Shown here: piece by piece, positions 1 to 64,000 of the stretch | How the letters are laid out: every line of letters starts with the position of its first letter | Numbering within the stretch: position 1 is the stretch's first letter | IMG/VR virus record: IMGVR_UViG_3300032213_002832 | Location: 103,516 to 167,515 of that record | DNA length: 64,000 bases | Strand: one strand, 5' to 3' | Source of the DNA: a virus | Notes under the pieces: model-generated | What the model was told of the DNA's origin: nothing | Seen by the model: only the letters and a program-made list of their open reading frames with translations | Databases searched by the model: none | Position numbers and translations under genes: made by a program

Positions 1-294
1 GACTGGTAACCTACCATCATGCTTATCTAGTATATGTTGCCATCCAGCTTTATTAAATAAGTTAGGGCCTAAGTGCTTAGCAAAGAAAGCATCTGCTTCA
101 TCTATCTTCTCTTGCGTTACAACTTTACCACTAAGGTAACGTCCAATAATATACTGTAATCCAAAGAAGGTTGTCTTTGTAAACTTCCCACCTTTGCGAG
201 CTTCTAAGTATGAATATACTGAAGTAGTTCCAGGTGGATATTGCTTGAAATGAGTTGCCTTATAACTGTCCGTAAGTAGCATGATGTTGTCCAT
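1..294 (-). CDS. nadV: Nicotinamide phosphoribosyltransferase (NAMPT/NadV), N-terminal part only
   Basis: The gene starts at 294 and runs off the window's left edge, so only 98 codons are visible. The translation begins MDNIMLLTDSYKATHFKQYP and continues with a segment reading TTFFGLQYIIGRYLSG. The LLTDSYKxTHxxQYP opening and FFGLQYI are hallmarks of NAMPT, which makes NMN from nicotinamide and PRPP. An AAGGAG site precedes the ATG by about 7 nt. The next gene upstream (329-1360) encodes NMN adenylyltransferase, so the two form a complete two-step NAD+ salvage pathway. Identification is firm; length and catalytic residues cannot be checked because the rest lies outside. Confidence 0.9.
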   Translation of the reverse strand, partial: MDNIMLLTDSYKATHFKQYPPGTTSVYSYLEARKGGKFTKTTFFGLQYIIGRYLSGKVVTQEKIDEADAFFAKHLGPNLFNKAGWQHILDKHDGRLPV

Positions 295-328
295 AATATT
301 CTCCTTGTTGAAGTCCGCAACCCGCAGA

Positions 329-1360
329 CTATAATTTGTTTGTGAAATAATTGATTATATGTAAGTGATCCTCATAGAATTCTGACTCTTTAATAAATAA
401 GTCTGCTATTGGAATCCATATCGCTCTTTCAGCATCGTCATCACCTTTAACTTGTGGAAGTTGTCCACCGTCAGGTAGTTTTACGCAAAAAGCATTAGTA
501 ATAGTACGACCACGTAGCGATCTACTCGGATTATCAAATACACGCTGGTCAACTATGTATTTCATTAATGTATCTTTTGGTACTAAGATACGAGTCTCTT
601 CTTTGAGCTCACGAAATGCTGAGTCAATAATAGTTTCATTTTGGTTTACGAAGCCACCTGGAAGTGCTAGAAGCCCTTTACCAGGATTAAACTTCCTACG
701 AATAACTAGAACATGGGCGTTTTTAACTACTAGAACATCAGTAGTGACAAAGGTTACTGGATATGGTGCCATTGCCCACATGTCTTTATAATCTTTAATA
801 AACTTCCACTCTTCAACTAAGTTAGTATATGTTGTAGTCTTTTCCCAATTTGTTAAATAATCTGTTACTTCTTTAGCTAAATTATTGGTAAACTGAGGGT
901 TGTTTTGAAAGTATAAGTTACGAATCTCAGTGGCATGTGTTACATTTCTAGCGATAGAGAGTTCTCGTTTCCAACTCTCTGGAAGAGCATCTAGATACCA
1001 AGAGCTCTCATCTTTATTAGAACCTAATACGCATATGCTTGAAGTTTCCACATTATATATTTGATTCATTACTGAGTTATGTAAGTCAGTAAACCAAGCT
1101 GTATCATTATAGTAATAATCACGAACTTGTACAAAAATAAGTCGAGTATTTTCTAATTTAGAGAAACAAACTCTAACCATCTCTTCACGTTCTTGAGCAT
1201 TCCAGGGGTTTTTAATGTTTGGGGCAGCACGATGTGAGCCAAGAGCAATAATTACATTATTGGCTAATTCTAATCCGCGCTTGATTTGATTGATGTGTTC
1301 TTTGTGGGGTGGTTGGAGTCGGCCAATGAAAACCGCATAGTCATACTTATACTTATTCAT
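329..1360 (-). CDS. Bifunctional NMN adenylyltransferase / Nudix hydrolase
   Basis: A 343-residue protein. Residues 10-170 resemble the NadM-type nucleotidyltransferase fold, with FIGRLQPPHKEH (11-22) as the HxxH-like ATP-binding motif. Residues 200-340 form a Nudix domain with the box GGFVNQNETIIDSAFRELKEET at about 235-256. The last conserved glycine of the Nudix box (EExG) is arginine here (EETRI), a small deviation. The family joins NMN and ATP to give NAD+; the Nudix half typically acts on ADP-ribose-type substrates. It lies directly upstream of nadV on the same strand, 34 nt apart. A promoter-like element lies at 1406-1432. Confidence 0.88.
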   Translation of the reverse strand: MNKYKYDYAVFIGRLQPPHKEHINQIKRGLELANNVIIALGSHRAAPNIKNPWNAQEREEMVRVCFSKLENTRLIFVQVRDYYYNDTAWFTDLHNSVMNQIYNVETSSICVLGSNKDESSWYLDALPESWKRELSIARNVTHATEIRNLYFQNNPQFTNNLAKEVTDYLTNWEKTTTYTNLVEEWKFIKDYKDMWAMAPYPVTFVTTDVLVVKNAHVLVIRRKFNPGKGLLALPGGFVNQNETIIDSAFRELKEETRILVPKDTLMKYIVDQRVFDNPSRSLRGRTITNAFCVKLPDGGQLPQVKGDDDAERAIWIPIADLFIKESEFYEDHLHIINYFTNKL

Positions 1361-1405
1361 ACGATAACCTCGTTAATGTTCTGTCAGCTCTCTGCTAACA
1401 ATGTT

Positions 1406-1432
1406 ATTATACCACAATATATCGAAACGGTT
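1406..1432 (-). promoter_or_regulatory. Promoter-like element upstream of the NAD salvage genes
   Basis: Reading the - strand, AACCGTTTCGA (1422-1432) is followed by TATAAT (1406-1411), with 21 nt from the first A to TATAAT. This matches the AACCGNNNCGA element found many times before - strand genes in the window. It overlaps the stop codon of the upstream PDZ gene. Confidence 0.55.
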
Positions 1433-1974
1433 TATTGATCAGTACAGATTTTTTCTCTTACAATCGTAATCTCTGTATTTTGATCATGTCGTCTCACTAT
1501 CATTGTAATACTAGTACCTGGTTCACCCCTGATTTCTCCGTAAGGTGTTATAATATCACCAACTTTAAGTCCAGCTTCATCAGCTGGATAATCATCTACC
1601 ACATTAGAGATTTGTTCTTGAGTAGGACTTAAGCGTTTGGAATTAATACCGATACCTCCATACCATTTCTCACACTCATATCCCGATTTTTCACTATCTA
1701 CAAGAACCTGCTTAAGAGTATCACCCTCTTTATCTATGACTTTTTTAGGCTTGCTTTCAGTGGGTGTAGGCTTATTCTCTACCATGTTAGGTGGTTTCGG
1801 CATAATGTTCTTATTGTCACCCTTATTATCTTCTTTATCTTTACCGGTCTTATTATCAATAATAGTCATAGTGATAGCTTCTCTTTTCTCTACTTTATCG
1901 TGACCTTTCATTAGGATCGACATTGTTGAGAAGAAAAGCGAATGTACAAATATACTAAGTACTATATAGTTCAT
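1432..1974 (-). CDS. Membrane-anchored PDZ-domain protein
   Basis: 180 residues. A hydrophobic N-terminus (NYIVLSIFVHSLFFSTMSIL) is a probable signal anchor. A Lys/Asn/Pro-rich linker spans about 40-80, followed by a domain reading GIGINSKRLSP, VVDDYPADEAGLKVGDIITPYG and GTSITMIVRR, the typical pattern of a peptide-binding PDZ domain as found in periplasmic proteases. No protease domain is attached, so it is more likely an adaptor or inhibitor acting outside the inner membrane. A GAGG site sits before the ATG. Function is inferred from the fold only. Confidence 0.7.
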   Translation of the reverse strand: MNYIVLSIFVHSLFFSTMSILMKGHDKVEKREAITMTIIDNKTGKDKEDNKGDNKNIMPKPPNMVENKPTPTESKPKKVIDKEGDTLKQVLVDSEKSGYECEKWYGGIGINSKRLSPTQEQISNVVDDYPADEAGLKVGDIITPYGEIRGEPGTSITMIVRRHDQNTEITIVREKICTDQ

Positions 1975-1995
1975 TAAATATACCTCATAATAAAT

Positions 1996-2020
1996 TGTGG
2001 GGAGTCATTGACTCCCCACA
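1996..2020 (-). terminator. Stem-loop after the 2044-2307 gene
   Basis: A perfect 11-bp stem (TGTGGGGAGTC / GACTCCCCACA) with a 3-nt loop lies between two - strand genes. The following - strand sequence, AATTTATTATG, is not a clean U-tract, so this may be a weak terminator or an mRNA end-protecting hairpin. Confidence 0.55.
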
Positions 2021-2043
2021 CAAACTAAACTTTTATCTAATAA

Positions 2044-2307
2044 TTAGATAGATCCATTAACCTTACGGTTCTTAAGGGCTTTAAGAAGACGTGCTTTAGG
2101 CGTCTTTCCATAAGCAGCAAACTTTCCGTTACCTTGGAAAACTTGTTCTGTTTGTCCATTTAGCCATGTGTCTAGTGCTAATGACTTTTCTGAAAACACA
2201 CCTTTGCGAGGAGATACTGTATAGTATGGTCCTGCTTCTGTAACTTTTCTAGAGTTAACACTTTGTAATGCTGCTACAAAAAAACTGATTGTATAACCTT
2301 TTGACAT
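2044..2307 (-). CDS. Small basic protein of unknown function
   Basis: 87 residues, rich in Lys and Arg toward the C-terminus (KTPKARLLKALKNRKVNGSI). No domain recognised. It is set off by a hairpin downstream and a 74-nt gap upstream that carries TATAAATA on the - strand (2346-2353), a likely promoter. An AAAGGAA site precedes the start. Confidence 0.6.
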   Translation of the reverse strand: MSKGYTISFFVAALQSVNSRKVTEAGPYYTVSPRKGVFSEKSLALDTWLNGQTEQVFQGNGKFAAYGKTPKARLLKALKNRKVNGSI

Positions 2308-2381
2308 CTAATTTCCTTTATCAATGATGTTGATCGTTCGTATGTTATTTATACCTATTATTTATCGGAACAATGTGAACC

Positions 2382-4673
2382 TTATATTTTATTTTCCAAT
2401 ATGCCTTTAACAATATTCTCCACACTATCATTCTTATATGTAGTGATGTTGTCAAACTTTTCTTCCATATTTGGTAATACTAATTTCGTCTCAAATTCAC
2501 CAATCACTCTAATTGCCGTTTCAGCATCTTTTATAGAGGGATGATTCTCTCTTGCTATGGCTCTTTCAGTACATATATCAGCCGGAACATCTAGAATTAC
2601 AGCGGATACATCAGTGAGTTTAAAGTTCTTAGCTAAATCAAGCCAACTCTTTCTTTGTAGTACATCGAAGTTACAACGATCTATAACAACATTCTTATTC
2701 TGCTTTATAGCTTCTACTGTAGCCTTCTTACAAGCATTACGTGATCCCAAATCATCTTGGTTCACACGCACATATCCATGTTTCTCAAGCTCTGTTGCCA
2801 CGGTAGATTTACCAGAACCAGGTAGGCCAACAAGTATGATCATCTTAGATTTACTTGTATTATTACTTTTATTGTTATTATTATAATAATACATTATGTC
2901 ATCACCAAACTTACCCCACTCTTTTGGTCCCATATCAAGTTCTGCTTGTAATAACTCTTTAGTCACAAGCTGATCTTCAGAGAGAATCTTCTTTACAGCC
3001 TCATCTACTCTGCCCTGCATAGTAGCATCAAAATTCTGCCAATGAACTTCCTCTATATCTGAAGGTTTTATCTTATAAAGAGTCCTATTAATAACGTCAC
3101 AATTCTCATCTAATAAATACATTACTTTGCCTTCTACAGCAAAATGTTCATATTCATACTTATGAGGTAAATTCTTAAACTTACGGTATATTAAGTTACT
3201 ATTTAAATCTTCAAGTTGATGTTGCTTACATTTAGCTACCACATCAATAGGTGCTGAAAAGCAATTAATGTCATCCTCTGCGAATATAACAGGTCGTATA
3301 GCACCATTATCGGTAATAACAAATAGTGGTTTTAAATCTATATCAAAATTATATTCAACTAAATGTGGCTCTTTTTTACCACACAATTCAGCAGATACAG
3401 CACTTACATGGTGGTATTCTAATAACTGTGTTATCTTTTGTACTGTCTCTTCATTATTTAACAATACTTCTCTAGTTAAAGATAAGAAATTACCCATAGG
3501 AGAGTCGCCTAAGAATGGTCTACCTTTAGATTTAGCTGTAACAAACACTGTATTCTCAGCATCAGTATACTTATAGAATAATACATTCATACCATTCCAC
3601 TTTTCAGCGAAGTATACATATTTATAATCTTTTATATCCATGTACTCTTTAGATCCATATGTTTTATATGGATATGCCAGTTTAGGAGTACCATGTACAA
3701 GCTGTTGCTTAACAACTATACCATTCACATGAGTAATTAGCAATGAACCCTGCATTAACCCTTTTTCACGACATATAATTCCACTCACATGATTGCTTTT
3801 ATTAAACGGATCTTCCATGGTAAATTTATCAGTGAATTTAATATTACATCCAAACAGTTTAGCAGCTATTGCTCGGTACTTATCTAGTTCACTAGTAGGT
3901 ACCGCACTTTGCTCTAAGCACTTAATTTCTTTAAAAGGTTGCCCATGCTTAGCTCTTAATACATCTACTGTACCAGTAGAGAAGAAGCAACCATTAATAA
4001 CTTTATCATCAGTTAAACCAGCGCTTGTGTCATACCACTTCCATAAAATACCGTCAACTGCTCCAGGTTCTTGGCCAGCAGTACAGTGAACATGGCCAGA
4101 CATGTAGGCCTTGATTCCAGCCGCACCTATAAGTTCTGCTGTAGATACACTCTGTGGATAATGTCCTATCAATACTGGAATAGGGTTTTTAAGTGATTTA
4201 GACTGATGAACCACATCTTTAGCGAAGTCCACTATATTCTTATTAACTTTTTCCATATCTTCTGTTTTTAAAGAGTGATCTGAATAGCAGCCAATAACAT
4301 ATGGGCCTAATTGCATTATTTCATTTTCACCAATTATATGTAACCTAGGTACATTTAAGCTAAGTTTTAGCTCTCCAACTCTCCATGATGCGTCGTGATT
4401 TCCACGACATACAACTATATGACCTAATATATTAGCTCTAAGCCAGTTTAATGAATTAAATACTGAACGCCCGTACATATCATGAGTAATGTCACCAGTA
4501 ATAAAAGTGATATCGTTTTCACTTATATTTTCTTTAGCAAAGTCTGCTATAGCTTCTAAGTAATTAACAAAAGTCCATGAACCAATAGCCCACCTACGCT
4601 CATGCATCTTTTTAATAGGCTGCATGTTCTCATCCATGGAGAGGTGGGTATCTGAAATATGCCAAATTTTCAT
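2382..4673 (-). CDS. Trifunctional RNA end-repair enzyme: metallophosphoesterase, RNA ligase, polynucleotide kinase
   Basis: 763 residues in three parts. Residues 1-250 are a calcineurin-like phosphoesterase: SDTH (7-10), GD (60-61), GNHD (91-94), GHYP and GHVH (193-196). Residues about 340-545 are an RNA ligase/nucleotidyltransferase: the motif I lysine in EKWNGMN (K358), AELCGKKEPHLVEY as the motif IIIa/IV region, and YKIKPSD as motif V. Residues 610-763 are a P-loop kinase (GLPGSGKST, 616-624) with a VIDRCNFD motif, like T4 polynucleotide kinase. The enzyme could heal and seal broken RNA such as tRNA cut by host nucleases. Bacterial Pnkp carries the same three activities in the order kinase-phosphatase-ligase, so the order here is rearranged. 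Another RNA ligase and a DNA ligase lie just upstream. Confidence 0.85.
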   Translation of the reverse strand: MKIWHISDTHLSMDENMQPIKKMHERRWAIGSWTFVNYLEAIADFAKENISENDITFITGDITHDMYGRSVFNSLNWLRANILGHIVVCRGNHDASWRVGELKLSLNVPRLHIIGENEIMQLGPYVIGCYSDHSLKTEDMEKVNKNIVDFAKDVVHQSKSLKNPIPVLIGHYPQSVSTAELIGAAGIKAYMSGHVHCTAGQEPGAVDGILWKWYDTSAGLTDDKVINGCFFSTGTVDVLRAKHGQPFKEIKCLEQSAVPTSELDKYRAIAAKLFGCNIKFTDKFTMEDPFNKSNHVSGIICREKGLMQGSLLITHVNGIVVKQQLVHGTPKLAYPYKTYGSKEYMDIKDYKYVYFAEKWNGMNVLFYKYTDAENTVFVTAKSKGRPFLGDSPMGNFLSLTREVLLNNEETVQKITQLLEYHHVSAVSAELCGKKEPHLVEYNFDIDLKPLFVITDNGAIRPVIFAEDDINCFSAPIDVVAKCKQHQLEDLNSNLIYRKFKNLPHKYEYEHFAVEGKVMYLLDENCDVINRTLYKIKPSDIEEVHWQNFDATMQGRVDEAVKKILSEDQLVTKELLQAELDMGPKEWGKFGDDIMYYYNNNNKSNNTSKSKMIILVGLPGSGKSTVATELEKHGYVRVNQDDLGSRNACKKATVEAIKQNKNVVIDRCNFDVLQRKSWLDLAKNFKLTDVSAVILDVPADICTERAIARENHPSIKDAETAIRVIGEFETKLVLPNMEEKFDNITTYKNDSVENIVKGILENKI

Positions 4674-4684
4674 ACTAATCCTTT

Positions 4685-4981
4685 TTATACGTCACTGTAT
4701 TCAAACTCTTTACTACCACTATGAGAAATGAGAGTGAGTTTTAAATGTTCGTATGGTAATATTTTCCATTCATAATCTAATAACTGAAGTTTATCATCTT
4801 TATAAAGATCCGTAAGTACTCTATGTATAGCAGAGGAATGCATGCTAGAATGAGATTTAAGTATCACATTTATAGAGTCTTGTGTAATCAGTTTATCTTG
4901 TTTAAGATGATTTAGCATAGCAGTCTTGCAATCCATCAGCTCAAATAATCTATTTAGAAACTCTACCTTCTTATTCATCAT
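4685..4981 (-). CDS. Small protein of unknown function
   Basis: About 98 residues beginning MMNKKVEFLNRLFELMDCKT; mostly predicted helical (DSINVILKSHSSMHSSAIHRVLTDLYKDD looks helix-turn-helix-like, unproven). A longer in-frame start exists at 4999, but GGAG lies 4-7 nt before the MM pair, and the 59-residue gene upstream ends inside this start (4971), suggesting coupled translation. It lies between the RNA repair fusion and the RNA ligase. Confidence 0.6.
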   Translation of the reverse strand: MMNKKVEFLNRLFELMDCKTAMLNHLKQDKLITQDSINVILKSHSSMHSSAIHRVLTDLYKDDKLQLLDYEWKILPYEHLKLTLISHSGSKEFEYSDV

Positions 4982-5150
4982 CAATCTCCGAGTAATCAAG
5001 ATTCCAGTAATACCAGCTAGAACAAAAAGCCTTAGCCCATCTGATAGCCTCGTCTTTTGTACCCTTGTATATAGGACCTATGCGATAACCGCTTGGAGAA
5101 AATAAGCAATACCTATTTTTACTAATTGGCTTCAGCTTTATTTTTATCAT
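4971..5150 (-). CDS. 59-residue protein of unknown function
   Basis: The translation begins MIKIKLKPISKNRYCLFSPS and ends LDYSEIDDE, with an aromatic stretch WAKAFCSSWYYW near the end. It fills the gap between the RNA ligase and the 4685-4981 gene and overlaps the start of that gene. GAGTTG before the ATG is a weak ribosome site. The arrangement supports a real gene; function unknown. Confidence 0.55.
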   Translation of the reverse strand: MIKIKLKPISKNRYCLFSPSGYRIGPIYKGTKDEAIRWAKAFCSSWYYWNLDYSEIDDE

Positions 5151-5175
5151 TACAACTCTTTAATAAGCCTAAAGC

Positions 5176-6291
5176 TTAGTGAAAATCAGTGTTATCTCCA
5201 AGTAGATATTCATCACTAATTAATTTAAGCACCTTACGTCCTATGTGGCACTTTTCTTCTTTGATAGGACGGATCACTACACCTTCTATTACCTTTTGGC
5301 TTGGTACCATCACTGAGTTACCCTTAGTGAGCTCTTTAGCTTTGGCTGTATCGAAAGGTCCTTTATATAGTACTGGGACAGTTTCGAATCCGAGTTTAGA
5401 GCACAGAGATTCTACATAGCTTTGATCTGTAAAGCCATTTCCAACAATCATTGTATCGAATATTACTAGCTTACGCTCACCTTCTTTACAACCGTATGTA
5501 TACCCTTTTTGGATACCAGAGCCGTATATCTCGCCATAAAAGACATGACCTTTAAGTCCTTCAGTCTTTTTCTTTAAATCATATTGAATAACAGCTGCTT
5601 CATATACGTTTCCAATACCCATTTTCTCATAATAATCTTTGTTAAAAGATGTTTTACTTTGAAGTTGTACTCTATTAGAGCCAAACGCAAATTCATACTT
5701 AGGTAATAAGCCAAATAGTTTCTTTACTTTCTTGAAAAATGTATCAGCTACTGTTGGGACCCAGCCGAATCGGAAGTTGGTTCCATGAACCTTTTCAGTA
5801 ATGAAGACCTCTTCACCTTCTTGAAATAGATTTGGGTTATGTTTAAAGTTATCAAGTCCACCATATTCCGCAAAGTATGGGTTCTTGTTTTTCTTTGGAG
5901 CCGGGCTTCCAGTCATTGATGGAGGTGCTTCTGGTGGCTCAAACTTAGTGATACCTAATTGCTTAGTACAGTCATACCCTTCTTTTTCAGGTACTTTGAA
6001 TACGCTACACTTGGCTAACATGCCTTGAGAAATACAGCCTCTTAGCTTAATTGTCTTTACACGAGATTTGCTAAGCTTAACTTTAGAATCAGGCGAGAAT
6101 AGGACATCTTCTACTTCTTTAGAGAGTATAGAGTCAATCGGAATATAGATTGCTAAATCGCCTGCTACAAAAGCGCCTTTTTGAATTACACATTGCCATC
6201 CAGCAATATGCGCCACCTCGAGGCGATCAGCATTTGGAACAGGACTTATACTACTTATCTTTACTACTTTAACTGAAAAATCTGAAGCCAT
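5176..6291 (-). CDS. RNA ligase with N-terminal OB-like domain (DraRnl/Rnl5 type)
   Basis: 371 residues. The N-terminal 100 residues (VKISSISPVPNADRLEVAHI, GWQCVIQKGAFVAGDLAIYIPIDS) match the OB-fold module of Deinococcus-type RNA ligases. The adenylation centre is EKVHGTNF with lysine about 167; later motifs include GHVFYGEIYG (motif IIIa) and EGVVIRP (motif IV), with a C-terminal KVLKLIS (motif V). It joins RNA 3'-OH and 5'-phosphate ends, probably at nicks. Its start overlaps the stop of the DNA ligase by one base (6291), so the two are one transcription unit. Confidence 0.87.
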   Translation of the reverse strand: MASDFSVKVVKISSISPVPNADRLEVAHIAGWQCVIQKGAFVAGDLAIYIPIDSILSKEVEDVLFSPDSKVKLSKSRVKTIKLRGCISQGMLAKCSVFKVPEKEGYDCTKQLGITKFEPPEAPPSMTGSPAPKKNKNPYFAEYGGLDNFKHNPNLFQEGEEVFITEKVHGTNFRFGWVPTVADTFFKKVKKLFGLLPKYEFAFGSNRVQLQSKTSFNKDYYEKMGIGNVYEAAVIQYDLKKKTEGLKGHVFYGEIYGSGIQKGYTYGCKEGERKLVIFDTMIVGNGFTDQSYVESLCSKLGFETVPVLYKGPFDTAKAKELTKGNSVMVPSQKVIEGVVIRPIKEEKCHIGRKVLKLISDEYLLGDNTDFH

Positions 6292-7535
6292 TATTTATCA
6301 TTCCTCCATCGAAGTATAACCGGAAATCTCATTACACCATCGGCACTTAAATCTTGGTATTTAATCTCTGCTATTCTACCCACCGCTAATGATGGCGTAT
6401 TCCATATATTAGATCTATCTTCATCTGTAAATCCAGAACCTACATCACATGCTAAACCATTCTCTTGAATAAGCTTTAATCCACCCATCATCCCAGCATA
6501 TTTGCCTTCACCTTCATATAGTCCAACAACTTTACAATCCATCGATTTCATTGTTTTGAACTTCATTAGGCGATTAGACTTCTTACCAAGGTAATATGGG
6601 ATATTAGGCAATGCCATAGCACCTTCTAAACCTTGTGCTAAGTATTGTCTTTCAAGCTCTAATATCTCATCTACACTTTTAACTAAGGCTTGAGTGACCT
6701 TTACTATATTAGTGAGATTAGGATTTTGCTCAAAGAATAGGTCGAGATTCTCCAGTCTCTCTTTAGTGACCATCTTAAAGCTGCTACTATTAAATTCATT
6801 AGTTGGAATCCATCCAAACACATGGTATTTGACATCGCCCACACTCTTCTTGCTTTTGCTTGACATTGCTGTTTGCTGCATGGCATTGAAGTCATCTGAC
6901 ATGATCTCGCCATCTAAGATGAAATAGGTATCTTCGCAAAGACTCTCTAGTGTTTCTTTAATAGATGGGAAGTTCTCAAACTCCGTACCATTGCGTGAAA
7001 ACAGTTGTACTTGGCCATAAGAACATATAGCAAGACACCTGTATCCATCAAGCTTAGGGCTAACATAAACACCTTCTTTGACCAACGCCGGAAGGTTCTT
7101 TGCTTCCTTACCATCCTTAGCTAACATCACATCAAAGTCAGGGATATTGAATCCAGCTTTATTAGCTTCAGTGAGTCCAAAGCCGGCACGCAAGTTCTTA
7201 CGCAATACACGCGCATACCATTTAGCCTCTAATGGATTAAGCAATTCAAATACCTTATCTACTTCACCTTTAGCCTCATTTCCAGTGATACTTCGTGTCT
7301 CTAATCTATTTAGTAATTTCATAAATATTGTATGAGTTGTCTTAGTAGCTTTAGTATCATCTGGAAAACCAGCTACATCATTGAACTTCTTAACATAATA
7401 CTTACGTTTGAAGTTGAGAGCAGCATCAATTAATTCTGCCAACTCAGTATTGTTCTGGTTGGCAGTTAAAATCTTCTGTTTCTCGGATGTCGATGAGGTT
7501 TTCTCGAGCAAATCTAATACGTCGAGCGCATTCAT
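6291..7535 (-). CDS. ATP-dependent DNA ligase
   Basis: 414 residues, near the usual size of small phage ligases. Motif I is SPKLDGYR (K161); other motifs are LFSRNGTEFENFP, FILDGEIM, GLEGAMALP and the motif V lysines in RLMKFK. A C-terminal OB domain follows (CKVVGLYEGEGKYAGMMGGL, AEIKYQDLSADGVMRFPVILRWR). It resembles the T7-like group. It seals nicks in phage DNA during replication and repair. Confidence 0.92.
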   Translation of the reverse strand: MNALDVLDLLEKTSSTSEKQKILTANQNNTELAELIDAALNFKRKYYVKKFNDVAGFPDDTKATKTTHTIFMKLLNRLETRSITGNEAKGEVDKVFELLNPLEAKWYARVLRKNLRAGFGLTEANKAGFNIPDFDVMLAKDGKEAKNLPALVKEGVYVSPKLDGYRCLAICSYGQVQLFSRNGTEFENFPSIKETLESLCEDTYFILDGEIMSDDFNAMQQTAMSSKSKKSVGDVKYHVFGWIPTNEFNSSSFKMVTKERLENLDLFFEQNPNLTNIVKVTQALVKSVDEILELERQYLAQGLEGAMALPNIPYYLGKKSNRLMKFKTMKSMDCKVVGLYEGEGKYAGMMGGLKLIQENGLACDVGSGFTDEDRSNIWNTPSLAVGRIAEIKYQDLSADGVMRFPVILRWRNDK

Positions 7536-7544
7536 ATTATCTCC

Positions 7545-8327
7545 TTAATGTTTTGATAAAAAAGCTTCTAAAGCACTTAGAGGTACTAGCATAGCAAAAG
7601 CTCTAAGCTGACCCTCTACTAACGACATTACACCAACTACTTCACCATCTTCATTAAGAGCAGGCGATCCACTCTGTCCCTTATCAGCTAACGCGTCTGT
7701 GAACATAAAAGGTGCCGTGAGAACACATATTTGTTCATTTTTTATTGTTCCATCTTTTAATTTTATCGAAACGGTTTCAATTTTATACTTTTTAGCTACG
7801 CAGAATTTTAGATCTTCTAGTGGATATTGGTTGGATATAAGAAAACGCCCACGATAATGTCCACTTGAAGAAGACAATAGTGGGACAATAGGATATCCTA
7901 CTATGGTGACTTTTGAGTCAATATAAACATCTTCAGCTAACTTAATAGATTTAAAATGAAAATCTTTTGGTACCTCAACAAGACATAAATCGTGTTCACT
8001 ATCAAGTTTGAGTGGTTTTACTTTAAATCGTGAATATTTTCGTAAAATATTATTCTCTCTATGAGAGACAATAAAGAGTGGTAGTAGGTTGTTTATTTCG
8101 CACACATGAGCATTAGTAATAATGACCTGTTTACCACTTTTTGTATTAGCGAGAAAGCCAGTACCACTGGATCCAGTGGTAACATCTTCTAAAGATACGA
8201 TTGATTCAGCATTTTGGTGTAAAACATTCTCTGATTCATGAATAGTTTTCTCGTGATCAATAATAGAAAAACTAGAAACCATGCCGAGTATTACCAGTAA
8301 ACCTATTATCATTCGATTGTCCTTCAT
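7545..8327 (-). CDS. Exported trypsin-like serine protease
   Basis: 260 residues. An N-terminal hydrophobic segment (MIIGLLVILGMVSSFSII) is a signal peptide or anchor. The chymotrypsin-fold triad is readable: His74 in TNAHVCE, Asp113 in SEHDLCLVE, Ser219 in KGQSGSPAL. GTGFLA before the His is the typical oxyanion-side strand. It should act outside the inner membrane. It is preceded by a tiny gene 2 nt upstream and followed by the DNA ligase. A phage-encoded periplasmic trypsin is uncommon; host envelope remodelling or resistance to competing phage are possible roles (inference). Confidence 0.85.
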   Translation of the reverse strand: MKDNRMIIGLLVILGMVSSFSIIDHEKTIHESENVLHQNAESIVSLEDVTTGSSGTGFLANTKSGKQVIITNAHVCEINNLLPLFIVSHRENNILRKYSRFKVKPLKLDSEHDLCLVEVPKDFHFKSIKLAEDVYIDSKVTIVGYPIVPLLSSSSGHYRGRFLISNQYPLEDLKFCVAKKYKIETVSIKLKDGTIKNEQICVLTAPFMFTDALADKGQSGSPALNEDGEVVGVMSLVEGQLRAFAMLVPLSALEAFLSKH

Positions 8328-8329
8328 GT

Positions 8330-8515
8330 CTATTTTCTTATAATGAGAGTTTGATTATCTCTTAATTCAACTTTGAATCCGTTATTTTTCAACAACTCAA
8401 CTATTTCATAAACTGAAACATTATCAAATTTGACATAACCGTTATCAATCATTATACCTTCTTTAACAAAACCTTTATTTTTATTACGTATCCTCTCGTC
8501 TTCACTCATCCCCAT
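8330..8515 (-). CDS. 61-residue protein of unknown function
   Basis: Short charged protein whose C-terminal half (VSVYEIVELLKNNGFKVELRDNQTLIIRK) suggests one helix followed by a beta hairpin. AAGGAGAG precedes the start. It is the first gene of a - strand unit that runs through the protease, ligases and RNA repair enzyme, driven from the divergent promoter at 8542-8576. Confidence 0.6.
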   Translation of the reverse strand: MGMSEDERIRNKNKGFVKEGIMIDNGYVKFDNVSVYEIVELLKNNGFKVELRDNQTLIIRK

Positions 8516-8541
8516 ATTAATGACTCTCCTTTATGTAGTAG

Positions 8542-8576
8542 GCTATTATAGACAGTATAATAAGTAGTATAATAGC
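8542..8576. promoter_or_regulatory. Divergent promoter region with inverted -10 boxes
   Basis: GCTATTATA (8542-8550) and TATAATAGC (8568-8576) are 9-nt inverted arms, giving a TATAAT box on each strand; a further TATAAT lies at 8556-8561 on the + strand. The region sits between the divergent 8330-8515 and 8601-9005 genes. The symmetry could couple or regulate both directions. Confidence 0.6.
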
Positions 8577-8600
8577 TTATATATTAGTATTGAGGAACAA

Positions 8601-9005
8601 ATGAGTCTCTTAAAAGATCCGAAGAACAAGAAACTACTTGACGAATTTATGATCGAACACGCCCCACTTATCAATAAGCATATTAACGTATTGAAATCAC
8701 AGAATAAGATACCACCACACGTTCAAGAAGAAGACCTACATTTGGCTGGATTCAAGGGTTTAATGGAGGCTGTCCATAAATATGATCCAGAGATTGCTAG
8801 TCGACTATCTTCGAAAGAGGGTGAAAACGTCTTTGCTAAATATGCCGACAAGAAAATTCGTGGACATATGCTAGATCATGTAGTCTCTACTGGTGAAATA
8901 CCTAAAGTACACCAGAAGAGAGCCAAGAATATCAGCCTTCTTGAGAAGCAACCTGAGGCTACTACGACTGTGAATCTGGCGAATCCGGTGAAGAGCTCAG
9001 AATAG
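8601..9005 (+). CDS. Sigma-factor region 2-like protein
   Basis: 134 residues. The segment LINKHINVLKSQNKIPPHVQ, EEDLHLAGFKGLMEAVHKYDP, FAKYADKKIRGHMLDHV follows the pattern of sigma-70/FliA region 2 (D-L-x2-G-x2-G-L-x2-A-x2-KYD then FxxYAxxxIRGxMxD). Regions 3 and 4 are absent; after region 2 only about 30 residues remain. The late sigma gp55 of T4 is also a small region-2-type factor, so this may be a phage late sigma. Its 3' end overlaps the opposing 8962-9309 gene by 44 nt. Confidence 0.72.
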   Translation: MSLLKDPKNKKLLDEFMIEHAPLINKHINVLKSQNKIPPHVQEEDLHLAGFKGLMEAVHKYDPEIASRLSSKEGENVFAKYADKKIRGHMLDHVVSTGEIPKVHQKRAKNISLLEKQPEATTTVNLANPVKSSE

Positions 9006-9309
9006 TTTCTAATTGTTCATGGAACTCACCTTCATTCCAAACTTCACCACAAGCTGTAATCACCTCTTTAATAGCCTCATCCTGAATTAGAGGGTGAGTG
9101 CTTGTATATAGAGCACCGCATAGAGCTACGGTGAGCTTATATTGATCTTCAGGACTATATGTATCGCCTTTGGCTTTATATTTACCTAATTCTGCCTTCA
9201 ACTTATCTGTCATCACTAAATCATTAGAAGTGCCAGCATAGTTACTGAAGAAATCTTCAATCATCTTAATGTCGTCATTATTAATCACTACTTTATCCTT
9301 AATGTCCAT
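8962..9309 (-). CDS. Protein of unknown function, convergent with the sigma-like gene
   Basis: 115 residues, acidic (MDIKDKVVINNDDIKMIEDF; the end is a Ser/Pro/Asp tail SSSPDSPDSQS). No domain recognised. Its last 44 nt lie antisense to the end of the sigma-like gene, which could give mutual antisense effects. It follows the ClpP-like gene by 16 nt and probably shares its transcript. Confidence 0.6.
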   Translation of the reverse strand: MDIKDKVVINNDDIKMIEDFFSNYAGTSNDLVMTDKLKAELGKYKAKGDTYSPEDQYKLTVALCGALYTSTHPLIQDEAIKEVITACGEVWNEGEFHEQLETILSSSPDSPDSQS

Positions 9310-9325
9310 TTTTAACCCTCTAGAA

Positions 9326-9976
9326 TTATTTGGTTTTCTTTGTGGTTTTTTTAACCAACGTTTTTGTTTTACCCTTAATTCTATTCACCTTAGGTTTTAA
9401 TTCTGGAATTTCATATGCCCATGATACAACCGGAATGATATTAGGGATGCCTATCACGTCAATAATATTGAATTTCTTGGCAGCTTCGGCAGACATCCAT
9501 ATCTCTTTAGATCCAACAGAATCTTTTATTAATTGTTGAAGTTTCTCATATGTAGTACCACAGTTGGCAGCAAGTAACCCCATAAAGCACCTATTCATTC
9601 TTAAAGCCTCATCACTATCTGCCTTAATAGAGTAAGCGTCACCCCAAGAACCAGTAGAGATATTGTGAATCATCACTCTACTCAATGGACCACAGAACCT
9701 TGTGTCACCGTGCGACAAAAGGATTGCGCCGCAACTTATAGCTTTGCCCATACAAATAGTGATAAACCTATTCGGAACTTCATCCATTGTCTCTATCATT
9801 TTAGCTAATGAATCTACAAAACCACCATAACTGTCTATATAGATTGGGATAACTATACTTGGGTCTTGTTTAGCGATGGATAAAACCTGGTACCTAAATT
9901 CTTGTGCTGATTTCTCTGTAAACTGAGTGACCCAAATCTCTCCACTGTACGCACTTGCCGCCGCTTCATTAGCCAT
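9326..9976 (-). CDS. ClpP-like serine protease
   Basis: 216 residues. It shows the ClpP/crotonase fold pattern: PIYIDSYGGFVDSLAKMIETM, the catalytic serine in GKAISCGAILLSHG (S81) and the histidine in RVMIHNIS (H104). Length and motifs match the Clp protease proteolytic subunit family. Phage copies can serve as prohead proteases or act with host Clp ATPases; no capsid genes are adjacent, so the role is open. The C-terminus is Lys/Thr-rich (KGKTKTLVKKTTKKTK). Confidence 0.82.
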   Translation of the reverse strand: MANEAAASAYSGEIWVTQFTEKSAQEFRYQVLSIAKQDPSIVIPIYIDSYGGFVDSLAKMIETMDEVPNRFITICMGKAISCGAILLSHGDTRFCGPLSRVMIHNISTGSWGDAYSIKADSDEALRMNRCFMGLLAANCGTTYEKLQQLIKDSVGSKEIWMSAEAAKKFNIIDVIGIPNIIPVVSWAYEIPELKPKVNRIKGKTKTLVKKTTKKTK

Positions 9977-10063
9977 CTGTTACCTCATAGAATTTAGTAT
10001 ATAATATCTTTATACTCACCCTCCAGTACACAGTACAATATAGATATGAAATAGGAGTAATTA

Positions 10064-10669
10064 ATGACATATTTAAGTGTTAAAGAAGCTTTGGTTAAGA
10101 TATTCAATGATTCAGAAAACCCAAGTGAAGTCTTTAAACAAGTGAAGAATGAAGATATCCGTGATTTAGAGATTGCGTTACGTAAAATGTCAGGTAAGGT
10201 ATATAAGCAAAACCTCAATAAGAACTCCTCACAAGACTTCAATATATCTAATAACGGACAATGGTCTTTAGAAAAAGCAATCAAGCCTGGTCCTACTCTA
10301 GACTATGGCAAAATAGCTCCAGAACAAAACCCGATCTCAAATCCAGCAGCAGCTAAAGAGGCTAAAACTGCTCGTCTAGCTACTCAAGAAGCAAACGCCC
10401 CATCAATTAATTATGGTGGCAATAGAATGGCCACACCTAAAGTCAATGCTGGCTTAGCTGATAAGGCAAAAGCTGTAAGAGCTAAAATTGAAGCAGAGAG
10501 TAAAGAAACTGCTCTTGAGACTATTCAGCGTAAGCAGAAGATGAACAAAGAAGAAGGTGAACCTCATGATGACCCCAATCATGAGAAAAAAGAAAAGCAA
10601 AAAGCTGCTAAGATAAAAGAAGAAGCTGAAGGCATATTAGATCTACATAAAGCAAAAGCTACTAATTAA
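10064..10669 (+). CDS. Lys/Glu/Ala-rich protein of unknown function
   Basis: 201 residues. The N-terminal 60 residues look folded (YLSVKEALVKIFNDSENPSE, DIRDLEIALRKMSGKVYKQN). The rest is low-complexity and charged with long helical stretches (ADKAKAVRAKIEAESKETAL), typical of scaffold- or tail-associated phage proteins, but no family is recognised. A good AGGAG site precedes the ATG and TACAATATAGATATG just upstream can act as a promoter. Confidence 0.65.
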   Translation: MTYLSVKEALVKIFNDSENPSEVFKQVKNEDIRDLEIALRKMSGKVYKQNLNKNSSQDFNISNNGQWSLEKAIKPGPTLDYGKIAPEQNPISNPAAAKEAKTARLATQEANAPSINYGGNRMATPKVNAGLADKAKAVRAKIEAESKETALETIQRKQKMNKEEGEPHDDPNHEKKEKQKAAKIKEEAEGILDLHKAKATN

Positions 10670-10672
10670 AAG

Positions 10673-11068
10673 TTATTCGATAACCAATCTCTCACCATTA
10701 GAATCTAGCCCATCAACTTCATCGGTATACTTTTTAAGTTTAGTACGATGATTACACGATGGGCATTTTCTCATGTAGAATAAGCCATCTGCTCTAGGAA
10801 CAATTATTACTCTTAGATAGTCATTCTTACATCCGTGACATATCCAGGTTTGCTTTAAATTCTCTAATTCAACAGTGATATCAAAATCTTCATCTTCATA
10901 TCCCTGAGTTTCTATTATATCTTTAAGGTTTGAGTATCTATCTATATCAATTCTAGACATTTGCTTTCTAAGTTTCGACATTTGCTTCTTAAGTTTCTGA
11001 TTTTCCATCTTAAGACGTCTGATTAAAGTTAGTTCAGTATTACTTTGACCTTTATGACTCTTACCCAT
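10673..11068 (-). CDS. Coiled-coil protein with C-terminal zinc ribbon
   Basis: 131 residues. A basic coiled coil (RRLKMENQKLKKQMSKLRKQM) comes first. The C-terminal half carries two Cys pairs, WICHGCKND and RKCPSCNHRT, spaced as in a zinc ribbon. Such proteins often bind nucleic acid or RNA polymerase. It is convergent with the 10064-10669 gene (3 nt apart). Confidence 0.68.
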   Translation of the reverse strand: MGKSHKGQSNTELTLIRRLKMENQKLKKQMSKLRKQMSRIDIDRYSNLKDIIETQGYEDEDFDITVELENLKQTWICHGCKNDYLRVIIVPRADGLFYMRKCPSCNHRTKLKKYTDEVDGLDSNGERLVIE

Positions 11069-11366
11069 TGACTTCCTTTTTAACTAGGAGTTAATTTAAT
11101 TATACAGCATTTTAATTGAAAATATTAACGACGAGTGCTGTTATAATAAGAGTAGAATATCTGTATATGTTTCTTTATCAGTGTGGGGATAAGTTATGAC
11201 TTCCATTATGTATATTACTCTTTGTTGCTATTGTATATATTGCCACTATAAGACTAATAAATTAATCTTAATTCCAATTAAAAAATAATTCCAGTAAATT
11301 ATTAAAATAACCGTATGCTATTGTGGCATACTTATCTTTTATCGTCACCTCATATGGAGAGTTCAC
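11069..11366 (+). promoter_or_regulatory. Leader region of the ribonucleotide reductase gene
   Basis: About 300 nt upstream of nrdJ. It contains TATAAT at 11142-11147 (+ strand), a 30-codon open frame (11196-11288) and a stem-loop GTATGC/GCATAC at 11313-11331 just before the ribosome site (GGAGAG) of nrdJ. It could be a regulated 5' leader. I see no B12-box or other recognised riboswitch core. Confidence 0.45.
11196..11288 (+). CDS. Possible 30-residue leader peptide
   Basis: MTSIMYITLCCYCIYCHYKT followed by ten residues. Four Cys in LCCYCIYC are notable, as is the GGGGA site 8 nt upstream. It lies between the promoter and nrdJ. It may be a leader peptide or chance; nothing else supports it. 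Confidence 0.25.
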   Translation: MTSIMYITLCCYCIYCHYKTNKLILIPIKK

Positions 11367-13220
11367 ATGAGTATATCAACTGAGATCCTGTCAGACATAA
11401 CTGTTTTTACGAAATATGCTCGTTATTGGCCAGAACTTGGAAGAAGAGAAACTTGGGAAGAAATATGCTTACGCAACATGGCTATGCACATTAAGAAATT
11501 TCCTTTATTAAAAGAAGAAATAACAAAAGTATATACTGATTTTGTTATTACTAAAAAAGTATTACCAAGTATGAGGTCTCTTCAGTTCGCTGGCAAACCT
11601 ATCGAACGTGATCCTAACAGGATATACAATTGTTGCGCTCTACCTGTAGATGATTATCATGCTTTCAGCGAGACTATGTTCTTACTCCTAGGTGGTACTG
11701 GTGTTGGTTATTCTGTACAAAAGAAGCATGTACGTAAACTACCCTCTATCATTAAGCCAACCAAACATCGTCGTTATGTAGTTGCTGACTCTATTGAAGG
11801 TTGGGCAGACGCAGTTAAAGCACTTGTCCAAGCTTATATGCTTGGTAGGTCTTTGCCTGTCTATGATTTCTCCGACATACGCGAGAAAGGTGCTCCACTT
11901 ATTACCTCAGGTGGTAAGGCTCCAGGTGCTCAGCCACTTAAAGATTGCTTACATAACTTACAAAAGATACTTGATAGCGTGGATGAAGGCGCCCAGCTGA
12001 CACCGCTACAAGTTCATGACATGATGTGCTACATTGCTGATTCAGTTTTAGCTGGTGGAATACGTCGTGCCGCACTCATCTGTTTATTTAGTTTAGATGA
12101 TGAAGATATGTTGACATGTAAATTCGGCAACTGGTATGAACTAAACCCTCAAAGAGCACGTGCTAATAACTCTGCTGTAATCGTTCGTGACTTGGTTGAA
12201 GAAGACGACTTCAGAATACTATGGGATAAGATCAAGGCCTCTGGTAGTGGAGAGCCCGGCTTCTATCTCACTAATGATCCTGACTGGTTGACAAATCCAT
12301 GTTGCGAAATTGCGTTGCGTCCATTCCAGTTCTGTAACCTTTGTGAAATCAACGCTAATGATATAGTTGATCAGGCTGATTATAAGGAGCGAGCTGTCGC
12401 TGCTGCTTTCATCGGCACATTACAAGCTAGCTATACTGACTTCCATTACCTAAGGGAGATATGGAAGAAGACTACTGAGAAGGATGCTCTTATCGGCGTC
12501 TCTATGACTGGCATTGCTTCTGGTGCGGTACTTAGCTTAGATGAAGTCGCTGCTGCTGAAGCTGTATTGAAAGAGAACATACGAGTCGCTGATTTAATCG
12601 GAATTAATCATGCCGCAAGAACCACCGCGATCAAACCTGCCGGCACGACATCCTGTGTCCTAGGATCATCCTCTGGCATCCACGCGTGGCACGATGAATA
12701 TTTCATTAGACGTATGAGAATTGGAAAGAATGAATCTATTTACACGTATTTAAATATTAATCACCCTGAATTACTTGAAGATGAATACTTTAAACCTCAT
12801 CTAATGAGCGTAGTCTCTCTACCTATTAAGGCTCCAGAAGGTGCTATACTTCGTCATGAGAGTGCGATTGACCTACTTGAAAGAGTTAAGCGATTCAGTA
12901 AAAACTGGGTTAAGACTGGACACAGAGATGGAGCTAATACACATAACGTCTCTGCCACTATCAATATCAAAGAAGATGAATGGGATGATGTTAGAGGGTG
13001 GATGTTTACTAATCGAGAACACTTCAATGGATTAAGTGTATTACCTCATGATGGCGGAAGTTATATACAGGCGCCTTTTGAGTCATGTACTAAAGAAAAG
13101 TATGAAGAAATGATAGGGCATTTAAGAGGTATTGATCTTACAAGGATAGTTGAGGTACGAGATGATACAGACTTAAGTGGTGAGCTCGCTTGTGCGGGTG
13201 GAAGCTGTGAGTTGAAATAA
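11367..13220 (+). CDS. nrdJ: Adenosylcobalamin-dependent (class II) ribonucleotide reductase
   Basis: 617 residues, shorter than the roughly 740 of Lactobacillus-type triphosphate reductase. Recognisable parts are YARYWPELGRRETWEE, YNCCALPVDD (redox Cys), LLLGGTGVGYSVQ, SVLAGGIRRAALI, the radical-site region NPCCEIALRPFQFCNLCEIN, IKPAGTTSCVLGSSSGIH and the C-terminal Cys pair CAGGSC for thioredoxin-type reduction. It makes deoxynucleotides without oxygen, using B12 from the host. An allosteric segment appears reduced. It stands as a single-gene unit with its own leader and a terminator at 13223-13250. Confidence 0.9.
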   Translation: MSISTEILSDITVFTKYARYWPELGRRETWEEICLRNMAMHIKKFPLLKEEITKVYTDFVITKKVLPSMRSLQFAGKPIERDPNRIYNCCALPVDDYHAFSETMFLLLGGTGVGYSVQKKHVRKLPSIIKPTKHRRYVVADSIEGWADAVKALVQAYMLGRSLPVYDFSDIREKGAPLITSGGKAPGAQPLKDCLHNLQKILDSVDEGAQLTPLQVHDMMCYIADSVLAGGIRRAALICLFSLDDEDMLTCKFGNWYELNPQRARANNSAVIVRDLVEEDDFRILWDKIKASGSGEPGFYLTNDPDWLTNPCCEIALRPFQFCNLCEINANDIVDQADYKERAVAAAFIGTLQASYTDFHYLREIWKKTTEKDALIGVSMTGIASGAVLSLDEVAAAEAVLKENIRVADLIGINHAARTTAIKPAGTTSCVLGSSSGIHAWHDEYFIRRMRIGKNESIYTYLNINHPELLEDEYFKPHLMSVVSLPIKAPEGAILRHESAIDLLERVKRFSKNWVKTGHRDGANTHNVSATINIKEDEWDDVRGWMFTNREHFNGLSVLPHDGGSYIQAPFESCTKEKYEEMIGHLRGIDLTRIVEVRDDTDLSGELACAGGSCELK

Positions 13221-13222
13221 GT

Positions 13223-13250
13223 AAAGGGAGCCAATTGGCTCCCTTTTTAA
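13223..13250 (+). terminator. Rho-independent terminator of nrdJ
   Basis: A perfect palindrome AAAGGGAGCC/GGCTCCCTTT (loop AATT) followed by TTTTT. It lies 3 nt after the nrdJ stop codon and faces the convergent 13263-13568 gene. Confidence 0.85.
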
Positions 13251-13262
13251 TATCAGGTTTTA

Positions 13263-13568
13263 TTATTTCTTCTTAAGAAGCTTCAATGGTAAGCAGATAC
13301 CATTGCCTTCAGCTTCTGGTAAAGAAATTGGGCAACTTGCTGTTCCACATACTAGTGGTGACTGGATACTAATCAATTGATTTGGTGCCATTGGATTTGG
13401 TGCTACTGTAACAATGTTACCAACCACTACACTACAATCTTTTGTCTCTTCATCTTTTGCCATTAGCTTTTCACCAACAACAATATCCTGTGCTGTAAGC
13501 TCTTTCTTTGCGGATGCGCAAGATACGAAAAACATGGCTACTACTGCTACTGCTAATACTACTCTCAT
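13263..13568 (-). CDS. Small lipoprotein-like exported protein
   Basis: 101 residues. The signal sequence MRVVLAVAVVAMFFVSCASA has a Cys after FVS, consistent with a lipobox. The mature part has four Cys (DCSVVV, PLVCGTASCPIS, NGICLP) that could form disulfides outside the inner membrane. No family recognised. It begins the envelope-protein cluster 13.3-19.3 kb. Confidence 0.65.
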   Translation of the reverse strand: MRVVLAVAVVAMFFVSCASAKKELTAQDIVVGEKLMAKDEETKDCSVVVGNIVTVAPNPMAPNQLISIQSPLVCGTASCPISLPEAEGNGICLPLKLLKKK

Positions 13569-13616
13569 TCTTTCTCTCCTTTGTGGATTAATTTCATCGA
13601 TATATGTTATACCAAT

Positions 13617-14081
13617 TTATATATTTACTATGTTACAATTTGCTGTAGTAAAATTGAAGGTTTCATGTATTACACCAGTGACCCTATCTATATATCTAGC
13701 CTTCATAAGGTTGGTTTTTCTATCTAACATAATCACCCACTTACCACCATTGTTAAAAGGAGCATAAACGTCAGCATCCACTGTTACTCGTGCTAATAAA
13801 GATCCAGCTTCATCTTTATAATACTCTTGTTTGTTATTTCGTGAGAAGTCATGTCGTGTAGCTACTTCGGCAGAGGCTTTGATATTACCATTTTGAGTGA
13901 TTTCGGCTTTGTATTTAAGTGAAACACCATTTAGTCTTATATAAGATCCACTGGAAACACCTTCGCATTGAATGGTAGATACCACTCTATCTGTAATTGG
14001 TTGACGCTTGGTTGGTACTTGAATAGATGTTGGATTGTTACAACTGATTATCATTAACAATAAAGAAAAATACCTTACCAT
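13617..14081 (-). CDS. Lipoprotein, paralog of the collagen-like lipoprotein's C-terminal domain
   Basis: 154 residues. The signal MVRYFSLLLMIISC has a lipobox-like end. Residues 35-154 align by eye with the C-terminal domain of the next gene (14128-14655): VSTIQCEGVSSGSYIRLNGV versus VATLYCNGTTSGSSYALNGI, ASAEVATR versus ASAEVSIP, and YAPFNNGGKWVIML versus YSPYNNNGWFEISV. This copy lacks the collagen repeats. Probably surface-attached; role unknown. Confidence 0.72.
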   Translation of the reverse strand: MVRYFSLLLMIISCNNPTSIQVPTKRQPITDRVVSTIQCEGVSSGSYIRLNGVSLKYKAEITQNGNIKASAEVATRHDFSRNNKQEYYKDEAGSLLARVTVDADVYAPFNNGGKWVIMLDRKTNLMKARYIDRVTGVIHETFNFTTANCNIVNI

Positions 14082-14112
14082 AAAACCTCCAAGGATTTGT
14101 AATAAGGTATGT

Positions 14113-14123
14113 TCGTATCGGTT
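14113..14123 (-). promoter_or_regulatory. AACCGNNNCGA element
   Basis: AACCGATACGA on the - strand, between the two paralogous lipoprotein genes; TATTAC lies 19 nt from its start. Matches the recurrent promoter-like element. Confidence 0.45.
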
Positions 14124-14127
14124 TTAA

Positions 14128-14655
14128 TTAATAGTTATTAATTATACAGGCAGAAGCTGGATAAGTAAATGTTTGCGTTACCGTGTCGTGATAAACAACA
14201 GTAGCAATACCTGTATAGCGGGCCACACTAATTTCAAACCACCCATTATTATTATATGGAGAGTAATAATCTGCGCCAATTTCTATAGCAGCTGTTGAAG
14301 CTCCAACTTGATTAGCAGAGTAAAATCGAGAACCAGATGTAGGGTCTACGCCTGGTATAGAAACTTCTGCTGAAGCCCAAACATCGCCAGCTTTAGTAAC
14401 TGTAGCCCAATAAGATACCTTAATTCCATTTAGCGCATAAGACGATCCGCTTGTAGTTCCATTACAGTATAACGTAGCTACTACTTTATTATCAGTTCCC
14501 GATGAGCCCGTAGCTCCAGTAGGACCAGTGGCTCCAGTAGGGCCTGGTGAGCCTTTGTCTCCAGTAGGACCAGCTGGTCCAGTACCACCATCTTTACCAT
14601 CAGTACCACAACTCATTAAACTTAACGCCAACATCAGACCACTTAATACTTTCAT
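14128..14655 (-). CDS. Collagen-like lipoprotein
   Basis: 175 residues. Lipoprotein signal MKVLSGLMLALSLMSC, then about 11 Gly-X-Y triplets (GPAGPTGDKGSPGPTGATGP) at residues 24-55, then a C-terminal beta-rich domain of about 115 residues shared with the 13617-14081 protein. Collagen repeats suggest a trimeric stalk; the lipid anchor places it on the host envelope rather than in the virion, although phage fibres also use such repeats. Confidence 0.8.
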   Translation of the reverse strand: MKVLSGLMLALSLMSCGTDGKDGGTGPAGPTGDKGSPGPTGATGPTGATGSSGTDNKVVATLYCNGTTSGSSYALNGIKVSYWATVTKAGDVWASAEVSIPGVDPTSGSRFYSANQVGASTAAIEIGADYYSPYNNNGWFEISVARYTGIATVVYHDTVTQTFTYPASACIINNY

Positions 14656-14683
14656 CGATTCTCCTTAGATTGTTACATAACTA

Positions 14684-14694
14684 TCGTATCGGTT
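14684..14694 (-). promoter_or_regulatory. AACCGNNNCGA element
   Basis: AACCGATACGA upstream of the collagen-like lipoprotein, 13 nt after the TAXI gene's stop; TAACAAT follows 19 nt from its start. Confidence 0.45.
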
Positions 14695-14706
14695 TTTACT
14701 TACTTA

Positions 14707-15609
14707 TTACTTACCAGGGATTTCATACCAATCAAGAACACCGCGATCCCCTACTTCAACTTGTTGCCAATTAGGAGAACCGTTATCTTTCAGTTCATCA
14801 AGATGCTTATAAAAACACTCTCTAAAATAACGTTGCGCATTTACTTTTTCTGGCGTACTAAACTTACGAGTAACGATTGTTGCCAGTGGTGCCATAGTGC
14901 TAATTGGACCAGATGTTAGTCCGTTATAGTTGATGCTATGAGGACGGTATACACCTTTTACTTTGGCGGAGATAGCTTCTCCAATTGGAATAAGTTTATA
15001 TTTAGTTTTATCGAGAGTAGCAATATTTGGAAGAGGTGCTGCGCCAACAAAGATTGCTCCAGCTATTTCACCTTTATCCAAAGCTTCAAGAACTTCTTTA
15101 CCAGAGTTGTATGTAACAACTTCAAATCCGCCATCACCTTGACCTTTAAGGATTTTGGCTGTATAAACACCGCCGCCTGCTGCACCAATCTTTTGTCCTT
15201 GCATTTCAGATAAAGTATTGAAATCAGCTTTACCAAGACTAAGCATTCCCTTTTTAGGGGTTTTTGACTCTTTAAGAAGGAGTACGTGGATTGGTTCAGG
15301 GTAGAGCGATACGAGTGTTTGGAATCGCTTGTATGATGGATCTGATTGTGAGTTCGCAAAGAATACATCAGAATGTAGAAAAGCAGCTTGTGCTTTATTA
15401 TTTACTAATGCTTCTAAATTACCTGGAGCTCCACCTGCTATGCCTTGAGCTTCAGCTATATTAAACTTATCATTAGCACAAACACCGATAATTTCTCCAA
15501 GCATTTTCTTATATGTACCGCTTGAACTATCACTAGCAACAGATAAAGACAGTCCTTGTGCAAATCCTACTTGACTAATAAAAAACAACAATACTAATAA
15601 CTTTTTCAT
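14707..15609 (-). CDS. TAXI-family TRAP transporter solute-binding protein
   Basis: About 300 residues from the start MKKLLVLLFFISQVGFAQ, chosen because it gives a clean signal peptide with AAAGGAAA upstream; an in-frame extension to 15684 would bury the signal. The mature part reads LSVASDSSSGTYKKMLGEI, EAQGIAGGAPGNLEALVNNK, AAFLHSDVFF and KIGAAGGGVYTAKIL, the pattern of TAXI periplasmic receptors that bind small carboxylates or amino acids. No membrane subunits are encoded here. It may compete with or feed a host transporter, or act as a decoy. Likely host-derived; very unusual in a phage. Confidence 0.8.
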   Translation of the reverse strand: MKKLLVLLFFISQVGFAQGLSLSVASDSSSGTYKKMLGEIIGVCANDKFNIAEAQGIAGGAPGNLEALVNNKAQAAFLHSDVFFANSQSDPSYKRFQTLVSLYPEPIHVLLLKESKTPKKGMLSLGKADFNTLSEMQGQKIGAAGGGVYTAKILKGQGDGGFEVVTYNSGKEVLEALDKGEIAGAIFVGAAPLPNIATLDKTKYKLIPIGEAISAKVKGVYRPHSINYNGLTSGPISTMAPLATIVTRKFSTPEKVNAQRYFRECFYKHLDELKDNGSPNWQQVEVGDRGVLDWYEIPGK

Positions 15610-15622
15610 TCCATTTCCTTTC

Positions 15623-15742
15623 TTAAAAATGAATACCATCATTATTTGATGACGACGCTGGGGTTGATGAGCTGTCTTGAACAAGATAACATGTTAGCCA
15701 TACAGCTAAGATAACTAAAATACTTGCAATAAACCTATACAC
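15623..15742 (-). CDS. 39-residue single-span membrane peptide (GTG start)
   Basis: Begins MYRFIASILVILAVWLTCYL, one hydrophobic helix, followed by a polar Ser/Asn tail. GGGAG lies 8 nt before the GTG, which overlaps the end of the 15735-16472 gene. It fills the gap before the TAXI gene. Supported by ribosome site and packing only. Confidence 0.45.
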   Translation of the reverse strand: MYRFIASILVILAVWLTCYLVQDSSSTPASSSNNDGIHF

Positions 15743-16472
15743 TAGTACTCCCTTCTTTTTTAGCAATTTTCATATGTGACAACTCTTTAGTTAAAGAGGT
15801 TGGTTTATTAATGGCTAGATTCATAGAGTCAATAGTTTTACCTGCCATTGCTTGACGCATCTTGCTTTTAATCGACGTTCTTGCAACCTCAATTCGTTGA
15901 AGCTCTTCTGGATTACGTTCTGCTCCATGAGCTTTCTCCATAGCTTTTGCTGAACGATGTAGAGCAATATAGAGTTTATTGATACGTTGAAGTTCTACAA
16001 AATCGATTTTACGTTGTCTTAATGTATCTTCAGCATCTTGAATGATAGCTTGTATTGCATTAATCTGTCCATTAAGCATTTCTTGTTCTTCTAAAGATGC
16101 TGTTTTAAGTTGTTTACTAATTTCCTCTTGAGCTCCTTCTAATTCAGCGCAAGAAGAGGAGTATTGATCTTCTAATACGGCTATTCTTTCAGCTTCTTTT
16201 TGCTCATCTTCCCTAATGGTTTCTTCAGAAAATGCTTCAGTCATTTTGGTTAAGGCTTTTACTCTCCATAAAGCAACAGATCGTGCGGTTACGGGTACTA
16301 CAAAGTTCACCATTACTAATCCGACAACAGCTACTACTGATGCTGTCACCAACGATGCGCCAACAACTACCACTGCTGCTGACGCAGCGCCAACAACCGC
16401 GACTGTTCCAGCTACTTTAGCATATCCCTGTAGCTTAACTAGTTTAACATCATCCGGTAAAGTACTACTCAT
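15735..16472 (-). CDS. Membrane protein with long coiled coil
   Basis: 245 residues. Residues 15-65 are two Ala/Val-rich hydrophobic stretches (VAVVGAASAAVVVVGASLV, VVAVVGLVMVNFVVPV), and residues 75-215 are predicted coiled coil with heptads of Glu, Gln and Leu. Unknown family. It sits among exported proteins; a role in the inner membrane is likely. Confidence 0.65.
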   Translation of the reverse strand: MSSTLPDDVKLVKLQGYAKVAGTVAVVGAASAAVVVVGASLVTASVVAVVGLVMVNFVVPVTARSVALWRVKALTKMTEAFSEETIREDEQKEAERIAVLEDQYSSSCAELEGAQEEISKQLKTASLEEQEMLNGQINAIQAIIQDAEDTLRQRKIDFVELQRINKLYIALHRSAKAMEKAHGAERNPEELQRIEVARTSIKSKMRQAMAGKTIDSMNLAINKPTSLTKELSHMKIAKKEGSTSV

Positions 16473-16501
16473 TTCTATCTCTCCAATTGTTAAATGTTAT
16501 G

Positions 16502-16747
16502 TTACTTATGCTTCTTGAACATATGATACTCATTGATCACGCACTGCTCATGTCCAGGCCAACAGGCATTGCGGTCCTTCTTCTGCCTACACATTAGGTA
16601 ATCTATGAAACACCTATCCGTACGGATGAAGAAGCTGGCTGACACTGCTTGGCTTTCGAGCTGCGTCAATCTCGCATCAAACTCTTCATCCCGCGAAGGG
16701 TGGGAGTGACTACAAGATACTATCAATGCGCACAGTAGGTATTTCAT
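16502..16747 (-). CDS. Small Cys-rich lipoprotein
   Basis: 81 residues, signal MKYLLCALIVSC with a lipobox-like end (IVSC). The mature part has four further Cys (RCFIDYLMCR, NACWPGHEQC), which may form disulfides. GC content is higher than in its neighbours, suggesting a different origin. Confidence 0.6.
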   Translation of the reverse strand: MKYLLCALIVSCSHSHPSRDEEFDARLTQLESQAVSASFFIRTDRCFIDYLMCRQKKDRNACWPGHEQCVINEYHMFKKHK

Positions 16748-16758
16748 ATAGTTTCCTC

Positions 16759-17289
16759 TTAAAAGTCTAAGCCTAAGTTGAATAGGATAGTCTTGTTGGT
16801 TTGTACTTGTCCACCTACAGAGAGGTCAAATGGGGTTAAGCTTTGGTCAATGATGCGCTGATACATTAAACCACCAACAGCACCTTGTCTACTCTTAACT
16901 TCTACTGTATCGCCTTTAGTGTTTTTATCTAAACCACTACGTAGACCTTTGCCAGCAAGAATTGATACTCTGTTGGAACCTGGTTTGATATAAACCGTGT
17001 TTGTCTTAACCTGAGTGGTTGTACACTGAGTTTGACTATGGCTAATATCGTGTGTAACAATAAACTGTTGCTTACGTGGGACTACTTTAAACTTTTCAGC
17101 TGGTACACTTGATTCACGACCATCGGCAGTACGCACAATGATAGTTGCTCCGCGTAGATGCTTAGGTGTGCTTGTGTCGATCACTTTAGTTTCAAGTTCT
17201 TGAGTTCCAACGTTTTCCATTTTACAAACTGTCTCTTCAGCAAAGACTGGTGTTGAGAACAATATAGTTAATAATGCTAGTTTCTTCAT
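16759..17289 (-). CDS. Exported protein of unknown function
   Basis: 176 residues with a clear signal peptide, MKKLALLTILFSTPVFAEET. The C-terminal third (QGAVGGLMYQRIIDQSLTPF then LSVGGQVQTNKTILFNLGLDF) alternates polar and hydrophobic residues and ends in Phe, as in outer-membrane beta-strand proteins, but it is too short for a full barrel. Its start overlaps the end of the 17286-17741 gene. Confidence 0.65.
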   Translation of the reverse strand: MKKLALLTILFSTPVFAEETVCKMENVGTQELETKVIDTSTPKHLRGATIIVRTADGRESSVPAEKFKVVPRKQQFIVTHDISHSQTQCTTTQVKTNTVYIKPGSNRVSILAGKGLRSGLDKNTKGDTVEVKSRQGAVGGLMYQRIIDQSLTPFDLSVGGQVQTNKTILFNLGLDF

Positions 17290-17741
17290 CTAAACTTCCT
17301 TCTTATTGGTGTTAATACTACATTTGATTCCATTGGTTTTTGTGTAAAAAAGCTTACATGACATGAATATGTGCGTTTTGATGGACTATACCAAATACAA
17401 GTATTTGATTCTAGTGCTGATAATCCATATTTTCCATGATGATCTTTTATTATTTGAGAAGCTTTTTGTAAAACTTCATTCATATTTTGACTTTGAAACA
17501 TAGCTGCGACAAATCTTTTTTCCCTATACATTTGTGTATAGTTTACTCCACCCCATAATTCCTTATAATCCTTGTAAACATCTTCCCCTAAATATGCTCT
17601 TAATACATTATCTGGTACCTTTTCAGAGATAGTATCATTGTAAAAATGTTTAGGTAGCGTTTGATTTAAAATGCCAAAACCACCTATAGCGGAACCAATC
17701 AAACCTATACCAATATTTCTAAACAAATCTCGCTTATTCAT
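17286..17741 (-). CDS. Membrane-anchored protein of unknown function
   Basis: 151 residues. A hydrophobic N-terminal span (IGIGLIGSAIGGFGILNQ) is followed by a soluble domain. The N-terminus resembles a signal anchor but lacks the twin arginine of Tat substrates. It overlaps both neighbours by 4 nt, so it belongs to a tightly coupled unit. Confidence 0.6.
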   Translation of the reverse strand: MNKRDLFRNIGIGLIGSAIGGFGILNQTLPKHFYNDTISEKVPDNVLRAYLGEDVYKDYKELWGGVNYTQMYREKRFVAAMFQSQNMNEVLQKASQIIKDHHGKYGLSALESNTCIWYSPSKRTYSCHVSFFTQKPMESNVVLTPIRRKFR

Positions 17742-17941
17742 TTAACTTCCTTTTGTCCAATTCGTTTTAAAAGCTCTTCTGATTCTAAGTAAAAATCATC
17801 TTCCCAAGCTCTCTCATCACCACCCCAATCTACAACAACGCCTAGATTTAACAATGCTTGAGAGAATCTTGTGTCAGGATACTCTTCGATATACTGCTCT
17901 AGTATAAGTATTATTAAGCGATTTGCTTCTAGACGTGTCAT
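17738..17941 (-). CDS. 67-residue protein of unknown function
   Basis: Acidic and probably helical and cytoplasmic (MTRLEANRLIILILEQYIEE). It overlaps the next gene by 4 nt (ATGA). No family recognised. Confidence 0.55.
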   Translation of the reverse strand: MTRLEANRLIILILEQYIEEYPDTRFSQALLNLGVVVDWGGDERAWEDDFYLESEELLKRIGQKEVK

Positions 17942-17950
17942 AGGGATTCC

Positions 17951-19333
17951 TTAGTGTGTAAAGTCAGAGGCAGGCACTACAGCTTCAGTCATATTTGGGC
18001 CAGACATCTTGAGTTGTAAAGCGATCTGAGTAGCTGGACCTTGGAAATACACGATATTGAACTTGTTTGGACCTTTATTAAGTAACTTAGTACCAGATAC
18101 GGTATGTGGAGCATGTAAACCTTGATCTTCGACTAATAAATAACTATCTTCGATTGAGAGTCTAGCACCGTCATCACTTAGAAGTTTAAGAGTATATTCA
18201 CCAGAAGTCTTGATGTTTAAATAACCAGAACAATCTAAAGCATAATCAGTATCGCCTACTAATGTTCGTAAATTAGCTGGCATTCCTGGAAAACCATTAG
18301 CAGATGGACTATCACCTACACTTAGATTAGCAAGAACAAAACTGCCTACTACTGGACTATTTTTTAGAGCATCAGGTAGTTTAGTATCACCATTAGTTGA
18401 ACTAAGATTATGAACATTACATAAAAGACCTGGTTGAATAGCATCTTCACCATCAGCACCAGTTGCTCCTACTGACCCATTAAGTCCGTCACGTCCTGGC
18501 TGACCTTGTGGGCCAGTTGTACCTGCTGGACCTTGAGCACCATTAGCTAGAAATACAGTACTTTCACCACAGACTACATTAGCTCCACCTGGAGCAGCAA
18601 ATGCGGTACAAGAAGTTCCATTCAAACCATTTTGTCCGTTTTCACCATTCTGGCCATTTTGGCCATTATTTCCAGTTTTACCTTTTTTGCCATCATACAC
18701 ATAAGATACAGAATGTCCACATGTAATTTTTATACGTTTTTTATGAGATTGACGCTTCACTGTACAGCTGTCGCCCTTATCACCTTTATCTCCAGCAATA
18801 CCTTGTTCACCCTGAATACCCTGATCACCCTGAATACCTTGTTCACCTTGAATACCCTGATCACCTTTATCACCTTTAGCTCCATTATGGATAACTAAAG
18901 ATTCTTGGTCAGGACAAGAAAGGACGACATTACCATCTTCGTCTGTTGATGTTGAACAGCTAAGACCATCAGATCCAGCTACACCCTGCTCACCAGTTTC
19001 ACCCTGAATACCTTGTATTCCTTGAACACCTTGCGAACCGTTATAAACGATTTGACTAGTGCCATCATCACAAGAAATCTTAGCACCAATCACTACTAAA
19101 GTAGTATCTAAAGAGTAGTATTCATCTTCTAGTTCAGCATAAGCTGGGGCAACTGAACATGAGCTACCATCTTTACCAGTTGCGCCAGTATCGCCTTTCG
19201 CTCCATCTTTACCATCAACACCGTTGGTTCCATTTGTACCAGCAGCACCAGGTGCTCCAACCGTCACCTTCACTTTCTCTTTGTCTACACTACAACCCAC
19301 TAATAACATTAGACTCAGCAACACGTTCTTCAT
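17951..19333 (-). CDS. Large collagen-like lipoprotein with PA14-like C-terminus
   Basis: 460 residues. Lipoprotein signal MKNVLLSLMLLVGC. Several blocks of Gly-X-Y repeats (for example GTNGTNGVDGKDGAKGDTGA and QGIQGEQGIQGDQGIQGEQG) are interrupted by short Cys-containing inserts (SCSVAPAYAELEDEYYS, SCTVKRQSHKKRIKITCG, SCTAFAAPGGANVVCGES). Residues about 300-455 read GEYTLKLLSDDGARLSIEDS and LLNKGPNKFNIVYFQGPATQ, the SDDGxRL pattern of PA14 domains that bind sugars. An anchored, sugar-binding stalk on the cell surface is plausible. Nucleotide repeats here may recombine. Confidence 0.8.
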   Translation of the reverse strand: MKNVLLSLMLLVGCSVDKEKVKVTVGAPGAAGTNGTNGVDGKDGAKGDTGATGKDGSSCSVAPAYAELEDEYYSLDTTLVVIGAKISCDDGTSQIVYNGSQGVQGIQGIQGETGEQGVAGSDGLSCSTSTDEDGNVVLSCPDQESLVIHNGAKGDKGDQGIQGEQGIQGDQGIQGEQGIAGDKGDKGDSCTVKRQSHKKRIKITCGHSVSYVYDGKKGKTGNNGQNGQNGENGQNGLNGTSCTAFAAPGGANVVCGESTVFLANGAQGPAGTTGPQGQPGRDGLNGSVGATGADGEDAIQPGLLCNVHNLSSTNGDTKLPDALKNSPVVGSFVLANLSVGDSPSANGFPGMPANLRTLVGDTDYALDCSGYLNIKTSGEYTLKLLSDDGARLSIEDSYLLVEDQGLHAPHTVSGTKLLNKGPNKFNIVYFQGPATQIALQLKMSGPNMTEAVVPASDFTH

Positions 19334-19418
19334 TCTTACTCCTATATATTGATTGGCGCTTAAAACTATGTATAATATACTAAGATATAATCTTAATAAA
19401 GTGTTAAAGGATACAAAA

Positions 19419-19667
19419 ATGGCATTATTAATACCGAAAATACAAAAAGATATGGAAGCAGCTTTGATTGCGGCTTTAAAAACAGAGTTTGCTAAAGAGG
19501 GCTTGGCTGATACTACATCTCATCAAAGAATGGCAGCAGCTATAGCGAAAGGCGTAACTCAAGTACTCATCACTGCCATCACTACACAAGCACAAGTGGT
19601 GCCAGGTATCGCGACGGTGGGTGGCGAAAGTTCACAAACTTCAGTTTCACCAGGAAAAATAGTTTAA
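19419..19667 (+). CDS. 82-residue Ala-rich protein, possibly virion-associated
   Basis: MALLIPKIQKDMEAALIAAL continues with GLADTTSHQRMAAAIAKGVT and ends TSVSPGKIV. This start is preferred over an in-frame one at 19353 because AAAGG lies 9 nt upstream. A helical first half and a flexible Gly/Ser/Val second half are often seen in small phage structural proteins, but I cannot name a family. It is one of few + strand genes in this part. Confidence 0.55.
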   Translation: MALLIPKIQKDMEAALIAALKTEFAKEGLADTTSHQRMAAAIAKGVTQVLITAITTQAQVVPGIATVGGESSQTSVSPGKIV

Positions 19668-19861
19668 GGCTTATAGTGAGTTCTCTTCATATACTCAACG
19701 ACGGGATTATTATAGTAATCCCTTGTTCTCTCTTGAAGCCTGTTCAGCTCTTCCAATGAATAAGCTGTATCATTCTTCTCACTTCTAAACAAACCGGTTA
19801 TCATAAAACCTATTGGTATACCAGCAAAAATACCCACGATCAAACCCCATATAAAGAACAT
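19664..19861 (-). CDS. 65-residue membrane protein
   Basis: An N-terminal span with Gly-rich helix (WGLIVGIFAGIPIGFMITGL) is followed by a charged cytoplasmic tail. It resembles the size and shape of small phage membrane proteins of unknown role. It converges with the 19419-19667 gene, overlapping by 4 nt. Confidence 0.6.
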   Translation of the reverse strand: MFFIWGLIVGIFAGIPIGFMITGLFRSEKNDTAYSLEELNRLQERTRDYYNNPVVEYMKRTHYKP

Positions 19862-19875
19862 AAAACCCCTAATTG

Positions 19876-20085
19876 TTACAGTTTTTGATCTTGTATTACA
19901 TTAACACCGGCTTTATGTGCTCTATCTCGCATCATTGATAGTCGATCTGCTAACTCTTTATAAACTTTGCTTTCAGCTACAATAGCTGTATTATTGGCTT
20001 TGATTAGAAGTTCAATAATTAAATCATTAGCATCTATATAAACTTCTTTAGAGGGTATTTCAACCACACGAATATTGTGGTTCAT
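19876..20085 (-). CDS. 69-residue protein of unknown function
   Basis: Soluble and mostly helical (DLIIELLIKANNTAIVAESK). Its start overlaps the preceding gene's stop by 4 nt. No family recognised. Confidence 0.55.
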   Translation of the reverse strand: MNHNIRVVEIPSKEVYIDANDLIIELLIKANNTAIVAESKVYKELADRLSMMRDRAHKAGVNVIQDQKL

Positions 20086-20303
20086 TCTTTAATCCGATAT
20101 GATCTCAAAACTCCAATATTAGCTTGTGTACGCTCTTTAGTGAGCTTTTCTTTTTTCTTACGATTTGCTTCCATGATGTTTTCAAAAGAGGTCTCTTCTA
20201 CTTCTTCATCAAAAATAATCTCTTCATTTTCAACTAGCTTTTCTTTAGAGAATAGATTAATCACCTTACCCATTAAGCCTCTCCTTTCAAATGATAACAC
20301 CAC
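20082..20303 (-). CDS. 73-residue charged protein of unknown function
   Basis: A very charged helical protein rich in Glu and Lys (VENEEIIFDEEVEETSFENI, ANRKKKEKLTKERTQAN). In-frame internal Met (MGKVINLFSKEK) preceded by GAGAGG is the likelier start (about 20273). A promoter-like element lies at 20313-20323. Confidence 0.55.
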   Translation of the reverse strand: MVLSFERRGLMGKVINLFSKEKLVENEEIIFDEEVEETSFENIMEANRKKKEKLTKERTQANIGVLRSYRIKE

Positions 20304-20312
20304 ACATATAAA

Positions 20313-20323
20313 TCGCGTCGGTT
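20313..20323 (-). promoter_or_regulatory. AACCGNNNCGA element
   Basis: AACCGACGCGA, 10 nt downstream of the metallophosphoesterase stop and just upstream of the 20082-20303 gene. Confidence 0.45.
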
Positions 20324-20333
20324 TTATTACACC

Positions 20334-20996
20334 CTAAATCTCTACAATTATAGGTAGATTTTTGATTTTATATTCAGCGGTACACGAGCAAGCATTAATA
20401 AACTTAACACCGTTGTGTTCTTTTAAGCCATAAGATTCGTGTATATGGCCAAAAACGTGTAGCTTCAATTGTTTTAATTCTTGAATTCTTTCAGCTAAAT
20501 CTTGGCACCCAACAACAGAGCCATCTTGGCATTCATCTAGTATGTCAAAAGGTGGACCATGTGTTATGAGGACGTTCGTATCATCTGGAATTTGCTTCCA
20601 TATATCTTTAAGATCATTACCTCTTTGTAAGTTGAAGGCCCAGTTGTAAAAGAAAGGTTGCCATGGACTTCCATATACTTTAATCTGTCTACCGTTTATA
20701 GGTAACACAATTTCTGTGTCTTGTAGGTATATGAAGCTATCGTTAATAGGACCGTTATATAGCCATTCTAAAGCTTGGGCATTAGTATCACCTTCAAATG
20801 TTTGATCATGATTCCCAGCGATAAGTAATTTATATTGAAAACCCTTTATCGAACTGAACCACTTACCAAAATCCCTTACTTCTTTCTCTCTACCTCTAAA
20901 GGTAAAGTCGCCAGCATGTACCAGGATGTCTCCTGGTGGGACGATAAGTGAATCATGGTATGTGTGGGTATCAGAAATCGATACTACTTTAATCAT
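20334..20996 (-). CDS. Calcineurin-like metallophosphoesterase
   Basis: 220 residues. It has all motifs of the binuclear metal centre: SDTH (about 8-11), HAGDFT, AGNHD, THGPPFDILDE and GHIHESYG. This is a stand-alone phosphodiesterase or phosphatase, related in fold to the N-terminal part of the RNA repair fusion at 2382-4673. The substrate cannot be read from sequence. Confidence 0.88.
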   Translation of the reverse strand: MIKVVSISDTHTYHDSLIVPPGDILVHAGDFTFRGREKEVRDFGKWFSSIKGFQYKLLIAGNHDQTFEGDTNAQALEWLYNGPINDSFIYLQDTEIVLPINGRQIKVYGSPWQPFFYNWAFNLQRGNDLKDIWKQIPDDTNVLITHGPPFDILDECQDGSVVGCQDLAERIQELKQLKLHVFGHIHESYGLKEHNGVKFINACSCTAEYKIKNLPIIVEI

Positions 20997-21212
20997 TTAG
21001 TTTTCCATTATGAATTGGATCAAGTCATTTGTTGAGTTAAAATTAGCAACTTCTTTTAAGTATCCATATTGATTATAAGATCTAAGTCGTATACGATTAC
21101 TAAAAACGTCTACTACATGGTCATCACCTAACCAAAGAGTATGCTCAAGATCTCTAATAGAGTACGGTATTCTAAGTTCATCAGCTTCACGCGCTATATC
21201 AAATATGTCCAT
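20997..21212 (-). CDS. 71-residue protein of unknown function
   Basis: Soluble protein (MDIFDIAREADELRIPYSIR). It abuts the metallophosphoesterase gene without a gap, so they are probably co-translated. No family recognised. Confidence 0.55.
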   Translation of the reverse strand: MDIFDIAREADELRIPYSIRDLEHTLWLGDDHVVDVFSNRIRLRSYNQYGYLKEVANFNSTNDLIQFIMEN

Positions 21213-21220
21213 AAATATCC

Positions 21221-21514
21221 TTATTTACCTTTTAGTTTATCAAGTCTCTCTTTAAGCCTCTGTTGATTATCTAGCTCTTCTAAACCTTGTATTAACGTAT
21301 TTTTAATATGTAGATTAAACCAAACTAAACACAAACAAAAAGCGCACAATATGCTAAAAAATAATGCTAACAATATATTGTTATAAAAATATATGAACAT
21401 AGCTAGATCAACTACTGCTAAAACTAAGTTAAGCTTAGCATGAAGGTCACATTTATTTATTACATTTTGTACTGCTTCTCTACCTTCATCACTATTAAAT
21501 TCTTCAATATTCAT
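21221..21514 (-). CDS. Two-span membrane protein
   Basis: 97 residues from MNIEEFNSDEG. Two adjoining hydrophobic stretches (LNLVLAVVDLAMFIYFYNNI, LLALFFSILCAFCLCLVWFN) form a hairpin, followed by a charged helix. The longer in-frame version to 21655 is rejected because the 43-codon gene at 21511-21642 occupies that space and ends in an ATGA overlap exactly at this start. Confidence 0.65.
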   Translation of the reverse strand: MNIEEFNSDEGREAVQNVINKCDLHAKLNLVLAVVDLAMFIYFYNNILLALFFSILCAFCLCLVWFNLHIKNTLIQGLEELDNQQRLKERLDKLKGK

Positions 21515-21642
21515 TGACACATCCCCGTAATTATAATTATTAAACCCATACAAAAAACTATAAAAGCTACATACTCTAACTCTGGTTCTTGACTTTTGAT
21601 AGCTGCTAAAATCATTACTAATACTCCAATTAACAATGACAT
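21511..21642 (-). CDS. 43-residue two-span membrane peptide
   Basis: MSLLIGVLVMILAAIKSQEP followed by a second hydrophobic stretch ending GLIIIITGMCQ. GAGG stands 7 nt before the ATG, and the stop overlaps the next start (ATGA). It overlaps neither conserved neighbour out of frame, so it is a credible small gene. Confidence 0.6.
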   Translation of the reverse strand: MSLLIGVLVMILAAIKSQEPELEYVAFIVFCMGLIIIITGMCQ

Positions 21643-21644
21643 TG

Positions 21645-21971
21645 TTAATCCTCAAATTTCATAGGTATGAAAGCTGTACTTCCTACTTTGTAACCTTCAT
21701 GAGTAACTATCACTCCGCCTGGTATTCGCTTAATTGTTTTATCTCCACCACAAGGTTTAACCTGCTGTCCTGGTTTTAGTTTCTCCCAGCTAATATTTTG
21801 AGCTTCGCATTCCGCCCGTATTCTATTACAATGTTCCGAGTTTACCATTAAATACCCAATTAAGATAATCACACCAATACGGAAAGGGATATCTAATAAC
21901 TCGATGAAGTTAGGAGAAAATACTTTAAATTGCTTCATCTCTTCAATAGTGACTCTATTTTCTTCTCTCAT
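21645..21971 (-). CDS. Membrane protein with periplasmic C-terminal domain
   Basis: 108 residues. One hydrophobic helix (FRIGVIILIGYLMVN, about 31-45) precedes about 60 soluble residues with three Cys (HCNRIRAECEA, VKPCGG). The topology suggests a small anchored domain outside the membrane. It overlaps the upstream gene by 4 nt. Confidence 0.6.
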   Translation of the reverse strand: MREENRVTIEEMKQFKVFSPNFIELLDIPFRIGVIILIGYLMVNSEHCNRIRAECEAQNISWEKLKPGQQVKPCGGDKTIKRIPGGVIVTHEGYKVGSTAFIPMKFED

Positions 21972-22438
21972 TTTTCCTCACTAATCATTGCTCTAATAGC
22001 TTCGAATAGTTCTTTATTTTCCCAATTTCTATAAGCATGAACTACATAATCTTGGTGTTCGCCTAGATTGTGCCTATTGCTACGAATATGCTCATCTAAA
22101 CCTCGCTTTGTTAAGAACGATTGAGAGGTTTCCCAATAATGACCCACTTGAAGTGTTTCAATCTCTCCAATCTCTTCTTCAAGCTTTTCACCTTCGTATT
22201 CTTTATCTTCTTTTAAGAATTGAATACACTCTTCTTCCGTATCGTACCATCCATCGTCTGGTTCCATTTCGGGGTGCTTAAATACTGTTTTAGAGTCAGA
22301 GCAGTAATCTCCATCCGCAACGTATTCTCGTTTCTGTTGAAGTAGAAACTGAATTGGTCCAGCAGTCCAACGATTATCTTGAGTATCTATTTCATTAATA
22401 AAACTCTTAAACCAAGCCATAGCTTCATCTTTAGTCAT
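21968..22438 (-). CDS. Protein of unknown function
   Basis: 156 residues from MTKDEAMAWFKSF. GAGAGG, which forms the last codons of the upstream gene, sits 7 nt before this ATG, so it is preferred over the one at 22453. Acidic protein with CSDSKTVFKHPEMEPDDGWY and repeated Tyr/Trp; no family recognised. Confidence 0.6.
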   Translation of the reverse strand: MTKDEAMAWFKSFINEIDTQDNRWTAGPIQFLLQQKREYVADGDYCSDSKTVFKHPEMEPDDGWYDTEEECIQFLKEDKEYEGEKLEEEIGEIETLQVGHYWETSQSFLTKRGLDEHIRSNRHNLGEHQDYVVHAYRNWENKELFEAIRAMISEEK

Positions 22439-22442
22439 TTTA

Positions 22443-22664
22443 TTACCTCTCATACAAAGATGGTTGTGGACCTTTGTTTACATAGCGTTCATCTAACCTA
22501 CCTTTGATATAAGTAGCTTCAATCATCTCAGCCATTATAGTTAAGATGCTTGTTTTTGCTGAGGAGTAAATGTAATGAGAGCTCATTGTTGCTTCTAATT
22601 TGTCGTATAACTCTTTAAGCTCTTCATTATTCTCTATAAACTTAACTAGATTTTCTGGCGGCAT
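22443..22664 (-). CDS. 73-residue helical protein of unknown function
   Basis: Predicted helical and soluble (MPPENLVKFIENNEELKELY). The final codons supply the ribosome site for the next gene. No family recognised. Confidence 0.55.
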   Translation of the reverse strand: MPPENLVKFIENNEELKELYDKLEATMSSHYIYSSAKTSILTIMAEMIEATYIKGRLDERYVNKGPQPSLYER

Positions 22665-22667
22665 ATA

Positions 22668-22829
22668 TTACTCCTTGTAATCTGGTTTAGTAAGTCGTAT
22701 GAAAGCAAGAGCCATTAACAGTGGGATACCAAATGGTATTAGTATAAGTATCCATTTTATTGTTGGCCACATAGGCTTTATGTGTATCTTAGCTTTATCC
22801 ATAAACCACCAAAGTATTCTTTCTGGCAT
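22668..22829 (-). CDS. 53-residue single-span membrane protein
   Basis: MPERILWWFMDKAKIHIKPM then a hydrophobic helix (WILILIPFGIPLLMALAFI). GAGGTG precedes this ATG at good spacing, so it is preferred over the in-frame one at 22868. Confidence 0.55.
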   Translation of the reverse strand: MPERILWWFMDKAKIHIKPMWPTIKWILILIPFGIPLLMALAFIRLTKPDYKE

Positions 22830-22875
22830 ATAATACACCTCAAAATTAAGTATAGCACTAAGATACAATCAGCTT

Positions 22876-23013
22876 ATGATAGAGATAGAGTATGAACAAT
22901 CTAAACAAGTCTTAATGTTAATGACAGTTTTATTAAAACTACAAGTCATTGATATGGTTATATTTAATTCAGTATACCTCGAAATCGTTATTAAAACCTC
23001 TTATATCAAATAG
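22876..23013 (+). CDS. Isolated copy of the LLxKLGVI micro-gene family
   Basis: 45 residues on the + strand inside a - strand cluster. The centre reads VLMLMTVLLKLQVIDMVIFN, which matches the family core (LLxKLxVID) of the array at 40.98-46.9 kb. The following NSVYLEIVIK resembles the tail of class 2 array members. It overlaps the end of the opposing gene by 8 nt. The ribosome site is weak. Its distance from the array shows that the family is not confined to one locus. Confidence 0.55.
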   Translation: MIEIEYEQSKQVLMLMTVLLKLQVIDMVIFNSVYLEIVIKTSYIK

Positions 23014-23254
23014 ACTTCATATTCTTCTTAAAGCCTTTTTGCTTCTTTAAATCCAGCTCTAATAGAAACATCTCTACATCAACGCCACTCTGAATCTCAC
23101 TTACAACCAACTGTGCGGCATCAAGTGGTTCTTCGCCATCGTTGTACATACTCTCCATTTCGCTATCATATTCAGGACCGATGTCCTTTAATGAGTACCC
23201 AAGAACTTGGTTAAGTATGATATTAACTTCTCTGCGCCAACTTTCAAAAGTCAT
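23006..23254 (-). CDS. 82-residue acidic protein of unknown function
   Basis: MTFESWRREVNIILNQVLGY is followed by a strongly acidic middle (YDSEMESMYNDGEEPLDAAQ). It overlaps the upstream gene by 4 nt. No family recognised. Confidence 0.55.
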   Translation of the reverse strand: MTFESWRREVNIILNQVLGYSLKDIGPEYDSEMESMYNDGEEPLDAAQLVVSEIQSGVDVEMFLLELDLKKQKGFKKNMKSI

Positions 23255-23676
23255 TTCTTCCCCTTTTTCTTGGTAGTTTTTATATAGCCAGAATCTTTAA
23301 GAAACTCTACTGTTTCTTCATCTTCTTTTGTGCTTGTATAATTAGTAAAATCTTTAGCTTCTTGTAGCCAATTTGGATCTTCTCGCATACTGGCAGTATG
23401 TTTAGGTCTGAGCTTAACCCAACGGTCATAATACTTAATAGCATCCTTATCAGTATGGTCTACAGGCTTAATCTCAAATGTTTGAAAAAGACCCCATAAA
23501 CAATCTTCACATAAAGCAAAGGTATAGCGATTATTATCACCTAATATGCATGAATTCCACCCGCCGGAAATGTAAGTCTCTGGCAAACCCTCACCATAGC
23601 AATCTCCACCACATTTATTACAAATAGTGGACTCTATAGTATCAACAACTTTAAGCTTTTTTACAACTTTACGCAT
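23251..23676 (-). CDS. Cys-cluster (zinc-binding-like) protein
   Basis: 141 residues with ICNKCGGDC near residue 18 and CEDCLWGLF near 56, two CxxC pairs that could hold zinc. The remainder is rich in Trp and Lys. Overlaps the upstream paralog-family gene by one base. Confidence 0.6.
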   Translation of the reverse strand: MRKVVKKLKVVDTIESTICNKCGGDCYGEGLPETYISGGWNSCILGDNNRYTFALCEDCLWGLFQTFEIKPVDHTDKDAIKYYDRWVKLRPKHTASMREDPNWLQEAKDFTNYTSTKEDEETVEFLKDSGYIKTTKKKGKK

Positions 23677-24110
23677 TATTTAGTCTCCGTATTGAGTTGC
23701 TTCATTCTTAGTGCTATCTCATTATCAACAGCTTGTATCTCTTTTTTATTAGATAGCAGTTTTCGAATAGATTTAAGGTCTTTAAGAACCTCATCATCTT
23801 GATTAGCTTTGCTACCAGGATTCTTAATCTTATGTTTCGCCCCACCATTAATCCTATTATCTTTGCGCAACCAGTTGGATAATAGGCCAGTTGAGTAGTT
23901 TCTTATCTTTGTAGGTGTATCATGTTTAGCTCGCGCCGTAGCAGAGAAAGGCATATCACCTGAATCAAGAGCTGTAGCAATCATTGTAACAATAGTCTTG
24001 CGATCACTTTTTGTAAGTTCAGCTCTGTTATTCTCTAATGAGAGTCCATTTTCTTGTAGAAAAGCAACGATTGCGTTATATACAACTTGTTTTTGACTTT
24101 CTTCAGACAT
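23676..24110 (-). CDS. NHLRKDKRLNGG-family protein, divergent member
   Basis: 144 residues. The core LSNWLRKDNRINGGAKHKIK then NPGSKANQDDEVLKDLKSI aligns with the same region of proteins at 32618, 37640 and 39745 (NHLRKDKRLNGG, IKNPGSR, QLKALK). Upstream, KSDRKTIVTMIATALDSGDM aligns with KEERNSVIQIVTSGILSGKV. It is the most diverged of four paralogs and the only one outside the 32-40 kb block. Function unknown; a basic conserved core suggests nucleic acid binding (inference). Confidence 0.65.
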   Translation of the reverse strand: MSEESQKQVVYNAIVAFLQENGLSLENNRAELTKSDRKTIVTMIATALDSGDMPFSATARAKHDTPTKIRNYSTGLLSNWLRKDNRINGGAKHKIKNPGSKANQDDEVLKDLKSIRKLLSNKKEIQAVDNEIALRMKQLNTETK

Positions 24111-24122
24111 ATAAACTCTCCG

Positions 24123-24554
24123 TTATGGGTAGATATTAAAACGAAAACCGAACCTGTCATATACCGGAAAATGCGTGTCTCTTACTTCTTCGAGGATATG
24201 TTGGCTATGGTGTTGTTTAAATAAGATCATCTTATCTATACCCTTTTCATGCCAAACCACTAAACCTAATTCATATTGCCATCCAGCAGCTTTGATACTA
24301 TTAGTCTTATCTGAACCATCGAAATGAAGTAGGTTATTCCAATATAAACCAAAACCGCTATATTTAGCCATATCAAAATCTACATTAAAACCAGCACCCA
24401 TTCCAAGATCTTCATCTAAAGGCTTTAAGTATGGGTCACGAACTGTCTTATTGCGGTAGAAATCTACATGAACATCATTTGGGGCAAACAGTCGCCACTC
24501 AGCTAAACATGTACTGGAAACTAAACTCATTAAAATAACCAGTTTTTTAATCAT
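24123..24554 (-). CDS. Exported protein of unknown function
   Basis: 143 residues with signal MIKKLVILMSLVSSTCLAEW. The mature part alternates aromatic and polar residues (SGFGLYWNNLLHFDGSDKTN, AGWQYELGLVVWHEKG) and ends RFGFRFNIYP, suggesting a beta-rich outer-envelope protein. Its gene overlaps the lytic transglycosylase by one base, so the pair may work together at lysis or at the envelope. Confidence 0.65.
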   Translation of the reverse strand: MIKKLVILMSLVSSTCLAEWRLFAPNDVHVDFYRNKTVRDPYLKPLDEDLGMGAGFNVDFDMAKYSGFGLYWNNLLHFDGSDKTNSIKAAGWQYELGLVVWHEKGIDKMILFKQHHSQHILEEVRDTHFPVYDRFGFRFNIYP

Positions 24555-25204
24555 TATTCAACCTCAGTAGCTGCGATTGTTGCTTTAACCGTTTCCCTCA
24601 CATGTTCTGTTTTGAGAGCATAATTGGCTGATTCAGCATTAATAGCTGTCATCTTCTTGAATTTATCTGCTGTTTTTTGTCCACCATTATATGCTATAGT
24701 CGCAAGTCTCGGGTTACCCTTTTGTTGTATTATCATCTCATTATAATAGTAAGCACCTACCATTAGATTAATCTCTTCATTAGTGATGTCATCAACTGTA
24801 ATACCTATGTTTAGTTTCACCATAGTCTCTTTAAAAGTTGGACGCATTACTTGTGCGATGCCAACAGCACCTACAGGACTTACTAAGCTGTGATTGAAGT
24901 TGGTCTCATTCTTCACCATAGCTACAAACTGCTCTCGTGCTATTTGAGTTGTCAGATATTTCATTAACACTTTGGCTATCTTCTCAGCTTTAACAGTTTT
25001 AGCAGCTTCGGACATCTTAGCAGCTGGTGCCATCTCCATGGCGGTGAGAACGAATGTAATTATTTCAGTTTCTTCTTCGGCTTGGGTTTTGGGCTTTTCT
25101 ATATGAAACATTTGTGTTGTTTCTTGTTTTCTAAGATATCCACTGAAAAAAGCTAAACTCGCAATCACTACTAAAACTAATGAACTTATAAAAACTCGCA
25201 TCAT
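24554..25204 (-). CDS. Membrane-anchored lytic transglycosylase (SLT fold)
   Basis: 216 residues. The N-terminal hydrophobic anchor (RVFISSLVLVVIASLAFFSG) is followed by an SLT domain: the catalytic Glu in KNETNFNHSLVSPVGAVGIAQV, then VGAYYYNEMI and ATIAYNGG. It cleaves peptidoglycan glycan strands in the periplasm, as in DNA entry or lysis. The distance from tail genes favours a lysis or envelope role. Confidence 0.85.
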   Translation of the reverse strand: MMRVFISSLVLVVIASLAFFSGYLRKQETTQMFHIEKPKTQAEEETEIITFVLTAMEMAPAAKMSEAAKTVKAEKIAKVLMKYLTTQIAREQFVAMVKNETNFNHSLVSPVGAVGIAQVMRPTFKETMVKLNIGITVDDITNEEINLMVGAYYYNEMIIQQKGNPRLATIAYNGGQKTADKFKKMTAINAESANYALKTEHVRETVKATIAATEVE

Positions 25205-25360
25205 GTGTCATCCTTTGTTTTAATGTAATAGATAAGTAATTCGACCTATTCGCAACTACCTATAAACCACACTATTATCATTCTCTGTCATCACTATCGA
25301 AACAAACTCCTTTATTTAGGTTTACATCTCAACATATTAAAATCCCACTATCGTGGTGTT

Positions 25361-25810
25361 TTATCGGAACGGTTTTTCTATACCCTCTAATACTATCTTC
25401 TCCAAGATATCATCAATGTAACGAAGTTCATTGTAGTAATTTATTTGTTCTAAATAAGCAACGCTATCAGGTAAATTTAAACTAACTATTTCAGCAACAC
25501 GTGAAGCATAATAAGCTGGAGAATTAATATAATCGTATTTATCTTTGCTATTATGAATTATAGTAGTCCAAGCCAAATATTGAACTATAGAATCTATGCG
25601 ATCAGTATTTGCGGCATAAAGGCTTATATCATAAAGTACGACTTCATCTTCTAGCCATAGCTCAACTGCTTTAATTACTTTAGTATTTTCGTCGTAATTG
25701 CGAGCTGTCCATTTGTGTTTAACTTGATTAACACAGAATAAAGCAAACCTCACAATATCTTTGTGAGATAACTCTTTTAACAATGAGTGTCCTATTGTGT
25801 GTTTACTCAT
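25361..25810 (-). CDS. SHKD-family protein, copy 1
   Basis: 149 residues. The signature LSHKDIVRFALFCVNQVKHKW lies near the N-terminus, followed by AVELWLEDEV, a variable middle, then YYNELRYIDDILEKIVLEG. Members of this family recur eight times between 25 and 37 kb. All look alpha-helical. The 3' end (EKPFR, stop) overlaps a promoter-like AACCGTTCCGA. The pattern vaguely recalls helical bacterial immunity proteins, but this is only a guess. Confidence 0.7.
   Translation of the reverse strand: MSKHTIGHSLLKELSHKDIVRFALFCVNQVKHKWTARNYDENTKVIKAVELWLEDEVVLYDISLYAANTDRIDSIVQYLAWTTIIHNSKDKYDYINSPAYYASRVAEIVSLNLPDSVAYLEQINYYNELRYIDDILEKIVLEGIEKPFR
25364..25374 (-). promoter_or_regulatory. AACCGNNNCGA element inside a gene's 3' end
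   Basis: AACCGTTCCGA is part of the last codons of the 25361-25810 gene. It could drive the transglycosylase unit 160 nt downstream. The 25205-25360 gap holds no other gene that I can see. Confidence 0.4.
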
Positions 25811-26262
25811 ATATCACCTTTTAAGATTATCTTTTCTAATATCTCATCTACATAACGAAGCTCTGTATAATAATCTATTTGCTGTTGGACTATTACATTA
25901 CGTTCTTCATAACTAAATCGAGCATCTATAGAATTATATACAGCACCTGAAGCATAAACAGCATAACCTGCTGAAGCCTTTTCATGACTTGTAACACAGT
26001 TGAGTGCGTGATATGGAGCCTGATTAACCTCATCAACACGCCCTTCATTCCAAAAATCAACTGCTTCTTGAATTATTATTTGACATTCTTTATATGTTAT
26101 CTCATTATTTAGCCACATCTCCACAGTTTCAAAAGCCGTCACTAATTCCTTAAGATAAACCCATTTAGGTCTAACCTGATTAGCACAAAACATAGCAAAT
26201 CTTACTTGGTCTTTGTGAGAGAGTTTGCTTAATTCATGTGAGTTTATTCTTGCCAAATACAA
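25807..26262 (-). CDS. SHKD-family protein, copy 2
   Basis: 151 residues: LSHKDQVRFAMFCANQVRPKW, then TVEMWLNNEITYKECQ, an Ala/Tyr/Ser-rich middle (KASAGYAVYASGAVYNSIDA) and YYTELRYVDEILEKIILKG. The stop overlaps the start of copy 1 (ATGA). Promoter-like element and 16-mer lie just upstream (26314-26346). Confidence 0.72.
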   Translation of the reverse strand: MYLARINSHELSKLSHKDQVRFAMFCANQVRPKWVYLKELVTAFETVEMWLNNEITYKECQIIIQEAVDFWNEGRVDEVNQAPYHALNCVTSHEKASAGYAVYASGAVYNSIDARFSYEERNVIVQQQIDYYTELRYVDEILEKIILKGDI

Positions 26263-26313
26263 GCTATCCTCCCCTTACTTTATGGTGTCACGTGCTTCAA
26301 TGAAAGAAGTATA

Positions 26314-26346
26314 TCGCGTCGGTTGTCCGCGCGTAGCAGTGTCAGT
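26314..26346 (-). repeat. 16-mer plus AACCGNNNCGA promoter-like element
   Basis: On the - strand, ACTGACACTGCTACGC (26331-26346) is followed after 6 nt by AACCGACGCGA (26314-26324). It is one of seven such pairs, and the only one without a clear UUCG hairpin before it. Confidence 0.7.
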
Positions 26347-26361
26347 GGTGTGCGGAGTATA

Positions 26362-26838
26362 CTACCTCTTTAATACTATCTTCTCAAAGTTCTCATCTAT
26401 ATAGCGTAACTCATTGTAGTAGTTTAGTTGATCTTGTTCTACTTTATTTGTATCAGCATAATGTTTAAAACCAAATGAAAATGCCATAATAGCATTGCTT
26501 GATACTAGCTTTATATGTGTATCAGTAAAATGGGTTTCATTAACAGCTTGTGCTGCGTATAGAAGAGCACGACCAGCATATATAAAAGCATTTGTTAAAG
26601 TTTGAGGTTTATAATGTGAGTTACATTCCTCATAACAAGCACTACTTGCGTTTATACATTCTTCAATTGTAGCTTTATCTTCTAGCCATAACTCTATTAA
26701 TTTATAAGTATTTTCATATACATGAGAACCATACCAGAACTCTCTAGTTTGATTAGCACAGAATAGAGCAAACCTTACTTGATCTTTGTGAGAGAGTTTG
26801 CTTATTAACTCTTCAGTGATTTGTTTATTTGTCGCCAT
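26362..26838 (-). CDS. SHKD-family protein, copy 3
   Basis: 158 residues: LSHKDQVRFALFCANQTREFW, LIELWLEDKATIEECINASS, an Ala/Tyr-rich middle (FIYAGRALLYAAQAVNETHF) and LNYYNELRYIDENFEKIVLKR. It overlaps the membrane gene at 26825 by 14 nt. Confidence 0.72.
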   Translation of the reverse strand: MATNKQITEELISKLSHKDQVRFALFCANQTREFWYGSHVYENTYKLIELWLEDKATIEECINASSACYEECNSHYKPQTLTNAFIYAGRALLYAAQAVNETHFTDTHIKLVSSNAIMAFSFGFKHYADTNKVEQDQLNYYNELRYIDENFEKIVLKR

Positions 26839-27040
26839 TTGAAGAGTACCTAAAGCCTACTATAGTTAATATGTAAGCAACTAAAAAGGTTAATGTGTTG
26901 GCATATATAGTAGTAGCAAACTTCTCCCAATCTATTAAGTATGGGTGATAGTAGCATAAGCCATACAGAGATCCACCCCATATTACTAAGAAGATAAAGG
27001 TTTTGAGTAATAGAGATTTTAGGGTGACATTCTTAAACAA
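26825..27040 (-). CDS. 71-residue two-span membrane protein
   Basis: Two hydrophobic helices (LLKTFIFLVIWGGSLYGLCY and TIYANTLTFLVAYILTIVGF) separated by a short polar loop. No family recognised. It lies between SHKD-family genes. Confidence 0.6.
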   Translation of the reverse strand: MFKNVTLKSLLLKTFIFLVIWGGSLYGLCYYHPYLIDWEKFATTIYANTLTFLVAYILTIVGFRYSSNGDK

Positions 27041-27043
27041 TGC

Positions 27044-27229
27044 TTACTCCTTATTACATTCACAATCTGGATTGTTAGTATCATAGCTATGAGGGTAGCA
27101 TATAGGATTACATGGGGCTTGTTCATTTTGGATTATTGTGCGAACAGCCTTTATTATACATCCCGCAATAAATATTGAGAGTGCTATATTAAATGCTACA
27201 ATCCAAATTGTTTTTATCTTCTCATTCAT
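27044..27229 (-). CDS. 61-residue single-span membrane protein with Cys-rich tail
   Basis: The helix IWIVAFNIALSIFIAGCII is followed by an outer tail with four Cys (APCNPICYP, PDCECNKE). Topology places the tail in the periplasm. It overlaps the upstream gene by 4 nt. Confidence 0.55.
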   Translation of the reverse strand: MNEKIKTIWIVAFNIALSIFIAGCIIKAVRTIIQNEQAPCNPICYPHSYDTNNPDCECNKE

Positions 27230-27690
27230 ACATTACCTTTCAATACTATATCTTCAAATATGTTGTTTATAGTGTTTAATTCATTATAGTATTCCCATGT
27301 TTCTTTATTAAATCTCTCTCTTTGCTTATTATTAAGAGCAGAATGCGCATAATTAGCACATGTGACAGCCGTATTACAAGCATATGGATTAGTTGAATAT
27401 ATAATATGACCAGCAGTATACGCAACATACGCAGCAGAACGTATGGCATAATCATAACGAGGAGAAAGGGTCATATGGTGAATACTGTTCATGAGTGTTC
27501 TTGCTGATTCATTACATGTTTCTGGTGAAGTTCTATTATTAATATAACCTTCAACAGCATAAACGCATGCTTTAGCAAGATCGCTGCGCCACCATAAATG
27601 ACTCACTCGATTAGTACAGAATAAAGTCCACAGAACTATTTCTTTATCAGATAGTTCTTGTAAATCTTTAAGTGTAACGCTATAATCCAA
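27226..27690 (-). CDS. SHKD-family protein, copy 4
   Basis: 154 residues. The signature is altered to LSDKEIVLWTLFCTNRVSHLW, then AVEGYINNRTSPETCNESAR, an Ala/Tyr-rich middle (AAYVAYTAGHIIYSTNPYAC) and EYYNELNTINNIFEDIVLKG. The shared framework with divergent surface residues is typical of a fast-evolving family. Confidence 0.68.
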   Translation of the reverse strand: MDYSVTLKDLQELSDKEIVLWTLFCTNRVSHLWWRSDLAKACVYAVEGYINNRTSPETCNESARTLMNSIHHMTLSPRYDYAIRSAAYVAYTAGHIIYSTNPYACNTAVTCANYAHSALNNKQRERFNKETWEYYNELNTINNIFEDIVLKGNV

Positions 27691-27691
27691 A

Positions 27692-28465
27692 TTATGCCTC
27701 CAATACTAATTTCTCAAATATATCATCTATATAAGCTAATTCGTTATAATACCTACGTTGTGCTACACGCATCTTTTCACTATCATAGCTTAAGTCCATG
27801 CGTGGATAATAATGTGGTTCAGTGACAGAGTAAAGCATATCGAGCACATCGTCGTCTACACTCTCTTCTATAAGTCTTTCAGCAAAACTTAAACAATAAT
27901 CACTTGTCACCTTATCATCCAACCATAATTGAACTAATTCAGCACATTCTACTGATTCAGGGCTATTTTTCCATAAACGTTTATATTGATTAACACTAAA
28001 TAAATAAAATCTAATTACATCTTTATGGGATAGTTTTTCTCGTTCTTCATATGTAACTGGTATTGCTCTTTTCTTTGCTTTATTCTCTCTTGAAGTTTTA
28101 AGTTCATTAAAATAATCCTCTTGTTCTTTAAGTCTTTTCTTTGATATACGCCTATTAAGACTTCTCCATGTACCTAATGGATCAAGGCTAAAGCAGGCAT
28201 CTAATGCTAATATTGCTGACAACCTGCCGAATTGATCACAATTTAATTTTAATTCTATATCATCATTTAGATCTTTACATTTCTTATTTGTAATCTTACC
28301 CTTTAACCAGAGGTTGATAGTCTTAACAATCAAAACATAAGTAGGTGAATTAGCCCATTGAGCTTTGTATTGATTAGCACAAAATAAATGAAATCTAACC
28401 AAACCCTTTTTAGATAATCTCTTTAATCCTTCTTCAGTAATAACATTAATAATCATAGTACTCAT
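27692..28465 (-). CDS. SHKD-family protein with two tandem domains
   Basis: 257 residues. The first copy starts with LSKKGLVRFHLFCANQYKAQW and INLWLKGKITNKKC and ends YFNELKTSRENKAKKRA. The second copy starts with LSHKDVIRFYLFSVNQYKRLW and VQLWLDDKVTSDYC and ends YYNELAYIDDIFEKLVLEA. This is an internal duplication or fusion of two family members into one chain. Both copies are shorter in the middle than single-domain members. Confidence 0.7.
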   Translation of the reverse strand: MSTMIINVITEEGLKRLSKKGLVRFHLFCANQYKAQWANSPTYVLIVKTINLWLKGKITNKKCKDLNDDIELKLNCDQFGRLSAILALDACFSLDPLGTWRSLNRRISKKRLKEQEDYFNELKTSRENKAKKRAIPVTYEEREKLSHKDVIRFYLFSVNQYKRLWKNSPESVECAELVQLWLDDKVTSDYCLSFAERLIEESVDDDVLDMLYSVTEPHYYPRMDLSYDSEKMRVAQRRYYNELAYIDDIFEKLVLEA

Positions 28466-28680
28466 ATTACTGATCTTAATATATTGATACGTATAGTGAT
28501 TGCTGATTCTACTTTTTCTTTATCTTTTTCATTTGTGAGTGTCTTTAATAGTAGTTTTAAAGCGCTCAATTGCTTATCATGCTTATATTTAGCTGAGTAA
28601 TCAAAGCCCTCTAAACTAATAGGGCATAAAGTTATTTGTCCACCACGTAGTATGAAGTCATCCATAGTTTCTTTTTTCAT
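28462..28680 (-). CDS. 72-residue protein of unknown function
   Basis: MKKETMDDFILRGGQITLCP then a Lys/Glu-rich helix (LKLLLKTLTNEKDKEKVESA). Overlaps the two-domain SHKD gene by 4 nt. No family recognised. Confidence 0.55.
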   Translation of the reverse strand: MKKETMDDFILRGGQITLCPISLEGFDYSAKYKHDKQLSALKLLLKTLTNEKDKEKVESAITIRINILRSVI

Positions 28681-28698
28681 TGTATGCTCCTTTATAAG

Positions 28699-28860
28699 TT
28701 AGATCCAAAAATAACCTTGAGCGTTCTTAACTATAACTGGATTTTGTTGGGTTTGATTATCTGGGATGACGTTGTACCTTGTTCGTTGCATCTTGTATTG
28801 CCAAAGTAGATATGTTCCATCTTTCTGAATACAGCTTTGAACTAAATCCCTATGAGTCAT
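28699..28860 (-). CDS. 53-residue protein of unknown function
   Basis: Begins MTHRDLVQSCIQKDGTYLLW and ends NAQGYFWI. AGGAGG stands 5 nt before the ATG and a promoter-like element lies at 28888-28898. Strong translation signals support it. Confidence 0.6.
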   Translation of the reverse strand: MTHRDLVQSCIQKDGTYLLWQYKMQRTRYNVIPDNQTQQNPVIVKNAQGYFWI

Positions 28861-28887
28861 ACAAACCTCCTATTGATTAATAATAAA

Positions 28888-28898
28888 TCGTATCGGTT
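28888..28898 (-). promoter_or_regulatory. AACCGNNNCGA element
   Basis: AACCGATACGA overlapping the stop codon of the 28898-29353 gene and preceding the 53-residue gene by about 28 nt. Confidence 0.5.
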
Positions 28899-29353
28899 TA
28901 TTTGCCCTTTAATATGATATCTTCAAGTATATTGTCTATATAACATAACTCTTTAAAGTATTGCCGTTGTTGCTTAAGTGTTTTAGTAGGGTATTTAGAG
29001 TAACGTACAACATCTTCAGCTATATCAGCTACACAAGAATCAACTACATAATCTTCATCGTATTCAAGATAAGTTGTAGAAACAGCATGCGCAAGAGCAA
29101 TAAGAGGTGTAGGACTAGGATTAAGGCTATGCTTATGGATGTCTATACGCCAAACCAAGCCATCAAAAGCATCTCTACACTCTTGAATTTTAGTGTTATC
29201 TTCTAGCCAATTATGTATTACTTCATGACACTTAATAACTTCAGGTATATCGGCATATTCTTGTGTTATTTGATTAGCACAGAATAAAGCAAATCTAACT
29301 AAATCTTCGTGGGATAGTTTACTTAATGATCTTGAAGATATGCGTCTAATCAT
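28898..29353 (-). CDS. SHKD-family protein, copy 7
   Basis: 151 residues: LSHEDLVRFALFCANQITQEY, VIHNWLEDNTKIQECRDAFD, a middle with few Ala, and QYFKELCYIDNILEDIILKG. SHED replaces SHKD. Clear paralog of the others. Confidence 0.7.
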   Translation of the reverse strand: MIRRISSRSLSKLSHEDLVRFALFCANQITQEYADIPEVIKCHEVIHNWLEDNTKIQECRDAFDGLVWRIDIHKHSLNPSPTPLIALAHAVSTTYLEYDEDYVVDSCVADIAEDVVRYSKYPTKTLKQQRQYFKELCYIDNILEDIILKGK

Positions 29354-29361
29354 ACATTCTC

Positions 29362-29727
29362 CTATTTTTCTTCATATTCCCAGTCGTTTAATAGTACTTC
29401 TGACGGACTAATACCTAGAATCAAACAATCGCCTACTAAATCATCTCTCCATGGTATGACATCTTTCTTGGTAGATTTTAGCCATTCTTGAAACTCATGC
29501 TGTATACTTCCTTGTATATATGATAAGTTGCCATCTATTGATAATCCATGTAATTCAACTTCATTAGTTTTTTCGTTTAATACTGGTATTATACGACCAC
29601 ATGACTGACCAGCCAGACGAACCCAGTTGGGGCCAAACCAGTAAGGTATATTTCTTTTAGAGTACATATCTGGTTGTCTTCTTGGTTTTTTGACTCTCAT
29701 GTTTTTAGGTATAGCTAATATATTCAT
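29362..29727 (-). CDS. Protein of unknown function
   Basis: 121 residues, basic and Pro-rich at the start (KNMRVKKPRRQPDMYSKRNI), acidic at the end (LLNDWEYEEK). No family recognised. It overlaps the upstream gene by 4 nt. Confidence 0.55.
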   Translation of the reverse strand: MNILAIPKNMRVKKPRRQPDMYSKRNIPYWFGPNWVRLAGQSCGRIIPVLNEKTNEVELHGLSIDGNLSYIQGSIQHEFQEWLKSTKKDVIPWRDDLVGDCLILGISPSEVLLNDWEYEEK

Positions 29728-30005
29728 TTAGTTTTATCCCAGAATTTAATTACTTCTTTCTCTTTATCCATATTGTAGGAGTTCATTGAAGAGATTTTGA
29801 GGTAGCCTATACTATCTTTAGCATTTCCACTCAGCATCTTGAATGCTGTCCCTTCTGCTTCAGCATAACTAGGGTACAATAAGTCGCATCGCTTAGCATC
29901 TATATTTGATAAACTTATATCTTGTCTTTTAGTTGTATTTAATCTCTCTGATACATAGCACCAATCTTTTTCATTTTTGTATTGGATTATTAGTGTATAG
30001 TACAT
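29724..30005 (-). CDS. 93-residue protein of unknown function
   Basis: MYYTLIIQYKNEKDWCYVSE suggests an alpha/beta fold. Its start lies inside the 3' end of the metallopeptidase-like gene (35-nt overlap) with AAAGGGAAG as ribosome site. No family recognised. Confidence 0.55.
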   Translation of the reverse strand: MYYTLIIQYKNEKDWCYVSERLNTTKRQDISLSNIDAKRCDLLYPSYAEAEGTAFKMLSGNAKDSIGYLKISSMNSYNMDKEKEVIKFWDKTK

Positions 30006-30477
30006 GCTTCCCTTTCTCTTTATCTATAAGATCTTGGATATACTCTTGTCTATATAGGTCGTACCAGAGTGGAAGTATTTGTGATGGATACATGATAGAG
30101 AGTGGTCTACCATCTTCGTCCACACTATCATCATGCTCTAATAAGAGAGAGCAATGACCAAGTTCATGGTATATGAGGTTCTCTTTCATACTAGCTGTCG
30201 CTTCATCCCAATACTCTTTGAGTAGCACTATAGTAGGAGGTTCTGAATCTCTTAATTGACATTGACCTACCGTATATGGCAAGATAGCTTTCTTCTTTGC
30301 TTCTTCACTTGGATCTATTTTGTCGACGATTATGATTACTATATTACCAATATGTTTTATTTCTGATTCAAATCTTTCAGCAATTGCTTTTATTTCATCA
30401 GTTTGATAATACTTAATATTACCTTCATTACCACAAGCGGTTAATGATAATATAGCTAATACCTTAACTAATCTCAT
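29971..30477 (-). CDS. Lipoprotein with HExxH zinc-metallopeptidase motif
   Basis: 168 residues. Lipoprotein signal MRLVKVLAILSLTAC. The zinc motif is YHELGHCSLLLEHDD (HExxH with a further His after six residues), followed by a possible Met-turn SIMYPSQI, reminiscent of metzincins though the third-ligand spacing is not the standard HExxHxxGxxH. It should be anchored outside the inner membrane. A phage-encoded surface metallopeptidase adds to the exported trypsin and PDZ proteins in this window. Confidence 0.68.
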   Translation of the reverse strand: MRLVKVLAILSLTACGNEGNIKYYQTDEIKAIAERFESEIKHIGNIVIIIVDKIDPSEEAKKKAILPYTVGQCQLRDSEPPTIVLLKEYWDEATASMKENLIYHELGHCSLLLEHDDSVDEDGRPLSIMYPSQILPLWYDLYRQEYIQDLIDKEKGKHVLYTNNPIQK

Positions 30478-30502
30478 AAAACCTCCTATTAATAATGATA
30501 AA

Positions 30503-30513
30503 TCGTGTCGGTT
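30503..30513 (-). promoter_or_regulatory. AACCGNNNCGA element
   Basis: AACCGACACGA directly after the 30513-30692 gene's stop and about 26 nt before the metallopeptidase-like gene; TATTAA follows 19 nt from its start and then AGGAGG. Confidence 0.5.
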
Positions 30514-30692
30514 TATTTACATGTCATTGGCTTTCCATCAGGACTTAGATGTACGGCTAAGCCGCTATCGGATTGGGCATACTCAACACCAGACTTTGAG
30601 CATTTGTAAGTTAATTCACCCGTATATCGAGTACATGCTCTTTGAAAACCACCACAACCAACTAATAATAAACAAGCAAATAATAATTTCAT
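30513..30692 (-). CDS. 59-residue lipoprotein
   Basis: MKLLFACLLLVGCGGFQRAC is a short signal with a strong lipobox (LVGC). The mature part of about 46 residues has three more Cys. AGGAGA stands 5 nt before the ATG and the start overlaps the end of the upstream gene. Confidence 0.65.
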   Translation of the reverse strand: MKLLFACLLLVGCGGFQRACTRYTGELTYKCSKSGVEYAQSDSGLAVHLSPDGKPMTCK

Positions 30693-30931
30693 ACTTTATC
30701 TCCTTTTAATACTATCTTCTCAAACTTTTCACCTATCTCATGCTCTTCAATAAGAGTAATAAGTTCTTTCATAGACATTTCTACTCTATGTCCGAATTCT
30801 TTACCATCATTAAAGTTTACATAACAAACAGAATCTTTAAATTGTTTATCACTATGAGGACTTATCGATGTTACATTATCTAAGTTTATGTAGTGTAGTT
30901 TATCTTTAGCCATAAGTTTAATAAATCTCAT
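30689..30931 (-). CDS. 80-residue protein with shared EKIVLKGDKV tail
   Basis: MRFIKLMAKDKLHYINLDNV is followed by beta-like segments and a C-terminal helix. It is a paralog of the next upstream gene (30928-31167): both open with short strands and a Lys-rich turn and end EKIVLKGDKV or ENIILKGDKV. The tail codons contain AAAGGAG, the ribosome site of the next gene. Confidence 0.6.
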   Translation of the reverse strand: MRFIKLMAKDKLHYINLDNVTSISPHSDKQFKDSVCYVNFNDGKEFGHRVEMSMKELITLIEEHEIGEKFEKIVLKGDKV

Positions 30932-31167
30932 ACCTTATCTCCTTTTAATATAATGTTTTCAACATCTTTGTTTATGTTATATTCATTAATTAAAGCTACA
31001 ACATCTTCTATAGGTTTTTCTAATGATACACGATGTGGATCACCACCTCCAGTATAGAGATACACGCAACACTCATCACCCCCTTCATCTTCAATACTAA
31101 GTATTCTATCTATATCTATAATTGCCATTAACTTGTTCTCTTTATCTGTTACTCTTAATAAGTTCAT
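30928..31167 (-). CDS. 79-residue paralog of the 30689-30931 protein
   Basis: MNLLRVTDKENKLMAIIDID then an acidic middle and VALINEYNINKDVENIILKG. The ending matches SHKD-family proteins (LEKIILKG) although the rest of the protein is unrelated, suggesting exchange at the gene junction. Overlaps the next gene by 4 nt. Confidence 0.58.
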   Translation of the reverse strand: MNLLRVTDKENKLMAIIDIDRILSIEDEGGDECCVYLYTGGGDPHRVSLEKPIEDVVALINEYNINKDVENIILKGDKV

Positions 31168-31373
31168 ATATTAGCCTTTACAAATAATATTTTTAATCTA
31201 CCCAAAACTAATCTATATACATATTTATGTACATTTCTATAGTAGACTCTATCAAAAGCAACTAAACTATCAACTCTACACTTATGCTTAACAATATTAT
31301 CCCACCAACAAGTGTTTTTTCTAGATAAACCAATTACTATAAAATATTTACCTATTTTAAATGTTTTAGGCAT
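31164..31373 (-). CDS. 69-residue basic protein of unknown function
   Basis: Rich in Lys, Arg, Tyr and Val (FKIGKYFIVIGLSRKNTCWW). No family recognised; overlaps the downstream gene by 4 nt. Confidence 0.5.
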   Translation of the reverse strand: MPKTFKIGKYFIVIGLSRKNTCWWDNIVKHKCRVDSLVAFDRVYYRNVHKYVYRLVLGRLKILFVKANI

Positions 31374-31375
31374 AC

Positions 31376-31783
31376 TTATCCTCCTAATAATATCTGTTCG
31401 GTTATTTTATTAAAGTCTCTTAACTCAATAAGATAATCCCATTGCTCTTTTAAACGCTCATTATGAGTTTTACGAGTTGTATAGCGAAATACATTATCCG
31501 AAACATGCCAAGCATTACCTGCTGATTCATCATCATTGCGGTCAACACTAGCCACACTATATCCTGTAGCATAGGCTATACGATTATCAGTATTATCAGC
31601 TGCTTGATCACATTGTTTAAGTGTAGCTTTATCTTCTAGCCACAACTCAACTGTTCTTATCGCCTTTACAGCCTGTATATCTGTAATCCACTTATCTTGA
31701 ACTTGGTAAGCACAGAATAAAGCAAATCTCACAATATCTTTGTGAGAGAGACTTTCTAAATCTGATATTTGAATCTTATCCAT
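31376..31783 (-). CDS. SHKD-family protein, copy 8
   Basis: 135 residues: LSHKDIVRFALFCAYQVQDKW, AVKAIRTVELWLEDKATLKQ, Ala/Asp-rich middle (AADNTDNRIAYATGYSVASV) and QWDYLIELRDFNKITEQILL. Slightly shorter than the others. Confidence 0.7.
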   Translation of the reverse strand: MDKIQISDLESLSHKDIVRFALFCAYQVQDKWITDIQAVKAIRTVELWLEDKATLKQCDQAADNTDNRIAYATGYSVASVDRNDDESAGNAWHVSDNVFRYTTRKTHNERLKEQWDYLIELRDFNKITEQILLGG

Positions 31784-31792
31784 ATTATCCTA

Positions 31793-31987
31793 CTAAAAGG
31801 TAATTTGTTGTTCATCTATATCTACCCATAAATACCTTGTGCCATTATCTAAAAATACACACTCTTGGTTGGTTGCTATTCTTATCACTCTTGCTTCTTT
31901 ATAAAAGGATAAAAGTTGCTGGCCAGATAGGTAATACTTCTTAACAGATGAGTCAGTAATAGCATAGATAAAGAATTTCTCATTCAT
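31793..31987 (-). CDS. 64-residue protein of unknown function
   Basis: Beta-rich appearance (MNEKFFIYAITDSSVKKYYL). A good ribosome site (AAGGAGA) lies in the end of the upstream 50-residue gene. No family recognised. Confidence 0.55.
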   Translation of the reverse strand: MNEKFFIYAITDSSVKKYYLSGQQLLSFYKEARVIRIATNQECVFLDNGTRYLWVDIDEQQITF

Positions 31988-31988
31988 C

Positions 31989-32141
31989 TTATTCTCCTTG
32001 AGTTATGAAGTTATAATCTACGGTGTGAGCATCTTCAATGTCTTCTAGCTGTACCATCATGTTATAGCAGAGATCATTCTGTTGCTCTTCTGTAAGTGGT
32101 TCACTAGTCTTAAAAGTGAATACAAACTGATACTGTGCCAT
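31989..32141 (-). CDS. 50-residue acidic protein of unknown function
   Basis: Begins MAQYQFVFTFKTSEPLTEEQ and ends DYNFITQGE. GGAGG lies 5 nt before the ATG and the AACCGNNNCGA promoter-like element lies just upstream, so it heads its unit. Confidence 0.6.
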   Translation of the reverse strand: MAQYQFVFTFKTSEPLTEEQQNDLCYNMMVQLEDIEDAHTVDYNFITQGE

Positions 32142-32164
32142 ATAACCTCCTATATAGTTAAGGT

Positions 32165-32252
32165 TCGAATCGGTTATTGGTATGAGTATACAGTAGCTCT
32201 ATGCGGCTGGCGTAGCAGTGTCAGTGTTAAAAAGCAGGCCGAAGCCTGCTTA
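32165..32252 (-). repeat. Terminator / 16-mer / promoter-like module
   Basis: In - strand order: hairpin AGCAGGC-TTCG-GCCTGCT with T-run (32229-32252), ACTGACACTGCTACGC (32210-32225), 34 nt, AACCGATTCGA (32165-32175), then TATAGG and GGAGG. It ends the 32264-32566 gene and starts the 31989-32141 gene. Confidence 0.75.
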
Positions 32253-32263
32253 GTAGATAGTGG

Positions 32264-32566
32264 TTATTTTTTGCCAATTAATTGCTGTAATTTCTTAAGC
32301 GAAGCCTCAATACGATCTTGTTGAGATACTATTTCTTTAGTTTTACTTTTTCTAGTTCTTTGTCTTAATTCTGGGTATTCTTTTAATACTAAACTAGATA
32401 ACTTAGCATTGTGAAAAGGTTTACCATTATGGTCTACTATTCCCTCTTGCTTTAGAATATTTTCAATTTCAGTATACGTCTTACCTTCCTTAACCAGAGT
32501 TGCCGTATGTTTTGCTACAGCACTAGCCATAATGTCACGCAGTTCTATTTTACTTTTAGACATCAT
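32264..32566 (-). CDS. Helical, possibly DNA-binding protein
   Basis: 100 residues, basic and helical: TYTEIENILKQEGIVDHNGK followed by PFHNAKLSSLVLKEYPELRQ looks like a helix-turn-helix of the recombinase or transposase-like type, then a Lys/Arg linker and a C-terminal helix. This is a guess from pattern. AAGGAG precedes the start. Confidence 0.55.
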   Translation of the reverse strand: MMSKSKIELRDIMASAVAKHTATLVKEGKTYTEIENILKQEGIVDHNGKPFHNAKLSSLVLKEYPELRQRTRKSKTKEIVSQQDRIEASLKKLQQLIGKK

Positions 32567-32581
32567 TTAATACTCCTTAAA

Positions 32582-32608
32582 TAAAAAGTAGGGACCGAAG
32601 TCCCCACA
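32582..32608 (-). terminator. UUCG-loop terminator
   Basis: Stem GGGGAC/GTCCCT with TTCG loop followed by CTTTTTATTT in - strand direction, just after the 32618-33097 gene. No 16-mer accompanies this one. Confidence 0.75.
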
Positions 32609-32617
32609 TACTATAGA

Positions 32618-33097
32618 TTACTTAACCAAGTGGCGTAGTGCTTCAGGTAGAGCGTCAAGGTTGATTGTCTTGACTTTCTTAGCTACTTTGGCTGAATTCA
32701 ACTCAGCAGTTCTAGAGAAGATTGCTGCGTCAATTTCAGTGATCGCATCAGCGTCAGAGAGAGTTGAGCGTAGAGCTTTAAGTGCTTTTAGCTGATCATC
32801 ACCAGCTCCACTTCGGCTTCCTGGGTTTTTGATCTCAGATTTAACTCCACCATTTAGTCTTTTGTCTTTGCGTAAGTGGTTGTTTACCATGCCAACTACA
32901 TAACCTTTAACTTTAGCATCTGTGTCGTACTTGGCTTTGGCTGATGCTGTGAAGTCAACTTTGCCAGAGAGAATACCAGATGTTACAATCTGGATTACAC
33001 TATTTCTCTCTTCTTTTGTCAACTCAACAGCTGAATCAAAGCTGTCTTGTCCCAAAGCACCACATACTGCGTGAAATACTGCGTCGTTCTGCTGCAT
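32618..33097 (-). CDS. NHLRKDKRLNGG-family protein
   Basis: 159 residues from MQQNDAVFHAVCGALGQDSF (GGAG 6 nt upstream; a longer frame to 33163 crosses the promoter element and is rejected). The core reads GYVVGMVNNHLRKDKRLNGG, IKNPGSRSGAGDDQLKALKA, then a helix and the end INLDALPEALRHLVK. Close paralogs are at 37640 and 39745. The conserved basic core suggests nucleic-acid or protein binding; no named family. Confidence 0.72.
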   Translation of the reverse strand: MQQNDAVFHAVCGALGQDSFDSAVELTKEERNSVIQIVTSGILSGKVDFTASAKAKYDTDAKVKGYVVGMVNNHLRKDKRLNGGVKSEIKNPGSRSGAGDDQLKALKALRSTLSDADAITEIDAAIFSRTAELNSAKVAKKVKTINLDALPEALRHLVK

Positions 33098-33147
33098 AAA
33101 TACTCCTAAAATGTTGATGTTATATACTAAAACTCGTATACAACTCT

Positions 33148-33268
33148 CGTTTCGGTTGATCACAACCTATTTGTCATCAACTTACAAGTTAACATCGATT
33201 CGGTTTAAAACCTTGTTAGTCGGCTGGTGCGTAGCAGTGTCAATGTAAAATGGGGACCGAAGTCCCCA
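33148..33268 (-). repeat. Terminator / 16-mer / double promoter-like module
   Basis: In - strand order: TGGGGAC-TTCG-GTCCCCA hairpin (33251-33268) with TTTT, a one-base variant of the 16-mer (33229-33244), AACCGAATCGA (33195-33205) and a second AACCGAAACGA (33148-33158). The only module with two promoter-like elements. Confidence 0.72.
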
Positions 33269-33278
33269 CAGTTGTATA

Positions 33279-33404
33279 TTACTCTTCGTCTACGAAATCC
33301 CACCAGTCATTACAATAAAAGTGTCTTATATCTTTCTCATCAAATACACCTTTAGCTATTAAATCTTTAAGTTCTTCAAGAGTGTAATCATCATAGTTGA
33401 TCAT
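33279..33404 (-). CDS. 41-residue acidic protein
   Basis: Begins MINYDDYTLEELKDLIAKGV and ends DWWDFVDEE. AAAGGAG stands 5 nt upstream and the start overlaps the end of the 24-residue gene (ATGA). Confidence 0.55.
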   Translation of the reverse strand: MINYDDYTLEELKDLIAKGVFDEKDIRHFYCNDWWDFVDEE

Positions 33405-33475
33405 AATTGCTCCTTTATTATCATGACTAGTTGGAATATCAGACCAAATACTAGGAGTAAGTCGTTGTCAGTCAT
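33401..33475 (-). CDS. 24-residue membrane peptide
   Basis: MTDNDLLLVFGLIFQLVMII followed by KEQL; one hydrophobic helix. It overlaps the genes on both sides by 4 nt at ATGA, a pattern hard to get by chance. It also encodes the AAAGGAG site of the next gene. Confidence 0.5.
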   Translation of the reverse strand: MTDNDLLLVFGLIFQLVMIIKEQL

Positions 33476-33774
33476 GATTGTTTCTTTGCTTTAACTTTTT
33501 GCTTTAAATTATATTGCTCAATTTCACGCTGAACTTTTTCACCTAAAGCTCGTATCTCTATAACCCAATCTTCTTTTTCATCATCTTCTTCAAGAAGAAG
33601 ATTATCTATATCATCATTTAAATTTTCAATTAGATCGTCTTCAGTATAAGCATCTATACCTTTAAAACCATCATAAACTATATCTTTAATTTTCATACTT
33701 TCTGCTTCGTCAAATAAGCGCTCTAACAATCTCTCACGAAGTTCATCACGTGTTTTCTTTGATAGTTTACCCAT
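33472..33774 (-). CDS. 100-residue charged protein, paralog of 33998-34243
   Basis: MGKLSKKTRDELRERLLERL starts a charged helix; IVYDGFKGIDAYTEDDLIEN aligns with IVYEGMVGLNKMTDQQMVDE in the 81-residue protein at 33998. Acidic middle and basic tail. Unknown function. Confidence 0.6.
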   Translation of the reverse strand: MGKLSKKTRDELRERLLERLFDEAESMKIKDIVYDGFKGIDAYTEDDLIENLNDDIDNLLLEEDDEKEDWVIEIRALGEKVQREIEQYNLKQKVKAKKQS

Positions 33775-33775
33775 A

Positions 33776-33973
33776 TTATTTCTCCTTAGTTTTAGCCTTA
33801 GCTTCTCGCTTTAAATCATTTATCAATATCTGTAAACCTTCTTCATCATCTACGAATTGTTCAATTAAGTCATCAATTAGGTTATATCTAGAAGCATAGC
33901 CAACATATAATTCAAGCAAATCTCTTCGTTCTAATGCTTCCAATAGTTTATATAACTCCATATCTTTATCCAT
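33776..33973 (-). CDS. 65-residue charged helical protein
   Basis: MDKDMELYKLLEALERRDLL then an acidic stretch and a Lys-rich tail. May be a shortened relative of its two neighbours, but the alignment is weak. Confidence 0.55.
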   Translation of the reverse strand: MDKDMELYKLLEALERRDLLELYVGYASRYNLIDDLIEQFVDDEEGLQILINDLKREAKAKTKEK

Positions 33974-33997
33974 ATAACCTCCAAGTGATTTATATAG

Positions 33998-34243
33998 TTA
34001 AATCGATTCGGTTGGGATTAATAGCTTATGGCTTTCTACTTCTACTTGTACTCTGATTAATAACTCATCATCTTCATCAGCATAAAATGTCAACTCATCA
34101 ACCATTTGCTGGTCAGTCATTTTATTTAGTCCCACCATACCTTCATAAACTATCTCTTCTTTACCATAACCATCAAACAGAACTTCCAATCTATCTTCAG
34201 CTAATCTCTCTTTTAACTCTTCTCTTAGTAATTCGTTTAGCAT
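33998..34243 (-). CDS. 81-residue protein, paralog of 33472-33774
   Basis: LREELKERLAEDRLEVLFDG then IVYEGMVGLNKMTDQQMVDE matches the 100-residue protein downstream. The last codons (PTESI, stop) contain a promoter-like element AACCGAATCGA at 34003-34013, so coding and regulatory sequence overlap. Confidence 0.6.
   Translation of the reverse strand: MLNELLREELKERLAEDRLEVLFDGYGKEEIVYEGMVGLNKMTDQQMVDELTFYADEDDELLIRVQVEVESHKLLIPTESI
34003..34013 (-). promoter_or_regulatory. AACCGNNNCGA element in a gene's 3' end
   Basis: AACCGAATCGA lies within the last codons of the 33998-34243 gene; TATAAA follows 19 nt from its start, then GGAGG for the 33776-33973 gene. Confidence 0.5.
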
Positions 34244-34245
34244 AA

Positions 34246-34416
34246 TTACCTCATTTTTTGATTAAGTTTACGAGACCAGTTAAGTGTCGCAGCATAAGCA
34301 TAACTTCGATTAGTAAATCCCTTTGGAAGTATTGTATTAACTTTTCCATTTTCCATATCAGCATATACAAGCCACCAGTCAAACTTGTTCTTTACTATAC
34401 ACTCTTGAATAGTCAT
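34246..34416 (-). CDS. 56-residue basic protein
   Basis: Begins MTIQECIVKNKFDWWLVYAD and ends SRKLNQKMR. GGAGG stands 5 nt before the ATG and a promoter-like element precedes it at 34445-34455. Confidence 0.58.
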   Translation of the reverse strand: MTIQECIVKNKFDWWLVYADMENGKVNTILPKGFTNRSYAYAATLNWSRKLNQKMR

Positions 34417-34444
34417 ATAACCTCCATTATTGTATAAGCTTAAC

Positions 34445-34455
34445 TCGATTCGGTT
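34445..34455 (-). promoter_or_regulatory. AACCGNNNCGA element
   Basis: AACCGAATCGA with TACAAT 21 nt from its start, upstream of the 34246-34416 gene. Confidence 0.5.
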
Positions 34456-34476
34456 TTATTCACCTATGTAATAATG

Positions 34477-34506
34477 AAAATCCCTACCACTTTTCAGTAG
34501 TAGGGA
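34477..34506 (-). terminator. Terminator after the 37-residue membrane gene
   Basis: Stem TCCCTAC/GTAGGGA extended by ACT/AGT across one mismatch, loop of four, followed by TTTT in - strand direction. Confidence 0.65.
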
Positions 34507-34531
34507 GTAAAAGGGGAAACAACTGGAGGTG

Positions 34532-34645
34532 TTACTTATTGGATATTACAAAACCTATTAATACTAATACACCTATACTTAACACTATTGATATGAAAGC
34601 CATACCACTGAATACATTATCCATCTGATTGATTACCATTTCCAT
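34532..34645 (-). CDS. 37-residue membrane peptide
   Basis: MEMVINQMDNVFSGMAFISI then SIGVLVLIGFVISNK; one hydrophobic helix. AAGGAGG stands 6 nt before the ATG and a terminator follows. Confidence 0.6.
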   Translation of the reverse strand: MEMVINQMDNVFSGMAFISIVLSIGVLVLIGFVISNK

Positions 34646-34646
34646 C

Positions 34647-34889
34647 TTATGCCTCCTTCAACAAGCCGTTAAGCCTGAAGTCGTATGTAAGGGATTGGTC
34701 AATTGCTATAAGTATATCACCTCGCGTAAACACTTCACCACATGGATCTAGTTTACCTATTGCAATAGCATTCTCAATAATATCAGCAACTAAGCTTATT
34801 TGTCTATTAGAGAGCAAGACTTGCTTACCCTTTGGAGTAGGATTTGTAACATATTGTATAGCTTCGTAAATACCTTCAACTATAAACAT
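34647..34889 (-). CDS. 80-residue protein of unknown function
   Basis: MFIVEGIYEAIQYVTNPTPK with a helix-rich middle (QISLVADIIENAIAIGKLDP). A good AAGGAGG site. The stop abuts the 37-residue gene. Confidence 0.55.
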   Translation of the reverse strand: MFIVEGIYEAIQYVTNPTPKGKQVLLSNRQISLVADIIENAIAIGKLDPCGEVFTRGDILIAIDQSLTYDFRLNGLLKEA

Positions 34890-34901
34890 AAACCCTCCTT
34901 T

Positions 34902-35138
34902 TTAGTACTCGTCGTCTTCATCTTCTTCGTCTTCATCTTCATATTCATCTTCGTCTGGGTCAAATATGCTATCTAATGCCTCTTCCATATAGTATGGATC
35001 ATTCATGTAATCAGCTGCTTCTTCTTCACTTTCATCATAAGTAGGATCATAGCCGAACATTTCATCTGGGTACTTATCTGATTCATAATCAATGTCTGTT
35101 AGTAAGTCAATCTCAACACCACCAAAATTTGCTTTCAT
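34902..35138 (-). CDS. 78-residue very acidic protein
   Basis: The C-terminal 25 residues are almost all Asp, Glu and Tyr (FDPDEDEYEDEDEEDEDDEY). Such DNA-mimic-like acidity is seen in some phage inhibitors of host DNA-binding proteins, but this is only suggestive. The first 30 residues begin MKANFGGVEIDLLTDIDY. Confidence 0.58.
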   Translation of the reverse strand: MKANFGGVEIDLLTDIDYESDKYPDEMFGYDPTYDESEEEAADYMNDPYYMEEALDSIFDPDEDEYEDEDEEDEDDEY

Positions 35139-35180
35139 AAATACTCCTTATTAATGAGTTGTTTAACGAACATGTTATTC

Positions 35181-35191
35181 TCGTATCGGTT
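35181..35191 (-). promoter_or_regulatory. AACCGNNNCGA element
   Basis: AACCGATACGA, directly after the 35192-35566 gene's stop and upstream of the acidic protein gene. Confidence 0.45.
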
Positions 35192-35566
35192 TTAAACTCT
35201 ATCCTTCTTCTTAAAGATCTTCATATAAGTGGCCTCTTTTCTCTTAATAGCCTTTTCCATAGCAACTACTCTAGCTAATAGTGCGTTATACTTATCGTCC
35301 ACTACTTCTTGCTTTTCAGCCACTATTGGGCAATTTATCTTTGCCGCATGAGTGATATAGTACTGATCTCTCACTATTCCATCATATATCCACTTAAAAG
35401 GTGAAGTAGAATAAAAAGTCATATTATGACCATCATTCACTTTAATTACCTCATTTTCATAGTAGGCTGTAAAAACATATACATTAGAGGATCCGAATTT
35501 CACTACATATATTAAGAAATTCCCATCAACTAATTCCCACTCTTCTATAGGTATCCAGTCAATCAT
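35192..35566 (-). CDS. Protein of unknown function
   Basis: 124 residues with a beta-rich, Trp/Tyr-rich first half (MIDWIPIEEWELVDGNFLIY) and a basic coiled-coil end (NALLARVVAMEKAIKRKEAT). The first half resembles the small DUF551-like WxP domains of phages, unproven. Overlaps the upstream gene by 8 nt. Confidence 0.55.
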   Translation of the reverse strand: MIDWIPIEEWELVDGNFLIYVVKFGSSNVYVFTAYYENEVIKVNDGHNMTFYSTSPFKWIYDGIVRDQYYITHAAKINCPIVAEKQEVVDDKYNALLARVVAMEKAIKRKEATYMKIFKKKDRV

Positions 35567-35912
35567 ACTTCACTCCTCCACACCATGTAAGATACCAATT
35601 AAACTCAATATACCGTATATCACCATCATAATACGTACCCTTTTTATGGTGTATTCTTATACCCTTAAACTCTTCAACCTTACATAATATATCTACTATA
35701 TCTTCACCCTTACTACTGCTGTGTATCTCATGTGTATAGTTATGCTCACCTCTTTTAGCTGCTTTTACCATACCTTCAATAATCTCATCTTTTACAGCTA
35801 AAACATCCTTCTCTGCTAAAGCTACTGATTCCCTTTTCTTAAGTTCCTTAGCAACATCAGTATATAAAACAAGCCTAGAATACAAACTATACTTATTTCT
35901 AAACCATTTCAT
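35559..35912 (-). CDS. Protein of unknown function
   Basis: 117 residues from MKWFRNKYSLYSRLVLYTDV; GAGGGAG 7 nt upstream makes this start better than 35969, which runs through the duplicated gene remnant. C-terminal end is rich in aromatic residues (FNWYLTWCGGVKYD). Confidence 0.55.
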   Translation of the reverse strand: MKWFRNKYSLYSRLVLYTDVAKELKKRESVALAEKDVLAVKDEIIEGMVKAAKRGEHNYTHEIHSSSKGEDIVDILCKVEEFKGIRIHHKKGTYYDGDIRYIEFNWYLTWCGGVKYD

Positions 35913-35928
35913 ATATACACTCCCTCTT

Positions 35929-35985
35929 TTATAAAATCTCAGTGCCAATAGTACCTTCAAATATCTCACCTCGCTCCGGAATCAT
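35929..35985 (-). pseudogene. Remnant of a duplicated gene's 3' end
   Basis: Translates as MIPERGEIFEGTIGTEIL and then stop, matching the end of the 36672-36896 protein (VGEIFEDSVGKEIL, stop). The preceding 35982-36176 gene matches the rest of that protein but ends earlier in another frame. This is a shifted leftover of the ancestral C-terminus; an ATGA overlap could still allow its translation. Confidence 0.6.
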
Positions 35986-36176
35986 TTAAAGTCCTCAGTA
36001 TAAATTGGTTCATTTGGGAGCATATTGAATAACTCTCTTGTTACCGGAATTCCATGCCAACTCCTACGAGCAATCTCAATTTTAGCATATCTAATCTCTT
36101 CTGAAACATCAGCTAAATTTTCTTCTAGCTCACGCTTATATTCATCCCAAGTTATCTCAGACTTCGAATACTTCAT
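35982..36176 (-). CDS. 64-residue paralog of 36672-36896 with a changed C-terminus
   Basis: ELEENLADVSEEIRYAKIEI then HGIPVTRELFNMLPNEP aligns with ELEESLANVPKDLRDAKIEV then FGILSSKELLNKLPIGP. The C-terminus diverges at a frameshift, and the old ending lies downstream (35929-35985). ATG at 36176 is chosen because GAGG stands 6 nt before it; the longer frame starts with GTG. Confidence 0.62.
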   Translation of the reverse strand: MKYSKSEITWDEYKRELEENLADVSEEIRYAKIEIARRSWHGIPVTRELFNMLPNEPIYTEDFK

Positions 36177-36177
36177 A

Positions 36178-36657
36178 TTAGTCCTCACTCAATTTAATAT
36201 AAGCATTATTGGCTATAATAGCACCTTGAACACTATAGTAAACATCTTCTATATGAGTGATATCCCACTTATGTTCTGAGTAACGATGAGCGCTCACTAT
36301 ATTTTCAATTCTTTCTATAGCATCTAATACTTCATGTTTACAATATAAGTAATGATAAAATCTATCTGTATTATCAGCATCATAACCTGATTCTATCCCA
36401 TCATACCCTATATACTCAAACATCACCTCTGTTAAGTACATACTTTCATTATCATTACAGGTTTTATGAAACATATCAGTTGTAATACTACCTTCCAACC
36501 AACGATTAACTAATCCCCTTACATTAGAAATTACTTTACGATGATCTATTACCTCATTAGAGATTTTATCTAAAAAAGACAAGGCTAAAACAACAGTTTC
36601 TTTATGAGATAACTCTCTAATATTTACACCAGCAATCATGTATACCTCTTTACTCAT
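36178..36657 (-). CDS. SHKD-family protein, divergent copy
   Basis: 159 residues. LSHKETVVLALSFLDKISNE is the altered signature; LVNRWLEGSITTDMFHKTCN corresponds to the ELWLED segment. The C-terminal YYNELRYID block is missing. It is the most distant family member and is embedded between the two duplicated ELEE-type genes. Confidence 0.6.
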   Translation of the reverse strand: MSKEVYMIAGVNIRELSHKETVVLALSFLDKISNEVIDHRKVISNVRGLVNRWLEGSITTDMFHKTCNDNESMYLTEVMFEYIGYDGIESGYDADNTDRFYHYLYCKHEVLDAIERIENIVSAHRYSEHKWDITHIEDVYYSVQGAIIANNAYIKLSED

Positions 36658-36671
36658 ATAGACTCTCCTTT

Positions 36672-36896
36672 TTATAGAATCTCTTTACCAACAGAATCTT
36701 CAAATATCTCACCCACTTTAGGACCAATAGGAAGTTTGTTTAATAGTTCTTTAGAAGAGAGTATTCCAAACCAACGGTTATATACTACCTCAATCTTTGC
36801 ATCTCTAAGATCTTTGGGTACATTAGCCAAGCTTTCTTCTAGCTCTATTTTACGTCTATTCCAACGTTGCTCTAATGTCTTTACTAAATATTCCAT
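36672..36896 (-). CDS. 74-residue protein, paralog of 35982-36176
   Basis: MEYLVKTLEQRWNRRKIELE then LANVPKDLRDAKIEV and the end VGEIFEDSVGKEIL. This seems to be the intact version of the duplicated pair. GGGGA precedes this start; an in-frame start at 36929 is less well placed. Confidence 0.6.
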   Translation of the reverse strand: MEYLVKTLEQRWNRRKIELEESLANVPKDLRDAKIEVVYNRWFGILSSKELLNKLPIGPKVGEIFEDSVGKEIL

Positions 36897-37231
36897 TAAT
36901 AATCCCCTTACTAAACTACCACTAAACATACATGAATACCCTATACCTAGACAATACTACATATATACAAATACCCTACTAACAGATTTACTCGAATCGG
37001 TATAGAGATACATACCAGTACCACACTGAGGAGAGTGTGAGGAGTAATGTGAATATTGGTGTAACTAGCAGATATTACAGAGGCGGAAAAGTGTGAAGAG
37101 TAGGGTGAGTTGGCGGAGTCACACTAAGTCAGCTTGACTTACGACTACTCTTCACAACCGACTCACACATCTCCATACCGATTCCTCTGTTTCTCTACCC
37201 CTAAACTGAATTGTTTAGAACCTAAAACTGA
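36897..37231. other. Non-coding stretch with inverted repeats and a promoter-like element
   Basis: It contains ACCGATTCGA (36992-37001, - strand) ahead of the 36672-36896 gene, and an inverted repeat GTGTGAAGAGTA (about 37092) / TACTCTTCACAA (about 37146). GAGGAGTAATGTGA near 37045 resembles GAGGAGTAGTGTGA that occurs twice on the - strand of the 40.7-40.9 kb gap. No gene seen. Confidence 0.45.
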
Positions 37232-37519
37232 TTATATTCCGTACTCATCGTCATGTTCTATATAGTCTGTCTCTTGATTAAGTTGTAGTTCATCCATCTC
37301 TTTTTGAAAGGATTCATCTTCATATTCTCCTATTACCCCTATACAATCTTGGATAAATGCCATCTCTATACCCATAAGTGTAGGATTATTACAGTCTGGA
37401 CAAGAGTAATTCTTGGCGTCTGGTTCTACTCCGCCTTCTTTTGTTATGCTGTTACAGTGGGAGCAATAGCCATTATTGTGATTACAGTGAATATAATACT
37501 CATACTCTGAAAGTCTCAT
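37232..37519 (-). CDS. Zinc-ribbon-like protein
   Basis: 95 residues. CNHNNGYCSHC and CPDCNNP supply paired Cys spaced like a zinc ribbon, followed by an acidic tail (HDDEYGI). May bind nucleic acid or polymerase. Heads its unit from the module at 37550-37632. Confidence 0.62.
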   Translation of the reverse strand: MRLSEYEYYIHCNHNNGYCSHCNSITKEGGVEPDAKNYSCPDCNNPTLMGIEMAFIQDCIGVIGEYEDESFQKEMDELQLNQETDYIEHDDEYGI

Positions 37520-37549
37520 ATATACTCTCCTTTGTTGTATAAGTGTAGA

Positions 37550-37632
37550 TCGATTCGGTTTGAGTGTGTATGTAGGTGTAAGTGGCTGTAGGCGTAGCAG
37601 TGTCAGTATAAAAGCGGAGCCGAAGCTCCGCT
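37550..37632 (-). repeat. Terminator / 16-mer / promoter-like module
   Basis: In - strand order: hairpin AGCGGAGC-TTCG-GCTCCGCT plus TTTT (37609-37632), ACTGACACTGCTACGC (37592-37607), 31 nt, AACCGAATCGA (37550-37560), TACAAC 21 nt from its start, AAAGGAG. Confidence 0.78.
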
Positions 37633-37639
37633 CGTTTAG

Positions 37640-38104
37640 CTACTTAACTAGATATCTTAGGCTTTCAGGTAGAGCGTCTATGTTTATAGTTGCTTTAGGT
37701 TTAGCTTGCTGTAGTTCAGCTAGTCTTTCAGCTATTGCTTCATCAACTTGTGCTAATTGCTCTGGATCAGTGATACCATCTCGTAGTGTTTTCAGTGCTT
37801 TAAGTTGCTCATCTTTAGGTCTAGAGGTTTTAGGTATGTCTTGTATACCACCATTTAATCTCTTATCTCTTCTTAAGTGATTACTAACCATTCCAACAAC
37901 ATACTCTTTTACTAGCTTACTCGTATTGTATTTGGCTTTCGCTTCAGTAGAGAAGTCAACTTTGTTAGCTAATATGCCTTCAGTCACTATATTCACTACA
38001 TTATTCCTCTCTTCTTTAGAGAGTTCAACTGCTGAGTCAAAGCTTGTTTTGTCTAATACTGAGCAAACTGCTTGAAAAACTGCATTGATTTGAGATGTTG
38101 TCAT
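37640..38104 (-). CDS. NHLRKDKRLNGG-family protein
   Basis: 154 residues: MTTSQINAVFQAVCSVLDKT, FDSAVELSKEERNNVVNIVT, EYVVGMVSNHLRRDKRLNGG, then KDEQLKALKTLRDG and the end INIDALPESLRYLVK, identical in its last 15 residues to the 39745-40227 protein. The IKNPGSR segment is replaced by IPKTSRP. Confidence 0.72.
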   Translation of the reverse strand: MTTSQINAVFQAVCSVLDKTSFDSAVELSKEERNNVVNIVTEGILANKVDFSTEAKAKYNTSKLVKEYVVGMVSNHLRRDKRLNGGIQDIPKTSRPKDEQLKALKTLRDGITDPEQLAQVDEAIAERLAELQQAKPKATINIDALPESLRYLVK

Positions 38105-38137
38105 AAATACTCCTTTGTTGTTAATTATATAGTTGAC

Positions 38138-38148
38138 TCGAATCGGTT
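38138..38148 (-). promoter_or_regulatory. AACCGNNNCGA element
   Basis: AACCGATTCGA with TATAAT 19 nt from its start, upstream of the 37640-38104 gene and overlapping the stop of the 21-residue gene. Confidence 0.55.
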
Positions 38149-38212
38149 AACGCATTGATATACCTATGAAAAAGCCAATACTTAAACCCATCACAAACAT
38201 AGTAAAGATCAT
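38147..38212 (-). CDS. 21-residue hydrophobic membrane peptide
   Basis: MIFTMFVMGLSIGFFIGISM then R and stop. AAGGAG stands 6 nt before the ATG and a full promoter module lies upstream. Short, but the signals are as good as for larger neighbours. Confidence 0.5.
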   Translation of the reverse strand: MIFTMFVMGLSIGFFIGISMR

Positions 38213-38244
38213 ATACTCTCCTTTGTTGTTGTTATACAGCATAC

Positions 38245-38310
38245 TCGATTCGGTTAAGCTCTGTGTAGGCGTAGCAGTGTCAGTAAAAAAGCGGGCCGAA
38301 GCCCCGCTTT
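38245..38310 (-). repeat. Terminator / 16-mer / promoter-like module
   Basis: In - strand order: AAGCGGGGC-TTCG-GCCCGCTT with one bulged G and TTTTTT (38285-38310), ACTGACACTGCTACGC (38269-38284), 13 nt, AACCGAATCGA (38245-38255), TATAAC. Confidence 0.78.
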
Positions 38311-38318
38311 GTTATTGG

Positions 38319-38564
38319 TTAGGTATTGGTGTCTGTTATTGTGAGGGTTATGTTGTTATTTTCAAATCCAAGTGTTAATGAGTATGGACTCTCGTCTAAC
38401 CAAGCAGAACCAGGACCGAAGTTGTCTAGCTGGTGCTCGGTCTTCTTAGTTATCTTACAAAACTTTGTTATCTTATCCTCATTTCCTTTAGTAAACTGGG
38501 CAAACAAGTCATCCACATCAGAAGAGTAATTATCATAGCCAATAACCAAAGTTAATGTTCTCAT
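38319..38564 (-). CDS. 81-residue protein of unknown function
   Basis: MRTLTLVIGYDNYSSDVDDL with a beta-like end (YSLTLGFENNNITLTITDT). No family recognised. Has its own promoter-like element at 38600 and a terminator module downstream. Confidence 0.58.
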   Translation of the reverse strand: MRTLTLVIGYDNYSSDVDDLFAQFTKGNEDKITKFCKITKKTEHQLDNFGPGSAWLDESPYSLTLGFENNNITLTITDTNT

Positions 38565-38599
38565 GTAAACTCCTTTGTTATTAATTATATAAGTTTAAC

Positions 38600-38610
38600 T
38601 CGATTCGGTT
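38600..38610 (-). promoter_or_regulatory. AACCGNNNCGA element
   Basis: AACCGAATCGA with TATAAT 21 nt from its start, preceding AAAGGAG and the 38319-38564 gene. Confidence 0.55.
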
Positions 38611-38656
38611 TAGAAAAGAGGGGTAAACATCCATATTCACCCCACTTTATATCAAC

Positions 38657-38983
38657 TTACTTCTTTCTATATACTTCCAACCCATAATATAATCCATTAC
38701 CACTTCCATCCATATCCACACCCATATTCACATATCCTAACTTATTCATTTCACTTTCCAATCTATCAAAAAATCCATTCCATAACCAACCTTGAAACCT
38801 ATCTTTCTCATCACTACTCATATCATCATCCATCCAATCATAATGAATAACCACATCACTATCACACAACACTATATCACTATATTCAAAACTACCTCTC
38901 ACATCATCATGATTACTCACTTCAACACTTCCAAACTTATCCCATGAATTCAAATTAACTAACAACTCATTAACTTTATTCAT
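38657..38983 (-). CDS. 108-residue protein of unknown function
   Basis: MNKVNELLVNLNSWDKFGSV with an acidic, Trp-containing middle (VVIHYDWMDDDMSSDEKDRF) and GSGNGLYYGLEVYRKK end. The coding strand is notably C-poor in this gene, unlike its neighbours. No family recognised. Confidence 0.58.
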   Translation of the reverse strand: MNKVNELLVNLNSWDKFGSVEVSNHDDVRGSFEYSDIVLCDSDVVIHYDWMDDDMSSDEKDRFQGWLWNGFFDRLESEMNKLGYVNMGVDMDGSGNGLYYGLEVYRKK

Positions 38984-39036
38984 GAAAACCTCTTTAATTA
39001 ATTAATAACTTAATTGTTATTAATTATATAATATAG

Positions 39037-39100
39037 TCGGATCGGTTAAGTGGGCTAGAGCGTAGCAGTGTCAGTGATAAGCGGGACCGAAGTCCCGCTT
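39037..39100 (-). repeat. Terminator / 16-mer / promoter-like module
   Basis: In - strand order: AAGCGGGAC-TTCG-GTCCCGCTT (39079-39100), ACTGACACTGCTACGC (39060-39075), 12 nt, AACCGATCCGA (39037-39047), TATAAT 19 nt from its start. Confidence 0.78.
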
Positions 39101-39106
39101 AGTTAG

Positions 39107-39310
39107 TTAGTCATATTTTCTAGGGTGTAAAGTTCTAAGTATATACTCCATTAAGTCTGGCAATACAGTCTCACCAAACTCTTCACTACTAGTAACAAGT
39201 TCATCTAGTTGACAACACTTTTCTTTTTCTTCTTCAGTACACTGATCATATAGCTTAAGATTAATATAACCGTCATTTGTAATCACTACTAAGTTACTTA
39301 ATATACTCAT
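39107..39310 (-). CDS. 67-residue acidic protein of unknown function
   Basis: MSILSNLVVITNDGYINLKL and a helical acidic end. No family recognised. Own promoter-like element at 39342. Confidence 0.56.
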   Translation of the reverse strand: MSILSNLVVITNDGYINLKLYDQCTEEEKEKCCQLDELVTSSEEFGETVLPDLMEYILRTLHPRKYD

Positions 39311-39341
39311 ATATACTCCTTTGTTATTATATAAGTTTAAC

Positions 39342-39352
39342 TCGATTCGGTT
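39342..39352 (-). promoter_or_regulatory. AACCGNNNCGA element overlapping a stop codon
   Basis: AACCGAATCGA; its first two bases are part of the 39351-39641 gene's TAA. TATAAT follows 21 nt from its start. Confidence 0.55.
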
Positions 39353-39641
39353 AAGTATACATGGTTGCTATTTCTTCTTTCGAGTAGATTCTCACTGAAT
39401 AAGATTGTCCTAGTGGTATATCAAACTTAGCAAGATAATAAGAACTCATACCCTTAAAGCCATCTTCATCTGTAATTGGTATACGGAATGGTTTACCAAG
39501 ATCTGTAACAGGGATAATTATATTGAGCAGACTAGGTGTAGTTATATTGAATCCAGTAATAGTGCCATTCTGTATCTCTGTGACTTCTTGATCAGTTAAG
39601 CTGATAGTATTACTATAGTTTGTCTTCTTATCTCTGTACAT
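39351..39641 (-). CDS. 96-residue protein of unknown function
   Basis: Beta-rich pattern (FNITTPSLLNIIIPVTDLGK, YLAKFDIPLGQSYSVRIYSK). No family recognised. Driven from the 39670-39735 module. Confidence 0.56.
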   Translation of the reverse strand: MYRDKKTNYSNTISLTDQEVTEIQNGTITGFNITTPSLLNIIIPVTDLGKPFRIPITDEDGFKGMSSYYLAKFDIPLGQSYSVRIYSKEEIATMYT

Positions 39642-39669
39642 AAAACCTCCATAGTTATATAAGTTTAAT

Positions 39670-39735
39670 TCGAATCGGTTTACTCCTCACCCCAGCGTAG
39701 CAGTGTCAGTGATAAGCGGGACCGAAGTCCCGCTT
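39670..39735 (-). repeat. Terminator / 16-mer / promoter-like module
   Basis: In - strand order: AAGCGGGAC-TTCG-GTCCCGCTT (39714-39735), ACTGACACTGCTACGC (39695-39710), 14 nt, AACCGATTCGA (39670-39680), TATAAC 21 nt from its start, GGAGG. Confidence 0.78.
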
Positions 39736-39744
39736 AGTTGCTTA

Positions 39745-40227
39745 TTACTTAACCAAGTATCGTAGCGATTCAGGCAGAGCATCTATGTTGATCGTTGCTT
39801 TCGGCTTGCGTGTTGCTTGTATCTCAAGTGTGCGGTTAGCAATCGCTGCTTCAATCTCATGCCACTCTTCAGTGCCGTTGTCGAACGTACTCTGTAACAA
39901 CTTCAGTGCTTTAAGCTGCTCATCACCAGATCCAGCACGACTTCCAGGGTTTTTAATCACACGTCCAACACCACCGTTCATTCGCTTATCATTTCGTAGT
40001 TGATGACTCACCATACCAACTACATAACCTTTCACCTTCGCTTCAGTATCGTACTTCACCTTCGCATCATCACTAAATCCAACCTTACCAGCTAATATCC
40101 CTTCAGTGACCAAACCAATAACCGTTGCTCGTTGCTCATCACTCACTTCAACCGCACTATCAAACCCATCACACTTCAACACTGCACATACTGCTGCGAA
40201 TACTGCGTCATTTTGCTTCATAGTCAT
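39745..40227 (-). CDS. NHLRKDKRLNGG-family protein
   Basis: 160 residues: MTMKQNDAVFAAVCAVLKCD, FDSAVEVSDEQRATVIGLVT, YVVGMVSHQLRNDKRMNGGV, IKNPGSRAGSGDEQLKALKL, INIDALPESLRYLVK. Closest to the 32618 and 37640 copies. Its start has GGAG 5 nt upstream and an AACTGAGTCGA element at 40253-40263. Confidence 0.72.
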   Translation of the reverse strand: MTMKQNDAVFAAVCAVLKCDGFDSAVEVSDEQRATVIGLVTEGILAGKVGFSDDAKVKYDTEAKVKGYVVGMVSHQLRNDKRMNGGVGRVIKNPGSRAGSGDEQLKALKLLQSTFDNGTEEWHEIEAAIANRTLEIQATRKPKATINIDALPESLRYLVK

Positions 40228-40252
40228 AAATACTCCTTGTTATATGTTATAT

Positions 40253-40263
40253 TCGACTCAGTT
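40253..40263 (-). promoter_or_regulatory. AACTGNNNCGA element variant
   Basis: AACTGAGTCGA with TATAAC 19 nt from its start, upstream of the 39745-40227 gene. AACTG replaces AACCG in this and the next two elements. Confidence 0.5.
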
Positions 40264-40392
40264 GAACTCATATCCCAATCGGCTTGCTTCAGTAACACAA
40301 TCCAACCTAACACTTGACATCATCACCAACACACCATCAATAAACAAACCATAACACTCATTCGACTCGGAATAATACACACCATCAGTCAT
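40258..40392 (-). CDS. 44-residue protein of unknown function
   Basis: From MTDGVYYSESNECYGLFIDG, chosen for its GGAG site; the frame stays open upstream but without signals. The DG-x-YY start resembles the N-terminal pattern of class 1 micro-genes on the opposite strand (DGxxxLxY), a weak similarity. Confidence 0.5.
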   Translation of the reverse strand: MTDGVYYSESNECYGLFIDGVLVMMSSVRLDCVTEASRLGYEFN

Positions 40393-40425
40393 ACATACTC
40401 CAATGTTATTTGTTATATGGTTGAC

Positions 40426-40436
40426 TCGACTCAGTT
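40426..40436 (-). promoter_or_regulatory. AACTGNNNCGA element variant
   Basis: AACTGAGTCGA with TATAAC 19 nt from its start, upstream of the 44-residue gene. Confidence 0.5.
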
Positions 40437-40493
40437 TCAACACCACGAACAACAACCGCGAAGACAATCAGTACACATAGGAAGGTCATACAT
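40437..40493 (-). CDS. 18-residue Cys-rich microprotein
   Basis: MYDLPMCTDCLRGCCSWC, five Cys in 18 residues arranged CxxCxxxCCxxC, which could bind a metal or form disulfides. AAAGGAG stands 4 nt before the ATG and a promoter-like element with TACAAC lies at 40526-40536. No other frame fits this promoter. Confidence 0.45.
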   Translation of the reverse strand: MYDLPMCTDCLRGCCSWC

Positions 40494-40525
40494 AAGCTCC
40501 TTTCTGTTAGTTGTATAAGATAGAC

Positions 40526-40536
40526 TCGGATCAGTT
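40526..40536 (-). promoter_or_regulatory. AACTGNNNCGA element variant
   Basis: AACTGATCCGA with TACAAC 21 nt from its start and AAAGGAG beyond; it drives the 18-residue gene. Confidence 0.5.
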
Positions 40537-40906
40537 AACAGGATTCAGAGAGGGTGCGCAGTGGTACACCCGCTAGCTTGAGCAGCAGGTACTAGTACCT
40601 CGAGTCGGTTGCCCTCCCCTGCCCGGTCTCTCTCTACATATCACTTTTTCATTTCTAGGGCCCGGCCCCACCCTACCCACTGGCTTGAGGGAGAATCTAG
40701 GGTCCCTTGGCTAGCTGGTACCACAAAATCACATTTATATAAATAACTTCACACTACTCCTCACAAACTCACAGCAGCCACACGCACCCATAATTTACAT
40801 ACACACCATATTTCCATATATGCTCCATATAAACAGCCCACATTTCCATATATCACACTACTCCTCATATCCATACAACCACACCCAATATCACAACAAG
40901 GTTTCG
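40537..40906. other. Non-coding hub between - and + strand arrays
   Basis: About 40541-40720 is near 57% GC in an AT-rich genome and is dense in 6-bp palindromes and a 14-nt one (AGGTACTAGTACCT, 40587-40600). AACCGACTCGA (- strand) lies at 40600-40610. From 40721 the + strand is strongly G-depleted with repeats (CACACTACTCCTCA twice, TTTCCATATAT twice). No gene seen. Candidate origin, packaging or control region (inference). Confidence 0.5.
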
Positions 40907-40952
40907 TATAATCTCATCACGCACCGCACCTTTTATTCATAAATGAATAAAA
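40907..40952 (+). promoter_or_regulatory. Promoter-like box and palindrome before the micro-gene array
   Basis: TATAAT at 40907-40912 is followed by an inverted repeat, arms TTTTATTCAT (40931-40940) and ATGAATAAAA (40943-40952), flanked by GCAC and GTGC. It lies 28 nt before the first array gene and may be an operator or leader hairpin. Confidence 0.5.
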
Positions 40953-40979
40953 CAATGTGCGACAATATGGACGGTGTAT

Positions 40980-41153
40980 ATGAGCATAGGTTCTTTTTAT
41001 TATGATAATAGTCTATATCTCTTCTATAACAGAAGAGATGATAGTTGGCGTATTAGCCAACGGAAACACCCTTCAAGTAGCGAAAGAGCAATAGAAGAGT
41101 CATCGCGTAGGTTACAAATGCGGGTTGTACTAATTAGGCTGGGAGTGATATAA
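40980..41153 (+). CDS. Micro-gene family, class 1, member 1
   Basis: 57 residues. Starts MSIGSFYYDNSLYLFYNRRD and ends SSRRLQMRVVLIRLGVI. Class 1 members share an N-terminal short beta-like motif and the C-terminal RLxMRxxLxKLGVI, a likely amphipathic helix. GGACGG before the start is a weak ribosome site; GGGAG inside the last codons serves the next gene. Confidence 0.7.
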   Translation: MSIGSFYYDNSLYLFYNRRDDSWRISQRKHPSSSERAIEESSRRLQMRVVLIRLGVI

Positions 41154-41154
41154 C

Positions 41155-41322
41155 ATGCGTAGGTTTTATGATGGCTATTTAGTATTAACATACTTTGAGA
41201 AAGTGAACGAATGCTCTATTACTCAGTATCAGACATTTGCCGGTCTGCCATTACAAAGTCTTTTTGAGTCAAAGTGTAGATTACAAATGGTATCGATACT
41301 AGTTAAGCTGGGTGTTGTATGA
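41155..41322 (+). CDS. Micro-gene family, class 1, member 2
   Basis: 55 residues. MRRFYDGYLVLTYFEKVNEC at the N-terminus and CRLQMVSILVKLGVV at the end. Overlaps member 3 at ATGA. Confidence 0.7.
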   Translation: MRRFYDGYLVLTYFEKVNECSITQYQTFAGLPLQSLFESKCRLQMVSILVKLGVV

Positions 41323-41516
41323 GTGAAGTTTATATCATTGGTAATGATATGGAGTTTTCTTATAATACAGAATGTAGGGAGTATGCGCTTTTTACCAATG
41401 GTTCATATATTTTAGGATCTGCTCCAATCGACCTAATGGTTCCAATCGACCAGGATATTGAGTTTTATTTTAAAGTGAACATGGTTATATTGTTAAATAG
41501 ACTTGAGGTTATATGA
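41319..41516 (+). CDS. Micro-gene family, class 1, member 3
   Basis: 65 residues. N-terminal IIGNDMEFSYNTECREYALF; C-terminal FKVNMVILLNRLEVI. The GAG GTT codons of LEV make a GAGG site for member 4, which overlaps at ATGA. Confidence 0.7.
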   Translation: MSEVYIIGNDMEFSYNTECREYALFTNGSYILGSAPIDLMVPIDQDIEFYFKVNMVILLNRLEVI

Positions 41517-41698
41517 AGTACATATATACATGTGGTGATGTAAGGCTAATATATGATAATCAGGCAAATTATCATGTGGATGGTAGGCATTGTATTATTT
41601 ACAATAGATATAAGGTACCCATGTCTATAGAGGAAGCGTTAGGAGCTGTACATAAGTTGGAAGTAGTACGGATTCTACTTAAACTAGGAGTACTATGA
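41513..41698 (+). CDS. Micro-gene family, class 1, member 4
   Basis: 61 residues. N-terminal YTCGDVRLIYDNQANYHVDG; C-terminal HKLEVVRILLKLGVL. GGAG in LGV precedes the next ATG by 4 nt; ATGA overlap. Confidence 0.7.
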   Translation: MKYIYTCGDVRLIYDNQANYHVDGRHCIIYNRYKVPMSIEEALGAVHKLEVVRILLKLGVL

Positions 41699-41910
41699 CT
41701 ACGTTTATGAGATGGGGAGATGGTGGCATGGTACTACATTATGATGTAGCAAATACTACTGGGCACGTATTTAAATCTGGAGAATGGAGTAGCATTTACT
41801 TCGTACCTCATCAGGGGTGGAGAGGTAGAGATGATAAATCATTAGAGGAATCGCGTCACAGGTTACAAATGAGGCTTGTGCTACTTAAACTCGGAGTACT
41901 TACAGTATGA
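41695..41910 (+). CDS. Micro-gene family, class 1, member 5
   Basis: 71 residues. N-terminal MRWGDGGMVLHYDVANTTGH; C-terminal SRHRLQMRLVLLKLGVLTV, here followed by two extra residues. ATGA overlap with member 6. Confidence 0.7.
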   Translation: MTTFMRWGDGGMVLHYDVANTTGHVFKSGEWSSIYFVPHQGWRGRDDKSLEESRHRLQMRLVLLKLGVLTV

Positions 41911-42083
41911 AGAAATACAAAGATGGGCGTTATTTTATACACTATGAAGGTGATAAAATTCATGTTTTTCACATCACTTATTCAACAGACCCTAAGAATT
42001 ACAAGGATTCGCCGGCTCAGAATCAGTCGCGCCTTAGGATGGAGATGGTGAGAATTCTGCTTACACTCGGAGTAGCTACATGA
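41907..42083 (+). CDS. Micro-gene family, class 1, member 6
   Basis: 58 residues. N-terminal MKKYKDGRYFIHYEGDKIHV; C-terminal SRLRMEMVRILLTLGVAT. The usual basic residue before LGV is Thr here. ATGA overlap with member 7. Confidence 0.7.
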   Translation: MKKYKDGRYFIHYEGDKIHVFHITYSTDPKNYKDSPAQNQSRLRMEMVRILLTLGVAT

Positions 42084-42283
42084 GCTATATACATATTGGT
42101 GGCAGTGGTGGAAGAGCATTTTCTTATGATATGAAAACTGGATCTTACTCTATGAGTCAACCTACTTCGCCCATATATACTATGGGCCGTTATGATGTAG
42201 TAGATGTAGTACCAGAACATGACGATGATTTTCATTTTAAAGTGGACATTGTTTTATTATTAGCTAAATTTGGAGTGGTATGA
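42080..42283 (+). CDS. Micro-gene family, class 1, member 7
   Basis: 67 residues. N-terminal MSYIHIGGSGGRAFSYDMKT; C-terminal FKVDIVLLLAKFGVV. Resembles member 3 in the end region (FKVxxVxLL). ATGA overlap with member 8. Confidence 0.7.
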   Translation: MSYIHIGGSGGRAFSYDMKTGSYSMSQPTSPIYTMGRYDVVDVVPEHDDDFHFKVDIVLLLAKFGVV

Positions 42284-42489
42284 GAATAATTAGAACATAT
42301 ACTGATGGGAACTTCGTACTACATCATGACAACTTAGATGATAGTTGTAATATTTATCAGGTTTGTAATACAGTTAGTTTTGGTAATATTTATATCCCTC
42401 CGCCGAAGGAAGGAGATAAAGATTCGCTTCTTAGACTAAAAGTGAGGCAAATGGCAATAAAGCTACTCCCCAAATTAGGTGTTATATGA
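42280..42489 (+). CDS. Micro-gene family, class 1, member 8
   Basis: 69 residues. N-terminal IRTYTDGNFVLHHDNLDDSC; C-terminal LRLKVRQMAIKLLPKLGVI. ATGA overlap with member 9. Confidence 0.7.
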   Translation: MRIIRTYTDGNFVLHHDNLDDSCNIYQVCNTVSFGNIYIPPPKEGDKDSLLRLKVRQMAIKLLPKLGVI

Positions 42490-42602
42490 AAGCAATCAAA
42501 ACAGAATCGTTAGAAGAAGCTTTTAAGAGTGTCACTTTCAATATCGTACATTTAAAAACATTTAGTATGATTCAATTACTTTCTAAACTAGGTGTGCGAT
42601 GA
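42486..42602 (+). CDS. Micro-gene family, member 9, shortened
   Basis: 38 residues: begins MKAIKTESLEEAFKSVTFNI and ends FSMIQLLSKLGVR. It lacks the N-terminal DGxxxLxY element, so it is the motif helix with a short lead. ATGA overlap. Confidence 0.62.
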   Translation: MKAIKTESLEEAFKSVTFNIVHLKTFSMIQLLSKLGVR

Positions 42603-42784
42603 TAAGGTTTGCGGATGGCGATATGAGAGTGGATTATTATGTAGATTCAGGTAATACGTTTTACCATATACAAATACCACAGCATATGTTTGATATAAAC
42701 TACACCGTCACCCCAAGCTTGTTTGATTCAAAACATAGGTTACAAATGCGAGTGATATTATTCAAGCTTGGAGTATGGGAGTAG
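42599..42784 (+). CDS. Micro-gene family, class 1, member 10
   Basis: 61 residues. N-terminal MIRFADGDMRVDYYVDSGNT; C-terminal SKHRLQMRVILFKLGVWE. Separated from member 11 by 3 nt. Confidence 0.7.
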   Translation: MIRFADGDMRVDYYVDSGNTFYHIQIPQHMFDINYTVTPSLFDSKHRLQMRVILFKLGVWE

Positions 42785-42787
42785 CAG

Positions 42788-42991
42788 ATGGATAAGCGAA
42801 GTGTAGTGTATATAGATGGCGATTACATGATGTCTTATAATCGTATGAATTACGCGTGGTGTGGATATGACGAGAAATACTCATATTATGATATCAAATA
42901 TAGACGTGGCTTTCGTACAGGTAAAGAAGATAATAGTGGTCTTTATAGGCTTCTGATGAGACGATTACTAATGAAGTTGGAAGTAGTATAA
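42788..42991 (+). CDS. Micro-gene family, class 1, member 11
   Basis: 67 residues. N-terminal VVYIDGDYMMSYNRMNYAWC; C-terminal LYRLLMRRLLMKLEVV. Stop and next start overlap as TAATG. Confidence 0.7.
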   Translation: MDKRSVVYIDGDYMMSYNRMNYAWCGYDEKYSYYDIKYRRGFRTGKEDNSGLYRLLMRRLLMKLEVV

Positions 42992-43185
42992 TGGTTGAAA
43001 TGTTTGTAACAATTAGTGATGGGAACTGGATACTACAGATGAATACCACTAGAGGTACTGGGCGTATACAATCTGCTTTTTACCCATTTGTAAACAAACC
43101 ACAATATTTACAAAATAGTCATGAAGTGGATTCATTCTATAGACTCTATATACGACTAATATTAATGAAGTTGGGAGTAGCATGA
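42991..43185 (+). CDS. Micro-gene family, class 1, member 12
   Basis: 64 residues. N-terminal VTISDGNWILQMNTTRGTGR; C-terminal FYRLYIRLILMKLGVA. ATGA overlap with member 13. Confidence 0.7.
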   Translation: MVEMFVTISDGNWILQMNTTRGTGRIQSAFYPFVNKPQYLQNSHEVDSFYRLYIRLILMKLGVA

Positions 43186-43295
43186 CGTACCTTGATCGTA
43201 TAGAGTTTTCTCATGATGAAATTCAGAAGGCCATTAACCTACTTAATATAATAAACAAATTAACGCAGCTACTTAAAAAGTTGGATGTTATATGA
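43182..43295 (+). CDS. Micro-gene family, member 13, shortened
   Basis: 37 residues: begins MTYLDRIEFSHDEIQKAINL and ends KLTQLLKKLDVI. No DG element. LDV replaces LGV, so the ribosome-site codons are broken (GGAT) while the protein motif is kept. ATGA overlap. Confidence 0.62.
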   Translation: MTYLDRIEFSHDEIQKAINLLNIINKLTQLLKKLDVI

Positions 43296-43462
43296 TATTA
43301 AAGCATAAACATGTTGGTAATTGGATAGTGCGTTACAGCGACACCTTCAGTACTTCTAACAGCGATATAAGTATACATCAGATTGATAGCAATCCAAGTT
43401 ATAAACATTCATTTAGGGGATTAAGACTAATCGGAGTCTTGATGAAGTTGGGTGTTATATGA
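43292..43462 (+). CDS. Micro-gene family, class 1, member 14
   Basis: 56 residues. N-terminal KHKHVGNWIVRYSDTFSTSN; C-terminal GLRLIGVLMKLGVI. ATGA overlap with member 15. Confidence 0.7.
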   Translation: MILKHKHVGNWIVRYSDTFSTSNSDISIHQIDSNPSYKHSFRGLRLIGVLMKLGVI

Positions 43463-43617
43463 AGATGGAGCATATTTGGTATCACACGCCAAGTGGCGTT
43501 AGTGCGAATTATAAGGGTGAGTGGAAGCATTTTGGTGCTAACATCTCGTGGAATCGTGACAATATGAAGGATATAGCTGAATTGTGGTTGTTGTTAAAAA
43601 GGTTGGAGGTGGTATGA
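43459..43617 (+). CDS. Micro-gene family, class 1, member 15
   Basis: 52 residues. N-terminal IWYHTPSGVSANYKGEWKHF; C-terminal IAELWLLLKRLEVV. GGAGG in the last codons lies 4 nt before the next ATG; ATGA overlap. Confidence 0.7.
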   Translation: MKMEHIWYHTPSGVSANYKGEWKHFGANISWNRDNMKDIAELWLLLKRLEVV

Positions 43618-43778
43618 AAACTATTGGTGGGTTTAGGCAAGATCGACATGGCATTATGATAATTGATATATATGATCAAGATATTATGCGCTTGGCTGCG
43701 ATCGGGGGTTTTACAGTTCGGCATAGAAGATATCAGGCACATATGTTGATACTACTTCAAAAGGTTGGAGTGATATGA
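43614..43778 (+). CDS. Micro-gene family, class 1, member 16
   Basis: 54 residues from MKTIGGFRQDRHGIMIIDIY; C-terminal YQAHMLILLQKVGVI. The in-frame start at 43584 is rejected because it lies inside member 15. ATGA overlap with member 17. Confidence 0.7.
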   Translation: MKTIGGFRQDRHGIMIIDIYDQDIMRLAAIGGFTVRHRRYQAHMLILLQKVGVI

Positions 43779-43933
43779 GTGGTAATATGTTGGCATTTGG
43801 TAATAGCTATATTGCGTATACAGGTGATTTTAGAGTCTATAGTTATCAAAATGGAGATGTTTTTACTTACAACTTCTTATTAATAGTGATGTTGCTAGAT
43901 AAGTTAGGGATGAGTTTGGATAAGTGTCGATAA
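43775..43933 (+). CDS. Micro-gene family, class 1, member 17 (last of first block)
   Basis: 52 residues. N-terminal MLAFGNSYIAYTGDFRVYSY; C-terminal FLLIVMLLDKLGMSLDKCR, where the motif is followed by seven residues, foreshadowing class 2. A 75-nt gap with a TATAAT box follows. Confidence 0.66.
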   Translation: MSGNMLAFGNSYIAYTGDFRVYSYQNGDVFTYNFLLIVMLLDKLGMSLDKCR

Positions 43934-43973
43934 ATATTGGTTTTTAGTTTTTCCGACGACCAGAGGCTACGAG

Positions 43974-43979
43974 TATAAT
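43974..43979 (+). promoter_or_regulatory. Promoter-like box before the second micro-gene block
   Basis: TATAAT in GAGTATAATGATT, 30 nt before the first class 2 gene in the only sizeable gap (43934-44008) of the + strand array. Confidence 0.5.
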
Positions 43980-44008
43980 GATTTTATATAAATAAATATA
44001 AGGTTGAG

Positions 44009-44146
44009 ATGAATATTGGTTGTATTAGAAATATAGTGTTATTACTTATAAAGCTCAATGTGCTTCGGGATGTATCACCGGATACAGCAAATGCTTTAAT
44101 AATCGATTACATTAAGATTAAATACAATCAGTATAGTAAAGGGTAG
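44009..44146 (+). CDS. Micro-gene family, class 2, member 1
   Basis: 45 residues. The motif is near the N-terminus: CIRNIVLLLIKLNVLRDVSP, followed by a second helix (ANALIIDYIKIKYNQYSKG). Class 2 members carry the motif early or in the middle with a variable tail. Confidence 0.66.
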   Translation: MNIGCIRNIVLLLIKLNVLRDVSPDTANALIIDYIKIKYNQYSKG

Positions 44147-44154
44147 AAAAAGAT

Positions 44155-44289
44155 ATGATGGATTATAAAGGGGGATGGTATCAACACCGAGAACTTTCGA
44201 ATGTCATTTACATCTTATGTAAACTTGGTGCTATAGATCAGAATATTCTTACGCTACTTACTGGTAGAAAACTTGAATATAAGAAGTAA
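44155..44289 (+). CDS. Micro-gene family, class 2, member 2
   Basis: 44 residues: ELSNVIYILCKLGAIDQNIL then LLTGRKLEYKK. LGA replaces LGV. Two Met codons at the start; either could be used. Confidence 0.64.
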   Translation: MMDYKGGWYQHRELSNVIYILCKLGAIDQNILTLLTGRKLEYKK

Positions 44290-44300
44290 ATTGGAGATAT

Positions 44301-44432
44301 ATGCGTAAATATTCATTAGCTCGTGTCAGGTATACGCTAAATACCAAGCACAAGATGCTAAAACTCCTATCTAAGTTAGGTGTTATTCATCCGCTTGTAT
44401 ACGCTAAAGCATATAATAAGGTAAGTTTATAA
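44301..44432 (+). CDS. Micro-gene family, class 2, member 3
   Basis: 43 residues: MRKYSLARVRYTLNTKHKML KLLSKLGVIH region then PLVYAKAYNKVSL. TTGGAG stands 6 nt before the ATG. Confidence 0.66.
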   Translation: MRKYSLARVRYTLNTKHKMLKLLSKLGVIHPLVYAKAYNKVSL

Positions 44433-44591
44433 ATGAGATACTCAGCAGCACATAGCGGCGCCCTCATTAATATCGAAGTATTAATTATACTCCTGTATAA
44501 GCTCGATATATTAGATGAGATACAGTATGGCAAAGCTGTACTCCACCTATATGGAAGGGGATTAACTTATTACAATGAATCTTACCTATAA
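44433..44591 (+). CDS. Micro-gene family, class 2, member 4
   Basis: 52 residues: ALINIEVLIILLYKLDILDE then IQYGKAVLHLYGRGLTYYNE. The start abuts member 3's stop. Its end overlaps member 5 by 17 nt. Confidence 0.66.
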   Translation: MRYSAAHSGALINIEVLIILLYKLDILDEIQYGKAVLHLYGRGLTYYNESYL

Positions 44592-44712
44592 GCAAAGATT
44601 ACAACTCATGCGAGTTGTAAGGCTCCTTAGTCGTTTGGGAGTCGTTAGATCTGGCCTATATCCTAATATTGATTTTATAAAGATCAACCTAGTGATGGAA
44701 TCAAATGACTAA
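44575..44712 (+). CDS. Micro-gene family, class 2, member 5
   Basis: 45 residues: KQRLQLMRVVRLLSRLGVVR then a tail ending LVMESND. The RLxLMRxxxLL lead resembles class 1. AGGGG is the ribosome site within member 4. ATG overlap with member 6 (8 nt). Confidence 0.66.
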   Translation: MNLTYKQRLQLMRVVRLLSRLGVVRSGLYPNIDFIKINLVMESND

Positions 44713-44872
44713 GAAAACTATACAACAACAAATAGATTCTTATCATAAGATACAAGATACCTATTTTAAACAAGTACTTTATCGCGAGCGATTAAACAAG
44801 ATTATTAGTTTACTGATACGTATGGGTGCTCTTGATAATGTCCCATCGAAAGTGTTGTGGCAATTAAGATGA
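44705..44872 (+). CDS. Micro-gene family, class 2, member 6
   Basis: 55 residues, longer helical lead (MTKKTIQQQIDSYHKIQDTY) then RLNKIISLLIRMGALDNVPS and VLWQLR. RMGALD is a variant of KLGVID. Confidence 0.64.
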   Translation: MTKKTIQQQIDSYHKIQDTYFKQVLYRERLNKIISLLIRMGALDNVPSKVLWQLR

Positions 44873-44889
44873 GGGGAGGTAAAATATAA

Positions 44890-45033
44890 GTGGGTAATTA
44901 TTTTGGTGACGACTGTATGCGTATGCTACATATGCTTCATGTGTTAGAGGTTATTGATAGTAATCAGCAAGTCATCGCAAGACGTAGAGCACTTTATGAG
45001 ACAGATACTTTGTATAAAGCATGGACTACATAA
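44890..45033 (+). CDS. Micro-gene family, class 2, member 7 (GTG start)
   Basis: 47 residues: GNYFGDDCMRMLHMLHVLEV then IDSNQQVIARRRALYETDTL. GGGGAGG stands 10 nt before the GTG; an internal ATG at 44917 is the alternative start. Confidence 0.6.
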   Translation: MGNYFGDDCMRMLHMLHVLEVIDSNQQVIARRRALYETDTLYKAWTT

Positions 45034-45044
45034 GGTAATTTTAA

Positions 45045-45152
45045 ATGGCGCGATCACCAATAGAAGATATTAAAAGAGCAATGTGTTATTATGATGAGCT
45101 TTATTATTTGAGAAAGATAAAGCTACTTATGGTTAAGCTAGGGGTAATATGA
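45045..45152 (+). CDS. Micro-gene family, member 8 of second block (class 1-like end)
   Basis: 35 residues: MARSPIEDIKRAMCYYDELY then LRKIKLLMVKLGVI and stop. The shortest member; the motif is C-terminal. ATGA overlap with the next gene. Confidence 0.62.
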   Translation: MARSPIEDIKRAMCYYDELYYLRKIKLLMVKLGVI

Positions 45153-45277
45153 AAGGTGGGTTAGTAAAAATCATTTATATATTACGTAGACTCGATGTTA
45201 TTTGCGCATCTACTGAGTTTAATGCTTGGCAACATATTAAATACTATACTAATTTTGTGGAAACCAATAATACATGA
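45149..45277 (+). CDS. Micro-gene family, class 2, member 9
   Basis: 42 residues: MKGGLVKIIYILRRLDVICA then STEFNAWQHIKYYTNFVETN. ATGA overlaps on both sides. Confidence 0.65.
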   Translation: MKGGLVKIIYILRRLDVICASTEFNAWQHIKYYTNFVETNNT

Positions 45278-45516
45278 ATAGTGCTCCAATCTACACAAAT
45301 GGCCATTTTAATCAAATCAATGATCTCCTCTACAAGTTAGAGAGACTAGGTGTTATCGATTACAGTTTATATCTAAGTAGCAGCACTAGATTATGGATGA
45401 AGCACGCTGCCACCTATCCTAATAATAGCTCTACCTATACGAGCATCTCTTCCACTTCCTATACAGGTATCTACACTATTGCTACAACTGATACGACATT
45501 TTTAGGTAACAAATGA
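45274..45516 (+). CDS. Micro-gene family, class 2, member 10 (longest)
   Basis: 80 residues: FNQINDLLYKLERLGVIDYS then a Ser/Thr/Tyr-rich tail of about 50 residues (SSTYTSISSTSYTGIYTIAT). The unusual tail sets it apart. Overlaps the next ATG by 4 nt. Confidence 0.68.
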   Translation: MNSAPIYTNGHFNQINDLLYKLERLGVIDYSLYLSSSTRLWMKHAATYPNNSSTYTSISSTSYTGIYTIATTDTTFLGNK

Positions 45517-45662
45517 AATACAATATTACGATAGAGAACCTTATAGTATATGATATCAGTGATATTTTAGTACTTCTTAATAGGTTGGAAGTTATCAATG
45601 ACCATATCTATAATGTAGCAAAAAGCAATACTATATATTTCGGACATGTGGAGGTATCATGA
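45513..45662 (+). CDS. Micro-gene family, class 2, member 11
   Basis: 49 residues: VYDISDILVLLNRLEVINDH then IYNVAKSNTIYFGHVEVS. GGAGG in its last codons precedes the next start; ATGA overlap. Confidence 0.66.
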   Translation: MKYNITIENLIVYDISDILVLLNRLEVINDHIYNVAKSNTIYFGHVEVS

Positions 45663-45799
45663 CAATTCACGATCACTGGCGTAGACAGTGTATGATTGGG
45701 TTGCTGCGCAAATTAAGTGTACACGATAAGTTAATGTCACGTGCTGTCACGTCTAGTCGTCCCGTTAAGAACCGCGTAAATGACAAACAACCTAGATAG
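45659..45799 (+). CDS. Micro-gene family, class 2, member 12
   Basis: 46 residues: HDHWRRQCMIGLLRKLSVHD then a basic tail (SSRPVKNRVNDKQPR). LSV replaces LGV. Overlaps member 13 by 20 nt. Confidence 0.63.
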   Translation: MTIHDHWRRQCMIGLLRKLSVHDKLMSRAVTSSRPVKNRVNDKQPR

Positions 45800-45923
45800 C
45801 ATGGAAGACATGATTAGTTTATTATGTAAACTAGGAGTCATAGATGATAAGGCATTTGAACGCATCATGCCTTGGGGATTGTATGGTATGTATACACAAG
45901 CTATATGGGGCGGTAATAAGTAA
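45780..45923 (+). CDS. Micro-gene family, class 2, member 13
   Basis: 47 residues: MTNNLDSMEDMISLLCKLGV then IDDKAFERIMPWGLYGMYTQ. A near-consensus member (LLCKLGVID). TAATG overlap with the next. Confidence 0.67.
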   Translation: MTNNLDSMEDMISLLCKLGVIDDKAFERIMPWGLYGMYTQAIWGGNK

Positions 45924-46066
45924 TGGGCTTAACTAATGTATCACCAGCGATAGCAAAAAATATAAGAGATATTGTTATTCTATTATATAGATTAGATGTT
46001 TATGATTATACAGTATCACTTACCGCACAAATCAAACTATATCATATTGGGAGATGGACAGAATGA
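45923..46066 (+). CDS. Micro-gene family, class 2, member 14
   Basis: 47 residues: AIAKNIRDIVILLYRLDVYD then YTVSLTAQIKLYHIGRWTE. GGGAG in its end serves the last + strand member; ATGA overlap. Confidence 0.66.
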   Translation: MGLTNVSPAIAKNIRDIVILLYRLDVYDYTVSLTAQIKLYHIGRWTE

Positions 46067-46230
46067 CTTATGGTATGATACTTTTACTTAATAAGCTGGA
46101 TATTATAGATGGGAATAATTATAACAATATTATATTCGAAGCGGTGTCGTCGGCGCCTATACAGCAATACTTAACTGCGCAACAATTAAAGATATGGACA
46201 AAAAGTCTAAAGATAATACCTAAAAAGTAA
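46063..46230 (+). CDS. Micro-gene family, class 2, member 15 (last on + strand)
   Basis: 55 residues: MTYGMILLLNKLDIIDGNNY then a helical tail (QYLTAQQLKIWTKSLKIIPK). The motif begins almost at the start. It converges with the first - strand member 2 nt away. Confidence 0.66.
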   Translation: MTYGMILLLNKLDIIDGNNYNNIIFEAVSSAPIQQYLTAQQLKIWTKSLKIIPKK

Positions 46231-46232
46231 TT

Positions 46233-46367
46233 TTACTTTTCATCTAGTACAATTTTCAATATAGTTATAAAAGTATCATAAGCGCTCTTCTGATGTAAGA
46301 CGCCTAGCCTACGCAATAGAGTAACCATAGAGGCTACACCACTTAGTCTTTGTCGATTATTCAGCAT
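46233..46367 (-). CDS. Micro-gene family, - strand member 1
   Basis: 44 residues: LSGVASMVTLLRRLGVLHQK then AYDTFITILKIVLDEK. Pairs closely with the next gene (LSGVxSxVxLLxxLxV). Start overlaps the neighbour's stop as TAATG. Confidence 0.65.
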   Translation of the reverse strand: MLNNRQRLSGVASMVTLLRRLGVLHQKSAYDTFITILKIVLDEK

Positions 46368-46516
46368 TATTTCTCTTTTTTATATGATACACCCAATGCC
46401 ACACTGATTATTTCCACAAGTGCTGAATTATGTGTTAGCTTATCTACCACATTTAGTTTATATAATAGATCAACTAATGAAGTAACACCTGATAAATCTC
46501 TATACCCACCAGACAT
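46367..46516 (-). CDS. Micro-gene family, - strand member 2
   Basis: 49 residues: LSGVTSLVDLLYKLNVVDKL then THNSALVEIISVALGVSYKK. Recent duplicate of the preceding - strand member. GGAG stands before the start. Confidence 0.65.
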   Translation of the reverse strand: MSGGYRDLSGVTSLVDLLYKLNVVDKLTHNSALVEIISVALGVSYKKEK

Positions 46517-46518
46517 TA

Positions 46519-46722
46519 TTACTCCGGATATTTAAAAATACGATTAACTAATTCATGAACTACATACTCAACATTAGTAGTGGAACCCTCTACTACATTC
46601 ATTTTTTCCAGTAAATATATCATTTGCCTTAATAGCTTTTGACGTTGGCCTTGTAATGAGTTATATCTATTTCTTCGGAACAGTTCCATATGTTCCATAA
46701 ACTGTCTGGTGGCACTTTTCAT
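46519..46722 (-). CDS. Micro-gene family, - strand member 3
   Basis: 67 residues. A basic lead (HMELFRRNRYNSLQGQRQKL) then LLRQMIYLLEKMNVVEGSTT and a helical tail VVHELVNRIFKYPE. Overlaps the next gene by 4 nt. Confidence 0.65.
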   Translation of the reverse strand: MKSATRQFMEHMELFRRNRYNSLQGQRQKLLRQMIYLLEKMNVVEGSTTNVEYVVHELVNRIFKYPE

Positions 46723-46925
46723 TTATTACTCATTCTTTGAAATAAGCTAAGTTTCCATCTCTTGACGCCTTCTAGAACATCGCTCCTATATAGGTGTATA
46801 TCCTTATTTTCGAATACGTCTAGTTTCTTAAGTATTCTACAAATATAGAGAACATCATTTGCTGTTCTTTTATTAGGGTCAGATGGTGGCTCATGATTAG
46901 TCAGTATATGAGATACTCCCCACAT
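46719..46925 (-). CDS. Micro-gene family, - strand member 4
   Basis: 68 residues. DVLYICRILKKLDVFENKDI then HLYRSDVLEGVKRWKLSLFQ. First gene of the - strand block; the lead contains SDPNKRTAN, unlike others. Confidence 0.62.
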   Translation of the reverse strand: MWGVSHILTNHEPPSDPNKRTANDVLYICRILKKLDVFENKDIHLYRSDVLEGVKRWKLSLFQRMSNK

Positions 46926-46996
46926 GTTTACTCCGTTTAACTAGCATTTTAACTTAGTTGCAATTTAAAGTCATTTAACTTATGTGTATTTTTAAC

Positions 46997-47203
46997 TTAC
47001 GATTCATCGAGTAAGAGACTTATTCTAGCTAACTTATCAGAGGCCATCTCATACCTCTCTTTGCGGGATGGTAGTGTATGTGCCTGTAGAAACTCTGGTA
47101 GACACTTTCTTTTAAATGGGCACCGATTACAAAGCTCACTAGTTAAACAATCACCATTTTTTGCTACTATATTGTTTAAAACTTTTATCTGCTCATCATC
47201 CAA
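46997..47203 (-). CDS. 68-residue Cys-cluster protein
   Basis: MDDEQIKVLNNIVAKNGDCL followed by TSELCNRCPFKRKCLPEF: four Cys (CxxxxxCxxCxxxxxC) that could hold zinc or an iron-sulfur cluster. It heads the - strand block and diverges from the structural genes. No family named. Confidence 0.6.
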   Translation of the reverse strand: MDDEQIKVLNNIVAKNGDCLTSELCNRCPFKRKCLPEFLQAHTLPSRKERYEMASDKLARISLLLDES

Positions 47204-47295
47204 CTGGTAACTCCACTGTATAATATAATATATGGTATATGATTATATTTATTATACATTATATTTAAAATTCATAGGTGATAAGGTAATAGCAT
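47204..47295 (+). promoter_or_regulatory. Divergent promoter region before the virion genes
   Basis: Very AT-rich. TGTATAAT (TATAAT 47219-47224) and further TATA runs lie ahead of the first structural gene; AGGTGATAAGG gives its ribosome site. Confidence 0.5.
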
Positions 47296-48165
47296 ATGGC
47301 GGATAATAACGACTGTGGTCCTAATGGGTTACCATATAGTGGAATAGTTCCAACAGGATCTGGTTTTAATGGTGGTGGAACTATTGGTAGCGGGTCTAAC
47401 TATCCGACTTCACCAACATCTACTCCTTCTCCAATGCCTCTCTTCATTCCAGACCCAAGTATTAAGGGGATATCGTTTGACCAACTACTCCAAAATAGAG
47501 GGGTTCGATTCGTTCATCGTAAGAAAACGCCCTGCCCTAACATAGAGACTGTTTTTGACAATAGTCATAACCCAAACTGTCCTCTATGTACAAATGGCTT
47601 AATCACATACTCTGAAAAAGAGATTTGGGGAGTCTTCTACAGTAACTCTTTAGAAAAGAATTTTGAATATCAAGGTTTATGGGAGATTGGTAGTGCCGTG
47701 GTAACTCTACCTACAGAGTATCCAGATGGTTCTCAAGCAGAATTCAATACATTTGACCAACTAGTTATTCCAGACTTTAAGGTAAGAATGTGGGAGCTTA
47801 AGGAGTATAAGCCTACTGCTAATAAGCAACAGATCCTGCGGTATCCTATACTAGATGTTGAGTATGTAGCATCGGCAGTGAATAATACGCTGGTCCAATA
47901 CACTAAAGGCGTAGATTTTAATATCACTAATAACAACATTGAGTGGATATCTGGAAGAGAGCCTGTGTATAATGTTGGGCAGAGCAAAGGTGATGTCTAT
48001 GTAGTCCAGTATTATGCAAATCCTGTGTATAACGTTCTACAGCACTTAAGAGAATTAAGAATTACTCAAGAGCTTAATCTACAAGGACAAAAGACGCCTA
48101 AGCGCTTACCACAGCAAGTATTAGTACGTCGTGATTTCTTAAATAACCCGTCTAGACAAGAATAG
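47296..48165 (+). CDS. Virion connector-like protein with zinc-binding loop
   Basis: 289 residues. A Gly/Ser/Pro-rich start, then GVRFVHRKKTPCPNIETVFD and NPNCPLCTNGLITYSEKEIW, a Cys pattern seen in phage neck or head-tail joining proteins. The C-terminus QQVLVRRDFLNNPSRQE is typical of this group. Position at the head of the tail operon fits a connector role, but the family is inferred. Confidence 0.62.
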   Translation: MADNNDCGPNGLPYSGIVPTGSGFNGGGTIGSGSNYPTSPTSTPSPMPLFIPDPSIKGISFDQLLQNRGVRFVHRKKTPCPNIETVFDNSHNPNCPLCTNGLITYSEKEIWGVFYSNSLEKNFEYQGLWEIGSAVVTLPTEYPDGSQAEFNTFDQLVIPDFKVRMWELKEYKPTANKQQILRYPILDVEYVASAVNNTLVQYTKGVDFNITNNNIEWISGREPVYNVGQSKGDVYVVQYYANPVYNVLQHLRELRITQELNLQGQKTPKRLPQQVLVRRDFLNNPSRQE

Positions 48166-48187
48166 AGCAACAACCTGTATGGTGAGT

Positions 48188-48193
48188 TATAAT
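48188..48193 (+). promoter_or_regulatory. TATAAT box before the Nudix structural gene
   Basis: GAGTTATAATATACATG, about 42 nt before the 48235 start; no convincing -35 box. Confidence 0.45.
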
Positions 48194-48234
48194 ATACATG
48201 ATAGAGTTGGGTTCAGCTATATTGGAGGTGCGCA

Positions 48235-49782
48235 ATGCCGGCGCCAGTAAGTAAAAAACAGTACCGCTACATGCTTGCCATTATTCATGGCAACAAGAAT
48301 GGAACATCTTCGCGAGGCGATCGTGTACCTAAATCTGTTGCCGGTAAATATGCTGGCTCTAAGCCAAGTGATCTTCCAGAAAGCAAGGGCAAAGAAGACA
48401 AGGGTGGCAAGTGGAATGATAAGCATCATGATAAAGCCAAAAAGGGCACAGACACTAAGCGAGAAGAGCGTAAGAGTAAGAAAAAACTAAACAAAGCATT
48501 AGAAAACTACTTAATAAACAATAACCGTAAAGGTGCTGGCTGTTTAGTAGTTGACGATAAAGGTAGATTCTTATTAGGCCAAAGATCGGACAACGGTTTG
48601 TGGTCTACTCCTGGTGGCCATGTAGAAGATGGAGAGTCTTTTGAACAAGGAGCTCTTCGTGAGCTTCAAGAAGAAACTGGGATATCTGGTAAAAGTGCTG
48701 GTGAAATAAATTCAGCCGAGTATCGTGGATATGATACTAAGACTTTTCTTGTAACTTCATTTAAGGGTAAACTTAAGAAGAACCCAGAGTTTCTAGATGT
48801 AAAATGGTTTTATGTAAGTGATATTCCATGGGATGCTACAAGTGACTACACTTCAGATGCTATTGGTAAGTATGTCAAAAAAGAATTGGCAAAGAGTAAT
48901 AGTTTAGAGATGTTAGCAGCAGAAGAAGAATTACAGAAGAATATCATACGCTCTGGCAATGCTCCAGCAAATACCACTTATGAGTTAAATCATGGTGATG
49001 CTCTTAAAATGGTTGGCAACGGTACATTCCGCATGCTACGCGATGCCGTAAAAGATATGGCTGATGAGGATTTTAGAGAGGTTAAGATAGATCAGAATAC
49101 TCTCTATATAAGAAAACATGCGAATGACATATATTCAGGTCGTGTTAGTGATGGGCATAAACAAATTCACCAATTCACCAATAAGTCACTACCTGCTGTT
49201 ACAGCAGAGTTGATGAGTGTATTCGAGTGGTACCTTCCAGAAGATGAAAAAGAACTTGAGTTACTAGACGATACACTAGAAAGTGACGCTATTGACGGCG
49301 GGCTAAATTCGCTAATTGACTCCTATAGAAAACACAATATTGTTAATATCTATAGTGAGATGGAGAACATCCGCGAAGAGATGCGCCATGGTATGGCTGT
49401 CGATTTACAGCAGATTGAACAGAAGATGATGAAGTTGTTTGATAAGCTAGAATCAACTGTTATTGATATAGCAGATAAGCACAACAACCTAAGCGGCGAA
49501 GCCGGTGATGCTGTTGACATGCTTGAATCAAAATTGAAAGAATTACAAACTAAAATTGACGAACTTGGAAAACAACCAGTTAGCGTTGAAGCATATTCTG
49601 GTTCTCCACAAAATGATAAAAAAGTACACGAAGAATTTTACAGCTACCTACCACGACCCGAAGTCTCGATATCTCCCGACGGACATATAAAAATATCCTT
49701 TGGCTCAGATTGGACTCAAATGGAGCGTAGCAATTTCCTTAATGATATGAGAGCTAAGGTTGTGAAGCGCGGAGGACACTAG
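48235..49782 (+). CDS. Nudix-domain protein in the structural operon
   Basis: 515 residues. The N-terminal 85 residues are basic (Lys/Gly-rich, KQYRYMLAIIHGNKNGT). A Nudix domain spans about 95-220 with the complete box GGHVEDGESFEQGALRELQE then ETGI. The rest is helical: a coiled coil (IDIADKHNNLSGEAGDAVDM) and a C-terminal beta end (PEVSISPDGHIKISFGSDW). Nudix enzymes hydrolyse nucleoside diphosphate-linked compounds. Fusion to a long virion-like C-terminus suggests a packaged enzyme, delivered at infection (inference). Confidence 0.75.
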   Translation: MPAPVSKKQYRYMLAIIHGNKNGTSSRGDRVPKSVAGKYAGSKPSDLPESKGKEDKGGKWNDKHHDKAKKGTDTKREERKSKKKLNKALENYLINNNRKGAGCLVVDDKGRFLLGQRSDNGLWSTPGGHVEDGESFEQGALRELQEETGISGKSAGEINSAEYRGYDTKTFLVTSFKGKLKKNPEFLDVKWFYVSDIPWDATSDYTSDAIGKYVKKELAKSNSLEMLAAEEELQKNIIRSGNAPANTTYELNHGDALKMVGNGTFRMLRDAVKDMADEDFREVKIDQNTLYIRKHANDIYSGRVSDGHKQIHQFTNKSLPAVTAELMSVFEWYLPEDEKELELLDDTLESDAIDGGLNSLIDSYRKHNIVNIYSEMENIREEMRHGMAVDLQQIEQKMMKLFDKLESTVIDIADKHNNLSGEAGDAVDMLESKLKELQTKIDELGKQPVSVEAYSGSPQNDKKVHEEFYSYLPRPEVSISPDGHIKISFGSDWTQMERSNFLNDMRAKVVKRGGH

Positions 49783-49784
49783 TC

Positions 49785-50510
49785 GTGAGTGTTCACCTGT
49801 ATATAGAGCGACTTAGATCTGAACTTAGACTAAGTGATATATCTAGTTTAGAATCCCAATATATATGTGATGAAGCTGAAGATAGAATCAACGAGGCTGT
49901 ACTCTCTATAGTCTCTAATGCTGTCAATGGTGCTATTGACCACGCCATTAGTATTGGTGCTAATGATTTTGTAGAAGATGTACAAATAGTGCCTGATTCT
50001 AATGGCTTATATCAAATATCTACACATTCTGGTATATTGGATTACTCTAAGCCAGAACAGCAAATGCTATCTAAACTCTTATCAAATGCCGATATTAGTG
50101 CCGATGGGCATAGGTATAAAGTAATACCTATTCCACAAAAAGATACTCGGGTAGAACATAGTATGTTTAGTATGCTACAAAATCGCCAAGACTCTATCGA
50201 TAATTCACGAGCAGCATTAAGAGAGCAAGCTAAAAATCGTAAGGCAGATATTGGCAGTGCGTTGAAAGAAAGCATAGCACAACAAGCCGCAGCAGTTAGA
50301 GCTACAAGAGAAGCAGCAAAAGCTAAAACTGGACCAGTAGAGTTTAGAACAGCATCAGATAGACAAGACCCTTTGAAAGCTTGGGTGATTCCAGAAAAAG
50401 AGGCAGATATGACTGATTATATACAAGACGCTAATAAAAACATAATAGATCAATCAAATCAAGCTATTAGCGAAATTATTGATTCATACTACTCAAGTTA
50501 CGGGAGATAA
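49785..50510 (+). CDS. Putative neck/tail-completion protein
   Basis: 241 residues from a GTG start with GGAGG 9 nt upstream. Helical with an Ala/Lys-rich centre (QQAAAVRATREAAKAKTGPV) and WVIPEKEADMTDYIQDANKN at the end. The position between the connector and tail genes suggests a neck role; family not recognised. Confidence 0.55.
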   Translation: MSVHLYIERLRSELRLSDISSLESQYICDEAEDRINEAVLSIVSNAVNGAIDHAISIGANDFVEDVQIVPDSNGLYQISTHSGILDYSKPEQQMLSKLLSNADISADGHRYKVIPIPQKDTRVEHSMFSMLQNRQDSIDNSRAALREQAKNRKADIGSALKESIAQQAAAVRATREAAKAKTGPVEFRTASDRQDPLKAWVIPEKEADMTDYIQDANKNIIDQSNQAISEIIDSYYSSYGR

Positions 50511-50512
50511 TT

Positions 50513-51154
50513 ATGGGATATGCGCTTCCACAAGTATCATTACATAGGGTTATATGGAAGGGTATTCAAGATATTAAGAATAATATCGATATCCTAGATG
50601 ACATATTTCAGTACTACACCGTTGAACCTATAAATAGAGATTACGGTACACCTTATATAGAGAACATCAAGAAATGGATCTTACAGACTGAGATACCTGT
50701 TGTACAAGCATGGTCCATCAATCCACAGCAAGCTCCACAAATTGCTATCAGATTGGCTTCAGAGCAAGAAGATGAAAGTAAGGCTGGCATTAATGATTAC
50801 TTCGGCGAAGGAGAAAATGCTGAGATAGGCACTAGTCCATTTATAGTGAATCTTGATATCCTATTAATGACTTCACGCAATAGTGATGAGACATTATGGC
50901 TCTACTATATAGTTAACTATATATTATTTAAGAATAAAAGACAAGCAGAAAGATTAGGTTTACAATTACAGACTTTTAGTGCTACAGACAACTCTAGGGA
51001 TACTGGTAAGCTAGCGGAGAACATATGGGTTAGGACTATTAAGTTTAGATGTATAGTTCAAAACTTCTGGGATGCTGAACCTTACTTGGATATAGAAGAA
51101 GTTGACGTTGACGTAGAGTCTGAGCCGCTATTCGATGAAGAAGCTGATATATAA
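50513..51154 (+). CDS. Putative tail completion/terminator protein
   Basis: 213 residues: QVSLHRVIWKGIQDIKNNID, VVQAWSINPQQAPQIAIRLA, then VNLDILLMTSRNSDETLWLY and an acidic tail. The pattern of a small alpha/beta protein before the sheath gene matches tail terminators of myoviruses; assigned by context. Confidence 0.58.
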   Translation: MGYALPQVSLHRVIWKGIQDIKNNIDILDDIFQYYTVEPINRDYGTPYIENIKKWILQTEIPVVQAWSINPQQAPQIAIRLASEQEDESKAGINDYFGEGENAEIGTSPFIVNLDILLMTSRNSDETLWLYYIVNYILFKNKRQAERLGLQLQTFSATDNSRDTGKLAENIWVRTIKFRCIVQNFWDAEPYLDIEEVDVDVESEPLFDEEADI

Positions 51155-51162
51155 TTAGATGA

Positions 51163-51168
51163 TATAAT
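51163..51168 (+). promoter_or_regulatory. TATAAT box
   Basis: GATATAATAATAC 26 nt before the 51194 start, in a 39-nt intergenic gap. Confidence 0.4.
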
Positions 51169-51193
51169 AATACATTATAGATACGGAGATTTT

Positions 51194-51433
51194 ATGAAAG
51201 ATAAAGAACTCAAAGCTAAAATTAAAGAGATGGAAGCTAAGAAGCGTGAAGAAGTAGCACCTGAAGTAGAAGCAAAAGTTAGCTTTGATCAATGGTGGGT
51301 TATGCTAACAAAGCGCATGAAGTTAAAACCATCACTAAAGGAAATTATGTGGGCCGACTTCAATGCTAGAGGCGTTGGCAAAGAAGAATTATCTAGTAAG
51401 TATGATGAGTGTTTAAAACTCTTTGGTTTATAA
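51194..51433 (+). CDS. 79-residue basic protein of unknown function
   Basis: A charged helix (KDKELKAKIKEMEAKKREEV) then FDQWWVMLTKRMKLKPSLKE and a helical end. Sits between the tail terminator and sheath genes. No family recognised. Confidence 0.58.
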   Translation: MKDKELKAKIKEMEAKKREEVAPEVEAKVSFDQWWVMLTKRMKLKPSLKEIMWADFNARGVGKEELSSKYDECLKLFGL

Positions 51434-51593
51434 GCATATCATACTTAGCGTTAACATAGGATTTTTAGTCCTGATTTTAGGCTAGTTGCTCATGATACAA
51501 TAGTAGAGATTAGGGTGCTTGTTATACCTTACGAGATATCCCAGTATCAACAAAAGAACTTAAAGAACTAGACATCACATAAGGAGACACACT
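51434..51593 (+). promoter_or_regulatory. Leader of the tail sheath gene
   Basis: A 160-nt gap with a short hairpin AGGA/TCCT (about 51459-51473), TACAAT near 51497 and AAGGAG before the sheath ATG. A strong late promoter is expected here; boxes are not clear-cut. Confidence 0.4.
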
Positions 51594-53768
51594 ATGGCTA
51601 TTAATGTATCATTTAACGGGGCCACAATATATAAGCCAGGTTCGTATTCCAAAACGAATATTGACTTGGGTGGAGGCTTTCCACTTGGACCAGCTGGACT
51701 AGTTGCTGTTATCGGTGAAGCCGATGCTGGAGCACCAGGTGCTCAAGAAGTAAATATCGCAAACAATCGTTTCCAAGCAGATCAGATTTCTTCTATTAGA
51801 AATAAGTATCGCAGTGGACCAATTGCTGACTCTGCCGCAATGCTATTCGCACCTGCTGCTGATGCTGCGATTCCTGGTGGAGCACAAACTGTTTGGTTCT
51901 ACAAAACCAATGCTTCAGTTCGCGCTACATTGGCATTAGCAACTACTTATGGAACTGCTCGCGCAACTGAATGGGGCGTTGGTGGAAACAAAGTCTCTGT
52001 TAAGAACGTATTAATCTCTGAAACTGCTGCTACAGTAGCTTCAACTGCTCCATTTGATGCCAACACTGTTAGTGCTGGTAACTTCAGTGTTCGAGTAAAT
52101 GGTGCTACTGCTACTACTGTTACTGTTGCTGGTACATACGCAACTCATGCTGCGTTTGTAGCTGATGTCGCAACATGGACTGTTGCTGGTATGACGTTTA
52201 CTGCTGGTGGTATAACTGGCGCTTCTACACTTACAATCGCAATGGCTGCTGCTCCTACTGCTCATCAAAATGGTTGGGGACGTAGTTTTGAATTAGTAGA
52301 TGGAACTGGTTTAGTACTCGCAGATATGGGTGTTGCTGTAGGACTAAAAACTCCTGTTGTTGAGCCTAGTGCTACTCTTACGTTAAATCAAACTCGTGAC
52401 GGAATCTCTGAGAGTGACTCATTGGGTGGAAATGTAGTTCTATCTATTGGTCATGATGGTTCTGGTGGTGTTACATCTGCTAGCGTCACTATTGACGCAA
52501 CAAATATTACACTTACAACAAACTTAGGTTCACAAATACTTCCTAAAGCTGGTTTTGCTATTCTTAAAGAAGTTGTTGATGAAATTAATTTAATCTCTTA
52601 TGGTGGTTGGTCCGCATCACTATCTAGTACACTATATAACCAATTATCTCCTTCAGTACTTGATGAAGTAACAACTGTTGGCGCACTTGCTGCTACTAGC
52701 GCAAAACCGGCACGTTTAAAGAAAGATGCCTCTGATGTATCAGATTTCTTTGCTGAAAGCTCTATGGCTTCTCTTGAAGATGCCGCAGCAAAAGGTCTTC
52801 CAGATGCTTTAGCTGAATCACTATTAGCTGGTGGAGCAAGAGGCGCAACATCGCCTGCTAGCATCGTTGCTGCTCTTGAGAAGTTTGAGAAGTTCCATGT
52901 AAACGCTATCGTCCCCCTATTCTCATGGGATGCTACAGATGATATCGCTGATGGTACTACTGACGCTGGTTCGACTTATACAATCGCTGGTATTCATCAA
53001 GCTGTTAAGACGCACATCTCACTAATGAAGACTACAAAGAAGAGATCAGAGCGTCAAGGATATTTATCTCTTAAAGATAGCTTTGCTAACTGTAAAATAG
53101 TTGCTGGTGATTTAGCTGATGGTCGTGAGCAATTAGTTATTCAAGATGTTCGTCAATCAGACGCTCAAGGTAATATCAAGTGGTTCCAACCATGGTCGCT
53201 TGCTTGCTTACTTGCTGGCGCACGCGGTGGAGCACCAATTGGTGAACCAATGACATTTAAGTTCTTAAATTGCTCTGGCATTAGACATACGGCTCAACCA
53301 ATGTCTACTCCTGATGCTGATATTGTAGTTGACTTTGATCCAGATCTACAAACTGACGAAGCAATCCAATCTGGCCTAACATTCCTCGAAAATCCACAAA
53401 ACGGTGGGTTCAGAGTTGTTGTAGATAATACAACTTATGGTAGAGACGGAAACTTTGTTTGGAATAGAGCTAACGTAGTTTACGCTGCTGACATTGTAGC
53501 ATTCAACTTGCGTAACTCTCTCGAAGCAGTGTACGTTGGTAAGAAGAATACAGTTTCAGTTGCCGATATTGCTGGTGTAGCAAGTACTATTCTTAATGGC
53601 TTCTTAACTCAAGGCATTACAGTGAGTACAGCGGACGCCCCGCAAGGATTTAAGAACTTAGTTGTTCGCTTAGAAGGTAATACTATTTACGTTGAAGTCA
53701 CTATTAAGATTGTAGAAGGAATCGACTTCATCCTCTCTGAAATCACAATTCAGCGAGCAACTGCTTAA
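51594..53768 (+). CDS. Contractile tail sheath protein
   Basis: 724 residues. The start has YKPGSYSKTNIDLGGGFPLG and GLVAVIGEADAGAPGA; the C-terminal part has KIVAGDLADGREQLVIQDVR, WSLACLLAGARGGAPIGEPM, RNSLEAVYVGKKNTVSVADI and the closing beta strands VEVTIKIVEGIDFILSEITI. These are standard features of phage sheath proteins. Large size for the family with a variable middle domain at about 120-330. Followed by a terminator at 53796. Confidence 0.93.
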   Translation: MAINVSFNGATIYKPGSYSKTNIDLGGGFPLGPAGLVAVIGEADAGAPGAQEVNIANNRFQADQISSIRNKYRSGPIADSAAMLFAPAADAAIPGGAQTVWFYKTNASVRATLALATTYGTARATEWGVGGNKVSVKNVLISETAATVASTAPFDANTVSAGNFSVRVNGATATTVTVAGTYATHAAFVADVATWTVAGMTFTAGGITGASTLTIAMAAAPTAHQNGWGRSFELVDGTGLVLADMGVAVGLKTPVVEPSATLTLNQTRDGISESDSLGGNVVLSIGHDGSGGVTSASVTIDATNITLTTNLGSQILPKAGFAILKEVVDEINLISYGGWSASLSSTLYNQLSPSVLDEVTTVGALAATSAKPARLKKDASDVSDFFAESSMASLEDAAAKGLPDALAESLLAGGARGATSPASIVAALEKFEKFHVNAIVPLFSWDATDDIADGTTDAGSTYTIAGIHQAVKTHISLMKTTKKRSERQGYLSLKDSFANCKIVAGDLADGREQLVIQDVRQSDAQGNIKWFQPWSLACLLAGARGGAPIGEPMTFKFLNCSGIRHTAQPMSTPDADIVVDFDPDLQTDEAIQSGLTFLENPQNGGFRVVVDNTTYGRDGNFVWNRANVVYAADIVAFNLRNSLEAVYVGKKNTVSVADIAGVASTILNGFLTQGITVSTADAPQGFKNLVVRLEGNTIYVEVTIKIVEGIDFILSEITIQRATA

Positions 53769-53795
53769 TAATTCAGAACTAAGACTCTAGATGCG

Positions 53796-53829
53796 CCTCC
53801 GTGGTATAATGGCTACGGAGGTTTTTATT
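53796..53829 (+). terminator. Rho-independent terminator after the sheath gene
   Basis: CCTCCGT/ACGGAGG stem with a 12-nt loop that itself contains TATAAT, followed by TTTTTATTATT. It overlaps the apparent start of the HNH-kinase gene. Confidence 0.82.
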
Positions 53830-54831
53830 ATTAAAAAATGTATATGCTGTGATAATATCTTAAAATCTACGAAACCAGATGCTCGTATATGTAAGGTGTG
53901 TTCGCGTAAAACTAAAGAACCCGAGTTTAGGGTGTGTGGATTCTGTGACAAAAAGTTCACTGATAATTCACGTTCTAAAAATAAAAAATACTGCTCTATT
54001 AGATGTAATACCGATGCTGGCCACGCTAGACATAAAGACAACATCCTCAATGGTTCAATAGAGAAGCGTAAAGATAAGCGAGATCGTAAAGTAGAAAGAA
54101 AATATAGATATAATACTGATATAAAATTTAAGTTATCAATTGTGTTGAGAACTAGACTTAACGCTGCTATTAAGAATGGGCAAAAAGCCGGTTCCGCTAT
54201 TAAAGATCTAGGCTGTTCAGTAGATTTACTAAAATCATATCTAGAATCTAAGTTCCTACCCAATATGACTTGGGATAACTGGGGTAAAGATGGCTGGCAT
54301 ATAGATCATATAATCCCAATATCTAGTTTCGATTTAACGAATAGAGATGAATTGTTAAAAGCTTGTCACTATACTAACTTACAACCTATGTGGGCATTGG
54401 ATAATTTCATGAAATCAGATAAAATAACAATCAATAATACTATCTATATATTAGCTGGACCAAACGGGTGCGGTAAGACTACACTAGCACGAAAACTTGA
54501 TCATAAATTTAATATCATAGATTACGACTTATACACCTTTAATAAGTGTATAGAGTTAGCATTAAGCAATAATAACAAACCCCACCTCATAGTGACTCCT
54601 ATACAAGCAAAACGTATGAAGAAGTTATTAGAAAATCAAGGTGCTATAGTTAATATTATATATCTTCAAGAAACGCGTGAAACTATAGTAGAAAGAATAA
54701 TCAGTAGAGAAGGTAAGATAACAGATACTATTGATAGGCGTATTAAACGATATGAGACATTGAAAAAGAAAGATCTTTTTGTATTCTCTGGAACTCAACT
54801 TGAGGTTGAGGATTGGTTAAAGTCTATATAA
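53809..54831 (+). CDS. HNH endonuclease fused to a P-loop kinase-like domain
   Basis: About 340 residues. N-terminal Cys-rich zinc segment (KCICCDNIL, CKVC, CGFCDKK, CSIRC), then an HNH domain (GWHIDHIIPISSFDLTNRDE, LLKACHYTNLQPMWALDN) and a C-terminal domain with P-loop AGPNGCGKTTLARKL and a DYDLYTF segment as in small nucleotide or polynucleotide kinases. HNH enzymes of this type are homing endonucleases inserted between phage genes. Both candidate starts (53791, 53809) lie inside the sheath terminator, so the true start is uncertain. A terminator follows at 54843. Confidence 0.78.
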   Translation: MATEVFIIKKCICCDNILKSTKPDARICKVCSRKTKEPEFRVCGFCDKKFTDNSRSKNKKYCSIRCNTDAGHARHKDNILNGSIEKRKDKRDRKVERKYRYNTDIKFKLSIVLRTRLNAAIKNGQKAGSAIKDLGCSVDLLKSYLESKFLPNMTWDNWGKDGWHIDHIIPISSFDLTNRDELLKACHYTNLQPMWALDNFMKSDKITINNTIYILAGPNGCGKTTLARKLDHKFNIIDYDLYTFNKCIELALSNNNKPHLIVTPIQAKRMKKLLENQGAIVNIIYLQETRETIVERIISREGKITDTIDRRIKRYETLKKKDLFVFSGTQLEVEDWLKSI

Positions 54832-54842
54832 TAATTCATAAT

Positions 54843-54868
54843 AAAGGACTGGCGAAAGCTGGTCCTTT
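54843..54868 (+). terminator. GAAA-loop terminator
   Basis: AAAGGACTGGC-GAAA-GCTGGTCCTTT, 11-bp stem including two G-U pairs, followed by ATTTCTTTTATA. Confidence 0.78.
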
Positions 54869-54903
54869 ATTTCTTTTATAGCTATCAAACTTAAATACCC
54901 ATA

Positions 54904-54912
54904 TGCTATAAT
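54904..54912 (+). promoter_or_regulatory. Extended -10 promoter before the tail tube genes
   Basis: TGCTATAAT (TG at 54904, TATAAT 54907-54912) with no clear -35 box; 74 nt before the tail tube start, after the terminator. Confidence 0.55.
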
Positions 54913-54986
54913 CTTACTAAGTCAGTAGTTGACTTAAAAAAATGTCATGGTAAGGTCAACCGCAAGACCAAAAAGAAGGAGATTTT

Positions 54987-55544
54987 ATGGCAGGTATTAA
55001 ACCGGGTTTTATTACAGGTGCGAACGCGAGAGTTAAACTTGATGGTGTAACTTTGGCATACTGTACAGATCTAAACTTTACAGTAGATGTAGCAACTATT
55101 CCAATCGAAGTTATTGGAACTTATGAAGTTAAGTCATATGAGCCAGTTGCTTATAGTGTTAACGGTTCATTTTCAGTAATCAGATATACACAAAAAGATG
55201 GTTCAACAAACCCTCATGAAGGCGCAGCAGCAAGTGGTACACCAGCTGATAAGCTAGTTGGCCCAAGTGGTAACTCTGTCGGCAAGCAATTAGATCCAGG
55301 CAGAATACTTACTTCCTCTACTTTTGATATCGAGATTCACCAAGTTGCTGCTAACAGTGAAACAACGACTGCTGCCAACAGTACTTATAAGATACAAGAT
55401 TGTCGTGTTACGCGTAGATCATCTTCTCTTAATAAGCGTGGCGTAATGGTAGATAGCTATGTATTTGTTGGTGTATTAGGTGGCGATACCGATAACGGTC
55501 AAGTTACAATAGTATCTCACTCAGGGCAAAAAGATCTAACTTAA
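54987..55544 (+). CDS. Tail tube-like protein 1
   Basis: 185 residues: FITGANARVKLDGVTLAYCT, VIGTYEVKSYEPVAYSVNGS and a closing strand YVFVGVLGG. The pattern of a single-domain tube protein with two long beta sheets. It shares this pattern with the next two genes. AAGGAG precedes the start and the unit has its own promoter, fitting a highly expressed tube subunit. Confidence 0.75.
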   Translation: MAGIKPGFITGANARVKLDGVTLAYCTDLNFTVDVATIPIEVIGTYEVKSYEPVAYSVNGSFSVIRYTQKDGSTNPHEGAAASGTPADKLVGPSGNSVGKQLDPGRILTSSTFDIEIHQVAANSETTTAANSTYKIQDCRVTRRSSSLNKRGVMVDSYVFVGVLGGDTDNGQVTIVSHSGQKDLT

Positions 55545-55563
55545 TAGATAATTAAGGTAACTA

Positions 55564-56163
55564 ATGGCCGGTAAAACTCCATTCTTTTTATCTGGTGGTA
55601 ACGCTAAAATTCTTGTGAATAACAGGACAGTAGCATATGCCACTAATGTTACTTACAGGATAAGTGTGAAGAATGCTATGCCTAGAGTACTTGGTAGAGC
55701 TGAGGTTGAAGCTATTCAACCTTTAACTTATGATGTTACCGGTTCATTATCTATTATTAAATATGGACGTGGATTACAGAGTTACTTCGGCGGCCAAGCT
55801 CCTCAAGGTGTTGATAACAAAGGCAACTCAATGGGTAGCTATGGTTTATCGAGTGTTGGTGGTGTTGTTGGGGGAGCGCTTGGTTTGCCAAACAGTAGTG
55901 GACAATTTGATGGTTCACCTAATGAAGCATTTGACCCATCACGGTTTTTCCAATCTAAGATGTTCAATATTGAAGTGCGTCAAAAATTATCTGGTAAAGA
56001 TGAAACACCAGCAGCATTGCTTCGTGATTGTAGATTTGAAGATTTATCATTTCAGTTGGATAGGCGTGGAGTAGCAACTATTCAATTAACGTTTAGGGCG
56101 CGATACGCAGATGGTGATGATATGATTGCTCGCAAATCTGGCGTAGGACAGGAGCTGAGCTAA
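55564..56163 (+). CDS. Tail tube-like protein 2
   Basis: 199 residues: FLSGGNAKILVNNRTVAYAT, PRVLGRAEVEAIQPLTYDVT, FQSKMFNIEVRQKL and RRGVATIQLTFRARYA parallel tube protein 1. A Gly-rich loop (GSYGLSSVGGVVGGALGL) is inserted. Possibly a tube initiator or specialised ring. One-base stop/start overlap with the next gene. Confidence 0.68.
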   Translation: MAGKTPFFLSGGNAKILVNNRTVAYATNVTYRISVKNAMPRVLGRAEVEAIQPLTYDVTGSLSIIKYGRGLQSYFGGQAPQGVDNKGNSMGSYGLSSVGGVVGGALGLPNSSGQFDGSPNEAFDPSRFFQSKMFNIEVRQKLSGKDETPAALLRDCRFEDLSFQLDRRGVATIQLTFRARYADGDDMIARKSGVGQELS

Positions 56164-56777
56164 TGGCTAAAGTTAAGAATGCTATTACAGAAGGTGGAAC
56201 TGCTGCTGGATTAGTTGGGGGACTCGCAACAAGTCTGACCAAGAGCGCAGTTGGCGGCTTGTCTCCATTGAATAATTTCGGTCGATATATGACTGGAACT
56301 AGAGCTATTATTAAAGTTAATGATAAGCTATTTGGCTTTGCTTTTGGTGTTAATTTCAACATACATACTGAGCATGAAGAGAATCGTACTATTGATGATT
56401 ATGTTGCTTATGAGCTAATGCCAACTCGTATCTCTGTAGATGGGACACTCTCTATGTTCCATATCCCAAACAGAGGACCAAGTAAAGAGTTCGTTCAAGC
56501 AAATGTGTTATCATTTTTAATGCACAAATATATCACTATTGAAATAAGTGACCAGACTACTGGTCAAGTAATATTTAAGACAAATAAAGCAGTTATAACA
56601 AATAGGTCACAAAGTCTACAGGCTGGTGAATTGTCGACGATTCAGTTAAGTTGGAAAGCTCTTGGTTGGGTTGATGAGTTAACTCCATTTGAACCACAAG
56701 GGGCAAGTGGAACACCATCTGCTACTCCTGGTAGTCCTTTAGCTGATATTGGTGCTCGCATTAAAAGTCTTTTTTAA
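56163..56777 (+). CDS. Tail tube-like protein 3
   Basis: 204 residues: ALA/Gly-rich lead, then YMTGTRAIIKVNDKLFGFAF, ISVDGTLSMFHIPNRGPSKE and LQAGELSTIQLSWKALGWVD. Same domain plan as tubes 1 and 2 (VxGxLSxxx), probably a baseplate-proximal ring or tube cap. Confidence 0.66.
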   Translation: MAKVKNAITEGGTAAGLVGGLATSLTKSAVGGLSPLNNFGRYMTGTRAIIKVNDKLFGFAFGVNFNIHTEHEENRTIDDYVAYELMPTRISVDGTLSMFHIPNRGPSKEFVQANVLSFLMHKYITIEISDQTTGQVIFKTNKAVITNRSQSLQAGELSTIQLSWKALGWVDELTPFEPQGASGTPSATPGSPLADIGARIKSLF

Positions 56778-56830
56778 TCAAATTGTATTGAGAAATGTTT
56801 TACAAGCCATATATAGGGTATAAAAGTCTA

Positions 56831-57433
56831 ATGAAGACTTGTACTAAATGTAAAAAATCACTATCTTTATTAGAATTTCATAAACATAAGCTAAGCGCTG
56901 ATGGGTTAAATCCGTCTTGTAAACATTGCGAAAAACTTCGTAAAGCCACATATTATACTAATAATATAGAAGATTTTAAAACTTATAGTAAACTATACAC
57001 AAATCTTAATAAAGATAAGGTAAATAGTCGCAACAGACGATGGCGAAATGAGAATATAGATAAAGTTAGAGAACAACTTAGAAATCGTAAAAAACTAGAG
57101 CGTCAAGATTCCAATAAAAGATTAGCAAATACACTACGCAATAGATTAAGTTCTGCGTTAAAGGGTAGGACTAAGATGTGCGGTTTGGCGGAATATTTAG
57201 GATGTTCTATAGACGAGCTTAAAAAACACTTGGAATCTAAATTCCAGCCAGGTATGACTTGGGATAACTATGGTTTTAGAGGTTGGCATATAGATCATAT
57301 AATACCATTAAGTAAAGTAGATATTAGCACTATACAGGGTATAAAAGAAGCATGTAATTATAATAATCTTCAGCCATTATGGTGGAGAGATAATATAGTA
57401 AAAGGGAATAAATATGTACGGAGCTCTACCTAA
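56831..57433 (+). CDS. HNH homing endonuclease
   Basis: About 200 residues from MKTCTKCKKSLSLLEFHKHK (an in-frame ATG at 56795 is an alternative). Zinc-binding CTKC and CKHC at the N-terminus, basic middle (RNRKKLERQDSNKRLANTLR) and HNH domain GWHIDHIIPLSKVDISTIQG, EACNYNNLQPLWWRDN. The C-terminal 100 residues are clearly homologous to the HNH-kinase at 53809 (LGCSxxxLKxxLESKFxPxM, TWDNxGxxGWHIDHIIP). It is wedged between tail genes and its end overlaps the next start by 20 nt. Confidence 0.85.
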   Translation: MKTCTKCKKSLSLLEFHKHKLSADGLNPSCKHCEKLRKATYYTNNIEDFKTYSKLYTNLNKDKVNSRNRRWRNENIDKVREQLRNRKKLERQDSNKRLANTLRNRLSSALKGRTKMCGLAEYLGCSIDELKKHLESKFQPGMTWDNYGFRGWHIDHIIPLSKVDISTIQGIKEACNYNNLQPLWWRDNIVKGNKYVRSST

Positions 57434-57809
57434 GAATGAACGAACCTTCTCTATAAAAGTTGAAGGCGATACCACTGGTGAAGTCTTTGAAGGACAATTC
57501 ACTACTAAGTGTGTTCTAAATATGACTGAAAAGCATAACAAAGAGTTAGAGAAGACTCGCATGATGGCTGACTATGCCAACCCATCCCCTGTACTCTCTG
57601 GAATAGCTGAAATCTTATCTACTGTTAGAGTTAAGCTTATAAAATGGCCAGATTGGTGGGCCAATCTAGACTTTGGCAGTAAGATGTTAGATGAAAATGT
57701 CATCGTAGCAATCTATGATGAAACCAAGTTTTTAGAAAATCAGTGGAAATCAGAGATTCGCAAGAAAACAGAAGAGAATAATGGTGAATCCCCAAAGGGA
57801 AACGTATAG
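57414..57809 (+). CDS. Tail assembly chaperone, short form
   Basis: 131 residues: ERTFSIKVEGDTTGEVFEGQ then FTTKCVLNMTEKHNKELEKT and an acidic end ENNGESPKGNV. It lies directly before the tape measure gene, the usual place for lambda gpG-type chaperones. The last codons contain a chain of slippery heptamers (57791-57803), and the -1 frame is open to 58279, so an extended product should also be made. Confidence 0.78.
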   Translation: MYGALPKNERTFSIKVEGDTTGEVFEGQFTTKCVLNMTEKHNKELEKTRMMADYANPSPVLSGIAEILSTVRVKLIKWPDWWANLDFGSKMLDENVIVAIYDETKFLENQWKSEIRKKTEENNGESPKGNV

Positions 57810-58279
57810 ACGGAGAATTAGCTACCAAGCAATCCTCCGTACTTAAAGACATATATGACTTAGCTTATCATGATACACGAAATCTATCTGATGATAGACA
57901 GTATCATTTATTTTTAATGCGCTGGTGGTGTAAGCAGTGGAATCGTCCTATGAAGGATCCGCTGCTTTTGTCGTATACATTTGAAGAGCTATTGTATGAG
58001 TTCTATAGTGTTCGCGAGCACGAAGAAGCAATAGTTGAAAGAGCTAAACAAGAAGCTGATAAGATAGAAGAAGCTAAAGAAGAAGCTGATTTGGATTGGG
58101 TAGCTAAAATGGAAGCTGAAGAGGCCGCACAAGAAGCTAGCAATCCTGCTAAAGATCCAGAAAATATGAAATGGATGGAAGAGCAGCTTGCTTTGAATAA
58201 AGAGATGTATGGTGAAGATTTTGGAGAAGACCTTAATTTAGACTTTAATTCAGCAGGTCAAGTAGATGAAAAAGAATAA
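57788..58279 (+). CDS. Tail assembly chaperone extension, reached by -1 frameshift
   Basis: The frame is open from 57788 with no convincing ribosome site or start until an internal ATG at 57917. From the slip site it reads KRIDGELATKQSSVLKDIYD, then LAYHDTRNLSDDRQYHLFLM, RWWCKQWNRPMKDPLLLSYT and a long acidic helix. Together with the short form it gives a fused product of about 288 residues, like lambda gpGT. The stop overlaps the tape measure start by 14 nt. Confidence 0.75.
   Translation: MPKGKRIDGELATKQSSVLKDIYDLAYHDTRNLSDDRQYHLFLMRWWCKQWNRPMKDPLLLSYTFEELLYEFYSVREHEEAIVERAKQEADKIEEAKEEADLDWVAKMEAEEAAQEASNPAKDPENMKWMEEQLALNKEMYGEDFGEDLNLDFNSAGQVDEKE
57791..57803 (+). promoter_or_regulatory. 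Programmed -1 frameshift site with three overlapping slippery heptamers
   Basis: CCCAAAGGGAAAC read in the zero frame as C CCA AAG GGA AAC. It contains C CCA AAG, A AAG GGA and G GGA AAC, each a full X XXY YYZ heptamer, in register. The zero frame stops at TAG 57807-57809; the -1 frame continues to 58279. Confidence 0.78.
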
Positions 58280-61013
58280 GAATTTTTTAACACGTGGCGA
58301 AGAAGCTCAAAGAGAACGCGAAGAAGCGTTAAAAGAGTATATGGTAGATCGCCGTGAACAGCGTGTCATGGAAGAGGCTGCTCAACGTGCGTATGATGCT
58401 GGTGATTTAGAGACTGGATCATATTTTACTGGACATGCTAATGCTGCGAAAAGAGACGCAGACTTATCATCATTTAGAAATAGAAGTCATATAGAAGCTA
58501 TTGAAAAGCAATATCGCAGAAGCGTACGCACATCTTTAAATAGTAGAACTACTCGGGAAGATATTGCTCGTAGTCAATATTCAACTGCTAATTATGGTGC
58601 GGCATCCAGTGTTGCTCATAGAAATTCTACAAGTCAAATACAAGAACAAATAGATCAGATACAGGAACAGCGGTTTGATCTTCAGCAAGGGATTATAAAA
58701 GATTCTAGGAGACTGTCGTCTTCTAATACTCCTGATAATATAAAGCAACAATTACAAAGTTCATTATCTACTAAATGGCAAGGTTTAGAATCGTTAGCTC
58801 AACAAGAAGGTGTTGCTAAATCTGGTCTTGCTATACAGAAAAGAAAAGGTTTAGACACTGCTTCAGTATATGAAAGTGTTGCTGATGTTATGGCAAAACA
58901 AGCCAAGCAACAGATTGTGAGTGATGTTCAGTCTGGTAAAGCGGGATCTACCGCGGATATTAATAAAGCGTTCAATGATGCCTTGGCAAAACTAACCAGT
59001 AGTTTCGGAGATTTAAACGAAGCTCTACATAGAACAGTAAGTACTGAAGAAGAAATTGCTAAACAGAAGAAAGATATAGCTGAATCTGAAAAAAGAATAA
59101 AAGACGATAAAGCCAACTATGAAAAGGCAGAGATACAGAAAGAAGCAGCTGGTGGCGGAGGTGGTCGTTGGCGTACTGCCGCGGCAGTACTCGGCGGAAT
59201 GGGTGCGGCAGCTAACGCTGGTGGCGGCATTATGCGTCAATGGAGCGTTGGTAGAGAAATGGATAAAATGCAGCTTCAGACTGGCTATATGGATATTGCC
59301 AATCGGAGGTTTTTTGATAGTGTATCCGCATCTCAGGGTGACGCTGAAGCTCTTGCTAGAATTCGTGGTGGTCAACATGCTAGAAGTTCTGATGTAGCAA
59401 GAAGATTAGGTCGTAATGAGGTTGTCGCGACTGGAGCAGAAGCTGTTGGTGGAACACTGATGGTTGGTGCTACTGTGGCTGCTGGAGTTGCTGCGCATGC
59501 TGCTACTGCTGGACTCAGTACTGCTGTAGCAGGTGGCACTATGCTAGGCAGCGTTGCTGGTGGTATAGAACAAGTTAGTGGTAAAGCCGCAAAATTATCA
59601 TCAGGTGCTACACGTTCTCAAGCTGAATTAGCTGGATATGGTGCTGATGAAGCTTTATTCAATGCACAAAATAGAATGCAGGCATTTGTTAATCAAAATG
59701 CTTTAGATTACACGCGAAATACCACGCTGGCAACACGTGGAGCAGGTAGAGGTAGAGGAGCTTTGTTGGCTGGTGCTAGAGATGCTGGCTTTATGCAAGA
59801 TATGGCCAATCGTGAAATAGATCAAGCAGGGATACTATCTTTAATGCAAGCAGGTGTTGCTGGGCTTGGTAAGAAATTTAGGGGCAAAGACGATATACTA
59901 CGAGCTGGCGAACTAAGTTCAGCTGGCCTCACTAGTTCTCCTGAAGAATATATGGCGTTACGTGCTGCTGGTGAAAAAGGCGGAGTAGGCGCTAGTGGTT
60001 TAGAGACTATACTTAAAAACGCTGTTGCTGCTGGTTTAGACAATTCTAAAAATATACAAGAAATGATGCAGGGCATTGGTAGTATTGCTACTGTACAAGG
60101 TGGTGTTAGTACATTTGGCGGCGCAGCAGAAAATATGGCTTTATCTGTACAAAGCATGATGGCTGGTGGAATGTCATCAGAGATGGCAATTAAGGCTGCT
60201 ACAGATTTAAATAGAGATATGAGTGGTGCTGCTGGCGATAGGAGTGTTAGCGTACAAAATTTAGTTGAAGTAGCAAAAATACAAAAACTAATGCCTAAAG
60301 CAGACATGGCAACTGTTTCTAGATTACGTCTACTAAAGCCAGATGAACTTAAAACAATATCTCAATCAATAGGTACAGATAAAGAACAAGATGTAAAAGC
60401 TAATTTTGGTATCCCACTAGATATGAGTGGTCGTGAGTTAAGAGAACTTGGCAGCATAATGGGCGAACAAGCTGTCGGCACTAAAGCTGGTTATGGTTTA
60501 AATGCCGGTGATGAAAAAATGTTTACAGATTGGGCGCAAGGGAAAGCTAAATTCAAGAAGGGTTCACCTGAAGAATTATATGCTAGATCAAGATACAACC
60601 AACGCCCTGATGTAACACCAGTTACAGATATGAACAACCTATCAACATCTTTTAATACCACAGCAAAACCAAACCAAGATGCGTCACCATTCGGTATACC
60701 AAATCGTGATTTAGGTAGTGATATGTTGAGTGCGACTGCTCGTGGTCAAGTTACAGCAAATACTGCTGGTCAAAAAGATCTAGAAGGTAATGTAGCGACA
60801 ATGGTACAGGCGGCTAAAGATATACGACCTGAAGCTTTTAGAGAAGCCATCTCAGCATCTTCTAAAGAATTAGGTGGAACGTTAGCTGCTCTAAATACTT
60901 CTATTGCGAATTTAGATAGTACAGTTAAAGCATTGAACGGAAAACTAGAGCCAAGACTACAGACACCAAATAGAGACCAGATGCCAAATCCTTATAGTGG
61001 TCCTAAGTACTAA
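58266..61013 (+). CDS. Tape measure protein
   Basis: 915 residues. Long coiled-coil first third (QREREEALKEYMVDRREQRV, QIQEQIDQIQEQRFDLQQGI), a hydrophobic Gly/Ala-rich centre (TAAAVLGGMGAAANAGGGIM, MVGATVAAGVAAHAATAGLS) and a helical end. Its length and its position after the chaperone pair and before the baseplate genes define it. It sets tail length (a rough 0.15 nm per residue gives about 137 nm). Confidence 0.88.
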   Translation: MKKNKNFLTRGEEAQREREEALKEYMVDRREQRVMEEAAQRAYDAGDLETGSYFTGHANAAKRDADLSSFRNRSHIEAIEKQYRRSVRTSLNSRTTREDIARSQYSTANYGAASSVAHRNSTSQIQEQIDQIQEQRFDLQQGIIKDSRRLSSSNTPDNIKQQLQSSLSTKWQGLESLAQQEGVAKSGLAIQKRKGLDTASVYESVADVMAKQAKQQIVSDVQSGKAGSTADINKAFNDALAKLTSSFGDLNEALHRTVSTEEEIAKQKKDIAESEKRIKDDKANYEKAEIQKEAAGGGGGRWRTAAAVLGGMGAAANAGGGIMRQWSVGREMDKMQLQTGYMDIANRRFFDSVSASQGDAEALARIRGGQHARSSDVARRLGRNEVVATGAEAVGGTLMVGATVAAGVAAHAATAGLSTAVAGGTMLGSVAGGIEQVSGKAAKLSSGATRSQAELAGYGADEALFNAQNRMQAFVNQNALDYTRNTTLATRGAGRGRGALLAGARDAGFMQDMANREIDQAGILSLMQAGVAGLGKKFRGKDDILRAGELSSAGLTSSPEEYMALRAAGEKGGVGASGLETILKNAVAAGLDNSKNIQEMMQGIGSIATVQGGVSTFGGAAENMALSVQSMMAGGMSSEMAIKAATDLNRDMSGAAGDRSVSVQNLVEVAKIQKLMPKADMATVSRLRLLKPDELKTISQSIGTDKEQDVKANFGIPLDMSGRELRELGSIMGEQAVGTKAGYGLNAGDEKMFTDWAQGKAKFKKGSPEELYARSRYNQRPDVTPVTDMNNLSTSFNTTAKPNQDASPFGIPNRDLGSDMLSATARGQVTANTAGQKDLEGNVATMVQAAKDIRPEAFREAISASSKELGGTLAALNTSIANLDSTVKALNGKLEPRLQTPNRDQMPNPYSGPKY

Positions 61014-61023
61014 TGGGAGCGAT

Positions 61024-62880
61024 ATGAAGTCTAAATTAGTAACACCGCACGCAGCGGCACTTATATGGAACTATAATGATAGGGTCGATAGTCAGGGTGC
61101 TATCGCTGCTACACATGAAACATTAGATCAAGTTGTAATTGGTACTTCTTCAATAATTTCCATAACAACCTCTAAACAAAAGTCTTCTCCAGCTGGACAA
61201 TTCGAAATCAGGTTAGCTCCTAGATTTAATTGGGTTACCAGAATAACGCCAGGTAGCTGGTGTGCGATACTTATGTCTCAAGATAAGCTTCCGGATATGG
61301 AGAAAAACAGGGTTGGGACTGCGTCAGAGAAAAGCTTTAAGATGTTAGGAAGAATAGATTCGGTGCGCGGAGCAGTAGAGGTTGATCAAAGTTCTGGAGC
61401 TCGTCAAACTGTTTTTATAGTATCTGGACGTGATTGGGGATCGGTGTTTGAGAGTTTATTATATATAGATCCGATATTGGCAAATAATCAAGTTAAAGCT
61501 GATCCAGTATCTCAAGCGTATAGTATACTAGGTCTGAACCTATTCTTATCTTATAATAAAGATAAAACCCTACCAAGTTCATCTGATCTTGTAGATACCA
61601 TGGTTAAACTATGGGGTGGAGGTGCCACAGGTAGTGCTGCCTCTATTGCTAAGGCCAATACTGGAGCGGTAACACTATCGAAACCTTTTATAACAACTCA
61701 GACACAATTTAGGCTTCCAAAAGAAGTTGCTAGTTTTATGAGACAGGGAGAATCGGGCGCGTCTTTAGGTAGTAATCTTAGTTTTGATAAACCCATACCT
61801 GGTTCAACTGCGTATAATTTTGCGGATTTAATTAAAACATACCATGGTAAATTAAAGAAAGAAGATAAAGGCACCTCTGACGCATATACAAGACTATCTG
61901 AATCCTATGGATTACCGAATGTTCATAATTTCTTTGGACAAAACACATTTTGGCAACTAATAACTGAATTATCTAATCAAGCACTTAATGAAAATATTAC
62001 TGATATACGTTGGGAAAATGGATCACCTAAGTTTGCTTTGTATCATAGAATTAGGCCGTTTGTTAATGATTCTAATTTCTTAACTAAATTAGCTGCTACT
62101 AGTTTTTCTACTGAACCTTCAACATTAGCAGCAAAAACTATAGTTGAACAAAATATGTCATTGTTTAAATATGTTAAGAAAAACAGTATTGATATAGGGG
62201 ATGTAGTTAGTATAAATTTTGGTACAAATTGGCGAGATAAAATTAACTTTATTGAAGTACAGCCAACTCCACAACTACTAACAGATACTGAAATATTCTC
62301 AAAACTAGAAGGTCAGACTTATGATCCAATAGGGTATGAGCGCGATGGTTTTAAGCCATTAATAGTAGCTTCCGCATTTTTACCATATGCTGAAGGTGTA
62401 ACACCACAAATTAAGGACTTTACGTATTGGAAGTACCTAATCAGAGAGTGGCACTTTAATAATCACATGTTACTAAATGGTTCAGTTACTTTTGTTGGTC
62501 AAAACCAGTATATACAAGTTGGTGATAATATAATAATAGATAGTAAAATACTAGGTGATGCGCCTATGAATCTTGGTCAAAAATATTCTCCACAAGCTCA
62601 GACTTTCATATTGGCTCATGTGGAAAATATCTCGCACACCTTCTCCGTAAATCAAGAGACTGGTGGTCGTAGCTTTTTTACTACAGTACAATTTGTTCGT
62701 GGAGTAATCACTAATAAAGATGGAACACCATTGAATCTTATTGATGGTAATGCTATAGATAAATATGCTCTTACTCCAAAAGGCTTATCTGAGAAAGATG
62801 TTAGAAACACAAATACATTCGGCACTTCTGTATCATCTGATCCTGATAAGCAAAAACTTGGCAAAGATGGGTTGATGTAA
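61024..62880 (+). CDS. Baseplate hub-like protein
   Basis: About 618 residues from MKSKLVTPHAAALIW (GGGAG 6 nt upstream; a frame open to 60997 overlaps the tape measure end). FEIRLAPRFNWVTRITPGSW then CAILMSQDK is the start of a hub beta domain (gpD/gp27 type), with FIVSGRDWGSVFESLLYIDP next and GSVTFVGQNQYIQVGDNIII near the end. It should join tube and spike. Assigned by pattern and order. Confidence 0.72.
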   Translation: MKSKLVTPHAAALIWNYNDRVDSQGAIAATHETLDQVVIGTSSIISITTSKQKSSPAGQFEIRLAPRFNWVTRITPGSWCAILMSQDKLPDMEKNRVGTASEKSFKMLGRIDSVRGAVEVDQSSGARQTVFIVSGRDWGSVFESLLYIDPILANNQVKADPVSQAYSILGLNLFLSYNKDKTLPSSSDLVDTMVKLWGGGATGSAASIAKANTGAVTLSKPFITTQTQFRLPKEVASFMRQGESGASLGSNLSFDKPIPGSTAYNFADLIKTYHGKLKKEDKGTSDAYTRLSESYGLPNVHNFFGQNTFWQLITELSNQALNENITDIRWENGSPKFALYHRIRPFVNDSNFLTKLAATSFSTEPSTLAAKTIVEQNMSLFKYVKKNSIDIGDVVSINFGTNWRDKINFIEVQPTPQLLTDTEIFSKLEGQTYDPIGYERDGFKPLIVASAFLPYAEGVTPQIKDFTYWKYLIREWHFNNHMLLNGSVTFVGQNQYIQVGDNIIIDSKILGDAPMNLGQKYSPQAQTFILAHVENISHTFSVNQETGGRSFFTTVQFVRGVITNKDGTPLNLIDGNAIDKYALTPKGLSEKDVRNTNTFGTSVSSDPDKQKLGKDGLM

Positions 62881-63953
62881 TGGATTATATAGTTAGAGAT
62901 AGTTCTTTATTACCAAATGTAGAATCAGTGAGAACAATGTTACACTCAGATTCTTCTATACGTGTTGGTATTGTAAGAGAAGAAAGAATATTGGAAAGCG
63001 GCATAGTGTATATGGTTGAGGTATTGGTCAACGGTAAACAAGTGCCAGTTAGTTGTACCGTAATGTCTAAATGGGGTGGTGCTCACAACTATGAAGAGCA
63101 GACACTTAGACCTTGGCTTAATGGTTTTCCATCTGGAATGTTGCTACCTGCTTCAGCTGGCCAATATAAGGGTAGATCTGGCGATGTTGTACTGGTAGCT
63201 TATCTAAATGGGCAATCACGTGAAGGCGTTATATTAGGTGGATTATCACATCCTGCTAGAAAGTCAAAACTAAAAGGCAAGTCTATTGCCTACATATCTG
63301 AGTTCAATGGACTTGAAAGAAGCATTACAGATGACGGTAGCTACAAAGTAACATTTAAGGGATATGCTCCTACGAATGACGCTACTTTAAAAATACCTCC
63401 AACAGGTGTTGAAATACTGCCACCACTATATAATCCGCTTACTGGTGGATCTTATTATGGCTTTAATAACAAGGGTAGTTTTATAGCCTCTGATGGTAAG
63501 CAGTTTTTAAAGATTAATAAGAATTTAATTAGTGGTTCTATCATCTTAAAATCAGGTTCTGTTCAGATGGAGTTAGGTGGCAATGCTGCTTTAGGGGCTT
63601 TCAGTGTTCAGGCAGCTAAATCTGTAATGGACTTCAAGACGTCAGCCTCTATAAAAGCAACAACTGGTTTAGCCTTACAATCACTACAAGTCAGTATCAA
63701 AGGTACACAAGTTGCCATTGGTAATGACCAATTCGAGTTATTTGATGGTCTTATTAAACTTATTGATGCTTTAGGCTCTTTGGTCGTTACTAGTCCGGTT
63801 GGGACCTGTACTCCACTAATGTCTGCTCCGACTTGGACTACACAAATACTTCCATTAAAAATTAAAATATCTATGTTAAAGGGTTCTTTAAAAAGCGCTG
63901 ATTCATTTAGCCTTTCTGGTGATCCAGATATAGTTATTAAGGGTAATGAATAG
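62880..63953 (+). CDS. Baseplate spike protein with OB domain
   Basis: 357 residues. LNGFPSGMLLPASAGQYKGR and SGDVVLVAYLNGQSREGVIL then GGLSHPARK is the OB-fold pattern of gp5/gpV spikes. The C-terminal half (GSIILKSGSVQMELGGNAAL, SIKATTGLALQSLQVSIKGT) is repetitive and beta-rich, as in the trimeric needle. Starts at the hub's stop (one-base overlap). Confidence 0.78.
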   Translation: MDYIVRDSSLLPNVESVRTMLHSDSSIRVGIVREERILESGIVYMVEVLVNGKQVPVSCTVMSKWGGAHNYEEQTLRPWLNGFPSGMLLPASAGQYKGRSGDVVLVAYLNGQSREGVILGGLSHPARKSKLKGKSIAYISEFNGLERSITDDGSYKVTFKGYAPTNDATLKIPPTGVEILPPLYNPLTGGSYYGFNNKGSFIASDGKQFLKINKNLISGSIILKSGSVQMELGGNAALGAFSVQAAKSVMDFKTSASIKATTGLALQSLQVSIKGTQVAIGNDQFELFDGLIKLIDALGSLVVTSPVGTCTPLMSAPTWTTQILPLKIKISMLKGSLKSADSFSLSGDPDIVIKGNE

Positions 63954-63965
63954 TTTTATTACTTA

Positions 63966-63976
63966 TGCTATATAAT
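63966..63976 (+). promoter_or_regulatory. Promoter-like box before the next gene
   Basis: TGCTATATAAT, 20 nt before the ATG at 63996; AGGAG lies between. Confidence 0.45.
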
Positions 63977-63995
63977 TATAGTATTAGGAGAATAT

Positions 63996-64000
63996 ATGGC
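63996..64000 (+). CDS. Start of the next gene, cut by the window edge
   Basis: ATGGC with TTAGGAG 5-6 nt upstream. Only the first codon and a half are inside; it probably continues the baseplate operon. Confidence 0.5.

Follow-up and report, generated by a model that had tools for sequence, protein, structure and literature searches.

A divergent array of phage micro-genes with a shared helix and virion-protein fragments

Results

Micro-genes beside the tail module

The 64,000-nucleotide stretch analysed here (the window) comes from the 167.5-kb genome of an uncultured myovirus, a large bacterial virus that is distantly SPO1-like. Flanked by a 160-aa gene on the left and a virion gene on the right, and adjoining the tail module, lie exactly 36 micro-genes of 35-80 aa at 40980-46925, 32 on the plus and 4 on the minus strand, as the first-pass annotation had read them. 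The whole 167.5-kb genome holds no second cluster of helix micro-genes. PHROG and Pfam searches with the 160-aa left-flank gene returned no match. The surrounding features are:

39745..40227, minus strand: left flank anchor, 160-aa gene, at the same place in relatives
46997..47203, minus strand: small gene rich in Cys (CxxC-type), a right flank anchor also found in relatives
47296..48165, plus strand: virion structural protein (phrog_1004), the second right flank anchor
51594..53768, plus strand: tail sheath (phrog_279); arrays of relatives contain copies of this kind of N-terminus, MAINVSFNGATIYKPGSY
54987..55544, plus strand: putative tail tube, so named because of its family and because it follows the sheath; paralog at 55564-56163

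The array comprises two sub-types, with a 75-nt gap between g17 and g18. Genes 1-17 (40980-43933) terminate in the helix:

g1, 40980..41153, plus strand, 57 aa: C-terminal helix VLIRLGVI, then stop
g2, 41155..41322, plus strand, 55 aa: C-terminal helix
g3, 41319..41516, plus strand, 65 aa: C-terminal helix; nearest paralog is g7
g4, 41513..41698, plus strand, 61 aa: C-terminal helix
g5, 41695..41910, plus strand, 71 aa: C-terminal helix
g6, 41907..42083, plus strand, 58 aa: C-terminal helix
g7, 42080..42283, plus strand, 67 aa: putative tail-tube N-terminal fragment (SYSMSQPTSPIYTMGRYDVVDVVP) and helix
g8, 42280..42489, plus strand, 69 aa: C-terminal helix
g9, 42486..42602, plus strand, 38 aa: major-capsid N-arm fragment (IKTESLEEAFKSVTFNIVHLK; E 2.9e-6) and helix MIQLLSKLGVR
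g10, 42599..42784, plus strand, 61 aa: three beta strands and a helix at 41-57, predicted
g11, 42788..42991, plus strand, 67 aa: C-terminal helix
g12, 42991..43185, plus strand, 64 aa: C-terminal helix
g13, 43182..43295, plus strand, 37 aa: C-terminal helix
g14, 43292..43462, plus strand, 56 aa: C-terminal helix
g15, 43459..43617, plus strand, 52 aa: C-terminal helix
g16, 43614..43778, plus strand, 54 aa: C-terminal helix
g17, 43775..43933, plus strand, 52 aa: helix near the C-terminus

In most genes from 44009 on, the helix is internal with a tail after it:

g18, 44009..44146, plus strand, 45 aa: helix, then tail; first gene past the gap
g19, 44155..44289, plus strand, 44 aa
g20, 44301..44432, plus strand, 43 aa: two predicted helices, 4-25 and 31-42, with a turn between them (pLDDT 81.5)
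g21, 44433..44591, plus strand, 52 aa
g22, 44575..44712, plus strand, 45 aa
g23, 44705..44872, plus strand, 55 aa
g24, 44890..45033, plus strand, 47 aa: GTG start
g25, 45045..45152, plus strand, 35 aa: C-terminal helix
g26, 45149..45277, plus strand, 42 aa
g27, 45274..45516, plus strand, 80 aa: LERLGVID
g28, 45513..45662, plus strand, 49 aa
g29, 45659..45799, plus strand, 46 aa
g30, 45780..45923, plus strand, 47 aa
g31, 45923..46066, plus strand, 47 aa
g32, 46054..46230, plus strand, 58 aa
g33, 46233..46367, minus strand, 44 aa
g34, 46367..46516, minus strand, 49 aa
g35, 46519..46722, minus strand, 67 aa
g36, 46719..46925, minus strand, 68 aa: L074/L013, a near relative, has a likely ortholog (phmmer E 1.7e-5)

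The claim that these genes share a motif stands up well to controls. The motif occurs in 33 of the 57 ORFs of at least 35 aa in the array region; 300 dinucleotide shuffles averaged 0.20 such ORFs and never gave more than 2, and eight other window pieces of equal length contain 0 or 1 motif ORFs each. A 4-nt ATGA overlap joins 17 of 31 plus-strand neighbour pairs. A Shine-Dalgarno (SD) match of at least four bases precedes 19 of the 36 array starts, compared with 11 of 149 other ATGs.

A helix conserved as protein

When the helices are aligned, a core position is Leu in 35 of 36 proteins, the residue before the second Leu is K or R in 34 of 36, and the second Leu is followed by G, D, E or N in 35 of 36 and then by V in 31 of 36. 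The motif is conserved at the level of protein, not DNA, because all six Leu codons occur at the near-invariant Leu and five codons at the K/R position. An RNA or DNA element in place of proteins is disfavoured by the codon diversity, and an Rfam search gave no match. The LGV codons (GGAGT) of genes 1-17 do supply the ribosome-binding site of the next gene; the SD sequence cannot explain the motif, however, because in most later genes the motif is internal to the protein and it also occurs on the minus strand. A copy of a T4-type late promoter, TATAAATA, lies ahead of each sub-array (40738 and 43987), but the window holds 6 such sequences against 12.4 expected, and we therefore give them no weight. 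Scans for sigma-70 promoters and terminators were at chance level.

That no described family resembles the array, as first suggested, agrees with every library searched (Pfam, PHROGs, PADLOC, PDB and fold). In both Pfam (best E 0.024) and PHROG (best E 0.0096) the top hit came from one micro-protein alone, with no family match in either; PADLOC gave one weak match (E 0.006, one member), the PDB sequence search none, and Foldseek with both predicted models nothing at E <=0.001. Nor does the array have a nucleotide match among 50,697 phage records, or a sequence match to cultured phages. A helix-turn-helix reading fails, as genes 1-17 stop directly after the first helix and no family of that fold was matched. 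We also sought a source for the helix in larger phage proteins. A profile of major-capsid residues 1-36 matches no array ORF, and hhalign of the helix profiles against 123 orthologous families gave nothing convincing, with results at control level bar one weak match to a 190-aa protein.

Divergent arrays in relatives

The first-pass annotation had proposed comparing the locus in related phages. About half of 73 related loci carry comparable, highly divergent arrays at the same place, and the array is missing in some relatives (L036, L062). Virion proteins are 78-85% identical to those of the nearest relatives, yet few window micro-genes have clear counterparts there. Array genes vary strongly in length, and relatives have additional helix genes elsewhere in the genome.

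Virion-protein fragments in the variable parts

A new finding here is that some variable parts are, as judged by profile matches, pieces of virion proteins to which the helix is attached. Their sources are the N-arm and a mid segment of the major capsid protein and the N-termini of the sheath, of the putative tube and of baseplate J, with E down to 1e-11. Fragment profiles were searched against 962 array ORFs, for which shuffled sets gave 0 to 0.2 matches. In this set, capsid 37-80 had 6 matches (6e-12 to 0.03, including g9), capsid 228-275 had 4, the tube N-terminus had 3 and sheath 1-24 had 7 in 7 phages (down to 6e-11), making sheath N-termini the piece copied most often.

In an unbiased scan of the 123 families, the only ones with partial matches were capsid, sheath, tube, baseplate J (PF04865) and a tail/head-tail protein (phrog_772/442), with 0.8 matches in total per shuffled control set; the replication and nucleotide families among the 123 yielded no fragment. 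A location test of virion versus other families with a crude split gave Fisher p 0.31, which is uninformative because most shared families sit in the structural half; hand-counting the families in head and tail blocks (26/69) gave about 0.006, a post hoc figure.

Across all loci, about 25 small ORFs contain a recognisable virion fragment, and it is these that would make up virion-fragment chimeras, a class we propose here. In the window they are only g7 (tube) and g9 (capsid N-arm), 2 of 36, and in both the combination of an LLxKLG-type helix with a virion fragment in one protein is clear. Among the 25 fragment-bearing proteins, 13 reach a helix score of at least 4 with a window-trained matrix, a level reached by 28% of the array ORFs as a whole and by 6% of shuffled ones; in the remaining fragment-bearing proteins the helix is seen by eye only. 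One C-terminal module, CSCP...LLHKLL, is combined with a preceding capsid N-arm in L107_5960 and with a preceding tube N-terminus in L105_4816 and L119_6190, and L107_5960 matches genes annotated 'major capsid protein' in cultured phages. Reading the group-1 N-termini as tube copies is unsupported save for g7, as the others match no virion profile.

The fragments also differ in whose protein they resemble. Identity of g7 is 18/36 to L094-type tubes versus 7/24 to the phage's own tube, and L105_4816 likewise resembles other phages' tubes rather than its own. The best fit of g9 is its own capsid type; the fragments are thus not all non-self.

Discussion

The initial interpretation is supported in part. 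The set is expanded and diversifying around one common helix and matches no library family, and relatives have divergent arrays at the same locus. What is not supported is the pairing of a common helix with variable host targets, as the recognisable variable parts derive from virion proteins. For the same reason, it is likelier that contact with the target is made by the variable part and that the helix is a common handle. The mini-proteins may also be decoys or inhibitors, in which case they would target phage structural proteins or the host sensors that recognise these.

Our tentative preference is for a diversifying set of bait-plus-helix chimeras that binds virion subunits and spoils the assembly of co-infecting relatives. 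Each mini-protein would consist of a variable 'bait' and a common hydrophobic helix that ends in a K-L-[GDN]-V-[IVL] cap. The bait may attach to an assembly interface of the virion subunit that it matches, and the helix, as an effector handle that oligomerises, caps or recruits a partner, would poison or remove the bound subunit. Targets would mainly be related phages co-infecting the same cell, and the array would therefore be a kit for interference (superinfection/competition) with rapid gain and loss of modules. Against this interference reading count the small numbers with a recognisable fragment, 2 of 36 window genes and about 25 ORFs over the loci, the 13 of 25 fragment-bearing proteins that reach the helix score, the self-like fit of g9, and the Cys-rich, zinc-ribbon-like parts that other helix proteins of the relatives carry. 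A bolder version, in which the lytic phages of this group keep a protein-level library of rivals' virion pieces, each with the shared effector helix and renewed by capture, and so selectively block the assembly of co-infecting relatives, is doubtful; it would be a modular system of phage-against-phage interference that turns the rival's assembly interfaces against it.

The main rival holds that the fragments are anti-defence decoys, which would occupy host immune sensors (CapRel, Lit, DSR2 and the like) without triggering them while the helix stabilises or oligomerises the decoy. Capsid and tube, the two best-known sensed classes, are among the copied proteins (sensor list in PMC10884400), a DSR2-tube complex is known (PMC11087589), and rapid turnover suits an arms race. 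Decoys should, however, mimic the phage's own sensed protein; g9 is self-like, g7 is not, and L105_4816 also sides with foreign tubes. Moreover, the most copied piece is the sheath N-terminus, for which we know of no sensor, and we regard decoys as rather unlikely. Also unlikely, in our judgement, is a host-takeover or host-inhibitor module in which dozens of small proteins act on variable host targets and virion fragments are incidental raw material. Such a role is known for small SPO1 genes (one paper treats SPO1 Gp49, PMC10531801), this phage is distantly SPO1-like, and most variable parts have no recognised source; yet the fragments that can be recognised are virion only, with none from replication or nucleotide families among the 123 tested.

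That the fragments are N-terminal and other segments of virion proteins, encoded next to the tail module, would also suit small scaffolding, capping or quality-control peptides whose mimicry of assembly arms times the phage's own head and tail assembly. Essential helpers should be conserved, whereas the arrays are almost wholly different from one phage to the next despite the similarity of the virion proteins and are missing in some relatives, which makes this role quite improbable. Evolutionary debris, a recombination hot spot where broken genes and duplicated stretches of little function pile up, could account for fragments of other phage genes, the length variation and the extra helix genes elsewhere in relatives. 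We consider it very improbable, given that 36 genes keep open frames, ribosome-binding sites and ATGA coupling, that the helix is kept at the amino-acid level with free codon use, and that the fragments are in frame with the helix with virion proteins as sole source.

The interference reading has partial precedents. The tail assembly blocker Tab of the Pseudomonas prophage JBD26 blocks tail assembly of invading phages (PMC10884400) and, as we propose for the array, is a phage-encoded blocker of other phages' virion assembly. Tab differs in being one prophage gene that acts against the tape measure protein and is paired with a dedicated anti-Tab; it is no array and is not described as a virion fragment. 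The non-self likeness of g7 could make such a self-protection gene unnecessary. In yeast, the Ty1 restriction factor p22/p18 is likewise a piece of a protein that forms particles, and it disrupts particle assembly in a dominant manner (PMC4599808, PMC8458377), p22 being a Gag fragment that blocks particle assembly (PMC4599808), but it belongs to a retrotransposon and is a single C-terminal half of Gag made from an internal start, without an added helix or an array. DSAD1, an inhibitor of a virion-sensing defence (PMC11087589), is a single stand-alone inhibitor, whereas in the array the parts that can be identified are virion fragments joined to a helix.

Like the array, the SPO1 host-takeover module brings together numerous small genes of a large SPO1-like myovirus. 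The SPO1 genes act on the host and are not known to share a helix motif, and the array has no sequence relation to the SPO1 cluster (no nucleotide match in the 50,697 phage records).

Tiny phage genes make up a large unexplained share of phage genomes, and here one such block gains a readable logic, a constant helix with a swappable segment and virion proteins as identifiable sources. If the interference reading is true, it would be a new mode of virus competition within one cell and a supply of natural inhibitors that act on the assembly of capsids and tails; if false, the array would still be a natural fragment panel pointing to virion-protein interfaces.

Results

All 36 micro-genes that the first-pass annotation had read from the sequence (g1-g36, window 40980-46925) were found. 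Their motif occurs in 33 of 57 array ORFs of at least 35 aa; in 300 shuffles, motif-bearing ORFs averaged 0.20 and never numbered more than 2, so that its density is not due to chance. It is conserved as protein, with a near-invariant leucine encoded by all six leucine codons, and ribosome-binding sites are far commoner at micro-gene starts than at other ATGs. A profile of the later array genes, searched against the whole genome, gave 20 sites, all within the array. In g1-g17 a variable N-terminal part precedes a hydrophobic helix at the end of the protein; the stop and next start usually overlap as ATGA, and the final codons double as the next gene's ribosome-binding site. Genes from 44009 onward mostly have an internal helix and a short tail. 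The K-L-[GDN]-V-[IVL] motif looks like a helix C-cap. Predicted structures comprise a three-strand sheet plus helix for g10 (pLDDT 82) and a helical hairpin for g20 (helices 4-25 and 31-42, pLDDT 81.5); a fold search with both models gave no significant structural match. The family was absent from every library searched.

When 962 small array ORFs were compared with 1740 long ones from outside arrays, some micro-proteins proved to start like tail sheath and others to include parts of the major head protein, which is 482 aa long (phrog_752, E 9e-60). Profiles of defined virion-protein segments, for which shuffled peptides gave 0 to 0.2 matches, confirmed this. Six micro-proteins matched capsid residues 37-80:

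L107_5960, 6e-12
L110_213, 5e-11
L082_7703, 5e-10
L106_5510
L090_8353
g9 of the window, 2.9e-6

Four match capsid residues 228-275, and one carries a piece from about residues 145-165. Sheath residues 1-18 are matched in seven phages (L119_7314, 6e-11), and the N-terminus of a putative tube, our label for a ~190-aa family adjoining the sheath with no function assigned in PHROGs, has three matches, including g7. An unbiased scan covered 123 families, each common to two or more of three phage genomes. Its partial matches were confined to capsid, sheath, tube, a baseplate-J protein and a tail/head-tail protein (phrog_772/442); one further family, the 160-aa gene flanking the array, was matched by divergent copies of the gene rather than by fragments. 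Among cultured phages, L107_5960 matches genes annotated as major capsid protein. Fragments are mostly N-terminal, except for the capsid mid pieces; N-terminal arms in HK97-fold capsids and contractile tails often make subunit-subunit contacts. For 34 of the window's 36 variable parts no source was found.

The architecture is modular. One C-terminal module (CSCP...LLHKLL) follows the capsid N-arm in L107_5960 and the tube N-terminus in L105_4816 and L119_6190. The related genome G2 has, 3 kb away from its capsid gene, a gene that joins the helix to LKSVTFDMKNLVLWPSI, a near-copy of the capsid N-arm. In other phages, about half of the proteins with a virion fragment lack a helix score. As to origin, g7 shares 18/36 residues with the tube of L094-type phages but only 7/24 with the window's own tubes, and L105_4816 also fits tubes of other phages better than its own, whereas g9 best fits the window's own capsid type; sheath pieces are too short for such a call.

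Searches with the sheath and with the virion gene that flanks the array retrieved many related phage contigs, giving 73 loci with usable upstream intervals (duplicates removed, window included). In relatives the 160-aa gene forms the left boundary of the micro-gene interval. Many of the 73 loci have micro-gene rows between it and the virion gene; in some the interval is short or otherwise filled. Two such loci lack the array and carry a small Cys-rich flank gene fused to a lysozyme-like domain:

L036 4471-5259 (-)
L062 5104-5895 (-)

A helix matrix built from only the window's own 36 helices, with a cut-off that 2% of control ORFs exceed, scored 170 of 965 small genes in other loci (reversed peptides, 51 of 965), at 0 to 13 per locus; the window has 34. 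Evident counterparts in relatives exist for just a few window genes, the best being g36 (1.7e-5) and g9 (7e-5, the common capsid fragment), whereas the virion proteins beside the array share 78-85% identity with their nearest relatives. Two relatives have extra helix genes outside the main array, in other small-gene clusters, some fusing the helix to Cys-rich zinc-ribbon-like segments:

G001:C1 100527-103588 and 125110-125510
G002:C1 136752-138164 and 161557-161927

Discussion

At least a subset of the array genes very probably encode virion-fragment chimeras. What these do is a more tentative matter. They may be bait-plus-helix proteins directed at virion proteins, which would interfere with virion assembly of co-infecting relatives. 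We favour interference because g7 is non-self, turnover is fast, and both fragment inhibitors and phage assembly blockers are known, namely Ty1 p22 (PMC4599808) and the phage-encoded Tab (PMC10884400). The main rival is that the chimeras act as decoys for host sensors that recognise capsid and tube, of which a list exists (PMC10884400), DSR2 being a relevant one (PMC11087589). The missing sources, the many fragment-bearing proteins without a helix score and the Cys-rich joins in relatives keep interference a possible reading rather than a probable one.

Genomic setting

The window is the final 64 kb of an uncultured virus record totalling 167.5 kb. Its best matches among cultured phages, at 22-34% identity, are to SPO1-like Bacillus phages and to Myxococcus phage Mx1. 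Its features include:

Array neighbours: virion structural protein (phrog_1004), tail sheath (phrog_279), ribonucleotide reductase
23676-24110, 32618-33163, 37640-38104, 39745-40227 (-): 160-aa flank gene and paralogs (MKQNDAVFAAV...NPGSRAG)
40738-40745, 43987-43994 (+): T4-type late-promoter word TATAAATA, one copy 5' of each sub-array

The promoter word is rarer across the window than expected. Immediately 5' of the array, 40550-40740 is GC-rich and apparently non-coding (GGGCCCGGCCCCACCC...). The 160-aa gene, with several paralogs in the leftward part of the window, had no match in PHROG or Pfam. Unusually for a tail module, a 346-aa gene (53791-54831) with weak, mixed matches to kinases and endonuclease VII/HNH sits between sheath and putative tube. 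Finally, the L150 contig (LNEN01000305.1, 146,658 bases), binned in a Cytophagales MAG, is evidently phage, and the MAG therefore contains a misbinned or infecting virus; its length and match coordinates are identical to those of the phage contig behind L097.
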